A stretch of DNA of 64,000 nt from Rhizobium sp. Pop5. Its GTDB lineage: Bacteria > Pseudomonadota > Alphaproteobacteria > Rhizobiales > Rhizobiaceae. Location of the stretch: assembly GCF_024721175.1 (NCBI RefSeq), contig NZ_CP099400.1, positions 124,001 through 188,000 of the forward strand, given 5' to 3'. A model generated the notes under the pieces. The model worked only from the letters and a program-made list of their open reading frames with translations, was not told where the DNA came from and searched no databases. The position numbers and the translations under genes were made by a program. Below are positions 1 to 64,000 of the stretch, piece after piece (the stretch's first letter is position 1; the number at the start of each line of letters is the position of its first letter).

Positions 1-2530
1 CATGGACATCGTCATATCGGCTTTGGCAGCGGCGAAGGACGATCGCGTAATAAAGCGAATGAACCATGCTGCCCGGATGATCGGTCGAGGCCGCCCAGTC
101 CAGGCACCGCCCGATCGCATTTTCGCTGGCGTCGGCATCGTCGAGCAATAGATAGGAGAGGGCGCTCTCGCCCAGGCCGCAGACCTTGGCGTCATGTCCG
201 CCGAAGAAGGCGCGATTTCTGACCGCTCTTTCGGAATCGTAAAGGTCAAGGCCTCTGGCGACGCAATCGAGGCAGAATTCGTGCTCGCCGGCATGGAAGC
301 TCGTCGCCCATCCGCAATGATAGGATTGAAGCCGCGTCTCCTGATCCTCGACGGCCTTCATGTCTCCCACGAGAATGCGCGCGCGGGACTGCTGCGTCAG
401 AATATTGGGCGCGGTGAACCACCATCCCCAATAGACCGGGAAATGTTTGACCCGAACGGCCGAGGCCTGCTTCTGCAGAAGCTGCATGGCGCGTGAATAG
501 ACCCGCCGCGCGCTTTCCGAGCCTTCACCTTCAAGTGCGGTCGCAACGACACCCTGAAGTTCGAGCAGACCCAATGCCAGCTCGGCGCGATCGGGATGGC
601 GCCGGGAAACGCCGCCGACTTCCCGTGCACAGAGCTCGAGCGATACGTTTGCCTCGTGCATCGCCGAGCGGAGGACGCTTGCTTCCGCCGCCGCCAGGGC
701 AAACCGCGCCGCGGCGTCGTGCAGGCCTGCTTCGGCACACTGCCAGGCGGCGATGGCAGCCGGCAGGCTGGGCTTTGCTTCACCGATCAACAGATCGGCG
801 ATCCGCTTGTGGATGCGGCGTCTGTCGGTCTTGAGAAGGCTGCTATAGGCGGCTTCCTGGGTCAGCACGTGCCGGAACTGAAAGGAGCCAGGCCCAATGG
901 AGGAAGGCTCGATGATGCCTTGAGAGAGAAGCCGCTCGACGGCGACGTCGACGGCCTGCCGGTCGACCCCTTCTAGGAGGTAGGCGAGCAGCGACATGCT
1001 GAATTCGCGGCCGATAACGCTTGCAAATTGCGCCACCCGTCGCGCCGAACCGGTCGCAGCGAGTCTCGCGGACAGCAGATCGTTGAGCGAGGTGACGCCG
1101 CCTTCCCTGAGCAGCTCCTGCCATTCGGACGAGGCCTTGCTCAGTGGTTGCCTTGCCCGGAAGAAGTTGGCCAGTTCTTCCGCATAGAGCGGCATGCCAT
1201 CGCATTGATCCAGGATGAAGTCGTCAAGGCCCGGCGGAGGAGGCTCCCCCCAGATCGAGGCGACGAGGTCGCGAACTGCGGCAGAGGCCAGGCCGGTTAA
1301 TTCTATCTCGGTTGCCAGCGCCAGGGACCGTCTTATCCTCGACGTCTGAACCACGAGGATCGGCAACTGGCCTGCGAGCGATCCGAGCCGGTCGATCAGC
1401 TCCAGCGTCATGCCGTCAGCCCAGTGGACATCCTCGAAGACGAGGAGGGTCGGAACCGCTGTCACTTTGCAGGTCAGGATGTCAGCCGCGGCTTCGATCA
1501 CCTCCCGCCTGAATGCGCGGTCGGAGAGATTCGACACGCGAATATTGCGCGAGGTCGCTGGCGAGCGGTCCGACGTGAATGAGAGAATGGTCTGGGCGAC
1601 GCTCGCGTTGACCTTTCGGCCGGATGCTCGAAGCGCCTGCATGAAAGCCGCGCTATCGCCATCCTTCAGGATCGAAGCTTCGCCGACAAGCCTATCGAGA
1701 AAAGACAAAAACGGGTGCAGAGGCTGGCTCTCCATGCGCCTGCCGCACTGAAAGATCAGGGTCTCGTGCGGCGTTTGCAAGAGGTTGCGGGCGAGTTCGC
1801 CGATCAGCCTGGATTTGCCGATGCCTGCCTCTCCGACCACGGTGATCGAACTGCCCTTGCCATCGCGCGCTGAATTCCAGGCGCTCAAAAGAGCGGCGAG
1901 CTCATTTTCCCTGCCTCTGATCGGCCGGTCCCACACATGGGGTAGTGACGGTTCAGAGGTTAGTCGACCGCGGTCGCGGGGGCGCCAGAGCGCCACGGGG
2001 TCTTCGAAGCCTTTGAGCTTGGCCTTCCTTATCAGGGCGTAGTCGAACTTGTGCCGGGTGAGCTGAACGGTCGAACCTGCGACCAGAACGGAATTCGGTT
2101 CGGCCTCCGCCTGCAGGCGTGCCGCCAGGACGGGCGCCGTCCCGACAATCTCGTCTCCTTGCGTGGAGAAGACGACCAGACCGGTGGCAACACCGATCCG
2201 AAGCCTGAAGGCGGTGCGCGCCTTGGCCTTGGTGCTCGTTACAATACCAAGCAACTCCAGCGAAGCCTGTACCGCGCTTTCAGCTGCATCTTCGGATTGG
2301 TCGGGATAGCCGAAGAAACAGCATCCCCCATCTCCGAGCCGCTGATGAAGAAATCCCCCGTGCCTTTTGATGATCGTTTCGGCGCTCTGATGTAATGCCG
2401 AGACAGCGCGAAAGAATTTCTCCGGCTCGCTGCGTAACAAAAGCTCCGTCGAGCCGACAATGTCATAGAAAAGAGCCGTGACCTGTCGCCGCTCACCTGA
2501 GAACCGAATTCGCGCGTCGAGGGTTTTCAT
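1..2530 (-). CDS. Adenylate/guanylate cyclase-AAA ATPase fusion (3' end outside window)
   Basis: The frame stays open from an ATG at 2530 to the left edge, so at least 843 residues are present and the C-terminus is missing. The first ~170 residues form a class III nucleotide cyclase domain: FYDIVGSTEL carries the first metal-binding Asp and LGDGG the second. An ATPase domain follows, with Walker A GEAGIGKSRL and Walker B LLVFEDVHWAD. The remaining helical part is Ala/Leu/Arg-rich and resembles the TPR-like region of this family. Proteins of this build are common in rhizobia and are thought to be signalling ATPases; the input signal is unknown. The start fits the family, although no strong ribosome site precedes it. 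Confidence 0.88.
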   Translation of the reverse strand, partial: MKTLDARIRFSGERRQVTALFYDIVGSTELLLRSEPEKFFRAVSALHQSAETIIKRHGGFLHQRLGDGGCCFFGYPDQSEDAAESAVQASLELLGIVTSTKAKARTAFRLRIGVATGLVVFSTQGDEIVGTAPVLAARLQAEAEPNSVLVAGSTVQLTRHKFDYALIRKAKLKGFEDPVALWRPRDRGRLTSEPSLPHVWDRPIRGRENELAALLSAWNSARDGKGSSITVVGEAGIGKSRLIGELARNLLQTPHETLIFQCGRRMESQPLHPFLSFLDRLVGEASILKDGDSAAFMQALRASGRKVNASVAQTILSFTSDRSPATSRNIRVSNLSDRAFRREVIEAAADILTCKVTAVPTLLVFEDVHWADGMTLELIDRLGSLAGQLPILVVQTSRIRRSLALATEIELTGLASAAVRDLVASIWGEPPPPGLDDFILDQCDGMPLYAEELANFFRARQPLSKASSEWQELLREGGVTSLNDLLSARLAATGSARRVAQFASVIGREFSMSLLAYLLEGVDRQAVDVAVERLLSQGIIEPSSIGPGSFQFRHVLTQEAAYSSLLKTDRRRIHKRIADLLIGEAKPSLPAAIAAWQCAEAGLHDAAARFALAAAEASVLRSAMHEANVSLELCAREVGGVSRRHPDRAELALGLLELQGVVATALEGEGSESARRVYSRAMQLLQKQASAVRVKHFPVYWGWWFTAPNILTQQSRARILVGDMKAVEDQETRLQSYHCGWATSFHAGEHEFCLDCVARGLDLYDSERAVRNRAFFGGHDAKVCGLGESALSYLLLDDADASENAIGRCLDWAASTDHPGSMVHSLYYAIVLRRCQSRYDDVH

Positions 2531-2838
2531 ACTGGGTCGCCCAACACCACAGAAGTCTTTCTCAGGACATCCGATTTATAGCTTGCATGCAAGCTTTTCG
2601 TGCGGTGACGCTAATATATGTATGGCTTGCGGCTTGATGGCGAGTTGTGCGCTCAAATGACGACGCATGCGCATACCCGGCCGCATCGCTCGGGCTCATC
2701 ATGTTTTGGGTCAGCGCGGGGCCTTCCCGTGATAGGACATCCGGCTTTCAGGGGATCGCAGATACGCATGCGGGCAACCCGCCGATCGTTACGACGGCGA
2801 GCGCCAGCCTTAGAGCGCCAGATGGCTCTTGGCCTCAA
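2531..2838. other. Intergenic region with 16-bp perfect palindrome
   Basis: About 300 bases lie between the cyclase gene start and the 3' end of the next leftward gene. The only clear structure is the perfect palindrome AGCTTGCATGCAAGCT at 2580-2595, 50 bases upstream of the cyclase ATG, where an operator could sit. Short rightward frames here overlap the neighbouring gene antisense, have no ribosome site and look non-coding. Confidence 0.4.
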
Positions 2839-3273
2839 TCAGCCAAAGAACGCAAGAAGCTGAGCGAAGAACCCGCCTGGTTTGTAGTCCGCCATCTTTC
2901 TCACCCGGCGAGAGAGTGTTGCAGCGCTGACCTGTTCCCCAAAATGGCAGAAGCAGACAAGGCCGTGCAATTGCTCGTCGCTGAGCTCGAAGAACCGCTT
3001 GGCTTCTCCATAGCTGTCATTTTCCATGCCCGCCGCCCGCAGAATGGGATCTGCGAACGCGACTGAGATCGGGGTATTGTCATCCCGCAGGGCTTCCCGA
3101 TCCGCAACCGGCTGGTATTCGGTTTCGTGAAGCGTCCTGAGAAACGGTTTGGGGCTGCGTTCGAGGCTTTCGGCCCACCGCTCAAGCCGCTCGCGCCGCG
3201 TCATGTCAAGGGGCTTGCAGGTCGTGCTGACCTTCGCAATGCTCTTCAGCTGGTCTAATGCGTACTGTTCCAT
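2839..3273 (-). CDS. Conserved hypothetical protein, 144 aa
   Basis: The frame opens with ATG preceded at good distance by AGGAGG (3279-3285, minus strand) and ends near a hydrophobic Phe/Gly-rich C-terminus (GGFFAQLLAFFG). The protein is soluble-looking and rich in Arg, Glu and Leu, with no signal peptide or membrane segment. The middle contains CFCHFGEQVSAATLSRRV, which could be a short helical DNA- or protein-binding segment, but I recognise no family motif. It is probably a single gene. The function is unknown. Confidence 0.7.
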   Translation of the reverse strand: MEQYALDQLKSIAKVSTTCKPLDMTRRERLERWAESLERSPKPFLRTLHETEYQPVADREALRDDNTPISVAFADPILRAAGMENDSYGEAKRFFELSDEQLHGLVCFCHFGEQVSAATLSRRVRKMADYKPGGFFAQLLAFFG

Positions 3274-3395
3274 CTCGGCCTCCTATCTCCGAAAAAATAG
3301 ACGGTCCGCCTCCAAGAAACAGCGTGGCTCAGGTCGCAGCCGATGTCCAATCACGATTGGGCACAGCGGCTCGTTGACGTTTCCGTAATCACTGG

Positions 3396-4373
3396 ATGCA
3401 CCTTTGCTTGCCGACGGACTCTTTTCTCGTAGGATTTCTGCGCCATGTCATGCCAAGGCAAACAGACAGGTTCGGTATGGACGAGATATTCGAACAGCTT
3501 CTGCACCTCTCCGCACACACCGAAACGCTAATTGCGGTCTATGATAGCGATGACCGGCTGCAATATGCCAACAGCGCCTTTCGTTCGGTCTATTTCATCG
3601 AGCCGGATGAAACGCCGCTCTGGCCGGATCTCATGCGGCGCAATTTTCAGCTGAGCCGTGGCACCGTCATTCGGACAGGCAATTTTGAAGAGTGGCTGCG
3701 CTCGACACAGTCGCGCCGCGGCAAGATCGGTTATCGGGCTTTCGAAACAGATCTATGCGATGGCCGATGGCTTTGGATGACCGAGGCCGTCCAGAAAAAC
3801 GGCTGGATGCTGTGCATCGCGAGCGACATCACCAATCTGCGGGCGCATGGCCGGACTGTCCGGCAGGATCGCGATCAGGCGATCAAGGCGTCTTACACCG
3901 ACGAGCTCACGGGTGTCGCCAACCGCCGCTTCGTGATGGCGCGCGTCGACGACATGCTGGCCGCGGCGGAGCACGGAAGCCCCGGATGCCTTGCCGTCTT
4001 CGACATCGACAATTTCAAACACATCAACGACCGGCTCGGCCACCATGCCGGCGATATTGTGCTCCGCGATTTCGCCCATCGCATCCATCAGAATGTTCGC
4101 CGCAACGATTGTTTCGGGCGCGTCGGCGGCGAAGAGTTCCTGCTCGTGATGCCGGCAACCGGGCCGGACGACGCCATTGCTATGGTCGAGCGTATGCTGA
4201 CGGTGATCCGCTTCTCCCGGCCCCTGCCTGACTCTCCCGACTTCAGCTACACCTGTTCCGCCGGCATCGCCGCCTGCGCCCCGTCAGACAGCGCGTCGGA
4301 CCTTTACCGGCGCGCCGATCAGGCACTCTATGCCGCCAAGCTGAGCGGCCGGGACAGGGTGCGCGCGGCGTAG
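3396..4373 (+). CDS. PAS-GGDEF diguanylate cyclase
   Basis: It probably makes cyclic di-GMP from two GTP in the cytoplasm. An N-terminal PAS-like sensor (about residues 28-150, beginning FEQLLHLSAHTETLIAVYDS) is followed by a short linker helix and a GGDEF domain. The active-site motif is GGEEF at residues 244-248. The product-inhibition I-site RxxD (RRND) lies exactly five residues before it, so allosteric feedback is probably intact. There is no membrane segment. The start is uncertain: ATG at 3396 gives 325 residues, while ATG at 3477 (MDEIFEQLL), with a weak AGG in front, starts right at the PAS domain and may be the real one. Confidence 0.9.
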   Translation: MHLCLPTDSFLVGFLRHVMPRQTDRFGMDEIFEQLLHLSAHTETLIAVYDSDDRLQYANSAFRSVYFIEPDETPLWPDLMRRNFQLSRGTVIRTGNFEEWLRSTQSRRGKIGYRAFETDLCDGRWLWMTEAVQKNGWMLCIASDITNLRAHGRTVRQDRDQAIKASYTDELTGVANRRFVMARVDDMLAAAEHGSPGCLAVFDIDNFKHINDRLGHHAGDIVLRDFAHRIHQNVRRNDCFGRVGGEEFLLVMPATGPDDAIAMVERMLTVIRFSRPLPDSPDFSYTCSAGIAACAPSDSASDLYRRADQALYAAKLSGRDRVRAA

Positions 4374-4422
4374 GAGCCCGGGACGGCAACCTGGGGAGCC
4401 AATGTGTTATTGGCGCGAATTC

Positions 4423-4722
4423 TTAAATCCCTGATCCGTCGAGCTGCTGAGCGTCCTCGCCTTCCCAGGGCGAAGGCATCGAGAGGCGGTTGGCCGAGGG
4501 CATCGGCATCCAGCACTTCAATTCCGGTTCGGCATATTCGATGATGTGCCCCGGCGAGGAATCGGAGGCGCGCCAGCCTTCTCCTGCGAACTGATCGCCA
4601 TTCGACCAATAAGCGAGATCGACCTCCGCCGGCCCCTGTTCGGACGGGCGGATCGTGACAAGAATCCGGCTGCCGTCTTTCGGTGCGCTTGCCATGTTGC
4701 GCCAGCGATCTGCCTCGTCCAT
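4423..4722 (-). CDS. Conserved hypothetical protein, 99 aa
   Basis: ATG at 4722 is preceded by GGGAGGAG, which decides this start over a longer 119-residue frame. The protein starts MDEADRWRNMASAPKDGSRI and is hydrophilic and Trp-rich (DRWRNM, AYWSNG, GWRASD, CWMPMP). The WxxMxxAPKDGxxIL opening is typical of small conserved rhizobial and phage-related proteins of unknown role. No catalytic motif, signal peptide or membrane segment is seen. It is divergent from prc downstream. Confidence 0.7.
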   Translation of the reverse strand: MDEADRWRNMASAPKDGSRILVTIRPSEQGPAEVDLAYWSNGDQFAGEGWRASDSSPGHIIEYAEPELKCWMPMPSANRLSMPSPWEGEDAQQLDGSGI

Positions 4723-4951
4723 CGTCTTTTCTCCTCCCTTGCCGCAGGTTGCAAGTGTCGCCTCGCCATCGGAAGCGGTCAACTCAAACTTTGTGAGAAC
4801 CGTGCTCGTCGACGCGTCGCCCTCCCTCGCCGCCGAATACTTTCCCGCGACCTTTCACACGATCCCGTTGCCACCTGGTTGCCAAAAAACCATGATTGCC
4901 TCACATAGATCACAAATCCACACCCGGCATACAGAATTGGATCGACGCTGA

Positions 4952-7048
4952 ATGCGCATACCTTACGTTTTTCTTGGTGCATTTCTTGCAATTGCACAGA
5001 CCGCATATGCTGAAGTCGCGTCACCGCCTGTTTTGGCGCCGCTGAAGCGGCAGGCGCAGGCTGCTGAATTGAGCGCGCAGTTTCTTTCGCGATACAGCTA
5101 CAAGCCCGTTCCGCTCGATGACGCCTTGTCGGCCAAGATCATGGATCGGTTTGTCAAATCGCTCGATCCGGACCGCATGCTCTTCCTGCAAGCCGATGTC
5201 GACAGGTTCATGGCCGATCGCAGCGAGATCGACGATGCCATAGAGAAGCAGGACTTGAAGATCCCGTTTTCTATCTTCAACGTGTATGAGCAACGCGTCG
5301 TCGAGCGCATGAGCTACGCGCGCAGCCTGCTGAAGCAGGACTTCGATTTCGGCACGCAGGAAAACTTTTCGGTGCTGCGTGACAAAGCGCCTTGGCCGCA
5401 GTCGGAAGCCGAGAGCAATGAGCTTTGGCGCAAGCGCGTCAAGAGCGACTGGCTGCGGCTGAAGCTCGGCGGCAAGACCGACGCGGCGATCCGCGAAACG
5501 CTCGACAAACGCTATGAAAATACGCTCGAGCGCGCCTACAAGTTCAAAAGCGACGACGTTTTCCAGTCGTTCATGGACGCCTACTCAACCTCGATCGACC
5601 CGCATACGGATTATTTCGGCGCGGCCGCTTCGGCCGACTTCAATGTCTCGATGAAGCTTTCGCTGTTCGGCATCGGCGCCGTGCTGCAGGAGCGCGACGA
5701 TTATACGACGATCCGCGAACTCGTGCCCGGCGGGCCGGCGCAGCTGTCCGGCAAGCTCGCGGTCGGAGACCGCATCACCGGCGTTGGGCAGGGCAAGGAC
5801 GGGCCGATCAAGGAAGTGGTGGGCACGCGCCTCGATGAAGTCGTGCAGATGATCCGTGGGAAAAAAGGCTCCGTGGTGCGGCTTGATGTTCTGCCGGCGG
5901 ACGCCGGGGCAGATGCCACGCATCGCGTCATCAGCCTGGTGCGCGATAAGATCAGTCTCGACAAGCAGGCTGCCAGGAAGGCCGTGCTGTCGGTGAAGGT
6001 GGGCGACGCGACGCGCAAGATCGGCGTCATCACCCTGCCGGTCTTCTACGAGGATTTTGAAGCCAAGAACAAAGGCGACAAGGATTACAAGAGCGCCACC
6101 CGCGATGTCGCCAAGCTTCTCGAAGAGCTGAAGGACGAAAAGGTCGACGGCGTTCTCATCGACCTGCGCAACAATGGCGGCGGTTCTTTGGACGAGGCGA
6201 TCGATCTGACCGGCCTCTTCATCGGCAAGGGACCGGTCGTTCAGCAACGTCGCAGCGACGGCAAGATCGACGTCAAAAGGTCTGACCTCTCCGCGCCCGT
6301 CTGGGCAGGCCCGATGGGCGTCCTGATCAACCGCGGCTCGGCTTCGGCTTCGGAGATTTTTGCCGCGGCAATCCAGGATTACGGTCGAGGCGTGATCGTC
6401 GGCGAACCGAGTTTCGGGAAGGGCACCGTTCAGACCGTCGTCGATCTCGACGAGATGGTCCACAATAGCAAACCCGAATTCGGGGAGCTGAAAGTGACGA
6501 TTGCCCAGTTCTTCCGGGTCAACGGCGGTACGACGCAGCTGCGCGGCGTAACACCCGATATCGTTCTGCCGGGTCTGTCCGATCCAACCGCTTTCGGCGA
6601 AACCAGTTATGACAACGCCCTGCCATGGGCTGAGATCAAGCCCGCGAACTATGCGCCCGCCGATACGGTCGCGAGGCTGCTGCCGACTTTGCAGAGCCGC
6701 CACGATGCGCGGGTCGGCAGCGATCAGGACTTCCAGAATCTGTTGAAAGACATTGCCGACTTGAAGGCGCAGCGCGAGAAGGGGGTTATCTCCCTCAACG
6801 AAGCGGAACGTCGCAAAGAAGCGGCGGCCCGAGAGAAACGGTTCAAGGATCGGGCGCAGGCAGGCGATGGCGAAGATCCGGGTGGCGATGACGGCCTGGA
6901 GGCGGACGAGCGCAGCCTGAGCGCCGATATTGCCATGGAGAATGCCCGAAAGAAGGCAAAGGACGTCTTGCTGGACGAGGCCGCCGCCATTGTTGCCGAC
7001 GAGGCGGATTTGCAGGGAGACGTCCTAAAGGCAGTCACGAAACAATAG
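4952..7048 (+). CDS. prc: Carboxy-terminal (tail-specific) processing protease Prc/Tsp
   Basis: A periplasmic S41-family serine protease that trims or degrades proteins from their C-termini. The 698 residues are close to the 682 of E. coli Prc. An N-terminal signal peptide (MRIPYVFLGAFLAIAQTAYA) is followed by the Tsp N-terminal helical domain, a PDZ domain (about 225-310), the S41 catalytic domain and a charged C-terminal Tsp domain. By alignment to E. coli Prc (S430, D441, K455) the Ser-Lys dyad is Ser465 (in RGSASASEIF) and Lys490 (in GEPSFGKGTVQ), with Asp476 conserved. A hairpin just after the stop probably terminates it. It stands alone. Confidence 0.95.
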   Translation: MRIPYVFLGAFLAIAQTAYAEVASPPVLAPLKRQAQAAELSAQFLSRYSYKPVPLDDALSAKIMDRFVKSLDPDRMLFLQADVDRFMADRSEIDDAIEKQDLKIPFSIFNVYEQRVVERMSYARSLLKQDFDFGTQENFSVLRDKAPWPQSEAESNELWRKRVKSDWLRLKLGGKTDAAIRETLDKRYENTLERAYKFKSDDVFQSFMDAYSTSIDPHTDYFGAAASADFNVSMKLSLFGIGAVLQERDDYTTIRELVPGGPAQLSGKLAVGDRITGVGQGKDGPIKEVVGTRLDEVVQMIRGKKGSVVRLDVLPADAGADATHRVISLVRDKISLDKQAARKAVLSVKVGDATRKIGVITLPVFYEDFEAKNKGDKDYKSATRDVAKLLEELKDEKVDGVLIDLRNNGGGSLDEAIDLTGLFIGKGPVVQQRRSDGKIDVKRSDLSAPVWAGPMGVLINRGSASASEIFAAAIQDYGRGVIVGEPSFGKGTVQTVVDLDEMVHNSKPEFGELKVTIAQFFRVNGGTTQLRGVTPDIVLPGLSDPTAFGETSYDNALPWAEIKPANYAPADTVARLLPTLQSRHDARVGSDQDFQNLLKDIADLKAQREKGVISLNEAERRKEAAAREKRFKDRAQAGDGEDPGGDDGLEADERSLSADIAMENARKKAKDVLLDEAAAIVADEADLQGDVLKAVTKQ

Positions 7049-7059
7049 GGAAGCTTGGA

Positions 7060-7095
7060 GATAGCCACACCCGAGGAACGCGGGGCGTGGCTATC
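7060..7095. terminator. Hairpin between convergent prc and GGDEF-EAL genes
   Basis: GATAGCCAC (7060-7068) pairs perfectly with GTGGCTATC (7087-7095), and a further CCC/GGG adds to the stem. It lies 11 bases past the prc stop and overlaps the last codon of the convergent GGDEF-EAL gene. No long T-run follows on either strand, so it may be a weak or bidirectional terminator. Confidence 0.55.
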
Positions 7096-9334
7096 GGCCT
7101 GCCGCTGTAGCTCCTTTGTCCTTGATACGGCAGAATTCAATCAACTGCTCCGAGGTCATCGGTCGGGCCAGAGCGTAACCTTGCAGGATATGGCAGCCGA
7201 GATCTTTCAGGATCTTCGCATGCTCCATTGTTTCCACGCCCTCGGCAACGATGTCGATGTTCTGCGATCGGCCGATTTCGATGATCGAGGTTACCAGACG
7301 GCGCTGAGATGGAGACGCGATAATCGGCTTGATGATTTCGCGATCGATCTTCAGTCGTCGCGGTTCAAATCGAAGCAGACTGACGATGCTGGCATGTCCG
7401 GTGCCGAAATCATCGATCTCGATTTCGATGCCAAGCTCTTTGACGGCTGGAATAATCTCATTAAGGACGGGTTGAAGTTCGTCGAAGGAGATTGTTTCAA
7501 GCAGCTCGAAACACAGGCGACCGCTTGCCAGAGGAAGCTCGGACAGCTCGGCAAGCAGGTTCGGCTGTGCCAGTCGACGCGCAGACATGTTGACTGAGAC
7601 ACGTGGGATTTGCATTCCCAGGCTGTCCCATCTTGTCAGCTCGAACAGGGCCTTTTGCAGGATCAGCCTGTCCATGTCGCCGGTACGCCCCAGCCTTTCC
7701 GCGACATCAAGAAATTTGTCCGGGGCAAGCAGTCCTTTTCGCGGGTGATCCCAGCGGGCAAGCGTCTCGACACCGACAATATCCAATGTGTTTGCATTGA
7801 ACTGCGGTTGGAAGAACGCAACCAGTTCGTCGCGATCGAGGGCGTGATTAAATTCGTCCGCCAATTCTTTCGAATGGATGGCGGCGCTGCGAAGCTCCTC
7901 TGTAAAAATGGCCGCGCGGCCGCGGCCCGTCTTCTTCGCCTCATACAGAGCCAAATCGGCATTGAGAAGCAATTGACTGAGGTCCCGGTCACCAGCACGT
8001 TCAGTCTCCCAGGCGACGCCGACGCTTGCGCCGACCAGACACTCCGCACCATCGATAAAAAGGGTCTGCTCCAGCGTATCGACAATTTGCTGGGCCAATG
8101 CGTTGGCCTTCGGCTCGGGATTGGTACTCCAGCTGGCGAAGATGAACTCATCTCCGCCGATCCGAGCCGCTACGTCGTTTGGACCAGCCAAATCGGCAAG
8201 GCGGAAAGCCGTTGCCTGCAAGACCGTGTCACCTCCGGCATGCCCTTTCGTATCATTGATCTCTTTAAAACGATCCAGGTCGATATGGATGAGTATCAGA
8301 CAATCTCCCGGGGCGGGCCGCGGCGGCTGCGAGATCATCCGGTCAACAAATCGTCGATTGGGAAGACCCGTCAGCGCGTCATGCAATGACAGGTATTCCA
8401 GCCTTTGCTGGGCTCGAACGAGTTTCTTCTTGTGAAGGCGAAGTTTTTCAATCGTTTGCTGGCGTGACTTGGTCAGGAAACCGACCCAGACGATCGGCGC
8501 AACGACACATAATGCCAACAGGCTGGCATAGAACTCAAAAATGCCGATCCCGCTATTTTGACCCCATCCCTGCTTTGGCCGTGCGGCGAGGGTCCATCGG
8601 CCATAGACCATATCGACGGATGTCTCGACCGGTTTCTTTGAAAAAGTCTCGAGACTGCCAAAGAAAACCTGCTGGGGGGCGTTCGGCTCCGGAACGGTGC
8701 TGATGGCGATCTCAAGCTCGGTGGAGCCGAGACCGCTTTCCCGGTAAAGCCTTGGTGTGTCGACGATTCCGGAAAGCAGCCCCCAAAAAACCTGGCTCGC
8801 GCCGTCGTTGATGTAAACCGGGCACCGCACCACAAAGGCGGTTCCGCCTTGAACAAGCTCCACCGGGCCCGTCAGGACGATATTGTGAGTATTGCGCGCC
8901 AGCATGGCGCCAGCCCGCTGCTTCTCATTCGTCCGGTAGTCGAGACCGATGGCCTTTTCGTTTCCTTTCTCCGGATAAACCCATCTGACCACCATCCCGG
9001 GTGCTGCGGCGAAGCTTCGCAATTGTGAATCGGGCTGCAGGATCTGTGCGGCAAGCTTGGAAAATCCGCTTTGATCCATCGTCGGATTGACTGCGATGCC
9101 GGCGGCCAGCCCCTGCAACAGCTTCACATTGCTATTGAGGTTCGTCTGAAGCCGAGAGGATATGGTGGCAAGCTCGCCGGCAACGATCGAACGTTCATCG
9201 GCCAGCGATCGCTCCATCCGCCAGTTCGTTGCTACCCAGACGACGATTGCAGCAATAATTGCGGCAAATATTGCGGGAGCGAATGCGCTGGTATGGCTCA
9301 TTATAGAGCGAGCTAGATTTCTTCGAAGCTTCAT
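7091..9334 (-). CDS. CHASE-GGDEF-EAL protein (cyclic di-GMP turnover)
   Basis: A membrane sensor of 747 residues. An N-terminal transmembrane helix (IFAAIIAAIVVWVA) is followed by a periplasmic CHASE-type domain to about residue 240, a second helix (YASLLALCVVAPIVWVGF), a short coiled coil, GGDEF and EAL domains. The cyclase motif GGDEF is intact, but the I-site position reads GPND instead of RxxD, so product inhibition may be lost. In the EAL domain the signature is ETL (523-525) and the DDFGTG, KIDREI and AEGVE motifs are present. It may therefore both make and break c-di-GMP. It stands alone and converges on prc. Confidence 0.92.
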   Translation of the reverse strand: MKLRRNLARSIMSHTSAFAPAIFAAIIAAIVVWVATNWRMERSLADERSIVAGELATISSRLQTNLNSNVKLLQGLAAGIAVNPTMDQSGFSKLAAQILQPDSQLRSFAAAPGMVVRWVYPEKGNEKAIGLDYRTNEKQRAGAMLARNTHNIVLTGPVELVQGGTAFVVRCPVYINDGASQVFWGLLSGIVDTPRLYRESGLGSTELEIAISTVPEPNAPQQVFFGSLETFSKKPVETSVDMVYGRWTLAARPKQGWGQNSGIGIFEFYASLLALCVVAPIVWVGFLTKSRQQTIEKLRLHKKKLVRAQQRLEYLSLHDALTGLPNRRFVDRMISQPPRPAPGDCLILIHIDLDRFKEINDTKGHAGGDTVLQATAFRLADLAGPNDVAARIGGDEFIFASWSTNPEPKANALAQQIVDTLEQTLFIDGAECLVGASVGVAWETERAGDRDLSQLLLNADLALYEAKKTGRGRAAIFTEELRSAAIHSKELADEFNHALDRDELVAFFQPQFNANTLDIVGVETLARWDHPRKGLLAPDKFLDVAERLGRTGDMDRLILQKALFELTRWDSLGMQIPRVSVNMSARRLAQPNLLAELSELPLASGRLCFELLETISFDELQPVLNEIIPAVKELGIEIEIDDFGTGHASIVSLLRFEPRRLKIDREIIKPIIASPSQRRLVTSIIEIGRSQNIDIVAEGVETMEHAKILKDLGCHILQGYALARPMTSEQLIEFCRIKDKGATAAGR

Positions 9335-9480
9335 CAGGTTGCCGGCGTGGATGACTGGCGCTCATCCTGCCACAGCTTCTTTAAGGCAACGCTAAACCCG
9401 CAGGGAGGATGAAAGCGCGGTATCTGAACCTGCCTGCCCGTGCTACGCATCGGACATGGGCCTGGCGTGGCGAGGGCACG

Positions 9481-10206
9481 TTAGGTGACACCGGGCTTGT
9501 CCACCAGTTTCTCGACCAATCGCCTGAGTTCTGACGGGGTCGTTTGTCCCGCCACCACCTCGTGGTAGCCGATCCCGGCGCGTCGCAGCGCCTCTTTCTT
9601 TATTGCATCGCGTGCGGCTGCGGCACTTTGATGATGCGCCCCGCCCTGATATTCGATGACGTGCCGCGGTTGGCAATTGCTGTCTACGAGCAGTAAGTCG
9701 ACCCGCTTGGAGTTGATGCAACTGTAGGCGCCCGCATCGGTGCTTCGGAGGATTTCGCCCAACGAAACCTGCGCCATCACCTGCCAAGAAGAATTGCAGC
9801 CGATCACGATGCTGTCGAGTTCGCGAAACACTCGGGCTTCGCTCTTGTTGAGCAACGGCTGAATGGTGAAATGCGATTTCATGACGATACGCAATTGATC
9901 TGTGGCGTCGATTGGCCTCATTGGCGCCACAGCTCGCATTGGAGATGAGGGCCACAGTATAATGCGCTCGTTGCTCCGCTTTTTCCTCCGGCGTGACCTG
10001 TTTCTCTCCCGCCGCGCCTGCTTTCTCATCGTGGCTAGGAGCTGCTCAACGGCCATGCCGATGATGAGACCGACAAGGAGGGCGGCAATCAGCAGTTCTG
10101 GCTTATCGAGATCTGCGATAGTTATACCACCCGAAGCGCCTAGTGCGGCAACTCCGACAATCAGTCCAGGTGCTGAAAACAGCACCGACCTTTGGCGATA
10201 GTGCAT
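9481..10206 (-). CDS. Membrane-anchored DUF2726 protein
   Basis: The chosen ATG at 10206 has GGAGAGG just upstream; a longer frame without a ribosome site starts 21 codons earlier. The 241 residues begin with two hydrophobic stretches (about 8-30 and 42-62), followed by a strongly basic segment RKQARRERNRSRRRKKR. The C-terminal half (from SHFTIQPLLNKSEARVFREL) matches the DUF2726 family, which resembles restriction-endonuclease-like folds: VDLLLVD and VIEYQGGAHH are the expected core motifs. A nuclease-like role is only inferred from the fold, and the substrate is unknown. Confidence 0.8.
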   Translation of the reverse strand: MHYRQRSVLFSAPGLIVGVAALGASGGITIADLDKPELLIAALLVGLIIGMAVEQLLATMRKQARRERNRSRRRKKRSNERIILWPSSPMRAVAPMRPIDATDQLRIVMKSHFTIQPLLNKSEARVFRELDSIVIGCNSSWQVMAQVSLGEILRSTDAGAYSCINSKRVDLLLVDSNCQPRHVIEYQGGAHHQSAAAARDAIKKEALRRAGIGYHEVVAGQTTPSELRRLVEKLVDKPGVT

Positions 10207-10385
10207 GCCCCTCTCCAGAATTCCCGCCAAGATAGTAGAACGCGTGGAGAATGTGCGAAAGTCACTCAAAAGAACTAGGTCCTGCAGGCGACCGCCAAAA
10301 GCTATCGTATTCGAAATGCTTGGGCGGAAGGTGCGAAATCACGCCGGGTGACAGACGCAGCCAACGGCCGCGTCCCCTCCACCAC

Positions 10386-11198
10386 TCACACCACCGCAGC
10401 AAAATCCGCCGCCAACACCGCATCCTTCAGCGCCCGCGAATACTCATGCTGCGGATCATCCAACACTGCCCGCGCCCGTCCTCGTTCAACAATCTCACCT
10501 TTGCGCATGATGATAATATTGTCGCTGACGTAATAGGCGGTGGCGAGGTCGTGGGTGATGTAGATGATCGAAAGCCCGAGTTCGCTCTTCAGGCGGCCGA
10601 AGAGGTTCACGATCGCCATGCGGAGCGACGCGTCGACCATGGAGACCGGTTCGTCGGCCACCAGCAGGCGGGGTTCAGGGATCAGCGCGCGGGCGATGGC
10701 GACGCGCTGAAGCTGGCCGCCGGAGAGTTCGTGGGGGAAGCGGCCTTTCACCTCTTCCAGCGTCAAGCCGACGTGATGGAGGGCGGCGTCGGCTATTTTC
10801 TCGGCCTGTTGCCGGTCCGGTCGTTTTCCGTCAGCGGAAAAATTGCGGGCGGTCTCGAAGAGATAGCGGTCGACCCGCTTCAACGGATTGAAGGCTTCGA
10901 AGGGGTTCTGGAGAACCGGCTGGACCTCCTTCATGAAAGCCTTGCGCTCGGCCCGGCTATGGATGGCGACGGTCTTGCCGGCGAATTGAAGTTGCCCTTC
11001 CGTCGGTTCGGTCTGGCCGAGGATCATTGCCGCGACCGTCGATTTGCCCGAGCCGGATTCGCCGACGATCGAGAGGATCTCCGGCTCCTCGCCGAGTTCG
11101 AAGCTGACATCCTTGACCGCCGTGATCAGGCGCCGGCCGAGCATGCCGCCCTGCCGGTAGACTTTGGTGACATGTGAGAGGCTAAGCAGAGCGGTCAA
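10386..11198 (-). CDS. Peptide/opine-type ABC importer ATPase (DppF-like)
   Basis: The second ATPase of the importer. It has Walker A GESGSGKST, signature LSGGQLQR, Walker B LLVADEP and switch His in ITHDLA. It starts at TTG 11198, which overlaps the TGA stop of the upstream ATPase as TTGA, so translation is probably coupled. A longer frame from 11279 runs into the upstream gene and is unlikely. The 270 residues are a little short for DppF, without the C-terminal Cys/His oligopeptide-transporter extension. It closes a leftward operon of binding protein, two permeases and two ATPases, probably feeding arabino-oligosaccharides to the GH51 enzyme upstream. Confidence 0.88.
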   Translation of the reverse strand: MTALLSLSHVTKVYRQGGMLGRRLITAVKDVSFELGEEPEILSIVGESGSGKSTVAAMILGQTEPTEGQLQFAGKTVAIHSRAERKAFMKEVQPVLQNPFEAFNPLKRVDRYLFETARNFSADGKRPDRQQAEKIADAALHHVGLTLEEVKGRFPHELSGGQLQRVAIARALIPEPRLLVADEPVSMVDASLRMAIVNLFGRLKSELGLSIIYITHDLATAYYVSDNIIIMRKGEIVERGRARAVLDDPQHEYSRALKDAVLAADFAAVV

Positions 11199-12184
11199 AC
11201 CTGATCTCCCGTTACTGCAAAACATGCCACGCGCCGTTGCGGCTCGACGGTCACCATGGGCGGAACCTTCTGTGAGCAAATCTCCATCCGCTTCGGGCAG
11301 CGTGGGTGAAACCGGCAGCCTTCCGGCGGCATGGCGAGGTTCGGCGGGCGTCCCTCCAGCGAAGGCCGCGTCGTGGGGTCGCCGATCTTCGGCAGGCTGC
11401 CGACGAGGTGCTGCGTATAGGGATGGAGCGGCATGCTGAAGAGTTTGGCGGTCGGCGCCTCCTCGACGAGGCGCCCGGCATAGACGATGCCGATGCGGTC
11501 GGAGACCATCGCGTGAACTCCCATGTCGTGCGTGACGAACAGGAAGGAAGAGCCCATTTCGCGCTGGATTTCGCGGATCATCGACAGGACGTCGCGCTGG
11601 ACGATTACGTCAAGCGCCGTCGTCGGTTCGTCGGCGATGATGAATTCCGGCGTGAGGATCGTGGCAAGCGCAATGGTCATGCGCTGGCGCATGCCGCCTG
11701 ATAATTCGTGCGGATAGGCGTCGAGCAGCTGCGGATCGAGCTTCAGCCGTTGCAGGTGGGCGGCGACCTTTTCGAAAAAGATTGATTTGCTGACCTTCAC
11801 GTGCCGGAAGGCGAAATCGGTGAAGGAATGGCGGATCCGGCGCACCGGATTGAGCACGTTCATCGAGCCCTGCATGATGTAGGAGAGATGCCGCCAGCGC
11901 AGCGCCATGCGCTCTTCCGGCGTCATCGCATAGATATCCTGGGTGCCTCCGCCGAAATGGAATTTGACGCTGCCGGAGACGACCCGGAGCGGTGGCCGGA
12001 TGGCGCCAGCAATGGTCTTGATCAGCGTCGTCTTGCCGCTGCTCGATTCGCCGGCCACGCCATAGACCTCGCCGCGGCCGATCGTCAGGCTGATATCGTC
12101 GACAGCCCGCACTTCGCGATCGACGCCGTAGAGGAAGGCGCGATAATAGGCTTTCAGATTCTGGATTTCGACCAAATTCTCCAT
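11195..12184 (-). CDS. Peptide/opine-type ABC importer ATPase (DppD-like)
   Basis: The first ATPase of the importer, 329 residues. Visible motifs are Walker A GESSSGKTT, signature LSGGMRQR, Walker B FIIADEP and the switch His in VTHDMG. The C-terminus holds the oligopeptide/dipeptide ATPase extension with RFHPRCPKRMEIC, whose Cys residues can bind an iron-sulfur cluster in relatives. It follows the second permease gene by a single base and overlaps the next ATPase gene. It powers uptake at the inner membrane. The substrate is inferred from the neighbouring arabinofuranosidase rather than from this protein. Confidence 0.92.
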   Translation of the reverse strand: MENLVEIQNLKAYYRAFLYGVDREVRAVDDISLTIGRGEVYGVAGESSSGKTTLIKTIAGAIRPPLRVVSGSVKFHFGGGTQDIYAMTPEERMALRWRHLSYIMQGSMNVLNPVRRIRHSFTDFAFRHVKVSKSIFFEKVAAHLQRLKLDPQLLDAYPHELSGGMRQRMTIALATILTPEFIIADEPTTALDVIVQRDVLSMIREIQREMGSSFLFVTHDMGVHAMVSDRIGIVYAGRLVEEAPTAKLFSMPLHPYTQHLVGSLPKIGDPTTRPSLEGRPPNLAMPPEGCRFHPRCPKRMEICSQKVPPMVTVEPQRRVACFAVTGDQV

Positions 12185-12185
12185 G

Positions 12186-13043
12186 CTAACTTCCCATCCG
12201 GTTCAGCCGGCTGCGCGGATCATTGTATTCGTTCATCGACATGGAGAGCAGGAAGAGCGCCAGGAAGAGGATGACGATGACGGCGACGGGGGCGGCCACC
12301 CACCACCATATGCCTGAGATCAGCGCCGAATGCGCATTGGCCCAATAGATCATCATGCCCATGGTCGGCGTCTCGATGTCGGTGAAGCCGAGCACAGAAA
12401 GGGTGATCTCCATGCCGATCGACCAGATCATGTTGTTCATCGTCGTGGCGAAGACGATCGGCAGCACATAGGGTAGGTGCTCCTCGACGAGGATCTTGCG
12501 CATCGTCATGCCGGAATAGACGCTCTGGGTGGTGAAGGGCCGGCTCTTCAGGCCGAGCGCCACGGAGCGGATCAGCCGCGCATCATAGGACCAGCCGAGC
12601 GAGGCCATGATGACGATCAGCACGGCCCAGGTCATGTTGTCCTTCAGCACGAAATAGAAAAGGATTAGCAGCGGAAATTGCGGGATGACCATGACGCTGT
12701 CGTTGATGGCCATCAGCACCCGGTCCACCGTGCCGCCGGCATAACCGGCCACCAGGCCGACGACCAACGAGATGATGCGCGAGAGAAAGGCGACGCCGAT
12801 GCCGAAATAGAGCGTGTTGCGCAGCCCCGTCGTCAGCTGCCAGAACACGTCCTGGCCGCGCGAGGTGGTGCCCAGCCAATAGTCGCCGTCGGGTGGCATA
12901 TCGGGCGGCAGCAAATAGATGTCGGTCGCGCCATAGGGCGAGAAATACGACAAGATGACGAAGCCGACGATAACGGCAAAGAGCAGCAGACCGCAGAGGA
13001 ATTCCATGTTCTGGCGTGCGAGGTCGCGGATGATGGTAAACAT
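12186..13043 (-). CDS. ABC importer permease (DppC-like)
   Basis: An inner-membrane permease of 285 residues with about six transmembrane helices. The first is near residue 15 and is followed by a periplasmic loop containing LGTTSRGQDVF, which matches the LGTDxxGRDV motif of DppC-type subunits. A cytoplasmic coupling loop (KILVEEHLPYVLPIVFA) is seen in the second half. It is three bases downstream of the other permease gene and one base upstream of the ATPase gene, so all belong to one transcript. Confidence 0.9.
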   Translation of the reverse strand: MFTIIRDLARQNMEFLCGLLLFAVIVGFVILSYFSPYGATDIYLLPPDMPPDGDYWLGTTSRGQDVFWQLTTGLRNTLYFGIGVAFLSRIISLVVGLVAGYAGGTVDRVLMAINDSVMVIPQFPLLILFYFVLKDNMTWAVLIVIMASLGWSYDARLIRSVALGLKSRPFTTQSVYSGMTMRKILVEEHLPYVLPIVFATTMNNMIWSIGMEITLSVLGFTDIETPTMGMMIYWANAHSALISGIWWWVAAPVAVIVILFLALFLLSMSMNEYNDPRSRLNRMGS

Positions 13044-13046
13044 GGC

Positions 13047-14051
13047 CTATTCCACCTTGATGCGCGGATCGATCAGCGGGCTCAGCACGTCGATGATGAA
13101 GACCGCGGCGGCAACACCGACGATCGACAGGGCGCTGAGGCCGAGCACCAGGCTGTAGTCGCCGGCATGCACCGCTTCGATCAGCAGATTGCCGATGCCG
13201 GGATAGCCGAAGACGATTTCGGTGATGACCGTGCCGTTGAAGATCGCGCCGAGCGACATGGCAAGCCCGGTGAACTGCGGCACCATGGCGTTGCGGGCGA
13301 TGTAGGAGCGCAGGATCTTTCCCTTGGGAACGCCGCCGAGCTCGGCAAAGACGACATAGTCGTCGGTAATGATGTTGGAAACCAATGCCCGCATGCCGAT
13401 CAGCCAGCTGCCGGCGCCGACAAGGATCAGCGAGAGGGCCGGCAGGATGGAGTGTTTGAGGATATCGATGACGAGAGCAAAGGAGAGGTCCAGATTGGCG
13501 TTCATCTCGTAGCCGCCATTGATCGGCAGCACCGGCCAGATAAAGCCGAAGACGATGAGAAGCACGAAGGCGAGGATATAATAGGGAATGGGCAGCATCG
13601 CGATGAAGACGAGACTGACGGCCTTCAGCACCATGTCTTTGCGGTAATAGCCGGCAAGCGCGCCGATCGCATTGCCGAGCACGAAGGTGATCAGGGTGGA
13701 CACCGTCATCAGGCCGATGGTCCAGGGCAGGGAGCGCAGGATGATTGTCGAAACGGGGGTCGGAAACGCCGAGAGCGAGGGACCGAGATCGCCGGTCGCG
13801 AGCCGCAGCCAGAAATGCAGATATTGCTGCCAGATCGAGCCCTGCATTCCATAGAGCTCGCGTAGCGACTGGCGCATCAGCTCGATCGCGTTCGGGTCGG
13901 ACTGACCCATCTGCGTGATGGCGCCTATGCTTTCTTCGACCGGATCGATCGGGGTCAGGTGGGTGACGAAGAAGGTGATCGTCACGCCGAGAAAGACGAC
14001 GAGCAGAAACTGACCAAACCGCTTCAGCACAAAGATCAGATAGGACGTCAT
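13047..14051 (-). CDS. ABC importer permease (DppB-like)
   Basis: An inner-membrane permease of 334 residues, starting MTSYLIFVLKRFGQFLLVVF with its first helix at the very N-terminus, as usual for DppB. Further helices follow around residues 100-125, 145-175, 200-225, 260-285 and 300-320. The coupling loop lies near AELGGVPKGKILRSYIARN. It forms the channel with the DppC-like subunit downstream. It lies about 100 bases after the binding-protein gene, a common arrangement that allows more binding protein than permease to be made. Confidence 0.9.
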   Translation of the reverse strand: MTSYLIFVLKRFGQFLLVVFLGVTITFFVTHLTPIDPVEESIGAITQMGQSDPNAIELMRQSLRELYGMQGSIWQQYLHFWLRLATGDLGPSLSAFPTPVSTIILRSLPWTIGLMTVSTLITFVLGNAIGALAGYYRKDMVLKAVSLVFIAMLPIPYYILAFVLLIVFGFIWPVLPINGGYEMNANLDLSFALVIDILKHSILPALSLILVGAGSWLIGMRALVSNIITDDYVVFAELGGVPKGKILRSYIARNAMVPQFTGLAMSLGAIFNGTVITEIVFGYPGIGNLLIEAVHAGDYSLVLGLSALSIVGVAAAVFIIDVLSPLIDPRIKVE

Positions 14052-14157
14052 AAGGCAGTGGTTCCTCTCTGGTTTCCTTTCATCGGATGGAAAGGATCGG
14101 CGGGCGGAGCCCGCCGATAAGGAGCCGGCGCGTGGCTGCGCGCCGGCGTTGGGAGGA

Positions 14158-16062
14158 TTATTTCGGTTGAGCCGGCTTCAGCTTGACCATCATCAACCTG
14201 GAGTTCGCCCAGTTCGGCACCGGATCCGTATAGGGGTCCTTGATCGTCGGATAGCCGGTCCAATAGGTCGTATCCATCGAGGTGAAGACGTTATAGGACA
14301 TGAGCGGGATCGTCGGCATTTCGCGGGTGACCAGCTTCAGATAATCCTTGCCGAGCTCCATGCCCTTCGGATCGTCCGCACTGATGCCGCGGATGCTCTC
14401 GATGATCTTGTCGAGCTCCGGATTGGACCAGCGCTGCCAGTTGCGCGGCGGCTGAACATCACCCTTCTTCGCCACGAACTGGGAGTGCCAGCTGTCGAGG
14501 AAGAAGGAGAGGTCGGGATCGCCGCCCCAGGTTTCGACGCTCCAGGCGATCGCCACCTGGAAATCGCCGGGCTGCAGCGCCGTCTGCCAAAGTTTCGCGG
14601 CGGGCACGGCTTTGGCGTCGATACCGAAGGCCGCCCATTGCTGCGCGATCAGCGTGCCGGCGCGGGTGAAGACGGAGCGAGTATCGCCTTCGACCGTCAT
14701 TCGGATCTTGAAGGGCTGGCCGTCCGGAGTCAGCCATTTGCCGCCGGATTTCTTGAAGCCTGCCTTTTCCAGAAGTTCGCCGGCCGCTTTCGGGTCCGGT
14801 TTCCACCAGCCATAGCCGAAGGCACCGCTGATCGCCTCCGGATCGGTCGGGATCTGGTCCTTGAACTTCGGCTGCTTGCGCAGGATATCGGCGATCTGTT
14901 GCCCGACTGTCGGGTCATAGGGCTTGATCTTGCTCTTGCCGGTATCGATCTCGAAATTCTTCAGCCAATCCTGCATCGGCGCCTGATAGTCTTTCATCGT
15001 AGCGGCCGTCGGCGGCACGCCGAGCGCCGAAAGCGTCGCCGCCCCGCGGTAGCTCGCCATGTCGACTGCCTTGATGTCGATCAGCAGGGCCAGCGCCCAG
15101 CGTACATCGGCATTGTCGAAGGGCGGATTCTGGGTGTTGAAAATGACAGCCGGCAGCGTCGGATCCGGATGGGCGAAGGGGAAGCCCGGGAACCAGGTGT
15201 CGATGGTCTTCGACTTCTCCTTGAGGGTGAACATGCCCTCCGGCGTATTGTCGTGGATGATATCGAGATTGTGCTCGAGCTGGGCGATCGTGCGCTTATC
15301 CGGCGGGCCGGGATCGGTATAGGTCACATATTTCGGGGCCGGCTCGCCGAAGCGGGCGAGCGAGGTGCGCTGCCAGTCGTCGCGCTTCTCCCAGGTATAC
15401 CATTTGCCCTGCGGATCGTAGGCCTTCAGCTTGTAGGCGCCGAGCGAGACGGGATTGGCGAAATCGTAGCGAAGCGGATCTTCGACTTTCTCGAAGACGT
15501 GCTTGGGCATGATCCAAGCGCCGTTCCAGCGAACGGTGAAGATGGCATGGAAGCGCGAATTCGGCTTCTTCAGCTTGAACACCACGGTCTGGGGATCGGT
15601 CGCCTCGACGCTTGCCACCTGCACCGAGAAGGCCGCACTCCAGACCATGCCGGGGTGATCCATCTGCGTCTTGACGGTATAGACCACGTCGTCTGCCGTG
15701 AATTCAACGCCGTCGCTCCAGTAGAGCCCCTTGCGCAGTTTCACGGTCATTTCGGTGAAGTCGGCATTATATTGCGGCTTGTCGGCGGCGAGCGAATTGT
15801 CCCAGGCCGCGCCGCCAAGCCCTTGTTCGGGGTCGATATACCAGAGTGTATCCATGGTCAGCTGCTGCAGGCCGGTCGACACGCCGCCGCCGCCATTGAC
15901 CCAGATGTTGAACCAGCCGGGATTTTTGATCGTCCCTTCCGGATTTTCGACGATGAGCGTCTCCTTGCGTGGCAAGGAGGTGTAGTCATCGGCCTTGGCG
16001 GCGGCGGCCAGACTAAGTGCGGCCAGCGCGACGCCGAATGCGAGCCTCTTCCACTGTTGCAT
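14158..16062 (-). CDS. ABC importer periplasmic solute-binding protein (SBP_bac_5 family)
   Basis: A periplasmic binding protein of 634 residues. ATG 16062 is preceded by GGGAGGAG, which excludes a longer frame starting at 16116. The signal peptide is MQQWKRLAFGVALAALSLAA followed by AAAKADD. The mature part matches the peptide/nickel family (GLYWSDGVEFTADDVVYT is the family's typical signature) but is longer than the usual ~530. Members of this family also bind oligosaccharides, and the neighbouring GH51 enzyme suggests arabino- or xylo-oligosaccharides here. It is 180 bases downstream of the GH51 gene, in the same direction. Confidence 0.9.
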   Translation of the reverse strand: MQQWKRLAFGVALAALSLAAAAKADDYTSLPRKETLIVENPEGTIKNPGWFNIWVNGGGGVSTGLQQLTMDTLWYIDPEQGLGGAAWDNSLAADKPQYNADFTEMTVKLRKGLYWSDGVEFTADDVVYTVKTQMDHPGMVWSAAFSVQVASVEATDPQTVVFKLKKPNSRFHAIFTVRWNGAWIMPKHVFEKVEDPLRYDFANPVSLGAYKLKAYDPQGKWYTWEKRDDWQRTSLARFGEPAPKYVTYTDPGPPDKRTIAQLEHNLDIIHDNTPEGMFTLKEKSKTIDTWFPGFPFAHPDPTLPAVIFNTQNPPFDNADVRWALALLIDIKAVDMASYRGAATLSALGVPPTAATMKDYQAPMQDWLKNFEIDTGKSKIKPYDPTVGQQIADILRKQPKFKDQIPTDPEAISGAFGYGWWKPDPKAAGELLEKAGFKKSGGKWLTPDGQPFKIRMTVEGDTRSVFTRAGTLIAQQWAAFGIDAKAVPAAKLWQTALQPGDFQVAIAWSVETWGGDPDLSFFLDSWHSQFVAKKGDVQPPRNWQRWSNPELDKIIESIRGISADDPKGMELGKDYLKLVTREMPTIPLMSYNVFTSMDTTYWTGYPTIKDPYTDPVPNWANSRLMMVKLKPAQPK

Positions 16063-16241
16063 GAACTCCTCCCTAGAAAGCGACGATACGGCGGCCGCTA
16101 AGGCACGCATGGGCACGTCGCGGTTGTCGGTTCGCAGAAGCCGGAGCTTGGCAGCTCGAGGCCTTGGTGAACCATCCCTCCGGCCCGCCTGCCTCCTCGC
16201 AGTCGAGCCGAATTCTCAGCCGGGTTATCCGGCGGCGGCTG

Positions 16242-17750
16242 TCACACCGACAGCCTGATGACGTTGTAGGACAGCGGCTTCAGAGCTGCCCGCACCCGTC
16301 CGTCCTCAATCTTCGCGCTCTCGACCTTTGCGGGCACGACCGTCTCCGGCCGCCGCGCCGTGTTGACGGCTTCGAGATCGCCATGGGTCATTTCCACCTG
16401 CTCGATCAGGCGGGCGGCCCCGAAGCCTTCCAGCCGCACGTCGAGATCGAGCGCACTATCCGGATGGCGGTTGACGGCAAAGAAGGTCAGGCTCCTGCCG
16501 TCTTCGGATTGGACTGCCGAGACGTCGAGATAGGGAACCTCGTTCTCCTCGTCGCTATCATAGGTCGGGCCATCGACAACAAGCTGCAGCGCCGAGCCGC
16601 GGCCATATCGGGAAGCGTAGTAGAACGGGTAGTAAATCGTCTGGCGCCAGGCCGCACCGCCGTCCTCGGTCATGATCGGGGCGATGACGTTGACGAGCTG
16701 GGCGATGCAGGCGATGCGGACGCGGTCGGAGCGACGGATGAAGGTGTTCAGGATACCGCCGACCTGCAGCACGTCCTCGAAATTATAGACGTCTTCCAGC
16801 AGGTGCGGCGCATCCGGCCACTCGTCGCGCGCCAGGATCTCCTTGTCCTGCTGGTTGGAATGATACCAGACGTTCCATTCGTCGAAGGAAATGCCGATCG
16901 TCTTTTTCGAGCGCTTTTTCGCCTTGATGTAGTCGATCACGCCGCCGATCGTAGTGATGTAGCGGTCAAGCTTCGTCGCGCGGGCGAGGTAGTTCAGCGT
17001 ATTTTTCTCGCGATTGGCGAAATACATATGCAGCGAGATATGGTCGGCGCTGTCATAGCATTGGTCGAGGACTTGGGCCTCCCAATCGGGATAGGTCTTC
17101 ATATCGGAATTGGACGAGCCGCAGACCACGAGTTCGAGCGATTTGTCGAAGCCGCGCATGGCTTTCGCCGTCTCGTCCGCCAGCCGGCCATATTCATAGG
17201 CCGACTTGTGGCCGACCTGCCAGGGACCATCCATCTCGTTGCCGAGGCACCACAATTTCACATCGTGCGGATTGGCCCAGCCGTGCTTGCGGCGCAGATC
17301 GGAATAGTAGGTGCCGCCGGGATGATTGCAATATTCCAGGAAATTGCGGGCCGCATCCAGGCCGCGTGACCCGAGATTGACCGCGAGCATCGGCTTGGTG
17401 TTCGCCTTCTTGCACCAGTCGACGAATTCATTGACGCCGATCTGATTGGCTTCACGGGTGCGCCAGGCAAGATCGAGGCGAACCGGGCGCTCCGAACGCG
17501 GGCCGACGCCGTCCTCCCAATTATAGGCCGATACGAAATTGCCGCCGGGATAACGGCAGTAGGGCGTATCGAGCTCACGCACCAGATCGAGCACGTCGCG
17601 GCGGAATCCGTCCTCGTCGGCTGTCGGATGTCCGGGCTCATAGATGCCGCCGTAGATCGCTCTGCCGAGATGCTCGAGAAACGAGCTGTAGAGCCTGGAA
17701 TCAATGGTCGCGATGCGGAAATCGCGGTGGGCAACGACACTCGTCTTCAA
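16242..17750 (-). CDS. GH51 alpha-L-arabinofuranosidase
   Basis: It removes terminal arabinofuranose from arabinan or arabinoxylan fragments in the cytoplasm; there is no signal peptide. The catalytic acid/base Glu lies in WCLGNEMDGPWQ and the nucleophile Glu in ISFDEWNVWY. About 502 residues matches GH51 enzymes (~500). I chose TTG at 17750 because GGGAGG sits six bases upstream and relatives begin near MKTSVVAHRDF; a second TTG at 17774 would leave that ribosome site inside the gene. Upstream is a dedicated regulator and downstream the importer, giving a sensing-uptake-hydrolysis unit. Confidence 0.93.
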   Translation of the reverse strand: MKTSVVAHRDFRIATIDSRLYSSFLEHLGRAIYGGIYEPGHPTADEDGFRRDVLDLVRELDTPYCRYPGGNFVSAYNWEDGVGPRSERPVRLDLAWRTREANQIGVNEFVDWCKKANTKPMLAVNLGSRGLDAARNFLEYCNHPGGTYYSDLRRKHGWANPHDVKLWCLGNEMDGPWQVGHKSAYEYGRLADETAKAMRGFDKSLELVVCGSSNSDMKTYPDWEAQVLDQCYDSADHISLHMYFANREKNTLNYLARATKLDRYITTIGGVIDYIKAKKRSKKTIGISFDEWNVWYHSNQQDKEILARDEWPDAPHLLEDVYNFEDVLQVGGILNTFIRRSDRVRIACIAQLVNVIAPIMTEDGGAAWRQTIYYPFYYASRYGRGSALQLVVDGPTYDSDEENEVPYLDVSAVQSEDGRSLTFFAVNRHPDSALDLDVRLEGFGAARLIEQVEMTHGDLEAVNTARRPETVVPAKVESAKIEDGRVRAALKPLSYNVIRLSV

Positions 17751-17961
17751 CGGATCCTCCCGTTTATATATCAAGAATTTTGTTTTCTTGCCTCTAACTT
17801 GATATCAGGAATGTCGTTCTGTCAATCGAGTCCCTTATTTAATCATACTAATACAAAATTTAAGGAAAAATATTTTATAACAATAACTTGTATAAGATTA
17901 ACGGTCGCTGAAATCGGAAATAAATGAAGTTTTTAAATCAAGATATCCGATATTGATTTTT
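17751..17961 (-). promoter_or_regulatory. AT-rich control region of the GH51/importer operon
   Basis: This stretch is far more AT-rich than its surroundings. On the minus strand TTGACA (17825-17820) is followed by TATCAA (17804-17799), spaced 15, with the palindrome TGATATCA (17800-17807) overlapping it. One copy of the 9-mer ATCGGAAAT lies at 17913-17921; two more copies form an inverted repeat in front of the regulator gene. A small hairpin-like ATATCCGATAT overlaps the regulator's 3' flank. Promoter and operator roles are inferred from position and motif sharing. Confidence 0.45.
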
Positions 17962-18885
17962 TCAGACATGCAGCCGCATGATGATGTCGCGGCCGTGATT
18001 CCCGAAGCCGCGGCCGAATATGTTCACCCCGCCGGTATGGCCGGCATTCTCGGCGATGCCGACCCGCAACCGAATGGACGAATGCTGGCCGAGCGCCAGG
18101 TCGCCGAGCGTGATATTCGACGCGGCGACACCGTCGATGAAAGTCCCGCGCGTCGAGATCCGCCACGTCTTCATCATCCCATATTGCGAGCCCTCGAGCT
18201 TCCACCATGCCGGCGTGAAGGCGCCGCGCTTGTCGCCGTAATCGCCGGGCGACGTCCAGGTGCCGATCGCCATGCCGTTGACCCAGAGCGTGATGTCGGA
18301 GGGCCAGTCCGCATTGGTGCCGGGCACCTCGGACGAGAGCTCCAGCGAAAATTCGATGGCACGGATGTCCTTGTTCAACACCTTGGCATTATTGGGGAAT
18401 TTATATTCCACATAGCCCCGACCGAACCAGACGAGCCCGGCCTGCATGCGCTGCGGATCAAGGAAATAGTCGGGCACGTCGAGCGGGCCGATGACGCTCT
18501 CGGTGGAGCAAAGACCACAGGGCGCATGGACGTCGCAACTGGTGTAGAGCCCCACAGGCATCTCGACTTCGATGATGTTGTTGGCTCTTTGGGCGGCACT
18601 TTCCTCGAAGCTGATCAGAATTTCGCTGTAGATTGCCGAGCAGATTTTCTGGTTCCCCTTCCGAGCCTTCGCCAGCTGGGAGTCGACCAGCCGGGCGTCT
18701 TCCAAGATCTGGATACCGGTCGCGACGGTGGATTGGGGGAGGGAAAGAGTGCGCGCGATATCGTTGATATTCATCGGTCCTTTGGCGCAGAGCAGCTTGA
18801 GTATCTCAACCCGTGCCGGAGCCGAAAGCGCGCGTATTGCATCATTATTCTCGCCGGCGGCAATCGTCAAAAACGAACGTTCCAT
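17962..18885 (-). CDS. HTH regulator with C-terminal beta-rich ligand domain
   Basis: The first ~85 residues form an ArsR/winged-helix DNA-binding domain (LSAPARVEILKLLCAKGPMN, then NDIARTLSLPQSTVATGIQI). The remaining ~220 residues are beta-rich, with many Trp and Gly, and resemble a sugar-recognising sandwich (SLELSSEVPG, DITLWVNGMAIG, WRISTRGTFIDG). A Cys cluster, C117-x5-C123-x2-C126, joins the two and could bind a metal. Simple ArsR proteins are ~100 residues, so this is a one-component fusion. It is transcribed toward the GH51/importer operon and probably controls it. Confidence 0.82.
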   Translation of the reverse strand: MERSFLTIAAGENNDAIRALSAPARVEILKLLCAKGPMNINDIARTLSLPQSTVATGIQILEDARLVDSQLAKARKGNQKICSAIYSEILISFEESAAQRANNIIEVEMPVGLYTSCDVHAPCGLCSTESVIGPLDVPDYFLDPQRMQAGLVWFGRGYVEYKFPNNAKVLNKDIRAIEFSLELSSEVPGTNADWPSDITLWVNGMAIGTWTSPGDYGDKRGAFTPAWWKLEGSQYGMMKTWRISTRGTFIDGVAASNITLGDLALGQHSSIRLRVGIAENAGHTGGVNIFGRGFGNHGRDIIMRLHV

Positions 18886-18897
18886 CGTTTCCCCATC

Positions 18898-18939
18898 ATT
18901 TCCGATGAACTGATGTATATCGGAAATTCTGATACATCA
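18898..18939. promoter_or_regulatory. Candidate operator upstream of the arabinoside regulator
   Basis: ATTTCCGAT (18898-18906) and ATCGGAAAT (18919-18927) form a perfect 9-bp inverted repeat separated by 12 bases, 13 bases upstream of the regulator ATG. A second inverted repeat, TGATGTAT (18911-18918) and ATACATCA (18932-18939), is interleaved. The location suggests autorepression; a third 9-mer copy lies in front of the GH51 operon. Confidence 0.5.
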
Positions 18940-19200
18940 AGTGGTCTTTAAGCGTCGAGAATTGAGATATCCAATTGAAGCTAGGTGTTTCGGTATGAAA
19001 AGGCACACACAAGAACCATTTTGCTTCGTCCGGGGCGGTAAATGCCTTCTTGAAAGAGAGAATTATCTGCTGCAAATTCATGAACTGCTACGTCTCGCGA
19101 ACTGCCTGGAAATCCAAGATCATCGCGGTTGCGCCTCCATACCATCGGGGCGGCTGTTGCTCTGATCGAAGTGGCTCGGCCGTGCAGGCATGAGTGGCGG

Positions 19201-19308
19201 GAGCGCGTGCAGCCGCAGCCACGGCGCATCGCCACCCGCTGCGACAGATGGGCCTACACCTTCTTCTCGGCCATCTGCATCGCAGCCGCCGTCATCTTCT
19301 GGCTCTGA
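19201..19308 (+). pseudogene. Decayed 3' end of an IS5-family transposase
   Basis: Only the last ~36 codons can be read: ERVQPQPRRIATRCDRWAYT followed by a hydrophobic end FFSAICIAAAVIFWL and TGA. RRIATRxDxxAxxFxSAxxxAAxxxFWL is the classic C-terminus of IS5-type (IS427/IS5 group) transposases. No upstream transposase body is seen in frame, so it is a remnant. Its last ~40 bases and the downstream terminal sequence are repeated at 19884-19941, beyond the deaminase gene. Confidence 0.7.
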
Positions 19309-19324
19309 TCAATAAGCCCTGAGT

Positions 19325-19798
19325 CTAAACCTTGCCCAGATGTTTCGGCCAGAATTCCTGGTGGACTTCGGCGGCTTCGTCTTCGAGGTTCGTCGGGCCA
19401 ACCACAGTGACTGCACGAGCGCCGGTCTGCAACACTACCCGACTAGGCACGTTCAACCCGATCCCAGCAATCTCGCCAAGCCGTGTTTCGGAGCACGCAA
19501 ACACCATACGCCCGATACCCGACCAGTAGACCGCCCCGGAGCACATCGCGCACGGCTCAGTGCTGGTGTAGAGCGTACAGTCAGCCAGAAAAGCAGTGTC
19601 GTAGTGCTGTGCCGCAAGTTTAACCAGGTTCATCTCGGCGTGGTTTGTCATATCGTGGCCGGTGAAGACGCTGTTTTCGGCGCGTAGGATGACTTCGCCG
19701 TCCTTTACCAGTACCGAGCCAAACGGTTCGTCGCCGTTTGCCATCGCGGATTTCGAGAGCGCAATCGCCTCTCGCAGAAACGGCTCGTGATTTTCCAT
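19325..19798 (-). CDS. Nucleoside/guanine deaminase (cytidine deaminase superfamily)
   Basis: A 157-residue zinc-dependent deaminase. The zinc and proton-shuttle motif is NHAEM (His and Glu), and the second motif is PCAMC. The layout matches the guanine deaminase/TadA-like branch, but the exact base (guanine, adenosine in tRNA, or another nucleoside) cannot be told. ATG 19798 has GGGAG in front, which rejects a TTG four codons earlier. Its TAG stop lies inside the end of the decayed IS5 element. Base composition is lower in GC than neighbours, and the flanking IS remnants suggest acquisition by transfer. Confidence 0.87.
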   Translation of the reverse strand: MENHEPFLREAIALSKSAMANGDEPFGSVLVKDGEVILRAENSVFTGHDMTNHAEMNLVKLAAQHYDTAFLADCTLYTSTEPCAMCSGAVYWSGIGRMVFACSETRLGEIAGIGLNVPSRVVLQTGARAVTVVGPTNLEDEAAEVHQEFWPKHLGKV

Positions 19799-19883
19799 GA
19801 GAACTCCCAAGAATTAGAGCGGGATGATCTTCCCGCGGATCGGACGGATTTCCAAGGGCTGCAAATCAGATTCAAGATTGGTG

Positions 19884-19941
19884 ATCTGCATCGCAGCAAC
19901 CGTCATTTTTTGGCTCTAATCAAAGGTCCTGAGCCTAGATC
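19884..19941 (+). repeat. Second copy of the IS5-type 3' end (direct repeat)
   Basis: ATCTGCATCGCAGC at 19884 opens a ~57-base segment that matches 19273-19331 with a handful of differences. It encodes ICIAATVIFWL and TAA, the last residues of the same transposase type, followed by the same terminal bases (CCTGAGCCTAGA here, CCTGAGTCTAAA in the first copy). Both copies have the same orientation and bracket the deaminase gene. Confidence 0.7.
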
Positions 19942-19998
19942 GAAGTAGCAAGGAGGCGGCCGGAGATTGTCGTAATCCTCAGCCGTTTCGCGATGGCG

Positions 19999-21288
19999 TC
20001 AGTGCCCGGTCGGCTCGGGCTGTAAGTCCGCATCCGTCAGTGTCCCCAGGAAAGCGACGATGTCGTCGATTTCGGGGTCGGTCAGCGCCGGCGCATCTCC
20101 GGGTTTCCTGCCGAAGGGCGGGTCCTGGTTGACATTGTCCCAATAGGCTTGCGGCAGGTCGTCATATCGCTGGACCGTGCCGTCGGCGTTGCGAGGATAC
20201 CAGCGGCCGGAGTCGCTGTCGCGGGTCGCGTAGAAGGAGACGACGTCGCGCAGCGTGTGGAAATAGCCATTGTGGAAGAAGCTCTTCTTCAGCGCGACGT
20301 TGCGCAGCGTTGGCGTGCGGAACAAGCCGCAATATTCACTGTGCCCGGCCAGGTCGGTACGCTGTGGGCCGCAGAGGCCGAGGTCGTGATATCCAGGGTC
20401 GGCATTGGCCGGGATCGCCATGTTGCGGGGGGCTGCGAGGGCGAGGAAGCCGAAATCGGAAAAGAGCGGCGGCTCGCCGTCATTGGCAGGTTCGCTCAGG
20501 TGACAGCTCGAACAGTTGCCCTTGGCCGGGTCCTCGAACAACTGTCGGCCGTGCAATTCCTGCGCCGTCAGCGTCGCCTTGCCGGCGAGGAAGGCGTCGT
20601 AGCGGCTGGAATAGGGATAGAAGTCCGGGCCGCTTTGCTCGAAGGTGGCGAGTGCCTCGGCGGCGGCGGCGAAAGTATCCGCGGGGTTGTCGAACACCGT
20701 CTCGCCGAAGGCCGCCTTGATGGCGTCGGCATAGGGCGCCCTGCGCAGTTTCGCCGCGACTTCGGCCGCATCCCTGTTGCCCATCTCGAAGGGTGAGAGC
20801 AGCGGGATCTTCGCCTGGTCGGCGCCGTGATCGACCCGGCCGTCCCAGGTGAGGCCGCCCGTCGGGCCGTTGTCGACGCTTTCGTCGCCCTCGTCCTCGG
20901 AGTCGTAATAATGCTCAGTGAACGCAGGCATCGATTGCAGATAACGCAGCGTCGGAACGGCGCGCAGGCCCGGCTGGTTCATATCCTTGCCGCCCATCTC
21001 GACCGGTTTGGCCGATGCTGGGCCGAAGGCGTGAGCGGGATCATGGCAGGACGAGCAGGCCCGGAGGCCTGAGGCCGACAGCGAGGGATCGAAGAAGATT
21101 TTGCGGCCGAGCGCAGTCAGCGTTTCGGCCCGGGCGAAGGCCTCGGCGCGTGACATCGGTCCTGGATGGACGCCGGCAGCGGCGGCCGCGCTGCTTTGCC
21201 GCAGCGGCGGAATGGCCACACAGAGCGCCGCGGCACCCAGGCTGACTGCCAAACCGGAGCGCAGCAGCCAGAACGTCTTTGTCGACAT
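19999..21288 (-). CDS. Diheme cytochrome c peroxidase (CcpA/MauG family)
   Basis: A periplasmic diheme c-type cytochrome that reduces hydrogen peroxide or oxidises another protein. An N-terminal signal/anchor (WLLRSGLAVSLGAAALCVAI) is followed by two heme-binding motifs, CSSCHD and CSSCHL, in the two expected domains. The 429 residues are longer than classical CcpA (~330), with an insert containing DSEDEGDESVDNG before the first domain ends, as in larger MauG-like relatives. It is divergent from the phosphoesterase gene, with a shared 170-base promoter region. Confidence 0.9.
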   Translation of the reverse strand: MSTKTFWLLRSGLAVSLGAAALCVAIPPLRQSSAAAAAGVHPGPMSRAEAFARAETLTALGRKIFFDPSLSASGLRACSSCHDPAHAFGPASAKPVEMGGKDMNQPGLRAVPTLRYLQSMPAFTEHYYDSEDEGDESVDNGPTGGLTWDGRVDHGADQAKIPLLSPFEMGNRDAAEVAAKLRRAPYADAIKAAFGETVFDNPADTFAAAAEALATFEQSGPDFYPYSSRYDAFLAGKATLTAQELHGRQLFEDPAKGNCSSCHLSEPANDGEPPLFSDFGFLALAAPRNMAIPANADPGYHDLGLCGPQRTDLAGHSEYCGLFRTPTLRNVALKKSFFHNGYFHTLRDVVSFYATRDSDSGRWYPRNADGTVQRYDDLPQAYWDNVNQDPPFGRKPGDAPALTDPEIDDIVAFLGTLTDADLQPEPTGH

Positions 21289-21366
21289 GATAAGAATTCC
21301 AATAGCTTAGGCCTATTTTCCTTCATGATCGAACCTCGTTGCAACAAATTGATGACGGCCGCCTCG

Positions 21367-21384
21367 CTGTAACCTTGATGTCAC
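21367..21384 (+). promoter_or_regulatory. Candidate Pho box
   Basis: CTGTAAC-CTTG-ATGTCAC fits the PhoB recognition pattern of two CTGTCAC/T half sites separated by four bases, with one mismatch in each half. It is 78 bases upstream of the phosphoesterase start and in the same orientation. The assignment is by pattern only. Confidence 0.5.
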
Positions 21385-21461
21385 AATGTTGATAGACGGC
21401 GGGAATAGCGTCGGTGCGCCCCCGAGCGTTTCCCGCTCCCTCTAGCCAACGCCCCCTAGCC

Positions 21462-23021
21462 ATGAGGTCTCTACCCGTGAAAAGACTGAAACTCCTCAAC
21501 GCCCTCTGCCTCGCCGGATCGGCCATGATGCCGCTCGCGATAGTGACGGCAGCCCATGCCGCACCTGCCGGTTACGACAAGATCGACAATATCGTCGTCA
21601 TCTATGCCGAAAACCGTAGCTTCGATAATCTCTATGGCGGCTTCCCCGGCGCCAACGGTCTCTCCAATGTCACCGCTGACCAGGCGCGCCAGCTCGACCG
21701 CGACGGGCAGCCGCTTGCCGAACTGCCGCCGGCCTGGGGCGGCCTGACCGCCAAGGGCGTGACGCCCGCCGTCACCGAGGCCCAGTCGGCCCATCTTGCC
21801 AATGCCAGCTTCGCGATCGACGATCCCAAGGGTTTTGCCCAAGCGCCCACGGTCATCACCCGCGATCTCTGGCACCGCTTCTATCAGGAGCAGATGCAGA
21901 TCGACGGCGGCAAGAACGACAAATTCGTCGCCTGGGCGGATTCCGGCAGCCTCGTCATGGGCCATTATGACGGCTCCATCCTGCCGATGTGGCAGGTGGC
22001 GAAGAAATACGTCCTTGCCGACAATTTCTTCCAGGGCGCCTTCGGCGGCTCCTTCCTCAACCACTTCGCGCTGGTTTGCGCCTGTGCGCCCTATTACCCC
22101 GACGCCGACAAGAGCCCGGCCAAGCCGGTGATCGCCAAGGTCGATGCCGACGGCACGTCGCTTGTTGTGGCCGACAACGCCCCGAAGTCGGCGCTCGACG
22201 GCGCCCCGAAATTCGTCTCCGACGGCACGCTGACGCCCGATTTCTACGCCGTCAACACCATGCAGCCACCCTATCAGCCGAGCGCCAATCCGCCGGCCAA
22301 GGACGGTGATACCGCCTTGGCCGATCCGGCAGCGGCGACGACACTGCCGCCGCAGCATGCGATCACCATCGGCGATCTGCTGTCGCTGAAAGGCGTCAGC
22401 TGGGCCTGGTATAGCGGCGCCTGGCAGGCGGCGCTGGACGGCAAGAACGCCACGCCGGTACCGAACTTCCAGTTCCACCATCAGCCGTTCAACTATTTCG
22501 CCAATTTCGCGCCCGGCACGCCGGCGCGCGCCGAACATCTGAAGGACGGCGGCCTTGCCGGCGAAGCCTTCCTGAAGGATATCGACGCGGGCAAGCTGCC
22601 GGCCGTTTCCTTCTACAAGCCGCAGGGCAACCTCAACGAACATGGCGGTTATGCCGATGTGTCGAGCGGCGACCAGCATCTTGCCGATATCGTCTCGCAT
22701 CTGGAAAAGAGCCCACAATGGGGTCATATGCTCGTCATCGTCACCTATGACGAGAATGGCGGCTTCTGGGATCATGTCGCGCCGCCGAAGGCCGACCGCT
22801 GGGGCCCGGGCAACCGTATTCCCGCCTTCATCATCTCGCCCTTCGCCAAAGGCGGCACGATCGATCATACCCAGTACGACACGACCTCCATCATCCGCCT
22901 CATCACCGCGCGCTACGATCTGCCTGTCTTGCCCGGTATCGTCGCCCGCGACGAGGCGCTGCGCACCAACGGCCAGCCGCCGATGGGCGACCTGACCGCT
23001 TCGCTCGACCTGACGCATTGA
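21462..23021 (+). CDS. Secreted phosphoesterase / acid phosphatase (PF04185 type)
   Basis: A periplasmic phosphoesterase of the phospholipase C/acid phosphatase AcpA family. A signal peptide (LLNALCLAGSAMMPLAIVTA then AHAAP) precedes the signature IYAENRSFDNLYGGFPGANG, which holds metal-binding and catalytic residues. Further motifs are TYDENGGFWDHVAPP and NRIPAFIISPFAKGG. The length of ~519 fits. The start is uncertain: ATG 21462 and GTG 21477 (with GAGG nine bases upstream) are both plausible, and a GTG at 21414 is too far from the signal peptide. A Pho-box-like site suggests induction by phosphate starvation. Confidence 0.9.
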   Translation: MRSLPVKRLKLLNALCLAGSAMMPLAIVTAAHAAPAGYDKIDNIVVIYAENRSFDNLYGGFPGANGLSNVTADQARQLDRDGQPLAELPPAWGGLTAKGVTPAVTEAQSAHLANASFAIDDPKGFAQAPTVITRDLWHRFYQEQMQIDGGKNDKFVAWADSGSLVMGHYDGSILPMWQVAKKYVLADNFFQGAFGGSFLNHFALVCACAPYYPDADKSPAKPVIAKVDADGTSLVVADNAPKSALDGAPKFVSDGTLTPDFYAVNTMQPPYQPSANPPAKDGDTALADPAAATTLPPQHAITIGDLLSLKGVSWAWYSGAWQAALDGKNATPVPNFQFHHQPFNYFANFAPGTPARAEHLKDGGLAGEAFLKDIDAGKLPAVSFYKPQGNLNEHGGYADVSSGDQHLADIVSHLEKSPQWGHMLVIVTYDENGGFWDHVAPPKADRWGPGNRIPAFIISPFAKGGTIDHTQYDTTSIIRLITARYDLPVLPGIVARDEALRTNGQPPMGDLTASLDLTH

Positions 23022-23024
23022 CGA

Positions 23025-23069
23025 TTGAGCGGCCCCGGTCACCGGCCGGGGCCGCTCAATCTCTTTCTT
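23025..23069 (+). terminator. Strong terminator after the phosphoesterase gene
   Basis: A 14-bp perfect stem (23025-23038 with 23046-23059), seven-base loop and a following T-rich run TCTCTTTCTTT. It lies four bases after the phosphoesterase stop and also separates it from the convergent pcaR gene. Confidence 0.85.
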
Positions 23070-23112
23070 TACGCATTCCGGGCCAGCGCACTTTTGCTGG
23101 AACTGCTTGTCG

Positions 23113-23871
23113 TCACCGGCGCAGCAGCGGCCGCAGCGCGGCCTGAGTTTCCTTCAGCAGCTTGAGATAACGCTCCTTCATCTCCGCGGCCGGGACGAGG
23201 GCGGCCGGCGCGCCGATATTGATCGCCGCCACCGTTTCGCCGCGGTCGTTGTCGATCGGCACGGCAATGGAGCAGAGGCCGATTTCCAGCTCCTGATCGA
23301 TGATGGCGTAACCCTCGGCGCGGACGCGGCGGAATTCGGCAATGAGTTCGTCCGGGTCGGTCCTGGTATTTATCGTGTTTTGCTTCAGCTCGCTGCGGGC
23401 CAGGATGGCGCGCGCTTCGTTCTCGGTCAGGGCAGCAAGGAGCACGCGGCCCATCGATGCGCAGTAGGCGGGCAGGCGGCTGCCCGGAGTGAGATTGATC
23501 GACATGACGCGGCGCTGCGAGGCGCGGGCGATATAGACGATTTCGGTGCCGTCGAGCACCGAGGCCGAGGCGCTCTGGCCGGCTTTCTCCGAGAGAAGAT
23601 CGAGATGCGGCTGCAGTAGCGCCGGCAGCGGCGTGGCGGCGAGATAGGCATGGCCAAGCCGCAGGATCTTCGGCGTCAGCGTGAAAAACTTGCCGTCGTA
23701 ATCGGCATAACCCAGTTCGGCGAGCGTCAGCAGCGAGCGGCGCACGGTAGCGCGGTCAAGATCCGTCAGCTTGGCGGCCTCGGCGATGGACAGCCGCTGG
23801 CGCGTTTCACCGAAAGCTTCGATGACTTTCAGGCCGCGGGCGAAGCCGCTGACAAAATCCGTTTCGCGCAT
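23113..23871 (-). CDS. pcaR: IclR-family regulator PcaR
   Basis: A 252-residue IclR-type regulator. The N-terminal winged helix (RLSIAEAAKLTDLDRATVRR) is followed by an effector domain with PGSRLPAYCASMGRVLLAAL and ELEIGLCSIAVPI. The opening MRETDFVSGFARGLKVIEAF is typical of the PcaR/PobR/PcaU branch, which senses beta-ketoadipate or aromatic acids. Its usual target, pcaIJF, lies 6 kb to the right in the opposite orientation; in other rhizobia the two are normally adjacent and divergent. Here the phazolicin cluster separates them. The symbol rests on subfamily and context. Confidence 0.87.
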   Translation of the reverse strand: MRETDFVSGFARGLKVIEAFGETRQRLSIAEAAKLTDLDRATVRRSLLTLAELGYADYDGKFFTLTPKILRLGHAYLAATPLPALLQPHLDLLSEKAGQSASASVLDGTEIVYIARASQRRVMSINLTPGSRLPAYCASMGRVLLAALTENEARAILARSELKQNTINTRTDPDELIAEFRRVRAEGYAIIDQELEIGLCSIAVPIDNDRGETVAAINIGAPAALVPAAEMKERYLKLLKETQAALRPLLRR

Positions 23872-24003
23872 CGGTATTGTTTCTGCTCTTTCGACGTTTT
23901 TCCGAGGCAGAACCTCGCCGAGGTTTCTATAGGGGAATTCGAACCGTGCATCACTTTGTTTCGGAGATCTGCCCCAATTGATTTGTCCATGTCCGCCTGT
24001 CGA

Positions 24004-25776
24004 TCATTTGGAAGCAAACGACAAAGGTTCAGCCCATGTTGCCGCCGGCCCGCTGCTGTTAAAGCTCCGATATTCGTCGCTCGTCGCCAGAACTTCTCTG
24101 TGGGATCCGGTGAAATGACGTCGATCCGGCGCAAGAAACAGAACTTGGCTATCCGCATCGAGCAGGGACAGATCATGCGTGACGAAAACCGTCGTGCATG
24201 TCTGCTGCAACTCTGCGATGGCTTCCAGCACCCGCTTCCGGTTCGCTTCGTCCAAGGCAGCGGTGGGTTCGTCCAGGACAAGCAGCCGCGGTTTGGCGAG
24301 CAAGGCACGCGCAAGCGCGACACGTTGCTTTTCGCCGCCCGACAGGCGGCTTCCCCGTTCGCCGACCGTCGGTTCTCCGAGGTCCTGATGGCGGCGGACG
24401 ACTTCGTTCAGGCCGAGCTTGCGGATGACCAGTTCGATCTCCGCCGGTGATGCGTCGACGCCAAAAGCAATATTCTCGGATATCGACCAGTCGAACAGCA
24501 AGCAATCCTGCTGCACGACGCTGATGCTTGGTCTGAAGAGACCGGCATTCTGTTCGCCAACCCTGGTTCCGTCGATCAGATACTCACCGCCATCCGGAAC
24601 GGAGAGGCAGGAGATGACTCTTAACAAGGAAGATTTGCCGACTCCCGATTGGCCGACGATATAGAGCTTTGCCCCGGCCGCGACGGAGAAGGACAGATCT
24701 TCAAGCAAGGCATTCTCGCTGACGGTCACGGAAACACCGGATAGCTGCAAGGACATCGGCGATCGATCTCCGCGATCCGACCGGAGGTGAGGTGCCGGCA
24801 CCGGCACGGACAGGAGATCCATAAGCAATCTCGCTTCCCCCAGCGACGAATTCACTTCGCGGTAGACACGCGCGAAAGTCTCCACAGGCTGCAGGAGACG
24901 GATGATGTAGGTGTTTAGAAGCACCAGATTGCCGATGCTCATGGCTCCCTCGGAAACGTCAGAGGCCCCGCGCCACAGGACGCCGAGCACAACGGCTCCG
25001 AAGACGAGCGCCTGCAGAACACCGAAAAAGGCTCTCTGTCTGAAGGTGACCGCCCAGGCTTTATCGTTGACCTTGAGTTTGAGGTTCAAGCGTTCCGTGA
25101 ATTCTTCGACCCTGTTTGCCTGTTGAACGAGTTCCGCGTTTGCGACACCGTCGAGCCCGAAGGTCCACGCTTCAATTCCGGTCTCCATCGCATTCTCTGT
25201 GGCCCCGCGGATTTTCGTCGCCGAGACATTGGCGATCGCCGCGTAGACGAACAGGGCGGAAAACAGCAGCAGCGCGATCCAGACGTCGATCATGAAGGCG
25301 ATGACCGATGCGGCAATCACCAATTCAATAAATGTAGGTATCAGGAAGAACGTCAGGTTGGAGGTTATTTCCCGGACCGCGTCCAGACCGCGCTCTACCG
25401 TCCTGCCGATCTCATAAGTCGTGTATTCCCTCAGCTTGCGATAAGGCAAGGAGAGGGCGTGATTGAAGACATGTGTGGTCAAATGCCTTTGAAGGCGCAG
25501 ATTCATCGGGCCGAAGGTCAGCCATTGAGCCTGTTCGAGAGCGCCGACGATCGTCAAGCCGATCCCGAAGGCGATTATGTAGCGAATACCTGGGCTCCCA
25601 CCAGAATTTCCCTCAGCCAGCGCATCGATACCTAGCGAGAAGAACACCGGAAACAGCGCCGCGCCGATCGCCGTAAGCGTTATAGTGCACAATACCAAGG
25701 CGAAGGATGCGCGTTGCCTGCGATTATTTAGAAGCATATTATTAATTACTCTGAATACGCTTTCAGATTTACCCAT
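24004..25776 (-). CDS. phzE: ABC exporter of the azole-peptide cluster (probable self-immunity)
   Basis: A half-size ABC exporter of 590 residues: six transmembrane helices in the first ~320 residues, then an ATPase with Walker A GQSGVGKSS, Q-loop VVQQD, signature LSGGEKQR, Walker B LLVLDEP and switch His VTHDLS. It is divergent from the precursor gene across a 186-base AT-rich region. ATG 25776 has GGAG eight bases upstream. It probably pumps the mature peptide out of the cell, which would also protect the producer, since no separate immunity gene is seen. The symbol follows the phazolicin naming as I recall it. Confidence 0.9.
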   Translation of the reverse strand: MGKSESVFRVINNMLLNNRRQRASFALVLCTITLTAIGAALFPVFFSLGIDALAEGNSGGSPGIRYIIAFGIGLTIVGALEQAQWLTFGPMNLRLQRHLTTHVFNHALSLPYRKLREYTTYEIGRTVERGLDAVREITSNLTFFLIPTFIELVIAASVIAFMIDVWIALLLFSALFVYAAIANVSATKIRGATENAMETGIEAWTFGLDGVANAELVQQANRVEEFTERLNLKLKVNDKAWAVTFRQRAFFGVLQALVFGAVVLGVLWRGASDVSEGAMSIGNLVLLNTYIIRLLQPVETFARVYREVNSSLGEARLLMDLLSVPVPAPHLRSDRGDRSPMSLQLSGVSVTVSENALLEDLSFSVAAGAKLYIVGQSGVGKSSLLRVISCLSVPDGGEYLIDGTRVGEQNAGLFRPSISVVQQDCLLFDWSISENIAFGVDASPAEIELVIRKLGLNEVVRRHQDLGEPTVGERGSRLSGGEKQRVALARALLAKPRLLVLDEPTAALDEANRKRVLEAIAELQQTCTTVFVTHDLSLLDADSQVLFLAPDRRHFTGSHREVLATSDEYRSFNSSGPAATWAEPLSFASK

Positions 25777-25880
25777 AATAACCGCTCCATATTTCGAATT
25801 TTATTGATCGATACAAGTGAATATCTAAGAATATTATTCTTGAACTCTCTTGATTTATACAAGGTATCACAAAATTTCTT

Positions 25881-25939
25881 CTTGACGAACGCAAAAATTG
25901 AAATAGTTTTGCTTTTGCAGCGTGGTGCTGCAATTTCAA
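25881..25939 (+). promoter_or_regulatory. Putative phzA promoter and structured 5' leader
   Basis: CTTGACG (25881-25887), close to the rhizobial -35, is followed after 16 bases by TAGTTT (25904-25909). Transcription would start near 25916, right at a hairpin: TTGCAGC (25915-25921) pairs with GCTGCAA (25927-25933). An outer pair TTGAAAT/ATTTCAA (25898-25904 with 25933-25939) encloses it. AGGAGG (25949-25954) sits eight bases before the ATG. A 15-bp palindrome AAGAATATTATTCTT lies further up at 25827-25841 and could be an operator. Confidence 0.5.
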
Positions 25940-25962
25940 CTCGCAAATAGGAGGTATGTGAA

Positions 25963-26130
25963 ATGACGACGCAGATTCTGAATCCGCCGCAGTTTGGCAC
26001 CGAAATCGAGTTCGTCGACGCGGGCGATTCCACGGTTCAAACGGCTGCGACTTGCGCACGTTGCGACAGCAGCAGCCGTTGCGGCGCCTCCGGCAAGTCC
26101 TCCGGTTCGGCCAGCTCGATTTCGACCTGA
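25963..26130 (+). CDS. phzA: Azole-peptide antibiotic precursor (phazolicin type)
   Basis: A 55-residue precursor peptide with an excellent ribosome site. The first 28 residues (MTTQILNPPQFGTEIEFVDA then GDSTVQTA) are the acidic leader; the last 27 (from ATCARCDSSSRCGASG to the C-terminal SIST) are the likely core. In that core, positions 3, 6, 9, 12, 15, 18, 21 and 24 are C, C, S, C, S, S, S, S: three Cys and five Ser in strict three-residue steps. Phazolicin is a 27-residue peptide with three thiazoles and five oxazoles, so this agrees. Arg and Lys residues make the core cationic, as expected for ribosome exit-tunnel binding. The cleavage point is inferred from the core length. Confidence 0.95.
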   Translation: MTTQILNPPQFGTEIEFVDAGDSTVQTAATCARCDSSSRCGASGKSSGSASSIST

Positions 26131-26142
26131 TAGACAACGGCT

Positions 26143-26159
26143 GGCCCCGATCAGGGGCC
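26143..26159 (+). promoter_or_regulatory. Intercistronic hairpin after phzA
   Basis: GGCCCC (26143-26148) pairs with GGGGCC (26154-26159) around the loop GATCA, 13 bases after the phzA stop. No T-run follows, so it is more likely a partial terminator or mRNA-stabilising element that keeps precursor mRNA in excess over the enzyme genes. Confidence 0.55.
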
Positions 26160-26187
26160 GCCACCTTTCACAACGAGGTTTGCAAAG

Positions 26188-27036
26188 ATGTTTTCGGTTT
26201 CCCCGTTCGTACTCAGTTCGGCGCCGGCGGATGGCGCATGGCAGCTTTTCACTCCGGTGGGTGCGGCGCGCATCACCGACGCAAATCTTGTCGCGGCCCT
26301 CGGCGAAATAAAAGCGCTCCGGTCTCGTGTTGACGAGGTGGAGATCGAAAAGATCCTCGAGAGGAAAACACTTCCGGTCAGCGCCGCCCAGCAGTTTCTT
26401 GAACGCCTGAAAGTGCTTCGAAAAGTCGAAGATATGAAAACAGTGGCGGTATTTTCGCCGTCCCAGACACTTGCCGATGATGTCGTGCAATTGATCCTTG
26501 ACCGCGACGCGGTCTCCTGCCGGGCATGCACGACCCTTTCAGATATCGCGGACGCCGATTTGATCCTGGCAATTCAGGATCGCTACGAGCCGGGGCTTGC
26601 CAAGGACATCTACGCCGCCTGCAAATCGAAGAGAGAGGCCATCCTGCTTCACTCCTATTTTGTTTTCCGGCATTTTATCATCGACGGCTTCTATTCGTCG
26701 GCCATCGATCTGCCCGACCATTTTAGCGGTATCCATAATCTCGCCGGACTTGACCGGTCGTCGAAATTCAAGCCCTCCAGTTGGGCCGACTATTTCTTCT
26801 CCGATCCCTATGCGATCGAAACGATGCATGTTCCGACCTTTCCGGCCGCCCAGATCGAAACGGCCGTCGCGCTGCATCTTGCTTACATGCGGCTCCGCCC
26901 CCTGATAGCGGACGGCGTATCGCCGCTTTTTCCCGACGATCTCAGCACGGTTATCGAGCTCAATCTCGACACAGGCCGTATCGAACGGCATCGGGGCGTC
27001 CATTCCAATTTCAGCTCGTCGCTGCGAGAGATTTAG
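26188..27036 (+). CDS. phzC: Cyclodehydratase partner protein (E1-like/McbB-like)
   Basis: A 282-residue protein between precursor and dehydrogenase. In LAP clusters this place is filled by the E1-like (ocin-ThiF/McbB) protein, which binds the leader and presents the core to YcaO. Supporting features are size, a central DADLILAIQD segment resembling the Rossmann-like part, and C-terminal ELNLDTGRIERHRGV, which resembles the end of such proteins. Only one CxxC (CRAC) is seen, not the usual two zinc-binding pairs, so it is a reduced member. GAGG precedes ATG 26188. The role is mainly inferred from context. Confidence 0.82.
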   Translation: MFSVSPFVLSSAPADGAWQLFTPVGAARITDANLVAALGEIKALRSRVDEVEIEKILERKTLPVSAAQQFLERLKVLRKVEDMKTVAVFSPSQTLADDVVQLILDRDAVSCRACTTLSDIADADLILAIQDRYEPGLAKDIYAACKSKREAILLHSYFVFRHFIIDGFYSSAIDLPDHFSGIHNLAGLDRSSKFKPSSWADYFFSDPYAIETMHVPTFPAAQIETAVALHLAYMRLRPLIADGVSPLFPDDLSTVIELNLDTGRIERHRGVHSNFSSSLREI

Positions 27037-27049
27037 GGAGGACTGTCAG

Positions 27050-27850
27050 ATGCGACACGTCAAGATATCCTCGGTGAACCAGATTTCACACGCCGGCCAG
27101 TTCGTTGATCCGGAGGTCGAAAGCGAGATCCGTGCATTTCATCAGCACTGCATTTCCGTTGCAGGTTCTCCGTTGGAGAACGCACTCAGCCAGCCTTACC
27201 TTTCCATCGAAGACCTGAAACGAGCGGAGACCTTCGAAACGCGGTTCTCCCACATTACCCGCACCATCGAGTTTCCCGATGCCTCTGTCGCCGACACGAC
27301 CTGGCGGTGGCCGTCGCTTGACAAAGGCGGCACGCGACCAATTGATTTCTCCACCGTTCACCAAATTTTTTCAGAAGCGCTTGGTGCCGATTACGCCAGA
27401 CGTCGGCCTTACCCCTCCGGAGGCGCCCTTTACAGCGTCGAGTCGGTTGCTATCCTGGGAAACGTCCTGGGAAACGTCGTGGGAACGGAAGAAGGCTTCA
27501 ACGTCCTTCATTACCTGCCGGTGAGCAACGCCTTCGAAATGCTTCGAGGCGGATACGATCCCACACTCTTCAATGAAATCTACAAGATCGAGCGCGCGGC
27601 ATTTTACGTCGTGTATTTCATCAATCTCAAGAAGGCGATCTTCAAATATCGTTCGCGCGGCTACCGCCTGGCCTTGATGGAAGTCGGGTCGATGTATCAG
27701 CAAATGCTGAGGGTCGCCCAAGACCATGGAATACGCTCCCGTGTCCTGTCGGGATTTTCCGAATACGCCCTTGCGAAAAACTGCGGGCTGGACAGCCGCG
27801 TTCTCCTGCCGGGGATCATCCAGGCCTTTGCCTATCCGGAGGAGAATTAA
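27050..27850 (+). CDS. phzB: SagB-type FMN azoline dehydrogenase
   Basis: It oxidises azolines in the modified core to aromatic thiazoles and oxazoles, using FMN. The 266 residues belong to the nitroreductase-like SagB/McbC family; the diagnostic motif is RRPYPSGGALYSVES near residues 118-132. The C-terminal half has the expected hydrophobic strands (AAFYVVYFINL) and the family's GYRLALMEVGSMYQQM, close to the usual YRxxLxExGHxxQ, with Ser replacing the common His. GGGAGG lies upstream of ATG 27050. Its TAA stop overlaps the next start as TAATG, so it is translationally coupled to the YcaO gene. Confidence 0.92.
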   Translation: MRHVKISSVNQISHAGQFVDPEVESEIRAFHQHCISVAGSPLENALSQPYLSIEDLKRAETFETRFSHITRTIEFPDASVADTTWRWPSLDKGGTRPIDFSTVHQIFSEALGADYARRRPYPSGGALYSVESVAILGNVLGNVVGTEEGFNVLHYLPVSNAFEMLRGGYDPTLFNEIYKIERAAFYVVYFINLKKAIFKYRSRGYRLALMEVGSMYQQMLRVAQDHGIRSRVLSGFSEYALAKNCGLDSRVLLPGIIQAFAYPEEN

Positions 27851-29022
27851 TGCAACGGTCATATCGCAGTTTTGCTTCCCGGACGCCGAGATATCGTGTG
27901 ACCCCTGCCTATCCCGCGAGCATCTTCGAACCGACGGTGTTCTCGGCCGATGATGCGAACGACCTCAATGGTCACGGATTTGGCCTTGGGCCAGGCGTCG
28001 CGGTCAAAGCCATGGGTGAGTATTTTGAACGCTATGCGGCGTTCCGCGCTGTGACCTCCCGCGGGATGGGTAAGATCGCCGAGATGCGGCTTGATCCGGA
28101 AGAGCAAGATGCTTTGGTTCTTGCGCTTCGCCAGACATGTCACGATGACGTGCGCGACGATATCGAGGCCGCGAGTTTTCGACTGGTCGAAGTAAACAGG
28201 CTCGGGGAAGACCGCATGGCTCTCTACCCAACCCTGCTTCTGTCATTGCACAGCTTCGACGAACAGAGAGACGTTCGCTTTGCTCCGGTCCGAGACAGCT
28301 CCGGATCGGCGATACATCCGGATAAAAAGACTGCATTTCAGGGCGCTCTGCTGGAATTTGTCGAGCGCCAATGCACGACCGCGATGTGGGTCTCGCGGCG
28401 CTGCAACGCTATCGAAGGTCTTGGCGCTGCGCTCAAGGACCGCAAGGCGCGCGCCATCCATGATCAGATGGCGATGGCGGGAAGCCTGAATGTTCTCGAC
28501 CTTTCGTTCTTGAAAGGCGCCAGCGTCAAGTTTTGCGAATACAAGTCGCAGGATCCGGATGCATTGGTGAATTTCTCCTGCGGCTGCTCGGCGGATTTCG
28601 ATCCCGATGCCGCCACGGCAAAGGCCTTTACCGAAGCATGGCAGACATCGCTTCTCCTCCCTCAGATGGAGTTCTTTGGAGCCCGAGAATATGGCAGCAC
28701 CTCTCTGAAGGATAATTTTCAGGCTGCGAACAGGGCAGGTTTCGAGTTGGGTGTCGGCGTCGATCCCAGGGCAATCGGAGCAGACGGAAACGACAGAAAC
28801 ATGGAGACGCTTGTGGACAGCATTCTTTCCGTATCCAGGAACGTCTATCTCTATTTCCGCAGCATCTATGTTGCCGGCACCAAGCTGCACTTCTGCCGCG
28901 TCGTGTCGCCGGATTTCTTCCTTCACATGAGCCCGGGCGACCATAACAACAACGACAACAGATGGATCGATCTGTTCTGCGAGAAAGCGTCCAGACGGCT
29001 GGAGCCCATGCCATTTTCATAA
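27850..29022 (+). CDS. phzD: YcaO-domain cyclodehydratase
   Basis: It uses ATP to activate the amide backbone so that Cys and Ser side chains cyclise to azolines. The 390 residues carry the YcaO ATP-binding pattern: KAMGEYFERYAAF (about 53-65) and ALLEFVERQCTTAMW (about 167-181), each with spaced Glu residues for Mg-ATP. The C-terminus ends EPMPFS, a degenerate form of the proline-rich tail that organises the active site of LAP YcaO enzymes. It overlaps the dehydrogenase stop by one base. It is the last gene before a strong terminator. No protease gene for leader removal is in the cluster; TldD/TldE elsewhere are candidates. Confidence 0.94.
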   Translation: MQRSYRSFASRTPRYRVTPAYPASIFEPTVFSADDANDLNGHGFGLGPGVAVKAMGEYFERYAAFRAVTSRGMGKIAEMRLDPEEQDALVLALRQTCHDDVRDDIEAASFRLVEVNRLGEDRMALYPTLLLSLHSFDEQRDVRFAPVRDSSGSAIHPDKKTAFQGALLEFVERQCTTAMWVSRRCNAIEGLGAALKDRKARAIHDQMAMAGSLNVLDLSFLKGASVKFCEYKSQDPDALVNFSCGCSADFDPDAATAKAFTEAWQTSLLLPQMEFFGAREYGSTSLKDNFQAANRAGFELGVGVDPRAIGADGNDRNMETLVDSILSVSRNVYLYFRSIYVAGTKLHFCRVVSPDFFLHMSPGDHNNNDNRWIDLFCEKASRRLEPMPFS

Positions 29023-29025
29023 CAA

Positions 29026-29048
29026 AGGCGGGGGAGCGACCCCCGCCT
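29026..29048. terminator. Terminator closing the phz operon
   Basis: AGGCGGGGG (29026-29034) pairs perfectly with CCCCCGCCT (29040-29048) around a five-base loop, three bases after the YcaO stop. A T-rich stretch follows about a dozen bases later. It can serve the rightward phz genes and the convergent MucR-like gene. Confidence 0.8.
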
Positions 29049-29059
29049 CCCTGTTCGCC

Positions 29060-29518
29060 TTATTTTGCTTTAGCTTGAGAGCGTTTTGAAACGGCGATGC
29101 CCAATCCTATGCTTTTTGCGATCGACGACCGTTTGGCGGCATAGGAGGGCGCGACCATAGGATATTCCGGCGGAAGGCCCCATTTGATGCGGTACTCGTC
29201 AGGCGTCAGGTCGTAATGGGTTTTCAAATGCCGCTTCAACGAACGGAATCGTCTCCCGTCCTCCAAGCAAATTAGGAAGTCCTTCTCGATCGACCGATCG
29301 ATAGGAACGGCTGGTTTTTGATGTGTGGTGGGTGCTCCTTCGGTGGCCAAGGCCAGTTCGGTCGGACGAGGTCCTTGACCCAGAGCGGCTTGCACGCTGG
29401 CGATGAGGGAAGGCAGATCCTGCATCGAGACATCGTGCCTGCCCACATAGGCAGTGACGATGTTCGCAGTCAGTTCGGTGATGTTCTCGGGTGCCGAATT
29501 TTGGGGTTTTGAGTACAT
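29060..29518 (-). CDS. MucR/Ros-family zinc-finger regulator
   Basis: A 152-residue MucR/Ros-type regulator. After an acidic N-terminal part (NITELTANIVTAYVGRHDVS) comes the zinc-finger region with CLEDGRRFRSLKRHLKTHYD and the typical TPDEYRIKWGLPPEYPMVAP. Zinc ligands are Cys and Asp (CLED) and two His, the same Cys-Asp variant seen in MucR. ATG 29518 (MYSKPQNS) is preferred over TTG 29545. It converges on the phz operon and is divergent from pcaI. It may be part of the inserted cassette; control of phz is plausible but not shown by sequence. Confidence 0.88.
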   Translation of the reverse strand: MYSKPQNSAPENITELTANIVTAYVGRHDVSMQDLPSLIASVQAALGQGPRPTELALATEGAPTTHQKPAVPIDRSIEKDFLICLEDGRRFRSLKRHLKTHYDLTPDEYRIKWGLPPEYPMVAPSYAAKRSSIAKSIGLGIAVSKRSQAKAK

Positions 29519-29893
29519 AAAATAACCCGTTGCTTCGAGAATCAACGCATCGCTTCGCAGGCGGGATGAGAGGAAGTTCTCATCGATCCCCTATTGACGA
29601 TGGTCAATTCAGCGAAATTGAACCTGCTGCTCGAGCCTGGCTTCCGATGAAGGAGCCGGACATAGAGCCGACGGCGACAAACGCTGCAGGCGCAGATTCA
29701 AATAAGGTTAGATCTCAAAAGTTCCTCCCGCGGTGTTCCCCCATAACAGGTAACAAAAAACCATGAACAATCAAGCGAGCGGTGAAAAAATTCAACGAAT
29801 GCGAGCAATTGCGGGCAACGCCAGAATGGCCTCGATTGGAGTGATGAGAGCGCAAAGCCATCAGGGCCGAATTTCGAGTCAACTCGTTCATTT
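29519..29893. other. Intergenic region left of pcaI, no gene seen
   Basis: About 375 bases upstream of both the MucR-like gene and pcaI. Small frames here have no ribosome site. The sequence probably contains the right-hand junction of the phz insertion and the promoter of the MucR-like gene, but I see no repeat that would mark the exact boundary. Confidence 0.3.
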
Positions 29894-29930
29894 TTGTGCG
29901 ATATACGAACAAAAATCAAATAACGCACAA
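29894..29930 (+). promoter_or_regulatory. Candidate PcaR operator upstream of pcaIJF
   Basis: TTGTGCGATATACGAACAA (29894-29912) is a near-perfect palindrome of two 10-mers (TATCGCACAA on the minus strand, ATACGAACAA on the plus strand). A third copy, TAACGCACAA, follows at 29921-29930 in direct orientation. Two inverted plus one direct 10-mer is the layout known for the related IclR regulator PcaU. It lies 92-128 bases before the pcaI ATG. Confidence 0.6.
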
Positions 29931-30021
29931 ATTGCTTGCCGACGAAGCCGCAGCACCCTATGCCTGACGCTGGAGGACGGGAGGACTGCGTTCCCGGCCG
30001 CATAGCCAAGGGAGGTCCCGC

Positions 30022-30729
30022 ATGGACAAGACAATCGGAAGCACCGCGCAAGCGGTCTCTGAGATCGGTGATGGCGCGACCGTGATGATCGGTGGTTTTG
30101 GTGGCTCGGGCGCGCCGATCGAGCTGATCCACGCTTTGATCGACAAAGGCCCGAGGAACCTCACCGTCATCAACAATAATGCCGGCAACGGACGCATCGG
30201 CATCGCTGCGATGATCGACGCCGGCATGGTCAGAAAGATGATCTGCTCGTTTCCGCGTTCGTCGGACCCGCGCGCCTTCACAGACAAATATCTGGCCGGC
30301 GAAATCGAGCTCGAACTCGTGCCGCAGGGCACGCTGGCCGAGCGCATCCGCGCCGGCGGAGCCGGCATTCCGGCCTTCTATACGCCGACGGCCTATGGCA
30401 CCGAACTTGCCGAAGGCAAGGTCATCGCCGAATTCGACGGCCGCCATTATGTGCAGGAGCGCTGGCTGAAGGCCGATTTCGCGATCGTGAAAGCCGAGAT
30501 CGGCGATACCCACGGCAACCTCACCTACAACAAGGCCGGCCGCAACTTCAACCCGCTGATGTGCATGGCCGCGGCCAAGACGATCGCCCAGGTCTCATCC
30601 ATCGTACCGGTCGGCGGCATCGATCCAGAACATGTGGTGACACCAGGAATTTTCGTCGACCGCCTCGTCGCTGTCCCCGATCCCCAACAGGAAGAAGAGC
30701 TCATCCGAGCCGGAGTGGCCTACGTATGA
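30022..30729 (+). CDS. pcaI: 3-oxoadipate CoA-transferase subunit A
   Basis: The alpha subunit of the enzyme that moves CoA from succinyl-CoA to beta-ketoadipate, the second-last step of protocatechuate degradation. The 235 residues contain the glycine-rich GATVMIGGFGGSGAP and INNNAGNG motifs of family I CoA-transferases. GGGAGG precedes ATG 30022. Its TGA overlaps the pcaJ ATG as ATGA, so the two subunits are coupled. A PcaR-type operator lies upstream. Confidence 0.94.
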   Translation: MDKTIGSTAQAVSEIGDGATVMIGGFGGSGAPIELIHALIDKGPRNLTVINNNAGNGRIGIAAMIDAGMVRKMICSFPRSSDPRAFTDKYLAGEIELELVPQGTLAERIRAGGAGIPAFYTPTAYGTELAEGKVIAEFDGRHYVQERWLKADFAIVKAEIGDTHGNLTYNKAGRNFNPLMCMAAAKTIAQVSSIVPVGGIDPEHVVTPGIFVDRLVAVPDPQQEEELIRAGVAYV

Positions 30730-31430
30730 CCATCGATACGCGCCCCATCAATACGCGGGAAGACATCAAGCTTTCTAATGCGCAGATCGCCTGGCGCGCC
30801 GCGCAGGACATTGCCGATGGCGCCTATGTCAACCTCGGCATCGGTTTTCCGGAAATGGTCGCGCGCTATCAGCCGCCCGGCCGCGAGGCGATTTTCCACA
30901 CGGAAAATGGCATCCTGAACTTCGGCGAGCCACCGGCGCAAGGTGAAGAGGACTGGGATCTGATCAATGCCGGCAAGAAAGCGGTGACGCTGAAGCCGGG
31001 TGCTGCCTTCTTCCACCACGCCGACAGCTTCGCCATGGTGCGCGGCGGGCATCTCGACGTCGCGATCCTCGGCGCCTATCAGGTGGCGCAGAACGGCGAT
31101 CTCGCCAATTGGCGGGTCGGCAGCAAGGGCGTGCCGGCTGTCGGCGGCGCCATGGATCTCGTGCATGGCGCCAAGCAGGTCTGCGTGATTACCGAGCACG
31201 TCACCAAGACGGGCGAGCCGAAGCTGGTGGAGACGTGCACCTTTCCGCTGACCGGCGTCGCCTGCATTACCCGCGTCTATACCAGCCATGCCGTCATCGA
31301 CATCGTCGATGGGCGCTTCGTCCTGCGGGAGAAGCTGGCCGCGATGTCCGAGAAGGAATTGCAGGCCATGACCGGTGCGCCGCTTCATGTCGACGGACCC
31401 GTTGCCGATCTCGTCGTTCCGAAACTCTAA
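30726..31430 (+). CDS. pcaJ: 3-oxoadipate CoA-transferase subunit B
   Basis: The beta subunit of beta-ketoadipate:succinyl-CoA transferase, 234 residues. The catalytic Glu lies in HTENGILNFG, which fits the S/T-ENG motif of this subunit, and GIGFPEMVARY precedes it. The start at 30726 (MTIDTRPINTRED) overlaps the pcaI stop; a longer frame from 30561 lies inside pcaI and is not used. Ten bases separate it from pcaF. Confidence 0.94.
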   Translation: MTIDTRPINTREDIKLSNAQIAWRAAQDIADGAYVNLGIGFPEMVARYQPPGREAIFHTENGILNFGEPPAQGEEDWDLINAGKKAVTLKPGAAFFHHADSFAMVRGGHLDVAILGAYQVAQNGDLANWRVGSKGVPAVGGAMDLVHGAKQVCVITEHVTKTGEPKLVETCTFPLTGVACITRVYTSHAVIDIVDGRFVLREKLAAMSEKELQAMTGAPLHVDGPVADLVVPKL

Positions 31431-31440
31431 GGGAAAAGCC

Positions 31441-32646
<1,206 letters not shown>

Positions 32647-32695
32647 GAACGTAGCGCCCGTTGCACGCCATGCCCGATTTCTGTAAAAAACGGGC

Positions 32696-33178
32696 ATGCT
32701 CATCCGACCTGCCGTCAACGACGATCGAAGCGCGATCTGGAGGATCATCGGTCCGACGATCCGCGCCGGCGAGACCTATGCGCTCGACCGCGATCTCTCC
32801 GAGGCCGAGGCGCTCGCCTACTGGATGGGGCCGGACCGCGAGACCTTCGTCGCCGAAGCTGACGGCGTGATCCTCGGCACCTATTACATCAAGGCCAATC
32901 AGGCAGGTGGCGGACGGCATGTCTGCAACTGCGGCTACATGACCGATCCTGCCGCCACCGGCCGCGGTGTTGCCCGCCAGATGCATGAACACTCCCTGGA
33001 GCATGCCCGCTTCAGAGGCTTTCGCGCCATGCAGTTCAATTTCGTCGTCGGCAGCAATCGACGCGCGGTCGAGCTCTGGCAGTCCCTCGGCTTCGAGATC
33101 GTCGGCCGCCTTCCCGGCGTCTTCCTTCATCCTACGGAAGGCTACGTCGATGCGCTGGTGATGTTCCGTAATCTCTAG
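32696..33178 (+). CDS. GNAT-family N-acetyltransferase
   Basis: A 160-residue acetyltransferase of the GNAT fold. The N-terminal strand and helix (MLIRPAVNDDRSAIWRIIGP), the acetyl-CoA-binding loop (GYMTDPAATGRGVARQM, a Q/R-x-x-G-x-G/A variant) and the C-terminal NRRAVELWQSLGFEIVG are all present. The acceptor substrate cannot be told. It lies 50 bases after pcaF in the same direction but probably has its own promoter, and has no evident link to aromatic degradation. Confidence 0.85.
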   Translation: MLIRPAVNDDRSAIWRIIGPTIRAGETYALDRDLSEAEALAYWMGPDRETFVAEADGVILGTYYIKANQAGGGRHVCNCGYMTDPAATGRGVARQMHEHSLEHARFRGFRAMQFNFVVGSNRRAVELWQSLGFEIVGRLPGVFLHPTEGYVDALVMFRNL

Positions 33179-33310
33179 GCCGCGCAGCGGATCAAAAAAG
33201 ATGTGAGCGCGCTGTCGAAATCGCAGCGGCTCGAGCGTCTTTAGATCGCGGGCGCGGCGGGAAGAGCCGCATGCGTCGCGATCACTCTGTCGGCATGGAG
33301 GTATGAAGCC

Positions 33311-34525
33311 ATGAGTGTTTCCTATCGTTGGGTCATTGTCGCCGTGGGCGCTTTGATGTCGTGCGTTGCCATTGGCGCGATGTTCTCGCTGGCGATTTTC
33401 CAGGAACCGATCGCGACCGCCACCGGCTGGTCGCATGTCGGGATCGCCAGTGCGATGACGCTGAATTTCATCGTCATGGGCGTCGGCGGCTTCCTCTGGG
33501 GTACCGCAAGCGACCGTTTCGGCCCGCGCATCGTCGTCTTGACGGGGGCTCTGCTGCTCGGCCTGGCACTGGTGCTGGCAAGCCGGGCCGAAGCGCTCCT
33601 GCAGTTCCAGCTAACCTATGGCATCCTGGTCGGACTGGCCGCCAGCGCCTTCTTCGCGCCGATGATCGCGGCGACCACCGTCTGGTTCGACGTGAACCGC
33701 GGTCTTGCCGTGTCACTCGTCTCCGCCGGCATGGGGGTCGCGCCGATGACGATTTCGCCCTTCGCGCGCTGGCTGATCTCCGCCTATGAATGGCGACCGG
33801 CCATGTTGATCATCGGCATTGCGACCTGGGTGCTGCTGGTGCCGGCCGCCCTGCTGGTCAGGCGTCCGCCTGCCGAGAGCGTCGAAGCCGGCACCGAGTT
33901 TGCCGCGGAAGGCGGCCGGCCACAGCTGTCGAAAGTCTTCCGGTCGCCGCAATTCATCGTCCTCGGCCTGACCTTCTTTGCCTGCTGTGCGGCGCATTCC
34001 GGTCCGATCTTCCACATGGTGAACTATGCCACGATCTGCGGCATCGCGCCGATGGCGGCCGTGAGCATCTACAGCGTTGAAGGTCTTGCCGGCCTCGGCG
34101 GCCGGCTCTTCTATGGCACCCTCGCCGATAGGATCGGGGTGAAGCCTGTCCTGGTCGCCGGCCTGCTGGTTCAGGCGGGCGCACTCGCGACCTATCTCTT
34201 CGTCAGCGAGCTGACCGAATTCTACGCGCTCGCCATCGTCTTCGGCAGCGCCTATGGCGGCGTGATGCCGCTCTATGCGGTGTTGGCGCGAGAATATTTC
34301 GGCCAGCGCATCATCGGTACCGTATTGGGCGCGGCGACGATGCTCTCCAGCCTCGGCATGGCCTTCGGTCCTCTGATCGGCGGCTGGATATTCGACACTT
34401 TCGCCAACTATTCCTGGCTGTTCATCGGCTCGGCAATGGTCGGGCTCGGCGCTGCGGCGATCGCGCTCGCCTTCCCGCCTCTCGCCCGCAACCAGCCGCA
34501 GCCGGCCTTCGGCGGGGCGTCGTGA
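33311..34525 (+). CDS. MFS transporter (oxalate/formate or monocarboxylate antiporter-like)
   Basis: A 404-residue inner-membrane transporter with twelve predicted helices. The first starts at the N-terminus (YRWVIVAVGALMSCVAIGA) and the loop between helices 2 and 3 has GTASDRFGPRIV, the MFS signature. A second copy-like motif, GTLADRIGVKPV, occurs between helices 8 and 9. The arrangement resembles the OFA/monocarboxylate branch. The substrate is not determined. A small charged cytoplasmic loop splits the two halves near residue 200. Confidence 0.85.
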   Translation: MSVSYRWVIVAVGALMSCVAIGAMFSLAIFQEPIATATGWSHVGIASAMTLNFIVMGVGGFLWGTASDRFGPRIVVLTGALLLGLALVLASRAEALLQFQLTYGILVGLAASAFFAPMIAATTVWFDVNRGLAVSLVSAGMGVAPMTISPFARWLISAYEWRPAMLIIGIATWVLLVPAALLVRRPPAESVEAGTEFAAEGGRPQLSKVFRSPQFIVLGLTFFACCAAHSGPIFHMVNYATICGIAPMAAVSIYSVEGLAGLGGRLFYGTLADRIGVKPVLVAGLLVQAGALATYLFVSELTEFYALAIVFGSAYGGVMPLYAVLAREYFGQRIIGTVLGAATMLSSLGMAFGPLIGGWIFDTFANYSWLFIGSAMVGLGAAAIALAFPPLARNQPQPAFGGAS

Positions 34526-34548
34526 TGGGATGAGATCGGCGAGCCCGG

Positions 34549-34674
34549 CCCCTCATCCGGCTGCTGCCACCTTCTTCCCACACGCGGAGCGGGGGATATG
34601 CCGCAACCTCTCGGTCCTCCGCGCGCCTTGCGTGGGGGGCAGCCCGACAGCCATGGGAGATGCAAATCTCCCAT
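34549..34674. repeat. Partial RIME-type repeat and terminator hairpin
   Basis: CCCCTCATCCGGCTGCTGCC starting at 34550, followed by ACCTTCTTCCC, matches the left part of the rhizobial RIME element seen complete at 53804-53918. Further on, ATGGGAGAT (34653-34661) pairs with ATCTCCCAT (34666-34674), then TTTCGT: a probable terminator for the MFS gene. Confidence 0.65.
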
Positions 34675-34766
34675 TTTCGTGCATTGCCCTTCTCAGATTT
34701 CGCCTGATAGACTTCCTTGGTCTGTTTCATCACCTATGTCTGTGATTTTGGGAGGCTATCCTGGCC

Positions 34767-35561
34767 ATGGCAGAACTTGCTCAATTGCTCGCATCCATCA
34801 AATTGCCCGACCTGTCCGGCAAGGCAGTGTTGATTACCGGCGCCTCGACCGGGATCGGCGCGGCTGTCGCCCGCGCCTTTGCGGCTCAAGGCGCCAAGGT
34901 CGGCGTGCATTACAATGCCAGCCGCGAACCGGCCGAGAAGCTCGGCGAGGAGATCCGCGCCGCCGGCGGCACCGTCCATCTGATCCAGGGCGATGTGTCG
35001 CGGGAGGGCGAGACGGAGCGCGTTGTCGAGGAGACGGCCAAGACCTTCGGGCATCTCGACGGGCTCATCAACAATGCCGGCGGCATGCTCGGGCGCAAGC
35101 CGACCTCGGAATATACCGACGCGCATTATGCCGCGGTCATGGACCTCAACGCCCGTTCGGTGCTGGCGGCAACGCGTGCGGCCCATCCCTGGCTGAAGAA
35201 GCAGGGCGGCTTCATCATCAACACCACCTCGATCGCCGCGCGCAACGGCGGCGGCAACGGCGCGATGCTCTATGCAGCCTCCAAAGGCTTTGTCTCGACC
35301 ATCACGCGCGGCCATGCAAAGGAATTCGTCGCCGACAGGATCCGTGTCAACGCGGTGGCGCCGGGCGTTATCGCCACGCCGTTCCACGAGCGTTATACCG
35401 ATGACGAGCAGATGGAGCTGCAACGCAAGTCGATCCCGATGGGCTTCGTCGGCACATCCGAGGACTGCGTCGGAGCCTATCTCTTTCTCGCCTCGCCGAC
35501 GCTTTCGGGCTACATCACCGGCCAGATCATCGAGGTCAACGGCGGCCAGCTGATGCCGTAG
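34767..35561 (+). CDS. Short-chain dehydrogenase/reductase
   Basis: A 264-residue SDR. The NAD(P)-binding motif TGASTGIGAAVARAF, NNAGG, catalytic Ser in NTTSIA and YAASK (Tyr and Lys) are in order, and ending VNGGQLMP is typical. A basic residue is absent right after the second strand (HYNAS), so cofactor preference is unclear. It is a classical SDR, probably acting on a ketone, alcohol or sugar. GGGAGG lies a dozen bases upstream of ATG 34767. It stands alone before glgX. Confidence 0.87.
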   Translation: MAELAQLLASIKLPDLSGKAVLITGASTGIGAAVARAFAAQGAKVGVHYNASREPAEKLGEEIRAAGGTVHLIQGDVSREGETERVVEETAKTFGHLDGLINNAGGMLGRKPTSEYTDAHYAAVMDLNARSVLAATRAAHPWLKKQGGFIINTTSIAARNGGGNGAMLYAASKGFVSTITRGHAKEFVADRIRVNAVAPGVIATPFHERYTDDEQMELQRKSIPMGFVGTSEDCVGAYLFLASPTLSGYITGQIIEVNGGQLMP

Positions 35562-35664
35562 CAGCTTCTTCCGAGCTGCGCGCTTTCGCCCTTTTCCCCC
35601 GCAAGAGGGAACTTTCGAACAAGCTTCACGTTTCCCGCTTGGTCTTATTGTCAAGCGGGGCACC

Positions 35665-37821
35665 ATGAGCTTCTCATTTTCGGAACTCGATTTCCTCAAA
35701 CCGGAGCTCGGGGCCGAATATATTGGCTCAGGCACCCACTTTGCCGTCTTCTCAGCCCACGCCGAACAAATCGAACTTTGTCTCTTCTCGCCCGATGGAA
35801 AGAACGAGATCGCCCGGCTGCCGCTGCCGAAGCGCGAGGGCGACATCTGGTCAGGTTATATCGCCGGTGTCGGCCCCGGCTCGGTCTATGGTTATCGCGC
35901 CCACGGCCCCTATGACCCGCAAGCCGGTCATCGCTTCAATTCGAACAAGCTGCTGCTCGATCCCTATGCCAAGCAGGTAACCGGCGACCTGATATGGGAC
36001 GACGCGCTTTTCGGTTATCGGATCGGCGAGGACGATCTTTCCTTCGACGAGCGCGACAGCGCACCCTACATGGTCAAGAGCGTCGTGCAGGACCCGGATT
36101 TCGATTGGGCGGGGGAAGAGGCGATCCGCCGTCCCTGGCCAGACACCATCATCTATGAGGCGCATGTGCGCGGCCTGACCATGACACATCCGAAAGTGCC
36201 GGACAGGCTGCGCGGCACTTTTCTCGGCATGTGCAGCGATCCGATCATCGATCACCTGATGAAGCTCGGCATTTCGGCGATCGAGCTTCTGCCGATCCAG
36301 TATTTCCTCGACGACCGCTATCTCCTGGAACAGAACCTCAGAAACTATTGGGGCTACCAGACACTCGGCTTCTTCGCGCCGCAGTCGCGCTACATGTCCG
36401 GCGACAAGATCACCGAAATCAAGACCATGGTGAAGAAGTTCCATGCCGCCGGCATCGAGGTCATCATGGACGTGGTCTACAACCACACCGCCGAGGGCAG
36501 CGAGAAGGGACCGACGCTGTCTTTCCGCGGGCTCGACAATGCGAGCTACTACATCCTTTCTCCCGACGATCCGCGCCACACCTTCGATACGACGGGCACC
36601 GGCAATACGCTGAATGTCGCCAATCCCATGGTGATGCGCATGGTGCTCGACAGCCTGCGTTACTGGGTGGGCGTCATGCATATCGACGGCTTCCGCTTCG
36701 ATCTCGCCAGCACGCTCGGGCGGCAGGATCTGGAATTCGACCGTCAGGGCCTGTTCTTCGGCGCGATCCGCCAGGATCCGATGCTTGCCGGCGTCAAGCT
36801 GATCGCCGAACCCTGGGATATCGGCGAGGGCGGATATCAGGTCGGCGGTTTCCCGCATCCTTTTCGCGAGTGGAACGACAAGTTCCGCGACGATGTGCGC
36901 CGGTTCTGGAAGGGCGACGGCGGCATGGTGTCGGAGTTGGCGGCGCGTGTGACCGGCTCGGCGCTGCAATTCAACCATTCGGATCGGGGGGCGACCTCCT
37001 CGATCAATCTCCTGTCGGCTCATGACGGCTTCACGCTGATGGACACGGTTTCCTTCGACGGCAAGCACAACGAGGCGAACGGCGAGGAGAACAGGGACGG
37101 TCATTCCGACAACCATTCCGACAATATGGGTGTCGAGGGCGGCACCGATAATGCCGATATCAACGCGGCGCGGGCGCGGCGGCGGCGCAACATGATGGCG
37201 ACCCTGATGCTCTCCCAGGGCGTGCCGATGATCCTTGCCGGCGACGAACTCGGCAACAGCCAGGGCGGAAACAACAATGCCTATTGTCAGGACAATGAGA
37301 TCGGCTGGACGGGCTGGGATGGGCTCGACGACCCATTTCTCGATTTCTGCCGGCAGGCCGTCGCCTTTCGCAAGGCGCATCCGGTTCTGAGACAGGAGCG
37401 GTTCCTCACCGGAGAGACCAGCGAGGAGGGACGCATCGAGATCGCCTGGTACAAGCCGGACGGCAGCTTCATGGACGACGGGGCCTGGAACGACGACGGT
37501 TTGCAGGTGCTCGGCGTCTATCTGTCAAAGAGCGCCCATGCGCTCGACACCGAGTCGATGGACGACCTTTTCCTCGTCTTCAACGCCGGCGGCGACTGCG
37601 AGGTTCACCTGCCTGTCGTGAACGGGCTGGAGGAGTGGGCGAGGGTTCTCGACACCGGAGCGGAGACGGATGCCTTCGAAGTGCACGATCAGGACAATCC
37701 CGTGATGGTCTACACCCAGAGCGCGGCGGTCTTCGCACCGAGGGGACAGACCGAGCCGCCGAAGGACGCGACAAAAGCCGAGCGCCGCCGCTGGTTCCAG
37801 TTCGGTCGCAGGAGCAAGTAG
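35665..37821 (+). CDS. glgX: Glycogen debranching enzyme GlgX
   Basis: It hydrolyses alpha-1,6 branches of glycogen after phosphorylase trimming. The 718 residues match the GH13 isoamylase/GlgX type. An N-terminal CBM48-like part is followed by the (beta/alpha)8 barrel. Catalytic motifs are DVVYNHTAEG, GFRFDLAST (nucleophile Asp), LIAEPWD (acid Glu) and LSAHDGFT (transition-state His-Asp). The sequence ends in a short basic tail, RRWFQFGRRSK. It is a lone glycogen gene here; glgB, glgC and glgP are not in the window. It is followed within 20 bases by the topoisomerase gene, so they may share a transcript. Confidence 0.93.
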   Translation: MSFSFSELDFLKPELGAEYIGSGTHFAVFSAHAEQIELCLFSPDGKNEIARLPLPKREGDIWSGYIAGVGPGSVYGYRAHGPYDPQAGHRFNSNKLLLDPYAKQVTGDLIWDDALFGYRIGEDDLSFDERDSAPYMVKSVVQDPDFDWAGEEAIRRPWPDTIIYEAHVRGLTMTHPKVPDRLRGTFLGMCSDPIIDHLMKLGISAIELLPIQYFLDDRYLLEQNLRNYWGYQTLGFFAPQSRYMSGDKITEIKTMVKKFHAAGIEVIMDVVYNHTAEGSEKGPTLSFRGLDNASYYILSPDDPRHTFDTTGTGNTLNVANPMVMRMVLDSLRYWVGVMHIDGFRFDLASTLGRQDLEFDRQGLFFGAIRQDPMLAGVKLIAEPWDIGEGGYQVGGFPHPFREWNDKFRDDVRRFWKGDGGMVSELAARVTGSALQFNHSDRGATSSINLLSAHDGFTLMDTVSFDGKHNEANGEENRDGHSDNHSDNMGVEGGTDNADINAARARRRRNMMATLMLSQGVPMILAGDELGNSQGGNNNAYCQDNEIGWTGWDGLDDPFLDFCRQAVAFRKAHPVLRQERFLTGETSEEGRIEIAWYKPDGSFMDDGAWNDDGLQVLGVYLSKSAHALDTESMDDLFLVFNAGGDCEVHLPVVNGLEEWARVLDTGAETDAFEVHDQDNPVMVYTQSAAVFAPRGQTEPPKDATKAERRRWFQFGRRSK

Positions 37822-37836
37822 CAGGTCGCAGAGAAG

Positions 37837-38844
37837 ATGAATGCCGAAGCCATCACCGAACTTGGTCTGGTCTATGTCAGCGACATCGAGCCTGGCATCC
37901 GCAGACGTAGGAAAGGCAAGGGCTTCAGCTATCTGATGCCGGACGGCACGACGCTGACCGACGAATTGCAGCGGGCGCGCATCGGCGCCCTCGGCCTGCC
38001 GCCGGCCTATGAGAACGTCTGGATCTGTTTGTACGCGAATGGCCATCTGCAGGCGACGGGTTTCGATGCGCGCGGGCGCAAGCAGTACCGCTATCACAAG
38101 GACTGGCAATCCTTCCGAAGTGCAGGAAAATTCCACCAACTGATCGAATTCGGCCGGTCGTTGCCGAAGATACGCCGGACGGTTCTGCGCCACCTCGACA
38201 CCGGCGTGGAGGATATCAACGGTGTGCTTGCGGCTTTGACGACGCTGCTCGACGAGGCGCATCTGCGCGTCGGCAACCAGGCCTATGTCAGGGAAAACGG
38301 CACCTATGGCGCCACGACGCTGCTGAAGCGCCACCTGAAGATCGTCGACGGACAGATAGAATTGAAATTCCGCGCCAAGGGCGGCAAGCGCGTCCAGCGC
38401 AGCCTCAAGCACCCCCGGCTGCAGAAGATCCTGGAGGAGATAGCGGACTTGCCAGGCCGCCAGCTCTTTGTCTGGAAAGATGAAAGCGGGACGCTGAAGC
38501 CGGTCGATTCCGGCCGATTGAACAGCTATCTCGCCGAGATCTCGGGCATCCCCATTTCCGCGAAGACCTTCCGCACCTGGGCGGGATCGCTGGCGGCCTT
38601 CGGCGCGGCGCGCGAGAGGATCGCAGACGGCGATCGTCCGACGGTGAAGGAAATGTCGGAGGCCGCGGCCGAGGCGCTGCACAACACGCCGGCGATCTCA
38701 CGCTCGAGTTATATCCATCCCGCGATCATCGCACTTGCCGGCAACGACCATCGGCTGATCGAGGGCGTCAACGAACCGCTGCGCGGCTTGCGCGCCGAGG
38801 AAAACAGGTTACTTGATTTCCTCACACGCGAGATCGAAGAATGA
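37837..38844 (+). CDS. DNA topoisomerase IB (poxvirus type)
   Basis: It relaxes supercoils by nicking one strand through a 3'-phosphotyrosine. The catalytic Tyr292 lies in SSYIHPAI; the other members of the active-site set appear as RKQYRYHKDW (Arg/Lys) and KTFRTWAGS. The 335 residues match bacterial topo IB. The N-terminal part (PPAYENVWICLYANGHLQA) fits the conserved DNA-clamp domain. It follows glgX closely and overlaps the LigD-type polymerase gene by ATGA, suggesting a DNA-repair link. Confidence 0.92.
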   Translation: MNAEAITELGLVYVSDIEPGIRRRRKGKGFSYLMPDGTTLTDELQRARIGALGLPPAYENVWICLYANGHLQATGFDARGRKQYRYHKDWQSFRSAGKFHQLIEFGRSLPKIRRTVLRHLDTGVEDINGVLAALTTLLDEAHLRVGNQAYVRENGTYGATTLLKRHLKIVDGQIELKFRAKGGKRVQRSLKHPRLQKILEEIADLPGRQLFVWKDESGTLKPVDSGRLNSYLAEISGIPISAKTFRTWAGSLAAFGAARERIADGDRPTVKEMSEAAAEALHNTPAISRSSYIHPAIIALAGNDHRLIEGVNEPLRGLRAEENRLLDFLTREIEE

Positions 38845-39719
38845 GCCAGAGCAATCCCCTGAAATCGGACGTATCGCTGACGCATCCCGACCGGCTCTAC
38901 TGGCCGGATGAGGGCATAACCAAACAGGGGCTGGCGAATTACTACGCCGAAGTCTGGCGCTTCATGGCGCCCTATGTCGTCAACCGGCCGTTGGCGCTGC
39001 TGCGCCTGCCGGACGGGATTAAAAGCCATCAGCGATTTTTCCAGAAACACGGGTGGAAGGGCATGAATCCCCATATCGAGGAGATTGCCGATCCGCAGGA
39101 TGCGGACGGCGAAAAGCTGCTGTGCATTGCCGATTTCGACGGTCTCGCGGCGCTGGTTCAATCGGCCGTGCTCGAAATTCACCCTTGGGGCACGACGACC
39201 GACAGTTGGGAAAAGCCCGATATGATCACCATGGACCTCGATCCCGGGGAAGACGTCGCCTGGGGCGCAGTGATCGACGCGGCATTTGACGTGAAGGCGC
39301 GGCTGGAAGCGCGCGGCCTTGCGGCCTTCATCAAGACGTCGGGCGGCAAGGGGCTTCACGTAGTAACGCCGCTTGCGCCGAAGGTCGGCTGGATCGAGGC
39401 GAAGGATTTCGCTCATTCGCTTGCCGAGAGCATGTCGGCCGATGCGCCGGAGAAATATCTGGCAACCGCGACGAAGGCCAAACGCGGCGGGCACATCTAT
39501 ATCGATTATCTCCGTAACGGCCGCGGCAGCACCGCGGTCGCGCCCTATTCGACGCGGGCAAGGCCGGGTGCCCCGGTTTCCATGCCGCTGGATTGGCAGG
39601 AGTTGCAGAAGTTGGCCGGCCCGGCCGCCATCACGCTCGCCAATGCGGCGCAGCGAGTGGAGAGCCGGGCAAAGGACCCGTGGGGCGATTTCTTCGATGC
39701 GGCCGTGCCGCTGGAATGA
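38841..39719 (+). CDS. LigD-type primase/polymerase domain protein
   Basis: A stand-alone polymerase domain of bacterial NHEJ ligase D. The 292 residues contain the metal-binding DLD in MITMDLDPGEDV, then IKTSGGKGLHVV and the C-terminal RARPGAPVSMPLDW, all typical of the AEP-type PolDom. Neither a ligase nor a nuclease domain is fused, and no Ku gene is in the window. The start overlaps the topoisomerase stop, so both are co-translated. It probably fills gaps or adds nucleotides at DNA ends. Confidence 0.92.
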   Translation: MSQSNPLKSDVSLTHPDRLYWPDEGITKQGLANYYAEVWRFMAPYVVNRPLALLRLPDGIKSHQRFFQKHGWKGMNPHIEEIADPQDADGEKLLCIADFDGLAALVQSAVLEIHPWGTTTDSWEKPDMITMDLDPGEDVAWGAVIDAAFDVKARLEARGLAAFIKTSGGKGLHVVTPLAPKVGWIEAKDFAHSLAESMSADAPEKYLATATKAKRGGHIYIDYLRNGRGSTAVAPYSTRARPGAPVSMPLDWQELQKLAGPAAITLANAAQRVESRAKDPWGDFFDAAVPLE

Positions 39720-39721
39720 AC

Positions 39722-40447
39722 TTAACCCGCGCTGTCGAGTTCGGGATAATGCCTGAATATCCCTTCCTCGTTGAAGGCGAGGCGGCGTGAGGAGGCGAGA
39801 TAGCGCGCAATGTTCGGGCGCTTCGCCACAGCATCTCGTAGCGCAAGGAGGGCGGGATATTCCGCCTTGCGGTTCGCCATGGCTTTGGGAAAAGCGTAGG
39901 TCAGACCCTCGACTATCTGGAAGAGCGAGAGATCGACATAGGTGAGAGCATTGCCGACCACGTGGTGGGAACCTTCAGGATTCTGCCGCAGCACACGCTC
40001 GAAATAACCGAGAAATTTTGGAATTCGATCGCGTATGAAGGCGGCCGAGCGGGCTTTCGCCTCCTCTTTCTGGTCCTCGTAATAGAGCGACATGTCGATC
40101 GGGTGGTGTGTGTCGTGCACTTCGGCGACGAAATCGGTGACGGTGAGCTGCAGTCCGTTGGCGATATAGCGAAGGCCCTCATCCTCAGGTGCCAGACCGA
40201 GCTTCGGGCCGAGATAAAGCAGGATGTTGGCGACATGCGGGATGATGAGGTCACCATCCTTCAGGAAGGGGGGCGCGAAGGGAATGTGCGGCTCGCTTTC
40301 GCTTTTCATGATGGCGAACATCGCGGCGGTACCGCGACCCGGCTCGCGCGCGACGTCGACATAGTCGGCGCCCGCTTCTTCCAGCGCCAGCCGGACGAAT
40401 TCGCCACGACCCTGGATGCCGTCCCAATAATGAAGCTCATATGTCAT
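39722..40447 (-). CDS. Glutathione S-transferase
   Basis: A 241-residue GST-like protein. The N-terminal thioredoxin-like half (YELHYWDGIQGRGEFVRLAL) has the Tyr and Arg of the glutathione site, with the helix-capping region at DLIIPHVANILLYL, where the usual Glu-Ser is replaced by Pro-His. The C-terminal helical domain is complete (VGNALTYVDLSLFQIVEGL). I use ATG 40447 with GAAGGA upstream; a TTG at 40456 is also possible. Only six bases separate it from the DUF3175 gene upstream, so they form one leftward transcript. Confidence 0.86.
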   Translation of the reverse strand: MTYELHYWDGIQGRGEFVRLALEEAGADYVDVAREPGRGTAAMFAIMKSESEPHIPFAPPFLKDGDLIIPHVANILLYLGPKLGLAPEDEGLRYIANGLQLTVTDFVAEVHDTHHPIDMSLYYEDQKEEAKARSAAFIRDRIPKFLGYFERVLRQNPEGSHHVVGNALTYVDLSLFQIVEGLTYAFPKAMANRKAEYPALLALRDAVAKRPNIARYLASSRRLAFNEEGIFRHYPELDSAG

Positions 40448-40452
40448 GGTGC

Positions 40453-40743
40453 TCAATCCTTCGGTTTACGACCGAAGTCTTTTCGCAATTCTTCCTTGGC
40501 CCTTTCAAGCGTGCCGCGCCGCTTTTTCGTCAACTGGTCGCCGGCGCGGTTGATGTAGAAGGTCAGCATCGACATAGCCGCGCGGAAGGGGCTCGACTTG
40601 CGGCGATGGCTCGCCTCGGCGGAGTGTTTGACGGAGCGGGCAATCTTCTTCGGATCGTCCGATTTGAACACGCCTTCCTTCAGATCCATCGCGTCGCTGT
40701 TTTCGGTAACGTCCTGCGACCATTTCTTCTTCGATTTGGCCAT
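40453..40743 (-). CDS. DUF3175 family protein
   Basis: A basic 96-residue protein starting MAKSKKKWSQDVTENSDAMD, which is the conserved opening of DUF3175. Later ARSVKHSAEASHRRKSSPFR and INRAGDQL follow. It has no membrane segment. Function is unknown; members are small, widespread and often located near stress or DNA-repair genes, as here. The start at 40743 is set by homology of the opening. Confidence 0.82.
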   Translation of the reverse strand: MAKSKKKWSQDVTENSDAMDLKEGVFKSDDPKKIARSVKHSAEASHRRKSSPFRAAMSMLTFYINRAGDQLTKKRRGTLERAKEELRKDFGRKPKD

Positions 40744-40769
40744 ATCCAAGTCCTCTGCCTTAGCCTTGA

Positions 40770-41084
40770 TCAATGGTGGCTGTGGTGCTCACTACGCTTG
40801 CGCGTCGCGGCGGCCTTCTTGGCGGAGGCAGAACGTTCTTCCTTCGAGCGGGCGGCGGATGCAGCGCCGCCGGCGCGGCCACCCTTTTCGGAGGATTCGT
40901 GCGTATCCTTCTTGCCGCGGCCGGAGCCGGATTTGTTGCCGCCGCCGCTTTCCTTGTTGACGGTCGCCCAGGCGCGCCGTTCGGCCTCCTTCTCGGAGAC
41001 GCCGCGATCTTCGTAGCCCTCCTCGATGTGCTCGGCCTTGCGTTTCTGCTTGTCGGTATAGTCTGACTTGTCACCTCTTGGCAT
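40770..41084 (-). CDS. Small basic 'plasmid stabilization'-like protein
   Basis: A 104-residue hydrophilic protein. ATG 41084 has GGAGG just upstream; a 138-residue frame starting at 41186 lacks one. The opening MPRGDKSDYTDKQKRKAEHI and EKEAERRAWATVNKESGGG are conserved in proteins often annotated as plasmid stabilization proteins, although evidence for that role is thin. The C-terminal half is Ala/Lys/Ser/Gly-rich and low complexity, like histone H1-type tails, ending SEHHSHH. It may bind DNA. Confidence 0.8.
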   Translation of the reverse strand: MPRGDKSDYTDKQKRKAEHIEEGYEDRGVSEKEAERRAWATVNKESGGGNKSGSGRGKKDTHESSEKGGRAGGAASAARSKEERSASAKKAAATRKRSEHHSHH

Positions 41085-41243
41085 CGTCGCCTCCTCTGGC
41101 TTGCAAAGAGGTCGAACTGGTAAGGAGGTCAAAAGTTCCGGCCATCCGAACGGCCACGGCAGCGCCTTCAGACCAGAGGCGGCCAAAACATCGTCTGCCG
41201 GCGCGCAGACGGTTAGGCGGTCTGCGGATGCCGCCGGTGAACT

Positions 41244-41429
41244 CTATTTTCGATGGAGCTTTTGCGATGCGGCGAAGGCGCGGCCGATATCGATGGAGGG
41301 CAGTTGCAGTGGTGCGCGCGGATCGCGGAAAACCAGACCGACGAGATTATCGACGATGAGGATGAACCCGAGGGCGAGACCGAGATAGAGCAGGGCGGCG
41401 ATGAGCAGAAGCGACATCTCCATCCTCAT
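41244..41429 (-). CDS. Small single-pass membrane protein, 61 aa
   Basis: The frame starts MRMEMSLLLIAALLYLGLAL and has one strong transmembrane helix, then FRDPRAPLQLPSIDIGRAFA. The second Met at 41417 has GAGGATGGAG in front and may be the start. It is not a recognised family. The interval 41430-41712 to its right carries no gene; it only shows the palindrome GAGGGCGCCCTC at 41673-41684. Confidence 0.45.
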   Translation of the reverse strand: MRMEMSLLLIAALLYLGLALGFILIVDNLVGLVFRDPRAPLQLPSIDIGRAFAASQKLHRK

Positions 41430-41712
41430 ACGATTCCGGCCGGAACCTGGCGGCCGGCTCTAAACGAAGGAAGCAATTGGATATCGCTACGGCCGCCGGA
41501 ACAGCTTGTGCTCTGTTCGGGAACATCGCGCGTGGGCTCAATTTTTCTGAGAAGCCTCAAAGCCTGCAGCATCATTCGGCCTCTGTTCACCCCCGCATAA
41601 AAAGCCGCCCTCACAATTCAATAAAGCACAACTAATTCAGGCATATGACAAACAGGATCGAAGGGCGTCGCGAGGGCGCCCTCTTTTCTCGACCTGTTCG
41701 ATATGTCTGTGC

Positions 41713-41970
41713 TCAGGACGCCGTTTTGCGGCTCGCGGTCCGCTTCGGTGCCGGTGTGACGACACCGTTGGTCTTCTTGCTGCTGGTAACGGTGCGCTTC
41801 GCCTTGGTTTTGACTTCCTTGCCGTTGGACGTCGCAGCCGAACCCTCGAGCGTGTCGCGCTCGTGCCGTGCCTGGTCCCAATGGATGGAATCTCGCCCTG
41901 TCGGATAACCCTCTTCTTCCCAGAGGGCGTAGGCACGTTTTTTGATCCACTCTTCCCGAGTTTCTGTCAT
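41713..41970 (-). CDS. DUF2934 family protein
   Basis: An 85-residue protein. ATG 41970 (MTETREEWIKKRAYALWEEE) has GGAG in front. RAYALWEEEGYPTGRDSIHW is the DUF2934 core. The C-terminal half is a lysine/threonine-rich tail (TKAKRTVTSSKK) of low complexity, suggesting nucleic-acid binding. The function is unknown. It belongs with the other small genes of this stress-like set, all leftward. Confidence 0.82.
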   Translation of the reverse strand: MTETREEWIKKRAYALWEEEGYPTGRDSIHWDQARHERDTLEGSAATSNGKEVKTKAKRTVTSSKKTNGVVTPAPKRTASRKTAS

Positions 41971-42113
41971 CGCTGATCTCCAGTCACATGATGCCGTCGT
42001 TCGAACGCGATACTGGGTGAGATGGTTCCAGAGGAGCGGGGCTCTTTCAAGCGAAATCACGCTGCAACCGCAAATATTTCGCGTTGCAGCATATCAGGGT
42101 TATGAAACCGCCT

Positions 42114-42755
42114 TCACCGCGGCCGAAACTCCGCCGCCCTGTGCAGATCTGAGACGAAATCCCGGCGCTGCCGGTGCCGGTCCTCCTCATCGCGGATGCG
42201 CAGGAGATAGGAGGGGTGGATGGTCACCAATACAGGCGGATGGTTTGCCGGGTAGAGGATATGCCCGCGTTGCAGCGTCAGCTTCGCCTTCGGCCCTAGC
42301 AACGCATAAAGTGCGGTCGCGCCGAGCGCCACGACGAGTTTCGGCTGCAGAATGTCGATTTCCGCACCAAGCCACCAGGCGCAGCGCCTGATCTCTCCCG
42401 CATTCGGCTTCGCATGCAGCCGCCGTTTGCCGCGCGGGGTAAACTTGAAGTGCTTGACCGCGTTGGTGACGTAGCAGCGCTGACGATCGAGGCCGGCCTC
42501 CTCAAGGCAACGATCGAACAGGTTGCCGGCGGGACCGACAAAAGGCCTGCCGGTCAGATCTTCCCGGTCGCCCGGCTGCTCGCCGACGAGGACGATCTCG
42601 GCTTTACCGGGGCCTTCGCCGAAGACGATCTGCGTGGCGTTCCTGTAGAGATCACAGCGGGTGCAGCCTTCGGCCTGATGCCGGAGTTCGGCGATGCTTT
42701 CGGCACTCGCGACTTCGAGCGCCAGGGCGGGGCCGCCACTTGCGGCGATGTTCAT
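42114..42755 (-). CDS. UdgX-type uracil-DNA glycosylase
   Basis: A 213-residue family-4-like uracil-DNA glycosylase. The motif A region GEQPGDREDLTGRPFVGPAG and the C-terminal HPSYLLR are present, and Cys31 and Cys34 (CTRC) start the iron-sulfur set. The loop RGKRRLHAKPN (108-118) is the special UdgX feature: KRRxH with His114 in the position that, in mycobacterial UdgX, forms a covalent bond to the uracil-free sugar. It is divergent from the cardiolipin synthase gene. Confidence 0.9.
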   Translation of the reverse strand: MNIAASGGPALALEVASAESIAELRHQAEGCTRCDLYRNATQIVFGEGPGKAEIVLVGEQPGDREDLTGRPFVGPAGNLFDRCLEEAGLDRQRCYVTNAVKHFKFTPRGKRRLHAKPNAGEIRRCAWWLGAEIDILQPKLVVALGATALYALLGPKAKLTLQRGHILYPANHPPVLVTIHPSYLLRIRDEEDRHRQRRDFVSDLHRAAEFRPR

Positions 42756-42918
42756 GGTACGATCCTCATCTCCTTGGGATCAATCGATCGCACCGGGAAT
42801 TTGTTCCGCGGCGGAGCGGCAGACGCGGGCGGTAAAATGATCACGGCAGGAAATTTCCCGCCATGGGAGAGTGACGGCGCGATTGAACGCCGTCGTTTCG
42901 CGGTTATATTTGCCAGCG

Positions 42919-44382
42919 ATGTTCTACCTCCTGTCGACCTACTGGCCGCATATCCTCTTTGTCGTCTCGATCGCCATGGGGGCCGCGGCGGCGATCCACG
43001 CCGCCATGACCAAGGAGGAGGTGCGCGCCGCCATCGGCTGGGTCGGCGTCATCATCCTTTCTCCGATCATCGGCGCGCTGCTCTATGCGATCGCCGGCAT
43101 CAACCGCATTCGCCGGAAATCGCTGAGCATACGTCGTGACGCGCTGCTGCGTGCGGCCGAGATCGACGAGTTGGAGACTTTCGACGCCGAACCCGAGACG
43201 GTGATCAGCCAGTTCGGCCGCCGTTTTGCGGCGCTGCAGACACTCGGCGACCGAGTGACCCGCAATCCGCTGACGTCGGGCAATTCCATCGACATGCTGG
43301 AGACCGGCGACGAGGCCTATGCGGCAATGAAATCGGCCATCGACGAGGCGACGCGCAGCATCCTGCTCGAAACCTATATTTTCGACCGTGATGTCGTGGG
43401 TCTTCGCATCGCCGATTCGTTGATCGCGGCGGCACGGCGCGGCGTAGAGGTCCGGGTGCTGATCGACGCGGTGGGCGCCCGTTATTCGGTGCCGAGCATT
43501 CTCGGTCATCTGAGGGAGGGCGGCGTCACCGTCGCCGTCTTCAACGGCAATGTCATCATGGGCCTGCGGCTGCCCTATGCCAATCTGCGCACCCACCGCA
43601 AGATCCTCATCGTCGACGGCAAAATCGCACTGACGGGCGGAATGAACATCAGGGCAGGCTTCAGCGAGGAGGCGACGGGCGAGAGCTTCGCACACGACAC
43701 GCATTTCAGCGTCACCGGCCCCGTCGTCGCCGACCTCTTCGACCTTGCCGCCGAAGACTGGCGCTTCACCACCCAGGAACTGTTGAACGGTGAAGCCTGG
43801 CGCATCGAGCCGCCGCAGCGCAGCCCCGGCGATCCCATTCTGATGCGCGTCGTCGCCTCTGGGCCGGACCGCAGTGTGGAGACCAACCACAAGATGCTGA
43901 TGGGTGTCTTTTCCGTGGCGCGCCAGTCGATCCGCATCATGTCGCCCTATTTCCTGCCCGACCGCGAACTGATCAGCGCGCTGGTGACGGCCGCGCGCCG
44001 CGGCGTCGAAGTCGATATCGTCGTGCCCGATGTCAACAATCTCATGCTGGTCGACCGGGCGATGACGGCGCAATTCGACCAGATTCTGAAGAATTATTGC
44101 CGCATCTGGCGCTCGACCGGCAGTTTCAGCCATTCGAAGCTGCTGACGATTGACGGCACCTGGGCCTATGTCGGCTCTTCCAATCTCGACCCGCGCTCGC
44201 TGAGGCTGAACTTCGAAGTCGATCTCGAAGTGCTGAACGAGGGGTTCGCGTCCGAGATCGACGAGCATATCGAGGAAGCCCTAAAATCGGCGACGCCGGT
44301 GACGCTGGAGGGGCTACGCGCACGGCCTTTTCCGGTGCGGCTGCTCGAGAAGGTGCTGTGGCTCGGTTCGCCCTATCTCTGA
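42919..44382 (+). CDS. cls: Cardiolipin synthase (PLD superfamily)
   Basis: It condenses two phosphatidylglycerols to cardiolipin at the inner membrane. Two N-terminal transmembrane helices (YWPHILFVVSIAMG and GWVGVIILSPIIGALLYAI) precede two PLD domains, each with an HxK motif: THRKILIVDGKIALTGG and FSHSKLLTIDGTWAYVGSS. I use ATG 42919 (MFYLLSTYWPHI); a GTG at 42871 adds 16 residues and cannot be excluded. The total is 487 residues. The following EEP-family gene is 82 bases downstream and probably shares its transcript. Confidence 0.92.
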   Translation: MFYLLSTYWPHILFVVSIAMGAAAAIHAAMTKEEVRAAIGWVGVIILSPIIGALLYAIAGINRIRRKSLSIRRDALLRAAEIDELETFDAEPETVISQFGRRFAALQTLGDRVTRNPLTSGNSIDMLETGDEAYAAMKSAIDEATRSILLETYIFDRDVVGLRIADSLIAAARRGVEVRVLIDAVGARYSVPSILGHLREGGVTVAVFNGNVIMGLRLPYANLRTHRKILIVDGKIALTGGMNIRAGFSEEATGESFAHDTHFSVTGPVVADLFDLAAEDWRFTTQELLNGEAWRIEPPQRSPGDPILMRVVASGPDRSVETNHKMLMGVFSVARQSIRIMSPYFLPDRELISALVTAARRGVEVDIVVPDVNNLMLVDRAMTAQFDQILKNYCRIWRSTGSFSHSKLLTIDGTWAYVGSSNLDPRSLRLNFEVDLEVLNEGFASEIDEHIEEALKSATPVTLEGLRARPFPVRLLEKVLWLGSPYL

Positions 44383-44464
44383 GCGGATTTTTCGTGATCG
44401 GGCGTAGCAAGTTGCGCTGCCTTGCCTATACTCCCGAGAGAAGCCTTTTTGATCAACGGAACAA

Positions 44465-45292
44465 GTGCGCCGTCCGATGCAGGCCAAAAGAGACAATCTT
44501 CCCTCCAGCATTCTCGCCTCGATCAGGAACAGGAAAAAGCGGCTCGATCCTGCCTACACTGAAGCAAGGCCGCGCAGCGCGGGGACGCTGATCGCCTCCT
44601 ACAACGTGCATAAATGCGTCGGCACCGACAGGCGCTTCGATCCAGAGCGCACCAGCCGGGTGATCCATGAAATCGGCGCCGACGTGATCGCGCTGCAGGA
44701 GGCCGACACACGCTTTGGCGAGCGCACGGGCATTCTCGATCTCGGCCGGCTGGAAAGGGAAACGGGACTGATCCCGGTGCCGATCGCCGGCATGGCCAAG
44801 GCGCATGGCTGGCACGGCAATGTCGTGCTTTTCAAGAAAGGGCTGGTGCACGACGTGCACCAGGTCAAGCTGCCGGGACTGGAGCCACGCGGCGCGCTGG
44901 TTGCCGAAATCGAACTCGAAGAGGGCGGGGTGCTGCGCATCATCGCCGCACATTTCGGGCTGTTGCGCCATAGCAGAGCCCAGCAGGCCCGCACGCTGGT
45001 CGAGCTTATCAACGACAGACACGAGATGCCGACCATCCTGCTCGGCGACCTCAACGAATGGCGGCTCGGCGACAGTTCGTCGCTCAACACTTTCCAATCC
45101 GCCTTCGGAGAGCTGCCGCCCGCCGTCCCGAGTTTTCCCGCCGGTCTGCCGCTGCTCGCACTCGACCGCATCATCGCCAACCGCAAGGGGATCATCACCG
45201 AAGTGGAGGCTCACGACACGCCGCTCGCGCGCATCGCTTCGGACCACCTGCCGGTCAAGGCGCTCGTCGATCTGAAGCCGATAGCCGGTTAG
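44465..45292 (+). CDS. Endonuclease/exonuclease/phosphatase (EEP) family protein
   Basis: A 275-residue EEP-family phosphoesterase. Motifs are SYNVHKC, VIALQEADTR (metal-binding Glu), GDLNEW (Asp/Asn) and the final SDHLPVKA (catalytic Asp-His). Metal-dependent phosphodiester or lipid phosphate hydrolysis is the family role; no signal peptide is seen, so it acts in the cytoplasm. EEP genes next to a cls gene are common in rhizobia, which suggests a lipid-head-group substrate, but DNA is possible. The start may be ATG 44477 rather than 44465. Confidence 0.85.
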   Translation: MRRPMQAKRDNLPSSILASIRNRKKRLDPAYTEARPRSAGTLIASYNVHKCVGTDRRFDPERTSRVIHEIGADVIALQEADTRFGERTGILDLGRLERETGLIPVPIAGMAKAHGWHGNVVLFKKGLVHDVHQVKLPGLEPRGALVAEIELEEGGVLRIIAAHFGLLRHSRAQQARTLVELINDRHEMPTILLGDLNEWRLGDSSSLNTFQSAFGELPPAVPSFPAGLPLLALDRIIANRKGIITEVEAHDTPLARIASDHLPVKALVDLKPIAG

Positions 45293-45346
45293 GAAGCCTG
45301 CCGGTTGGTGCCGTCCCGCGGGACCTCAATCGACCGCCGTGTATTC

Positions 45347-45922
45347 TCACTTTGAGCGGAAAAAACCCATGAGACGGTGAAACCGCCGTGCCCACAATTG
45401 CGGATCGACTATTTCAGATGAGGAAGCTGTGGTCAGTCGCTCAAGGCGAGGCAGGAGAAAGGCAGCCCAATCGTCGAGATCGGCTTTGCTGAAGTAAGGC
45501 AGCCAGACGTCGGAGGGGCCTTCCCACTGTCTTGGATTTGCTCGAACCAGATCGCCCAGCTTCACCAACACAGTCCCGCCGTCGTTTCCGACGACTTCGA
45601 TCTCGAGATCGGGATCGGGCCTCGGAAGGCGCGCGATGATGCGTTCCTCCAAAGCCTTGCCAGTGGCTCGATCCGCCTCGTCCAGGCGGTAAAGTATTCT
45701 CGTGTCGTCGGCCGGGCCAGAGCCCTCAGTCATGTTGATCGTGAATTTGGCGCCCATGACGCTGTTCGAATATTGGGATACCTGTAGCCAACAAACCCGT
45801 TCGGCACGGGCAAAGCTACACTTGCCGGCAGCCTGTGATTCCCAGCCCAACTCCCGAAATCTCGGCGCCAGCAGTGAGCGCATATGTCGGTGAAAGTCTC
45901 GACTTTTCAAATAGTCGCGCAT
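45347..45922 (-). CDS. DUF4304-like hypothetical protein
   Basis: A 191-residue soluble protein. The N-terminal part (HRHMRSLLAPRFRELGWESQ, then RVCWLQVSQYSNSVMGAKFTINM) has the pattern of DUF4304 proteins, which often begin with LxxxGF and later FTINL. The C-terminal half is Leu/Arg/Trp-rich. No catalytic motif is seen. It stands alone between convergent and divergent genes. The family assignment is from pattern memory and only moderate. Confidence 0.65.
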   Translation of the reverse strand: MRDYLKSRDFHRHMRSLLAPRFRELGWESQAAGKCSFARAERVCWLQVSQYSNSVMGAKFTINMTEGSGPADDTRILYRLDEADRATGKALEERIIARLPRPDPDLEIEVVGNDGGTVLVKLGDLVRANPRQWEGPSDVWLPYFSKADLDDWAAFLLPRLERLTTASSSEIVDPQLWARRFHRLMGFFRSK

Positions 45923-46202
45923 GCTTCACTGCCTGTCCCAGGGGCTCTACCGATCCTGGAAGCTTCTCACGGCATGCTCGAAGGCACAATGGACACTTGC
46001 GCCCGGCAAGCGTCTTTCCGCGCGAGCGGCCTGTCGAGCAGATGGCATCTGCGCTTCGGTCGGCCGGGGCTGAAAGGTCACGAGCCTGATGACGTCACGT
46101 AATATCTCGAACATGGTATTTCTCCTTCGAGATCATTTGCTTCCTCTTGCCCGATGCGTTCAAACGAGCTTATCGTCACTTTCGAATGACTTGAGGTTAT
46201 GG

Positions 46203-47093
46203 ATGAAGCGCGGACGCTTGCCATTGACGGCCTTGCGTACATTCGAGGTCGCCGGCCGTCTCGAAAGTTTTACGCAGGCGGCGCAGGAGCTGTTCATCTC
46301 GCAGGCAGCCGTCAGCCGGCAGATCCGCGAGCTTGAAGCGCTGCTCGGCGAAGCGCTTTTCGAGCGCCGCCATCGCAGCGTCCATCTCACCGCCTCCGGC
46401 GCCAAGCTGCTCGCTATTCTCACGCAATCCTTCGACCGGATCGACGAGTGCCTGGAGGAGTTTCGCCGCCGGCCGGCGAATATGGCGGTGACGATCAGCG
46501 CGGAACCTTCCTTTGCGTCCTGCTGGCTCGTTTCCCGCCTACCGGAGTTTCGCGAGCAGCATCCCGATATCGACGTGACGATCGACTCCGATCCGCGGCT
46601 GGTCGAGTTCCGCACCGGGCAGGCCGAGGTCGCCATCCGTCACGGCGCTGTCGCGACCACCTGGCCGAGGACCGAGAGCGAGCATCTTGCCGATGTCAGG
46701 ACGATAGCGGTCGCAGCGCCTGCATTGTTTGAGAAAGGACCGGTGATCGAACGACCGGAGGACATCCTGTGTCACACGCTGCTGCATGAAGAAAACAGGG
46801 ACGTGTGGTCGCGCTGGTTCGAAGCCGCAGGCGTTGCGATGCCGGAAGCCGCGCGGGGACCGGTCTATGCCGATGGCGGCCTGGTGATGCAGGCGGTCTT
46901 ACGTGGGCAGGGCATAGCGCTGATGGACGAGATTTTTGCGGAGGAAGAGATCAAAGCGGGCCGGCTGCTTCGCCTCTTCGATTTCGCCATTCCCCTTGGC
47001 GCCTACTGGCTCGTCGCGCGCAGTTTCGACCGGCTCACCCCGCCGGCCTTGCTGTTCGTTCGCTGGATCAGGTCCCGGATCGAAGGGTCTTAA
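46203..47093 (+). CDS. LysR-family regulator (GcvA-like)
   Basis: A 296-residue LysR regulator. The helix-turn-helix (MKRGRLPLTALRTFEVAGRL then SFTQAAQELFISQAAVSRQI) is typical of the GcvA/AmpR branch. The effector domain follows (PANMAVTISAEPSFASCWLV onward). ATG 46203 has GAGG seven bases upstream; a frame starting at 46089 adds an unlikely leader. The target is unknown: LysR genes usually control a divergent neighbour, but the left neighbour is a leftward hypothetical gene 280 bases away. That gap holds no other gene. Confidence 0.88.
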   Translation: MKRGRLPLTALRTFEVAGRLESFTQAAQELFISQAAVSRQIRELEALLGEALFERRHRSVHLTASGAKLLAILTQSFDRIDECLEEFRRRPANMAVTISAEPSFASCWLVSRLPEFREQHPDIDVTIDSDPRLVEFRTGQAEVAIRHGAVATTWPRTESEHLADVRTIAVAAPALFEKGPVIERPEDILCHTLLHEENRDVWSRWFEAAGVAMPEAARGPVYADGGLVMQAVLRGQGIALMDEIFAEEEIKAGRLLRLFDFAIPLGAYWLVARSFDRLTPPALLFVRWIRSRIEGS

Positions 47094-47218
47094 CGGCGGC
47101 CGCGATCGGCGAAGCTCGGCTATCCCTGTGGCGCGACGAGACAATCCTGAAAGTAGAAACTCACCGAGGTGGGACATGGCATGATCCCATCCGCCGGTCG
47201 CCACGATGGCCTCGACTG

Positions 47219-48319
47219 TCAGTGAGCCGCGCAGATTTGACCCAGACCCGCTTGCGTCGACGCCTGAGAGAACTCGTCGAATTCGAAATGGAACGTGCCG
47301 GGTATACGCAGTCTGTAGGTTCCAAACTTGAAATATGGACCGACCAACGGCCGGGGATCGTTCTTCCTTAACGTGGCGCCGATATTGCCCCTGACGGACA
47401 CGATCTTCTGGCCATTCGCCCAGATGTCGATCTCGCCGGGACGCTGCGGTCCATACTCGTTGTCGGTGCGTCCTGGCTTGATGCGGTAGACCATGTCGAC
47501 CCAGTCCTTGCGGGGGTCCGGCAGCGAGCGGTTGTCTTCCGGCTCTATGTCGATGTCCGCCTTGCCGATGTACTTTCCGGGTTCCGCCACGAAGGAAAAA
47601 GCGCTGAATTGCCCTACCAGGGCGGGGTCGCCCAGTCCGAGCGCTTGCGACAACTGCTGGGAGTCGGATGGGTGCGCCTCGGGTCCCAGGCTGTCCATCA
47701 GATTCTGCTTGAAGAACTGCTGTGAAAGGTTGGGTTGCGTTCTGGTGAAGAGGTCAAGAGACTGCAGCGAGTTGATCGCGTTGACTGTACGCTCGTCGCG
47801 AGGAAGATTTCCGAGCAAGGCTTGTGCCGAAAGCAATGCATCCGGATCGCCTTCCGCCCTTGCGACCACGCGTCGGACATTGTTGTCCTGCACGGTGATG
47901 TGGAAGACTCCGTTGTCAAATCGCTGAGCAATCATAGGGCTGCCGTCGCCCGGACCCTTCCACTGGCCGATCACCAAACGGGCGCTCCCTGTCGACGGTA
48001 CGTCGCCCGTTATCTTGAAGCTGAAACGGTACCAAACCTCGTCACCGAAAATCGGCCAGGTCTTTTTGGTGGTTCTCAACTCGGCGCGCTGGCAGTCGTC
48101 TTCGCATTCGAGGCCGTTGTCGCCGTCCGTCGTGACGATATCGATGGCAGCGCTTCCGCAGCGTCCGGGTTTCTGGAACTGATACTGACGCGACAGAATC
48201 TGCTGCGTTGTCCAATTCGCCGTATTCAGCCTGTCGGAATCGAAGTTATCTTTGAGCCCTGCTGCGCAGGCGGCACCGGCGGAAAGGGCAATGACGAATG
48301 TCAGAAACGCACCTCGCAT
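47219..48319 (-). CDS. Secreted heparin-lyase-like polysaccharide lyase family protein
   Basis: A 366-residue secreted protein. The signal peptide is MRGAFLTFVIALSAGAACAA. The mature part matches the heparin lyase I-like fold (PF14099 type): CQRAELRTTKKTWPIFGDEV followed by WYRFSFKI, then RLVIGQWK, and the end GPYFKFGTYR. A helical insert of about 80 residues (LLSAQALLGNLPRDERTVNA to LGLGDPALVG) interrupts the sandwich. It probably acts on a uronic-acid-containing polysaccharide; the catalytic residues could not be assigned. Confidence 0.82.
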   Translation of the reverse strand: MRGAFLTFVIALSAGAACAAGLKDNFDSDRLNTANWTTQQILSRQYQFQKPGRCGSAAIDIVTTDGDNGLECEDDCQRAELRTTKKTWPIFGDEVWYRFSFKITGDVPSTGSARLVIGQWKGPGDGSPMIAQRFDNGVFHITVQDNNVRRVVARAEGDPDALLSAQALLGNLPRDERTVNAINSLQSLDLFTRTQPNLSQQFFKQNLMDSLGPEAHPSDSQQLSQALGLGDPALVGQFSAFSFVAEPGKYIGKADIDIEPEDNRSLPDPRKDWVDMVYRIKPGRTDNEYGPQRPGEIDIWANGQKIVSVRGNIGATLRKNDPRPLVGPYFKFGTYRLRIPGTFHFEFDEFSQASTQAGLGQICAAH

Positions 48320-48441
48320 ACTGATCCCCGGTCAACGAGCCACGGCGGTGGCGCAGGTTATACTCTAAATTGGCCGCCATCGTCAGGGAGAGCTTAACTT
48401 TCGTCGGCTAGATTGATTCCGTCCTTTTGGTGTTATGGCGC

Positions 48442-49413
48442 ATGGCTGACGAAGAAATACTTCCTTCAGAGGTTCTGACCTCGATATTGATGCGAATGTT
48501 CGAGTTCGCGCCGATAGCGATGGCAATCTCGACCAGCGACACGGAGACATCAAGCTACCTCAAGGTAAACGACGCCTATCTGCGCCTTACGGGCCTAAAG
48601 TGGGATGATATTCGCGGTAGGACGCTGACTTCGGAGGGGGCTGCCATCAGCAGCCCGGCGCGTGATCGCAGACACCGCATGCTCGAGGAGGATGGCGGCT
48701 ACGTGTTGGAGGAGGTCGATATCCGGCACGCCGACGGTACGGTCATTCCGACGCTGATTTCCGCGCAGCGCACGATCGTGGATGATGTTTCCTTCGATGT
48801 TGAAGTGATTCTCGATGTCTCCGCACGTGTTCGACACCAGCATGAGATCGAACTTGCATTGCGCGCGTCGGCACGAACCGATGCGCTCTCGGGGCTTCCC
48901 AACCGGGCCTGTTTCGACGAAGTGATCGCCGGGCATGTGGAGCGGATGCATGGGAGCGAAAAGCTCCTTGTGCTGGCATTCATCGACTTCAACGGGTTCA
49001 AGGCCGTCAACGATACGATGGGACACGCAGCCGGCGACGAAGTGCTCAGGACGATTGCCAGCCGTTTTCGTGACAGTTTCCGAACCAATGACTTCATCGC
49101 ACGCATTGGGGGCGACGAATTTGTCGTTCTGCTTGAGGTTGATCCGGCCCATCTGAACGACGTCGAGCCGACGCTGACCGAAGCAATGGACCGCATTTTC
49201 AAACCGATGGCGATCGATGGCGTCGTGGTCGAACTCGGCGCCGCAGTCGGGGTCACCATGTTGCAATCGGACGACGACGTGAGCTCATTCATGAAGCGCG
49301 CCGACGGCTATATGTATCTTGCCAAGCAGACAGGCGAGCGGCTCGCACTGGTCTGGCTTGGTCATCCCGGCCTTGCCCACACCAGCGGCCGCATGGTCCG
49401 GAGCCGCCGCTAG
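48442..49413 (+). CDS. PAS-GGDEF diguanylate cyclase
   Basis: A cytoplasmic c-di-GMP-forming protein. An N-terminal PAS domain (about 15-130, with FAPIAMAISTSDTETSSYLK) is followed by a GGDEF domain. The motif GGDEF lies near residue 223 and the I-site RTND is five residues upstream, so feedback inhibition is kept. ATG 48442 (MADEEILPSEV) is used rather than an upstream TTG. It ends in a short basic tail (GRMVRSRR). It stands alone, converging on the PDZ-protein gene. Confidence 0.9.
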   Translation: MADEEILPSEVLTSILMRMFEFAPIAMAISTSDTETSSYLKVNDAYLRLTGLKWDDIRGRTLTSEGAAISSPARDRRHRMLEEDGGYVLEEVDIRHADGTVIPTLISAQRTIVDDVSFDVEVILDVSARVRHQHEIELALRASARTDALSGLPNRACFDEVIAGHVERMHGSEKLLVLAFIDFNGFKAVNDTMGHAAGDEVLRTIASRFRDSFRTNDFIARIGGDEFVVLLEVDPAHLNDVEPTLTEAMDRIFKPMAIDGVVVELGAAVGVTMLQSDDDVSSFMKRADGYMYLAKQTGERLALVWLGHPGLAHTSGRMVRSRR

Positions 49414-49490
49414 TCTTTCCCGGTCGGAATGCCGCAATCTGACCAGGAAAGACTTCTCTCGCGCGGCGCGTCTTACGCGCTCGATCATCG

Positions 49491-49516
49491 CATCGGCCAC
49501 AACGTGGTGGCCGATG
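49491..49516. terminator. Hairpin between convergent GGDEF and PDZ genes
   Basis: CATCGGCCAC (49491-49500) pairs perfectly with GTGGCCGATG (49507-49516) around a six-base loop. It lies in the 136 bases between the two convergent genes. No clear T-run follows, so termination in both directions is only plausible. Confidence 0.5.
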
Positions 49517-49549
49517 GGTTAGACGCGGTAGAGCCTTGGCAGGCTATGA

Positions 49550-50299
49550 TCAGCCGTCGTCGGAATCGCCGCCCGAGTCGTCGCCGCCATCATCATCGCC
49601 ACCGGCATCGTCGTCGCCGTCATCCTCGGAACTATCGTCGCTTGCCTCTTCGCTTGTTTCCTCGTCGCTGGAAGATTCTTCCTGGGTCATCGCTTCCTCG
49701 ACGGTCGTCTCTTCGCTTTCATAGGAGGACTCGATCGTCTGCGTTTCCTCGGATACATATTCGGAATAGGAGAAAGACGTCTCCGACGTGTCGCTCTCCC
49801 AGGTCGAAATTTCCGTGACCGAGATGGCCTCGTTGTACTCCTCAAGCGTGATGACGGCGGCGACAGCCACCGGCGCACCATCGCGAAGGACGGCCAAGGC
49901 GATATCGGATTTGCCTGCTTTCAGATCGCGACTGACAGCGATGTCGACATCGACGGGTTTGTGAACCTTGTGCCCGTGAACCTCCGAGAGCACATCGCCG
50001 GGCTTGATCCCCTGCTTGTCGGCGACGCCGCCCTTCTTGACCGAGAGCACCAACACGCCGTGTTCGCCCTTGGCGAGCTTGAACTTCTTTATGACCGCCT
50101 TGTTGACGGGCAACAGCAGTGCATCGAGCGCCTTGGAAATCTGAGGCGAAGGAAGCGCATGCGTCGGCGGCGCCGCGGCATAGGCGGCGGAATATCCGGT
50201 CAATGGTGATGTAATGTTGGCAATGATAAGCAATGCGCGTAGTGCATTATATGAGGTCTTCAACGCTTTTTTCTCCACCCGTGCGTGTTGGTTTTGCAC
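49550..50299 (-). CDS. PDZ-domain protein with long acidic Ser/Glu/Asp tail
   Basis: A 249-residue exported protein. A hydrophobic signal segment (ALRALLIIANITSPLTGYSA then AYAAAPP) is followed by a PDZ domain (LSVKKGGVADKQGIKPGDVL, about 85-150). The last ~95 residues are low complexity: Ser, Thr, Glu and Tyr repeats, then a nearly pure Asp/Gly/Ser/Glu end (SSEDDGDDDAGGDDDGGDDS). There is no protease domain, so PDZ here is for binding. The acidic tail could bind calcium or cationic surfaces. The start is uncertain: GTG 50299, GTG 50278 and a TTG at 50263 are all possible. Confidence 0.75.
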   Translation of the reverse strand: MQNQHARVEKKALKTSYNALRALLIIANITSPLTGYSAAYAAAPPTHALPSPQISKALDALLLPVNKAVIKKFKLAKGEHGVLVLSVKKGGVADKQGIKPGDVLSEVHGHKVHKPVDVDIAVSRDLKAGKSDIALAVLRDGAPVAVAAVITLEEYNEAISVTEISTWESDTSETSFSYSEYVSEETQTIESSYESEETTVEEAMTQEESSSDEETSEEASDDSSEDDGDDDAGGDDDGGDDSGGDSDDG

Positions 50300-50591
50300 A
50301 GAGTGCGAGGAATAGCAGTCTATTTTTAATATATCTCTAATTTATTGGGCGAGCGTAACATGATCCTTTCGGGCATGCGAGTTCGATAGACTGCGCCGCG
50401 TGAGTTATGATCATAGAAGCATCCGAAGACCTGCTTCGGTTATTGATCAACAGTTCCTGGCTCCAGCCGGAGCGGCGCCGATTGGGCATTATCTCACGTC
50501 GAAAAACACCGCTTGACGCCTTTGCGTCTTTGCTTAATGCTAAGATGTCAGACCAATTTTTAGGTCGTTGCCTGATAGAAAATGGGGAACC

Positions 50592-51314
50592 ATGAAGGCA
50601 AATCATAGCGGCAGGCCGGTGATCCGGCCGCTTCCCGTCATGGACCGGGCGCGTCAGGTGACCGATGCGCTGGCGGATTATGTCGAGGAAGCCAGATTGC
50701 AGGCGGGTGATCGGCTGCCGGCCGAGCGCGAGTTGATGGCGGCACTTGCCGTGGGCCGGTCGACCATTCGCGAAGCGATCCGCCACTTTCAGGCGCTCGG
50801 CGTCATCGAGACGCGCAAGGGCAGCGGAACCTATCTGTTAAAGCCGGTTTCCCGGGCGACGATACACATGCCGCTGTCGTTCGACGCGGTGCATCTGCGC
50901 GATGCATTGCTGCAGACGCTGGAGGTTCGCCGCGGCATCGAATGCGAGGCGGGCATGGTCGCCGCCCGGCGGCGCACCGAGAGGGATCTCGTCGTCATCG
51001 AGGAGAAGCTTGACGAAATGGAGCGGGTGCACCTGGAGAAAGGCACTTCAGGGCCGGAGGATCTTGCCTTCCATCTCGCCGTCTACGACGCCACCCATAA
51101 CCCGCTGTTTCGCCAACTTCTCGAACAGATGCGCGAGACCTTCGAGCGCTTCTGGGAGCACCCGTTCGACCGGCAGGATTTCGCCCGACGGTCCTTTCCC
51201 TTTCACCGCACGCTTTTCAACGCGATCGTCGCCCGGGATCCAGAGGCGGCGCGGGCGGAAACATTGAAAATTCTCGATATCGTCGAGGAAGACATCAAGG
51301 AAATGTCCAAATGA
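50592..51314 (+). CDS. GntR/FadR-family regulator
   Basis: A 240-residue FadR-type regulator. The winged helix (RLPAERELMAALAVGRSTIR then EAIRHFQALGVIETRKGSG) is followed by an all-helical FCD domain with the metal-binding His residues in DLAFHLAVYDATHNP and PFHRTLFNAI. ATG 50592 has GGGGA in front. The stop overlaps the next start as ATGA, so regulator and PLP-enzyme genes are coupled. GACC-N8-GGTC at 50551-50566 is a possible operator. It probably senses an organic or amino acid and controls the whole operon to pepT. Confidence 0.9.
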   Translation: MKANHSGRPVIRPLPVMDRARQVTDALADYVEEARLQAGDRLPAERELMAALAVGRSTIREAIRHFQALGVIETRKGSGTYLLKPVSRATIHMPLSFDAVHLRDALLQTLEVRRGIECEAGMVAARRRTERDLVVIEEKLDEMERVHLEKGTSGPEDLAFHLAVYDATHNPLFRQLLEQMRETFERFWEHPFDRQDFARRSFPFHRTLFNAIVARDPEAARAETLKILDIVEEDIKEMSK

Positions 51315-52483
51315 GCAGCGGCGCAGACCCGTTCGATCTCGCTTCCATCATCACGGCTCACGACGAAGGCAATTTCGCCGAGGCCGTCGTGCCGCCGATT
51401 TTCCAGACCTCGCTTTTCACCTTTTCCGATTACGACGAGATGATCGCCTCCTATCGCGGCGAGAAAGTGCGGCCGATCTATACGCGCGGGCTGAACCCGA
51501 CGGTGCGCGCTTTCGAGGAAATGCTGGCAAAGCTCGAAGCTGCGGAGGATGCGCTGGGTTTTGCGAGCGGCATGGCGGCGATCTCGTCGGCCGTGCTGAG
51601 CTTCGTCGAACCAGGCGACCGCATCGTTGCCGTCAAACACGTCTATCCCGATGCTTTCCGCCTGTTCGGCACCATCCTGAAGCGGATGAAGATCGAGGTG
51701 ACCTATGTCGACGGGCGCGACGAGGAGGCCGTCGCCAAGGCGCTGCCCGGCGCCAAGGTCCTGTACCTGGAAAGCCCGACAAGCTGGGTGATGGAGGCTC
51801 ATGACGTTGGCGCGCTTGCGGCGCTCGCAAGACATCACGGTGCGATCTCGATGATCGACAATAGCTGGGCGAGCCCGTTTTTCCAGCGGCCGCTGACGCT
51901 CGGCGTCGATCTCGTCATCCATTCCGCCTCGAAATATCTCGGCGGCCACAGCGATGTGGTGGCGGGTGTCGTTGCCGGTTCGAAGGAAATGATCGCGCGC
52001 ATCAAGGCCGAGGCCTATCCCTATCTCGGCGGCAAACTTTCGCCTTTCGACGCTTGGCTGCTGATCCGCGGCCTGCGCACGCTGCCGCTGCGCATGAAAG
52101 CGCATGAGGCATCCGCCCTCGAAGTCGCCAGGCGTCTGCAAAGACTCGACGTGGTGGAGACGGTCTGCCATCCGGGCCTCGCCAATCGCCTGCCCGCCGG
52201 GCTCAATGGCACGTCGGGCCTGTTTTCGTTCATCTTCCGCGAAGGCGTCGATATCCGTGCCTTCGCCGATCACCTCAAGCTTTTCAAACTGGGTGTAAGC
52301 TGGGGTGGACATGAAAGCCTGATCGTACCGGGCGAGGTGGTGCTTCAGCAGAAGGCACAGCCGAATTCCGCGCATGCCTTTGGCATCCACGCGCGATCCG
52401 TACGCCTCCATGTCGGCCTCGAAGGAACCGAGGCCCTGTGGAGAGATATCGAGGAGGCGCTCGCCGCCGCTTCACAATCCTGA
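51311..52483 (+). CDS. PLP-dependent trans-sulfuration-type enzyme (Cys/Met metabolism)
   Basis: A 390-residue PLP enzyme of the cystathionine gamma-synthase/lyase family. The PLP Lys lies in HSASKYLGGHSD; YTRGLNPTV, FASGMAAISSAV and MIDNSWASP are the other family motifs. It could act as cystathionine beta- or gamma-lyase, methionine gamma-lyase or a synthase; the sequence alone does not settle this. Its place between a GntR regulator and a CUT1 importer with peptidase T is unusual for methionine synthesis and points to a catabolic lyase. Confidence 0.88.
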   Translation: MSSGADPFDLASIITAHDEGNFAEAVVPPIFQTSLFTFSDYDEMIASYRGEKVRPIYTRGLNPTVRAFEEMLAKLEAAEDALGFASGMAAISSAVLSFVEPGDRIVAVKHVYPDAFRLFGTILKRMKIEVTYVDGRDEEAVAKALPGAKVLYLESPTSWVMEAHDVGALAALARHHGAISMIDNSWASPFFQRPLTLGVDLVIHSASKYLGGHSDVVAGVVAGSKEMIARIKAEAYPYLGGKLSPFDAWLLIRGLRTLPLRMKAHEASALEVARRLQRLDVVETVCHPGLANRLPAGLNGTSGLFSFIFREGVDIRAFADHLKLFKLGVSWGGHESLIVPGEVVLQQKAQPNSAHAFGIHARSVRLHVGLEGTEALWRDIEEALAAASQS

Positions 52484-52516
52484 AACCCAAGAGAAACCTA
52501 AAAGGGGGAACTGAGC

Positions 52517-53776
52517 ATGAAAAAGCTAATAATCTCGACGCTCTTTGCTTCGATGATGGCGGGTACGGCCTTTGCCGACACGACGCTGAAACTCGTCGAA
52601 GTCATCACCAGCCCGGAACGCACAGAAACGCTGAAATCGATCGTCGGCAAGTTCGAAGCCGCCAATCCCGGCACCAAGGTCGACATCATCTCGCTGCCCT
52701 GGAACGAAGCCTTCCAGAAGTTCGCGACCATGGTATCGGCCGGCGATGTGCCTGATGTGATGGAGATGCCCGATACCTGGCTCTCGCTCTATGCAAATAA
52801 CGGCATGCTCGAAAGCCTGGAACCCTACCTTGAAAAGTGGGAGCACACCAAGGAGCTGACGCCGCGCGCGCTCGAACTCGGCCGCGACGTCAAGAACACC
52901 GCCTACATGCTGCCCTATGGCTTCTATCTCAGGGCGATGTTCTACAACAAGAAACTGCTTTCGGAAGCCGGCGTCGCGGCGCCGCCGAAGACTATGGAGG
53001 AATTCACCGCCGCTTCGGAAAAGGTTTCCAAGCTGTCAGGCAAATACGGCTACTGCATGCGCGGCGGACCGGGCGGCCTCAACGGCTGGATGATCTTCGC
53101 TGCCTCGATGGCCGGCTCTAACAAGTACTTCAGTGAGGACGGCACCTCGACGATGAACAGCCCCGGCTGGGCCAAGGGCATCGAGTGGATGGTCGATCTC
53201 TACAAGAAAGGCTATGCGCCGAAGGACAGCGTCAATTGGGGCTTCAACGAAGTCGTCGCCGGCTTCTATTCCGGCACCTGCGCCTTCCTCGATCAGGACC
53301 CGGATGCGCTGATCGCCATCGCCGAACGCATGAAAAAGGAAGATTTCGGCGTCATGCCGCTGCCCAAGGGACCTGACGGCAAGTCCTTCCCGACGATTGG
53401 CTACGGCGGCTGGTCGATGTTCACCACGAGCGGCAACAAGGATCTCTCCTGGAAGCTGATCGCCACCCTCGAAGGGCCGGAAGGCAATATCGAGTGGAAC
53501 AAGCGCATCGGCGCATTGCCGGCCTATACGGCGGCCGAGAAGGACCCCTTCTATGCCGGTGACCAGTTCAAGGGCTGGTTCGAGGAGCTGGCAGACCCGA
53601 ACACGGTGCCGACCGTGATGCCGACCTACCTCGAGGAATTCGCCTTCTTCAAGGATTCGCTGGCGATCAAGACTTCGCAGCAGGCCCTGCTCGGCGATAT
53701 CTCGGCGAAGGATCTGGCCGACCAGTGGGCGGAATATCTGACCAAGGCGCAGCAGAAGTTCCTGTCGAAGAAATAG
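52517..53776 (+). CDS. CUT1-type ABC importer solute-binding protein
   Basis: A periplasmic binding protein of 419 residues, family SBP_bac_1. The signal peptide is MKKLIISTLFASMMAGTAFA with GGGGGAA upstream. The mature part shows the classic opening KLVEVITSPERTETLKSIVG, then GDVPDVMEMPDTWLSLYANN and GGPGGLNGWMIFAASMAG. The ligand is usually a sugar or glycerol-phosphate-type compound, not clear here. A hairpin and RIME repeat between this gene and the permease genes may lower downstream expression. Confidence 0.92.
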   Translation: MKKLIISTLFASMMAGTAFADTTLKLVEVITSPERTETLKSIVGKFEAANPGTKVDIISLPWNEAFQKFATMVSAGDVPDVMEMPDTWLSLYANNGMLESLEPYLEKWEHTKELTPRALELGRDVKNTAYMLPYGFYLRAMFYNKKLLSEAGVAAPPKTMEEFTAASEKVSKLSGKYGYCMRGGPGGLNGWMIFAASMAGSNKYFSEDGTSTMNSPGWAKGIEWMVDLYKKGYAPKDSVNWGFNEVVAGFYSGTCAFLDQDPDALIAIAERMKKEDFGVMPLPKGPDGKSFPTIGYGGWSMFTTSGNKDLSWKLIATLEGPEGNIEWNKRIGALPAYTAAEKDPFYAGDQFKGWFEELADPNTVPTVMPTYLEEFAFFKDSLAIKTSQQALLGDISAKDLADQWAEYLTKAQQKFLSKK

Positions 53777-53784
53777 TGGAAAAA

Positions 53785-53918
53785 GGGGGCTTCGAGCTGG
53801 AAGCCCCCTCATCCGCCTGCCGGCACCTTCTCCCCGCTGGGGAGAGAGACTCGTGGCGGCGCCTCATTCCCCTTCTCCTCAGCGGGGAGAAGGTGGCCCG
53901 AAGGGTCGGATGAGGGGG
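53785..53918. repeat. Terminator-like hairpin and complete RIME repeat inside the operon
   Basis: GGGGGCTTC (53785-53793) pairs with GAAGCCCCC (53800-53808), directly after the binding-protein gene. It overlaps a long imperfect inverted repeat, 53804-53918, with CCCCCTCATCCG at the left and CGGATGAGGGGG at the right and inner AGGTGGC/GAGAAGG pairs. This is the rhizobial RIME element. Its placement between binding protein and permease may adjust their ratio. Confidence 0.75.
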
Positions 53919-53993
53919 CTCCGGTCTCTCCATTCAAAAGCATGACCCACTCGTGAATCCCTAACCGGGTAAGACAATGGAAACCGCAATCCG

Positions 53994-54929
53994 ATGACCA
54001 TTTCCGCCGATACGCTCGACATGCGTCGCGACCGCAGGCCGTGGCTGCGTCGCCTTGCCGATGCTTCGGAGCCCTATCTCTACAGCGCACCGTCCCTGAT
54101 CCTGATCATCGCGGTGATGCTGGTGCCGCTGACGCTCGGGGTTTCCTATGCCTTCCGCGACATCCAGCTGCTCAATCCGTTCTCCGGCGGTTTCATCGGG
54201 CTCGAGCATTTCCGTGAGCTTTCGGGCGATGCCGCCTTCTACGGCGCGCTGAGAAACACGCTCTGGTGGACCGGTGCTTCCGTCGCGCTGCAATTCGTCT
54301 TCGGACTGATCCTGGCGCTGCTGCTCGACAAGCCGTTCCCGGGGCGGGCGATTGCGCAGGCGCTGGTTTTCCTGCCCTGGGCGGTGCCGTCCTTCCTTGC
54401 CGGTCTCAATTGGGCCTGGCTGTTCAATCCGGTCATCGGGCCGATCCCGCACTGGCTCTTCGCGCTCGGGCTGATGCATGAGCCGGGCAACATTCTTTCC
54501 GATCCCAACTATGCCATGTGGGGGCCGATCGTCGCCAATGTGTGGTGGGGCATTCCCTTCTTCGCCATCACGTTGCTGGCAGCCCTGCAGGCGATTCCGC
54601 GCGATCTTTACGAAGCCGCGTCGATCGACGGCGCCGGCTGGTTCCAGCGTTTCCGCTCGATCACCCTGCCGTTCCTGGCGCCGACAATCGCCATCACCGT
54701 GCTGCTGCGCACCGTCTGGATCTCCAATTTCGCCGATCTCATCGTCGTCATGACCAATGGCGGGCCGGCCGACCGCACGCAGATTGTGGCGAGCTACATC
54801 TTCACGACGGCGTTCAAGCGGCTCGATTTCGGTTATGCCTCGGCGATCGCGCTGGTGCTGCTCGCATTGCTGCTCGCCTATTCGATGCTGATCATCCTGC
54901 TGCGGCAGACGCTGCTGAACAAGGATTGA
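53994..54929 (+). CDS. CUT1 ABC importer permease (first)
   Basis: An inner-membrane permease of 311 residues with about six helices, the first near residue 30 (APSLILIIAVMLVPLTLGVS). The coupling EAA loop reads EAASIDGAGWFQRFRSITLP. The N-terminus is cytoplasmic and basic. It pairs with the following permease (spacing four bases) and belongs to the same importer as the binding protein before the RIME element. Confidence 0.9.
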   Translation: MTISADTLDMRRDRRPWLRRLADASEPYLYSAPSLILIIAVMLVPLTLGVSYAFRDIQLLNPFSGGFIGLEHFRELSGDAAFYGALRNTLWWTGASVALQFVFGLILALLLDKPFPGRAIAQALVFLPWAVPSFLAGLNWAWLFNPVIGPIPHWLFALGLMHEPGNILSDPNYAMWGPIVANVWWGIPFFAITLLAALQAIPRDLYEAASIDGAGWFQRFRSITLPFLAPTIAITVLLRTVWISNFADLIVVMTNGGPADRTQIVASYIFTTAFKRLDFGYASAIALVLLALLLAYSMLIILLRQTLLNKD

Positions 54930-54933
54930 GACC

Positions 54934-55764
54934 ATGAGACGATCCGTCATCCCCACGATCGCGCACCGTCTGGCGATCCTCTGCTACATCGCTTTCGCGC
55001 TCTTCCCGCTGTTCTGGCTGCTCAAGGTTTCGGTGACACCGAACGATCTGCTCTATACCGAAGGCGTGCGCATGTGGCCCTCGCGCACGAGCTGGGATCA
55101 CTATGCCTTCGTGCTGCAGCACAGCGCCTTTCCCACCTTCTTCAAGAACAGCCTGATCGTCTCGGCTTCGACGGCGGTGACGGTGACGATCTGCGCCTCG
55201 CTTTCCGGCTACGCGCTGTCGCGCTTCAATTTCCGGGCGAAATACTGGATCGTCGCGTTGATGCTGCTGACCCAGATGTTTCCACTCGTCATGCTGGTCG
55301 CGCCGATCTTCAAGATCCTGTCGCCCCTGCATCTGACCAACAGCCTGGCCGGGCTCGTCATCGTCTACACCGCCTTCAACGTGCCCTTCGCCACCTTCCT
55401 GATGCAGTCCTTCTTCGACGGCATTCCGAAGGATCTCGAAGAGGCGGCGATGATCGACGGGGCGACGCAGTTCACCGCGTTCCGCCAGATCATCCTGCCG
55501 CTGACGCTTCCCGGCATCGCCGCCACCCTCGGCTTCGTCTTCACCGCTGCCTGGAGCGAACTGCTGTTCGCGCTGATGCTGATCAACGGCAATGACGCGG
55601 CGACATTCCCGGTCGGGCTTCTCACTTTCGTTTCCAAGTTCTCGGTGGATTTTGGGCAGATGATGGCGGCGGGCGTCATGGCGCTCATTCCGGCCGGCCT
55701 CTTCTTCCTGCTCATCCAGCGTTATCTCGTCCAGGGCCTGACGGCCGGCGCGGTCAAGGGTTAA
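54934..55764 (+). CDS. CUT1 ABC importer permease (second)
   Basis: An inner-membrane permease of 276 residues. Helices are seen near 12-32, 75-97, 105-130, 140-160 and 240-260. The EAA loop is EEAAMIDGATQFTAFRQIIL, as in MalG-type subunits. It is separated from the first permease by four bases and from the ATPase gene by five. Confidence 0.9.
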   Translation: MRRSVIPTIAHRLAILCYIAFALFPLFWLLKVSVTPNDLLYTEGVRMWPSRTSWDHYAFVLQHSAFPTFFKNSLIVSASTAVTVTICASLSGYALSRFNFRAKYWIVALMLLTQMFPLVMLVAPIFKILSPLHLTNSLAGLVIVYTAFNVPFATFLMQSFFDGIPKDLEEAAMIDGATQFTAFRQIILPLTLPGIAATLGFVFTAAWSELLFALMLINGNDAATFPVGLLTFVSKFSVDFGQMMAAGVMALIPAGLFFLLIQRYLVQGLTAGAVKG

Positions 55765-55769
55765 ACAGA

Positions 55770-56828
55770 ATGGCATCGATCGATATCCAGAATATCCGCA
55801 AAGCCTATGGTCATGTGCAGGTGCTGCACGACGTCGATTTGAAGATCCGGGACGGCGAATTCGTCGTGCTCGTCGGCCCTTCCGGCTGCGGCAAGTCCAC
55901 GCTCCTGCGCATGATCGCCGGGCTGGAGGAGGTCACATCAGGCGAGATCCGCATTGCAGGCAGCCGGGTCAACGAGCTGCATCCCAAGGACCGCGACATC
56001 GCCATGGTGTTTCAGTCCTATGCGCTCTATCCGCATATGAACGTTGCCGGCAATATGAGCTACAGCCTGCGGCTCCGCAAAACGGCGAAGGAAAAGATCG
56101 CCGGCGCGGTGGCCGCAGCGGCCGCCAAGCTCGGCCTCGATCCGCTGCTCGAACGGCGGCCGAAGGCGCTCTCCGGCGGCCAGCGCCAGCGCGTCGCCAT
56201 GGGCCGCGCCATCGTGCGCCAGCCGAAAGCATTCCTCTTCGATGAACCGCTGTCCAACCTCGACGCGCGCCTGCGCGAACAGATGCGCGCCGAGATCAAG
56301 AAACTGCATGGCGATCTGAAGGCGACCTCGATCTACGTGACCCATGACCAGATCGAGGCGATGACGCTGGCGGATCGGATCGTCGCCATGCATGGCGGTG
56401 TGGTGCAGCAGGTCGGCAGTCCTCTGGAGCTCTACGACCGGCCCGCCAATCTCTTCGTCGCCGGCTTCATCGGTTCGCCAGGCATGAATTTCCTCGAAGC
56501 GACCTATGATGCGGGCGGGGTGCGGCTGAGGGATGGAACGATCGTGCCGCTGGCAAAGCCGCTGGCGCTTTCGGACGGCACAAAGGTGACGCTCGGTATC
56601 CGGCCCGAGCATGTGCTGATGACGAATGACGGGACGGGTCTTGCCACCGACGTGGAACTCATCGAACCCACGGGCTTCGGCATCATCCTGCACCTTGCCC
56701 TGCATGGTCTGCCCTTCAAGATCTTCACGCTGAACCGCGAAGCGCTGAAGGCCGGCCCGAAGGTCAACGCGGCTTTTCCGCCCCAGTATCTGCACGTATT
56801 CGATGCCGAGGGAAGGCGCGTCGACTGA
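55770..56828 (+). CDS. CUT1 ABC importer ATPase (UgpC/MsmK-like)
   Basis: A 352-residue ATPase. Walker A GPSGCGKST, Q-loop VFQSYALYPHM, signature LSGGQRQRVAMGRA, Walker B FLFDEPLSNLD and switch His VTHDQ are all present. The C-terminal ~110 residues form the regulatory OB-fold domain (TLGIRPEHVLM). It energises the two permeases. The stop is 94 bases before the peptidase T gene. Confidence 0.93.
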   Translation: MASIDIQNIRKAYGHVQVLHDVDLKIRDGEFVVLVGPSGCGKSTLLRMIAGLEEVTSGEIRIAGSRVNELHPKDRDIAMVFQSYALYPHMNVAGNMSYSLRLRKTAKEKIAGAVAAAAAKLGLDPLLERRPKALSGGQRQRVAMGRAIVRQPKAFLFDEPLSNLDARLREQMRAEIKKLHGDLKATSIYVTHDQIEAMTLADRIVAMHGGVVQQVGSPLELYDRPANLFVAGFIGSPGMNFLEATYDAGGVRLRDGTIVPLAKPLALSDGTKVTLGIRPEHVLMTNDGTGLATDVELIEPTGFGIILHLALHGLPFKIFTLNREALKAGPKVNAAFPPQYLHVFDAEGRRVD

Positions 56829-56922
56829 ACGGCCAATCCTCACGCGTCGCGTGAGGAAAAAGCTTTTGCCGCATCGCCCACGAGGGCTATATCGTCAGAT
56901 GATCTTGCTGAATGGGATTGAT

Positions 56923-58155
56923 ATGACCGATACTGTTCTCGACCGCTTTCTCCGTTATGTCGTGATCGACACCCAATCCGATCCATCCTCGTCGGCCCAA
57001 CCTACGACCGAAAAGCAGAAGGATCTCGGGCGGGTGCTGGTCGACGAACTGCTGAAGATTGGCCTTTCCGACGCGCATCTCGATGAGCATGGCTATGCCT
57101 ATGCGACCATCCCCGCCAACAGCGACAAGGTGGTGCCGGTCATCTGTTTCTGCTCGCATATGGACACTGCGCCCGATTTCAGCGGCACCGGTGTCAAGCC
57201 GCAGATCGTCAGGAGCTATGCGGGCGGGGATATTCAGCTCGTCGGCGATACCAGCCGGGTAATCCGTGTCAGCGAGCATCCGGAGCTGAAGAACCAAATC
57301 GGCAACGACATTATCACGACCGACGGAACGACATTGCTCGGCGCCGACGACAAGGCGGGATTGGCGGAGATCATGACCGCGGCTCAGATCCTCATCGATA
57401 ATCCCGAGATCAGGCACGGAACGATCAAGATCCTGTTCACGCCCGACGAGGAAGTCGGGCGCGGTGTCAACAAGGTCGACCTGAAGAAACTCGGCGCCAA
57501 CTTCGCCTATACGATGGACGGCGAAACATCAGGCCATATCGAGGACGAGACCTTTTCGGCCGACGGCGTCGAGATCGGCATATCAGGCGTGGCGATCCAT
57601 CCCGGTTTCGCCAAGGACCGCATGGAAAACGCCATCAAGATCGCCGGCGCCATCATCGATCGCTTGCCGGCGGATATCGCGCCCGAGACCACCGAGGGCA
57701 AGCAAGGCTTCATTCACCCGGTCGGCGTGACCGGCTCGATGGAGAAGGCTTCGCTGAGCTTCATCATCCGCGACTTCACCGATACGGGGCTAGTGGAAAA
57801 GGAAGCAATGCTCGAAACGATCGTCAAGGAGGTGATGTCAGCCTATCCCGGCTCGACCTATCATTTCCAGGTGACGGAACAGTATCGCAACATGAAGGTC
57901 GTTCTCGACCGTCACCCGGAGATCGTCGACAACGCCATCGAAGCGGTGCGGCGGGCGGGCATGACGCCAGTGCGCGGCAGTATCCGCGGCGGTACGGATG
58001 GCTCGCGCCTCTCCTTCATGGGCTTGCCGTGCCCGAACATCTTCGCCGGCGGCCATGCTTTCCACTCGCCGCTCGAATGGGTCAGCCGCCAGGATATGGA
58101 AAAAGCCGTCCAGACGATCGTGGAGCTTGCGAAGGTCTGGGAAGAGCGGGCTTGA
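56923..58155 (+). CDS. pepT: Peptidase T (tripeptide aminopeptidase)
   Basis: A cytoplasmic zinc peptidase that removes the N-terminal residue of tripeptides. The 410 residues match E. coli PepT (408). Metal ligands and catalytic residues appear in CFCSHMDTAPD, GADDKAGLAEI, FTPDEEVGRGV and GGTDGSRLSFMGLPCPNIFA with GGHAFHSPLEW. ATG 56923 (MTDTVLDRF) is set by homology; a longer frame starts inside the ATPase gene. It is the last gene of the GntR operon, linking the importer to peptide or peptide-like substrates. Confidence 0.92.
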   Translation: MTDTVLDRFLRYVVIDTQSDPSSSAQPTTEKQKDLGRVLVDELLKIGLSDAHLDEHGYAYATIPANSDKVVPVICFCSHMDTAPDFSGTGVKPQIVRSYAGGDIQLVGDTSRVIRVSEHPELKNQIGNDIITTDGTTLLGADDKAGLAEIMTAAQILIDNPEIRHGTIKILFTPDEEVGRGVNKVDLKKLGANFAYTMDGETSGHIEDETFSADGVEIGISGVAIHPGFAKDRMENAIKIAGAIIDRLPADIAPETTEGKQGFIHPVGVTGSMEKASLSFIIRDFTDTGLVEKEAMLETIVKEVMSAYPGSTYHFQVTEQYRNMKVVLDRHPEIVDNAIEAVRRAGMTPVRGSIRGGTDGSRLSFMGLPCPNIFAGGHAFHSPLEWVSRQDMEKAVQTIVELAKVWEERA

Positions 58156-58192
58156 ACATTCTCACCTGTCTGAGATGCGGGACTGGCGGTAC

Positions 58193-58289
58193 TAGAGCGT
58201 CCTTTGTGCGTCCCTTCGGACGCACAAAGGACGCTCTAACACATTAAATCTACGCATCGAGCTTTCCGAAAATCGATTCCGATTTTCGG
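58193..58289. repeat. Two intergenic hairpin repeats
   Basis: A 21-bp perfect stem with a four-base loop spans 58193-58238 (TAGAGCGTCC ... GGACGCTCTA). A second hairpin, CCGAAAATCG-ATTC-CGATTTTCGG, is at 58266-58289. Both are of types commonly scattered between rhizobial genes. They separate the convergent pepT and SleB-like genes and can act as terminators. Confidence 0.7.
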
Positions 58290-58298
58290 GCCGATGCG

Positions 58299-59171
58299 CT
58301 AGCCGCCATTCGCCGGCATGCTCCCGCGCAGCATCACGCTGTCATAGGCGGGGCGGGGGGTAGGGATTGCGATCGGCATTCCCGGCTCGGGCTCGATTGA
58401 GGTTACCGGCAAGGGTGCCGGCGCGGCCACCGGAACGGGAACCGGCGAAGGTGCTGGCGCGGTCACCGGCGCAATGATCTGCATCGACGCCGTGCTCGCC
58501 GTGGCCAAGGGGTCCGGCGCCGGGAGAGGAACGGGAACGGCCGAGGGTATCAGCGCTTCGAATTGCGGCGGCAGCATGCTTTCGCCGGGCACATAGTTCA
58601 TCGCCACCTCATAGGCGGGCAGCGGCGGCGGCGTCTCGAGCGTGCCGTCGGAGTCGCGCTTCTCATAGAAGGCGTTGCCGCCGGCGACTGCCACATAATG
58701 CATGTTGTCGTAGGGGAATTTCAGCCCCTCGGTATGAAAGAACATCGCATCCTTCACCTGCGGATGGCGCGCACCCTTCAGAAGGATCGCATCGGCGGCG
58801 GTCGCAAGCTCCGTTTCGGCCTGAGGCTTGACCTCGCGCGTCATCACGCCGGGCGCAAACTGTTTCTCCTGGGCGACGACGCCGCAGATGGAAGGCGGAT
58901 AGGCGCCTGACGTCAGCCTGTTCATGACAACGGTACCGACGGCCAGATAGCCGTCCTCATCCGAATGCTGCGATTCGAAATACATCGCGCGCTTCAGGCA
59001 GTCGCGATCCTTGGCCGTATAATTGAAAGTGACTTTTGGCGCTTGAGCCTGCTTCGTCTTGGTGTTCGCCGCCGTTGCCGCCGGCTTCGATGTTGTGGTG
59101 CAGCTTGCCGCTGCCAGTCCTACGAGCAAAATCCCGATCAGGGATTTTCCAAAGGAAATCTCCGCCCTCAA
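58299..59171 (-). CDS. SleB-type cell wall hydrolase lipoprotein
   Basis: A 290-residue lipoprotein: signal sequence SLIGILLVGLAAASC, with Cys24 as lipid site. The catalytic domain (about 50-190) matches the SleB/hydrolase_2 family: CLKRAMYFESQHSDEDGYLA, then VVMNRLTSGAYPPSICGVVA; the Glu in YFES is the likely catalytic residue. The last ~100 residues are a Pro/Ala-rich, low-complexity tail (APAPSPVPVPVAAPAPLPV). It probably trims peptidoglycan during growth. It stands alone. Confidence 0.87.
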   Translation of the reverse strand: MRAEISFGKSLIGILLVGLAAASCTTTSKPAATAANTKTKQAQAPKVTFNYTAKDRDCLKRAMYFESQHSDEDGYLAVGTVVMNRLTSGAYPPSICGVVAQEKQFAPGVMTREVKPQAETELATAADAILLKGARHPQVKDAMFFHTEGLKFPYDNMHYVAVAGGNAFYEKRDSDGTLETPPPLPAYEVAMNYVPGESMLPPQFEALIPSAVPVPLPAPDPLATASTASMQIIAPVTAPAPSPVPVPVAAPAPLPVTSIEPEPGMPIAIPTPRPAYDSVMLRGSMPANGG

Positions 59172-59333
59172 CGCCAGGTGCCTCCTATTGGATTCGTCCA
59201 GCCCTTTATGATTAACGTGAAAATCTTTTACTCGTCATATGATACAAATACAAACAACTTGTGATCACAAAAAGCCTGAGGGGCTCTCGCCGAATACGAT
59301 TCCGGCGATAATCCCCTTGTTTCCCGATGTTGA

Positions 59334-60374
59334 TCAGCCGCGGAACAGCTTCCAGCGGGTCGGCTTGAACGCCACGCGGTTGCGATCGAGCCTGTCGGCC
59401 TCGCTCGGCGGCAGCTCGATTTCGATATGCGGGCGGTCGTTGCCGATATCGAGTTCGATATGGCGGGTGCCGGCCACACGACGGCTGGAAACCGACTGGC
59501 CGGCGATGCAGTTTTCGGCTGATTCGCAGAGCCTCACATCGTGCGGGCGGAAATAAAGCTGGGCCGGACCATCCGGCTCGCCGTCGGCATTGAGGCCGAG
59601 CGAGCGCCCGTCGAAGCGGATGTCGCCATCGGATATCTCGACCTGCAGGCAGTTCGACTGGCCGATGAAGCCGAAGACGAAGGGAGAATTCGGATTGTCG
59701 TAAACCTGGTCGGGCGTTCCGACCTGTTCGATCGCGCCCTGGCTCATGACGACGACCCGGTCGGCAAGCTCAAGAGCCTCATCCTGGTCGTGGGTGACGA
59801 AGACGGTGGTGTGGCCGGTGCGATCGTGGATCTCGCGCAGCCATTTGCGCAGGTCCTTGCGCACCTGGGCATCGAGCGCACCGAAGGGCTCGTCGAGCAG
59901 CAGCACGTTCGGCTCGACCGCCATGGCGCGGGCGAGCGCCACGCGCTGGCGCTGGCCGCCGGAAAGCTGCGCCGGATAGCGTTTCTCGAGACCGGAAAGC
60001 TGGACGAGATCGAGCAGTTCCAAGGCTCGCCTGCGGATATCGGCCTTCGGCGGGCGCCGTGCGCCGTTTCTGACCCTCAGGCCGAAAGAAACGTTGTCGA
60101 GCACCGTCATATAGCGGAAGAGGGCATAATGCTGGAAGACGAAGCCGATATTGCGCTGCTGCACTGATTTCTTCGAGGCATCCTCGTCGCCGAAGAAGAT
60201 CTGCCCCTCCGTCGGGCTTTCCAAGCCGGCGATCAGGCGCAGCAATGTCGTCTTGCCGGAGCCGGAAGGGCCGAGCAGTGCGATCAACTCGCCGGAGCGG
60301 ATGTCGAGCGAGACATCGTGCAGCGCCGGAAAACGATCGAATTCCTTGCGGATGTTTTGAACGCGTACTTCCAT
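59334..60374 (-). CDS. cysA: Sulfate/thiosulfate ABC importer ATPase
   Basis: The ATPase of the sulfate importer, 346 residues. Walker A GPSGSGKTT, Q-loop VFQHYALFRYM, signature LSGGQRQR, Walker B LLLDEPFGALD and switch His VTHDQDEA are clear, with the CysA-type phrase RKDLRKWLREIHDRTGHTTV. The C-terminal domain is shorter than usual but complete (YFRPHDVRLC). It is the last gene of the leftward sbp-cysT-cysW-cysA operon. Confidence 0.95.
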   Translation of the reverse strand: MEVRVQNIRKEFDRFPALHDVSLDIRSGELIALLGPSGSGKTTLLRLIAGLESPTEGQIFFGDEDASKKSVQQRNIGFVFQHYALFRYMTVLDNVSFGLRVRNGARRPPKADIRRRALELLDLVQLSGLEKRYPAQLSGGQRQRVALARAMAVEPNVLLLDEPFGALDAQVRKDLRKWLREIHDRTGHTTVFVTHDQDEALELADRVVVMSQGAIEQVGTPDQVYDNPNSPFVFGFIGQSNCLQVEISDGDIRFDGRSLGLNADGEPDGPAQLYFRPHDVRLCESAENCIAGQSVSSRRVAGTRHIELDIGNDRPHIEIELPPSEADRLDRNRVAFKPTRWKLFRG

Positions 60375-60384
60375 TCCAATTCCT

Positions 60385-61257
60385 TCAGTGCCGCCGGCTG
60401 GCGGAGATCTCGGCGCTATAGCGCATTTCCAGCAGCGTCTTCAAAACAAGAGTCACCAGCGCGAGCAAGGCCAAAAGCGTGGCGACGGCAAAAGCGCCGG
60501 TGAAATTATACTCGTTGTAGAGAATCTCCACCTGCAACGGCATGGTGTTCGTCTGGCCGCGGATGTGCCCTGAGACGACCGAAACGGCGCCGAACTCGCC
60601 CATGGCGCGGGCGTTGCAGAGCAGCACGCCGTAGAGCAGGCCCCACTTGATGTTGGGCAGTGTGACATACCAGAAGGTCTGCCAGCCGCTGGCGCCGAGC
60701 GAAAGCGCTGCCTCCTCGTCCGCCGTTCCCTGTTCCTGCATCAGCGGAATCAGCTCGCGGGCGACGAAGGGAAAGGTGACGAACATGGTGGCGAGCACCA
60801 ATCCAGGCACGGCGAAGAGGATCTTGATATCGTAAGCGCTGAGCCAGTGGCCGAGCCACGTGTTGGCCCCGAACAGGAGCACGAAGACCAGGCCCGAAAT
60901 CACGGGTGAAACCGAGAAGGGCAGGTCGAGCAGCGTCGTCAGGAACGCCTTGCCCTTGAACTCGAACTTGGCGATCGCCCAGGCGGCGGCGACCCCGAAG
61001 GCGAGGTTCAGCGGTACGCTGATGCCGGCGACGACGAGTGTCAGGCGGATCGCCGAGAAGGTCTCGGCATCGCCAAGCGCCTCGAGGAAGGGGCCGGCGC
61101 CCTTGCGGAAGGCTTCGACGAAGACGGCGGCGAGCGGCAGCAGCAGGATCAGCAGCAGAAAGACGAGCGAAAGGGCGATCAGCGTATAGCGCGCCATCCT
61201 GTGTTCGGTGGTCACCGAACGCAGTTTCCCCGGTTGAGCGGTCGCATCAAGCGCCAT
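60385..61257 (-). CDS. cysW: Sulfate importer permease CysW
   Basis: An inner-membrane permease of 290 residues with six helices, the first near 25-48. The EAA-type loop is [20 protein letters not shown] and later [20 protein letters not shown], highly typical of CysW. The 3' end of cysT overlaps its start by 11 bases, so the two are co-translated. Confidence 0.94.
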
Positions 61258-62104
61258 AGCCGTACCTCCGCCTGCTCCAGCTCTGGATGAGGTTGATGAC
61301 GAGCAACAAGGCGAACGAGATCACCAGCATGATCGCCGCGATGCCGGTTGCTGCCGCGTAATTGTATTCTTCGAGTTTGATGATGATCAGCAGCGGTGCG
61401 ATTTCCGATTTGAACGGCAGGTTGCCGGCGATGAAGATGACCGAGCCGTATTCGCCGACGCCGCGGGCAAAGGCGAGCGCGAAGCCGGTGAGGACGGCAG
61501 GCGCCAACCCCGGCAGCAGCACGCGGAAAATCGTCTGAAAGCGGTTGGCGCCGAGCGTCGCAGCGGCCTCTTCCACTTCCTTGTCGATTTCCTCCATGAC
61601 CGGCTGCACGGTGCGAACCACGAAGGGCAGGCCGACGAAGATCAGCGCCACGACGATGCCGGCCGGGGTGAAGGCGATCTTGATGCCGAGCGGTGTCAGG
61701 AACTGGCCGACCCAGCCGTTCGGTGCGTAGAGCGCCGCCAATGCGATACCGGCAACGGCCGTCGGCAGTGCAAAGGGCAGATCGACCATGGCGTCGATGA
61801 CGCGCTTGCCGGGGAAACGGTAACGTACCAGGACCCAGGCAAGGATGATGCCGAAGACTGCATTGACAATTGCGGCGATGAAGGCGCTGCCGAAACTGAT
61901 GCGCAGCGCGTTCAGTACGCGTGGATCGAACGCGATCGACCAGAATTTCTCCCAGCCGAGCGCGCTCGACCGGACGGCAAGGCCCGAGAGCGGGATGAGG
62001 ATCAGGAGGGTGAGCCAGGTCAAGGTAAGGCCGAGCGCCATTCCGAAACCCGGAATGACGCTCGGCCGTTTGAACCGCCACCGCGTGGGGCTATGTGCTT
62101 TCAT
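61247..62104 (-). CDS. cysT: Sulfate importer permease CysT (CysU)
   Basis: An inner-membrane permease of 285 residues. Motifs are [40 protein letters not shown] and [20 protein letters not shown], all characteristic of CysT. It forms the channel with CysW. It begins eight bases after the binding-protein gene. Confidence 0.94.
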
Positions 62105-62112
62105 GAAATCTA

Positions 62113-63138
62113 TTATTGGGCCGGCTTGTAGATTTGGTCAAATACGCCGCCGTCGCCGAAGAATTTCGGCTGCGCCGCCTTCCAGCCGCCGAAGTCGTCG
62201 ATGGTTGCGAGCGTCAGCTTCGGGAAACGGGCGATGTCGGCCGGATCGGCGGCCTCGGGCTTGATCGGCCGGTAGAAATGCTTGGCGGCAATCTTCTGGC
62301 CTTCATCCGAATAGAGGTAGTTCAGATAGGCTTCGGCGACCTTGCGTGTCCCCTTCTTGTCGACGTTGCCGTCGACGATCGCGACCGGCGGGTCGGCGCG
62401 GATGGAAAAGGACGGCGTCACGATCTCGAACTGGTCGGGACCGAGTTCCTCAAGCGAAAGATAGGCTTCGTTTTCCCAGGCGAGCAGCACGTCGCCGAGG
62501 CCGCGCTGGACGAAGGTGGTTGTGGCGCCGCGCGCGCCGGTGTCGAGAACCGGAACGTGCTGCAGCAGTTTCGTCACGTATTCCTGTGCCTTGGCGTCGT
62601 CGCCGCCATTCGCCTGCTTGGCCCATGCCCAGGCGGCGAGGAAGTTCCAGCGGGCGCCGCCCGAGGTTTTCGGGTTCGGCGTGATGACCTGCACGTCGTC
62701 CTTGACGAGATCGCCCCAGTCCTTGATGCCCTTCGGGTTGCCCTTGCGCACGAGGAAGACGATCGTCGAGGTATAAGGCGTCGAATTGTTCGGGAATTTG
62801 GTCTTCCAATCGGCCGGGATCTTACCGGTCGCCTTGGCGATGGCGTCGATATCTCCTTCGAGCGCCAGCGTCACGACATCGGCGTCGAGGCCGTCGATGA
62901 CGGAGCGAGCCTGGGCGCCGGAGCCGCCGTGCGAAGCCTTGATCGTCACGGTTTCACCGCTGTCCTTCTGCCATTTGGCGGCAAAGGCAGCATTGAAATC
63001 CTTGTACAATTCGCGGGTCGGGTCGTAGGAAACGTTAAGCAGCGTCTGATCCGCGAATGCCGGGGCAATGCTCCCGATCGCGAAGCTGCTTGCCATGACC
63101 GCCGCCGCGAGGAGCCGGGTGAGCCGTTGTGTCTGCAT
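62113..63138 (-). CDS. Sulfate-binding protein
   Basis: A periplasmic binding protein of 341 residues (Sbp/CysP family). The signal peptide [20 protein letters not shown] is followed by [20 protein letters not shown] and [20 protein letters not shown], with the Ser/Gly residues that hold sulfate; [15 protein letters not shown] is the other binding loop. GGAGGG precedes ATG 63138. Sbp and CysP cannot be told apart by eye. The gene leads the operon and is divergent from the porin gene. Confidence 0.94.
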
Positions 63139-63499
63139 AGGAACCCTCCTGTTTTCTGTCTTAACTCTATCAAGTCAGTCGTATAATGAAACGAAGGTTC
63201 TTCCGGTTCCCCTGATGCTGTTAGAATCTCATTCCATTTCGCGGTCGATTTTGAAATGGACGTGCCGAAGTTGGCCGCGGCCAATCGTCGGGCCGGTCGT
63301 CGTCCTGCCGCAGAACCGTGTTTTTTCTGCCACAGTTTCTCCACAAGCGGCCGAAGCGATGCTGATTTTTGCCAAGATTTTGCCGCGATGACACTTGCCG
63401 ATTCCTATATGGCGTCGGTGCGGCCGTTTCACCGGCCGCTACGTGGGGGCATCCCTTGAAATGCGCCTCGCATTCCAAACCTGTTAAGGGCCATTCAAA
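63139..63499. other. Divergent promoter region of sulfate importer and porin genes
   Basis: A 361-base gap holding the promoters of both genes; no convincing coding frame. Near the porin gene are two hairpins: GCGGCCG/CGGCCGC (63420-63439) and AATGCG/CGCATT (63460-63474), probably within the porin 5' leader. AAGGG at 63486-63490 is the porin ribosome site. No CysB-like or other known operator was recognised. Confidence 0.4.
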
Positions 63500-64000
63500 A
63501 TGAATATCAAAACGATCCTTTTTGCTTCCGTTGCCGCCCTTGCCGCGGCATCCGGAGCCCGCGCGGCCGACGCCATTGTGGCGGCGGAGCCCGAGCCCGT
63601 GGAATATGTTCGCGTTTGCGACGCCTACGGTACCGGCTATTTTTATATTCCGGGGACGGAAACATGCCTTTCGATCGGCGGTTACATCCGGACCGAAGTG
63701 CGCTTCGGTGACAATATCGCCGGTGATTCCGACGTTAATTTCTGGACTCGCGGTCAGGTCACCTTCCAGGCCAAGAACGACACCGAGTACGGCACACTCA
63801 CCGGCGTCATCACGCTGCGTTACAACGTCGACAACGCATCAGATCAGGAAGCCCTCCTGGATGAAGGCTACATCGACATCGCCGGTTTCCGCGTCGGTAA
63901 GCTGTACAGCTGGTGGGACGACGACATGAGTGGCGAGACCGATACGCTCGCCAGCAACGAAACGACCCATAACTCGATCCGTTATCAGTACGAGTCCGGC
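63500..64000 (+). CDS. Outer-membrane porin (Omp2b/RopA-like), partial at 3' end
   Basis: The first 167 codons of a porin gene; the rest is outside the window. The signal peptide MNIKTILFASVAALAAASGA is followed by RAADAIVAAEPEPVEYVRVCDAYG, the typical opening of alphaproteobacterial porins, with two Cys that form a disulfide (VCDAYGTGYFYIPGTETCLS). Then GGYIRTEVRF starts the beta strands. It lets small hydrophilic solutes cross the outer membrane. It resembles RopA-type proteins of Rhizobium, but which paralogue cannot be told. Confidence 0.92.
   Translation, partial: MNIKTILFASVAALAAASGARAADAIVAAEPEPVEYVRVCDAYGTGYFYIPGTETCLSIGGYIRTEVRFGDNIAGDSDVNFWTRGQVTFQAKNDTEYGTLTGVITLRYNVDNASDQEALLDEGYIDIAGFRVGKLYSWWDDDMSGETDTLASNETTHNSIRYQYESG

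Follow-up and report, generated by a model that had tools for sequence, protein, structure and literature searches.

The stretch of DNA analysed here (64,000 nucleotides in full, referred to as the window; bases 124001-188000 of a 402,072-base replicon of Rhizobium sp. Pop5) carries the genes phzE, phzA, phzC, phzB and phzD and a Ros/MucR-type regulator gene in a block between pcaR and pcaI (Table 1). Rhizobium sp. Pop5 is a bean-nodule bacterium whose genome of 6,742,135 bases comprises five replicons, including those of 402,072, 503,518 and 951,562 bases, and whose smallest plasmid bears phzEACBDR (PMC9670871), the gene cluster of the azole peptide phazolicin, which was described in 2019 (PMC6783444). 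An earlier note on this DNA had proposed a complete cluster at 24004..29048, made up of a YcaO gene, a SagB-type dehydrogenase gene, an McbB-like gene, a 55-codon precursor and a divergent ABC exporter in the order E-A-C-B-D. All five genes lie where they had been placed, their family matches agree with the proposed functions, and their order is that of the published phzEACBDR; the sixth gene, phzR, lies outside the interval.

Table 1. Features of the phazolicin locus and its borders (positions in the window)
Feature	Position	Strand	Basis
pcaR (IclR/PcaR family), left neighbour	23113..23871	-	NCBIfam TIGR02431
phz block of about 6.0 kb (right edge uncertain by about 10 bases)	23876..29887		missing from the pcaR-pcaI gap of relatives
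phzE, ABC exporter of phazolicin, 590 aa	24004..25776	-	Pfam ABC_membrane + ABC_tran
AT-rich phzE-phzA gap, putative divergent control region	25777..25962		A+T content
phzA, precursor of 55 residues (leader 1-28, core 29-55)	25963..26130	+	NCBIfam NF038168
phzC, McbB/E1-like protein, cyclodehydratase partner	26188..27036	+	TIGR04424
phzB, FMN-type azoline dehydrogenase (SagB-type)	27050..27850	+	Pfam Nitroreductase
phzD, YcaO cyclodehydratase	27850..29022	+	Pfam YcaO
Hairpin between convergent phzD and phzR, likely terminator, better formed on the minus strand	29026..29048		folding
phzR, Ros/MucR-family zinc-finger regulator, sixth cluster gene by gene order	29060..29545	-	Pfam ROS_MUCR
37-base element from the gap between divergent pcaR and pcaI, here retained beside pcaI	29895..29931	+	exact pattern match
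pcaI (3-oxoacid CoA-transferase subunit A), right neighbour	30022..30729	+	identity to relatives

The precursor PhzA scored 114.1 bits (cut-off 33) against the NCBIfam model NF038168, 'phazolicin family TOMM bacteriocin', which bears out the view of the earlier note that the cluster is not a new class. Phazolicin consists of the C-terminal 27 residues of PhzA, is cut off between two alanines, carries eight azoles and has a measured molecular weight of 2362.8679 (PMC6783444). The Ala-Ala cleavage site of the precursor in the window is the published one, and its 27 C-terminal residues, after subtraction of 20.026 Da for each of eight azoles, have a computed mass of 2362.865 Da. A PDB sequence search with the precursor (E <= 0.1) returned a single match, which was phazolicin (6u48). 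The gene order E-A-C-B-D-R, compared with that of the published cluster phzEACBD(R) of Pop5 (PMC6783444, PMC9670871), is the same, as are cleavage site and product mass, and no difference was found. Precursors that are 91% (P0001) and 82% (P0002, from Rhizobium herbae) identical to PhzA are known, and a related cluster from another strain that encodes a variant peptide might resemble the one in the window; this is, however, very improbable given that the computed mass deviates from the published one by no more than about 1.2 ppm. The precursor model, cleavage site, mass and gene order make it virtually certain that the stretch is the published phazolicin cluster itself, with the published mode of action, where the earlier note had left room for a very close relative. 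A near-identity search of plasmid records with the cluster gave no match, but the genome of the window may have been left out of that collection, and the absence is not read as novelty.

Phazolicin and its cluster are thus already known: the cluster, the immunity conferred by PhzE, the complex with the ribosome, the requirement for phzD and the uptake of this narrow-spectrum antibiotic against rhizobia have all been published, as has its structure. What is added here is modest, namely that the cluster is a separate block, about 6 kb long, set into what is a short gap in most of the relatives examined, that a MucR-type regulator or a similar stretch accompanies all four clusters examined, and that the register of the azoles is kept.

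Comparison of PhzA with about 5.8 billion proteins yielded 11 relatives at E <= 0.01. The azoles of phazolicin are located at every third residue (PMC6783444), and all 13 precursors (the 11 relatives, PhzA of the window and the precursor of Mesorhizobium loti) carry a Cys or a Ser residue at positions 3, 6, 9, 12, 15, 18, 21 and 24 of the core, which are those modified in phazolicin; the azole register is conserved across the precursor family. The family is rare among 397 sampled genomes of the order, of which one, Pop5, passed the cut-off of NF038168. A weak match to the model in another genome (G202) was rejected as a family member, with a score of 23.4 bits, below the cut-off, and one internal stop.

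Among the modification enzymes, PhzC matched TIGR04424 with 239.3 bits (cut-off 65), PhzD matched Pfam YcaO with 73.8 bits (cut-off 25.7), and PhzB matched Pfam Nitroreductase with 32.8 bits (cut-off 23.5). The score of PhzB for the SagB model TIGR03605 was under the cut-off (63.5 versus 78.4 bits), as was that of PhzD for the SagD model of NCBIfam, as would be expected of divergent members. PhzD ends in a PxP motif (EPMPFS), the role of which is given in PMC7136475, and disruption of phzD abolishes mature phazolicin (PMC10128002). Going by the family matches, PhzD together with PhzC would cyclise Cys and Ser residues and PhzB would oxidise the resulting rings, so that the three enzymes likely put the eight azoles of the published product on the C-terminal 27 residues of PhzA.

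The klebsazolicin cluster klpACBDE resembles that of phazolicin in the kinds of enzymes and in the target, the exit tunnel of the ribosome (PMC6783444), and the genes in the window are of the kinds expected in a cluster for a peptide of the klebsazolicin or microcin B17 type. PhzD also matches YcaO genes on plasmids of Escherichia and Klebsiella, but these are only 25-26% identical (18 enterobacterial matches among those listed of 136 records). Klebsazolicin needs an X-X-(S/T)P motif at the N-terminus of its core, and phazolicin, unlike klebsazolicin, has no N-terminal amidine ring and binds farther from the peptidyl transferase centre (PMC6783444); the core in the window begins with A-T-C-A and lacks the motif. 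A peptide of either type is refuted by the match of the precursor to the phazolicin model and by the published product, and we give it a negligible probability, below even that of a variant peptide.

The mature peptide is exported by PhzE and plugs the ribosomal exit tunnel of competing rhizobia, which halts their protein synthesis. Cryo-EM on the E. coli ribosome places phazolicin in the exit tunnel by uL4 and uL22 (PDB 6u48; PMC6783444), and the peptide enters Sinorhizobium meliloti via BacA and YejABEF (PMC10128002). phzE confers self-immunity, raising the MIC in S. meliloti from 1 to >128 uM (PMC6783444). Pop5 has one uL4 gene, which encodes Lys65 and Gly68 (residues counted by eye), the two residues mutated in sensitive S. 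meliloti (PMC6783444), and its genome encodes a BacA-like importer (479 bits). The unchanged uL4 residues and the presence of the importer fit protection of the producer by PhzE export and not by an altered target, in agreement with the published view. Target-based self-resistance in Pop5 was considered and is not supported, as the sole uL4 gene retains Gly68.

The earlier note had taken gene overlaps and a terminator as signs of a single unit. The spacing is indeed operon-like (57 bp between phzA and phzC, 13 bp between phzC and phzB, and an overlap of 1 base between phzB and phzD), but the hairpin that follows phzD has a T-rich tail on the minus strand only (terminator scan, which overall was near chance with 9 sites versus 7.2 expected). 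Its folding energy is -21.3 kcal/mol on the plus strand (0 of 200 shuffles as good) and -23.6 kcal/mol on the minus strand (1 of 200). Because of the position of the tail, the hairpin is at least as likely to be the terminator of the convergent phzR.

The product of the Ros/MucR gene behind phzD scored 148.5 bits against Pfam ROS_MUCR (cut-off 25.4) and is 48% identical to the other Ros/MucR copy of the strain. From the gene order, we infer that it is phzR of the published phzEACBDR. Relatives of phzR are located 3' of phzD in all three other clusters examined, with an identity of 70% in R. herbae and of 51% and 48%, in two frames, on two Mesorhizobium plasmids; the two Mesorhizobium clusters have equal figures for E, A, C, B and R, and the three cases are therefore closer to two independent ones. 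MucR proteins are reported to be H-NS-like silencers with AT-rich targets (PMC10746212, PMC5693944). The gap between phzE and phzA has an A+T content of 67%, and promoter-like sites were found in it on both strands (consensus scan for sigma-70 sites only). Of 2059 overlapping segments of equal length across the 64 kb, six are as AT-rich as the gap, and three of these six overlap it. Judged from these sequence features, PhzR may act on the AT-rich promoter region of phzE and phzA. A second very AT-rich stretch, with up to 73% A+T in a sliding-window count, is located at 17733-17980 of the window.

A scan of genome contigs with PhzD matched R. herbae only (the genome of the window was possibly left out). 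The cluster of R. herbae HU44 (L001) has the same E-A-C-B-D-R order as that of Pop5, with identities (tblastn) of 78% for PhzA (41 residues aligned), 73% for PhzE, 74% for PhzC, 73% for PhzB, 66% for PhzD and 70% for PhzR. It differs in its surroundings: tests of phzR and of six ORFs next to the cluster showed domains of HEPN/nucleotidyltransferase, transposase, glyoxalase and RTX type among these seven, and pcaR and pcaI are without a match in its 17 kb locus. Mesorhizobium loti 582 (L046, CP050294.1) and M. huakuii 583 (L047, NZ_CP050298.1) have plasmid-borne clusters with the order E-A-C-B-D and a phzR-like stretch after phzD; their E, A, C, B and D share 52-64% identity with those of Pop5. 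In the core of the M. loti precursor, position 12 is Ser and position 24 is Cys. The matches to phzR are spread over two frames in both strains, as are those to phzD in M. huakuii. The three strains of this genus that were tested have been published as phazolicin-resistant. At 14758-16196 of the M. huakuii locus, at a distance of about 5.6 kb from where phzD ends, a LuxR regulator and an acyl-homoserine-lactone synthase are annotated.

The neighbours of the block in Pop5 belong to the beta-ketoadipate pathway of plant-aromatic breakdown. PcaR scored 333.5 bits against TIGR02431 (cut-off 284.75), and PcaI, which was named after the annotation in three loci (L034, L036, L037), is 94-96% identical to the pcaR-adjacent PcaI of the eight closest relatives (L009-L016). 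The names of the cytochrome-c peroxidase and acid phosphatase genes (19999-23021) that flank pcaR, in the order found on plasmids of relatives, were taken from the same three annotations. A PcaR relative (E <= 1e-80) was present in 26 of 41 genomes including Pop5, which leaves 25 other loci. In 20 of these, the divergent starts of pcaR and pcaI are 128-170 bp apart, compared with 6,150 bp in Pop5; in the other five (L017, L018, L026, L027, L031), no pcaI was found in the flanking sequence examined (about 1.5 kb). phzD had no match in any of the 25 loci, the flanks being short (about 1.5 kb). The plasmid comparison consisted of five loci taken from 195 plasmid records with a match, in all of which pcaR and pcaI lie side by side; the distance is 152-262 bp in four, and the raw value of 414 for the fifth (L035) is an overestimate, as its pcaR match begins at residue 86. 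In R. leguminosarum 3841, pcaR, pcaI, pcaJ and pcaF are the consecutively numbered genes pRL110286-pRL110289 (PMC4495286). The two genes are divergent neighbours in most of the relatives examined.

The blastn matches of the pca flanks to the five plasmid loci end at 23875 and restart at 29888-29894. The G+C content of the block is 55.4%, that of the adjacent 4 kb 63.9% (left) and 63.5% (right). The empty sites in relatives, the lower G+C content and the fact that the clusters of R. herbae and Mesorhizobium have other neighbours indicate that the block likely arrived between pcaR and pcaI by horizontal transfer. No direct or inverted word of at least 10 bases is shared between 23861-24010 and 29541-29960, and the stretch 29546-29900 had no match among the plasmid records. 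The placement between pcaR and pcaI is not mentioned in the available text of the phazolicin papers PMC9670871, PMC6783444 and PMC10128002, and the terms pcaR, protocatechuate and horizontal do not occur in the main text of PMC6783444.

A 37-base pattern, drawn by eye from the aligned pcaR-pcaI gaps of relatives, has one match in the window at <=3 mismatches and none in 100 shuffles. The exact element was present in 23 of the 47 loci compared; two of these 23 (L002, L040) are Pop5 itself, leaving 21 loci of relatives: 13 of the 20 genome loci in which pcaR and pcaI are adjacent, all five plasmid loci, and three of the five loci in which no pcaI was found beside pcaR. These last three (L017, L018, L027) raise the possibility that it is pcaR to which the element belongs. 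pcaR of Pop5 lacks the element and is located 132 bp behind the stop of phzE on the same strand; in these 132 bp, the scan (sigma-70 consensus sites only) gave neither terminator-like nor promoter-like sites, and folding is ordinary (z 0.84). It is conceivable, if rather doubtful, that the block rewired a catabolic switch, in that pcaR was cut from its divergent element, put behind phzE and transcribed together with the immunity gene, with the silencer PhzR linking phazolicin production to the use of root aromatics. In this case, a regulator of beta-ketoadipate breakdown would be read together with antibiotic immunity in Pop5, which would offer a simple test both of how root chemistry and production are connected and of the way in which clusters of this kind become established in nodule bacteria. 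In Agrobacterium, the role of PcaR has been predicted from homology only (PMC12285266). Elsewhere in the window, two cyclic-di-GMP enzymes are encoded at 3396-4373 and 7091-9334, one with a GGDEF domain only and one with the domains CHASE-GGDEF-EAL, and a gene for a tail-specific protease lies between them.
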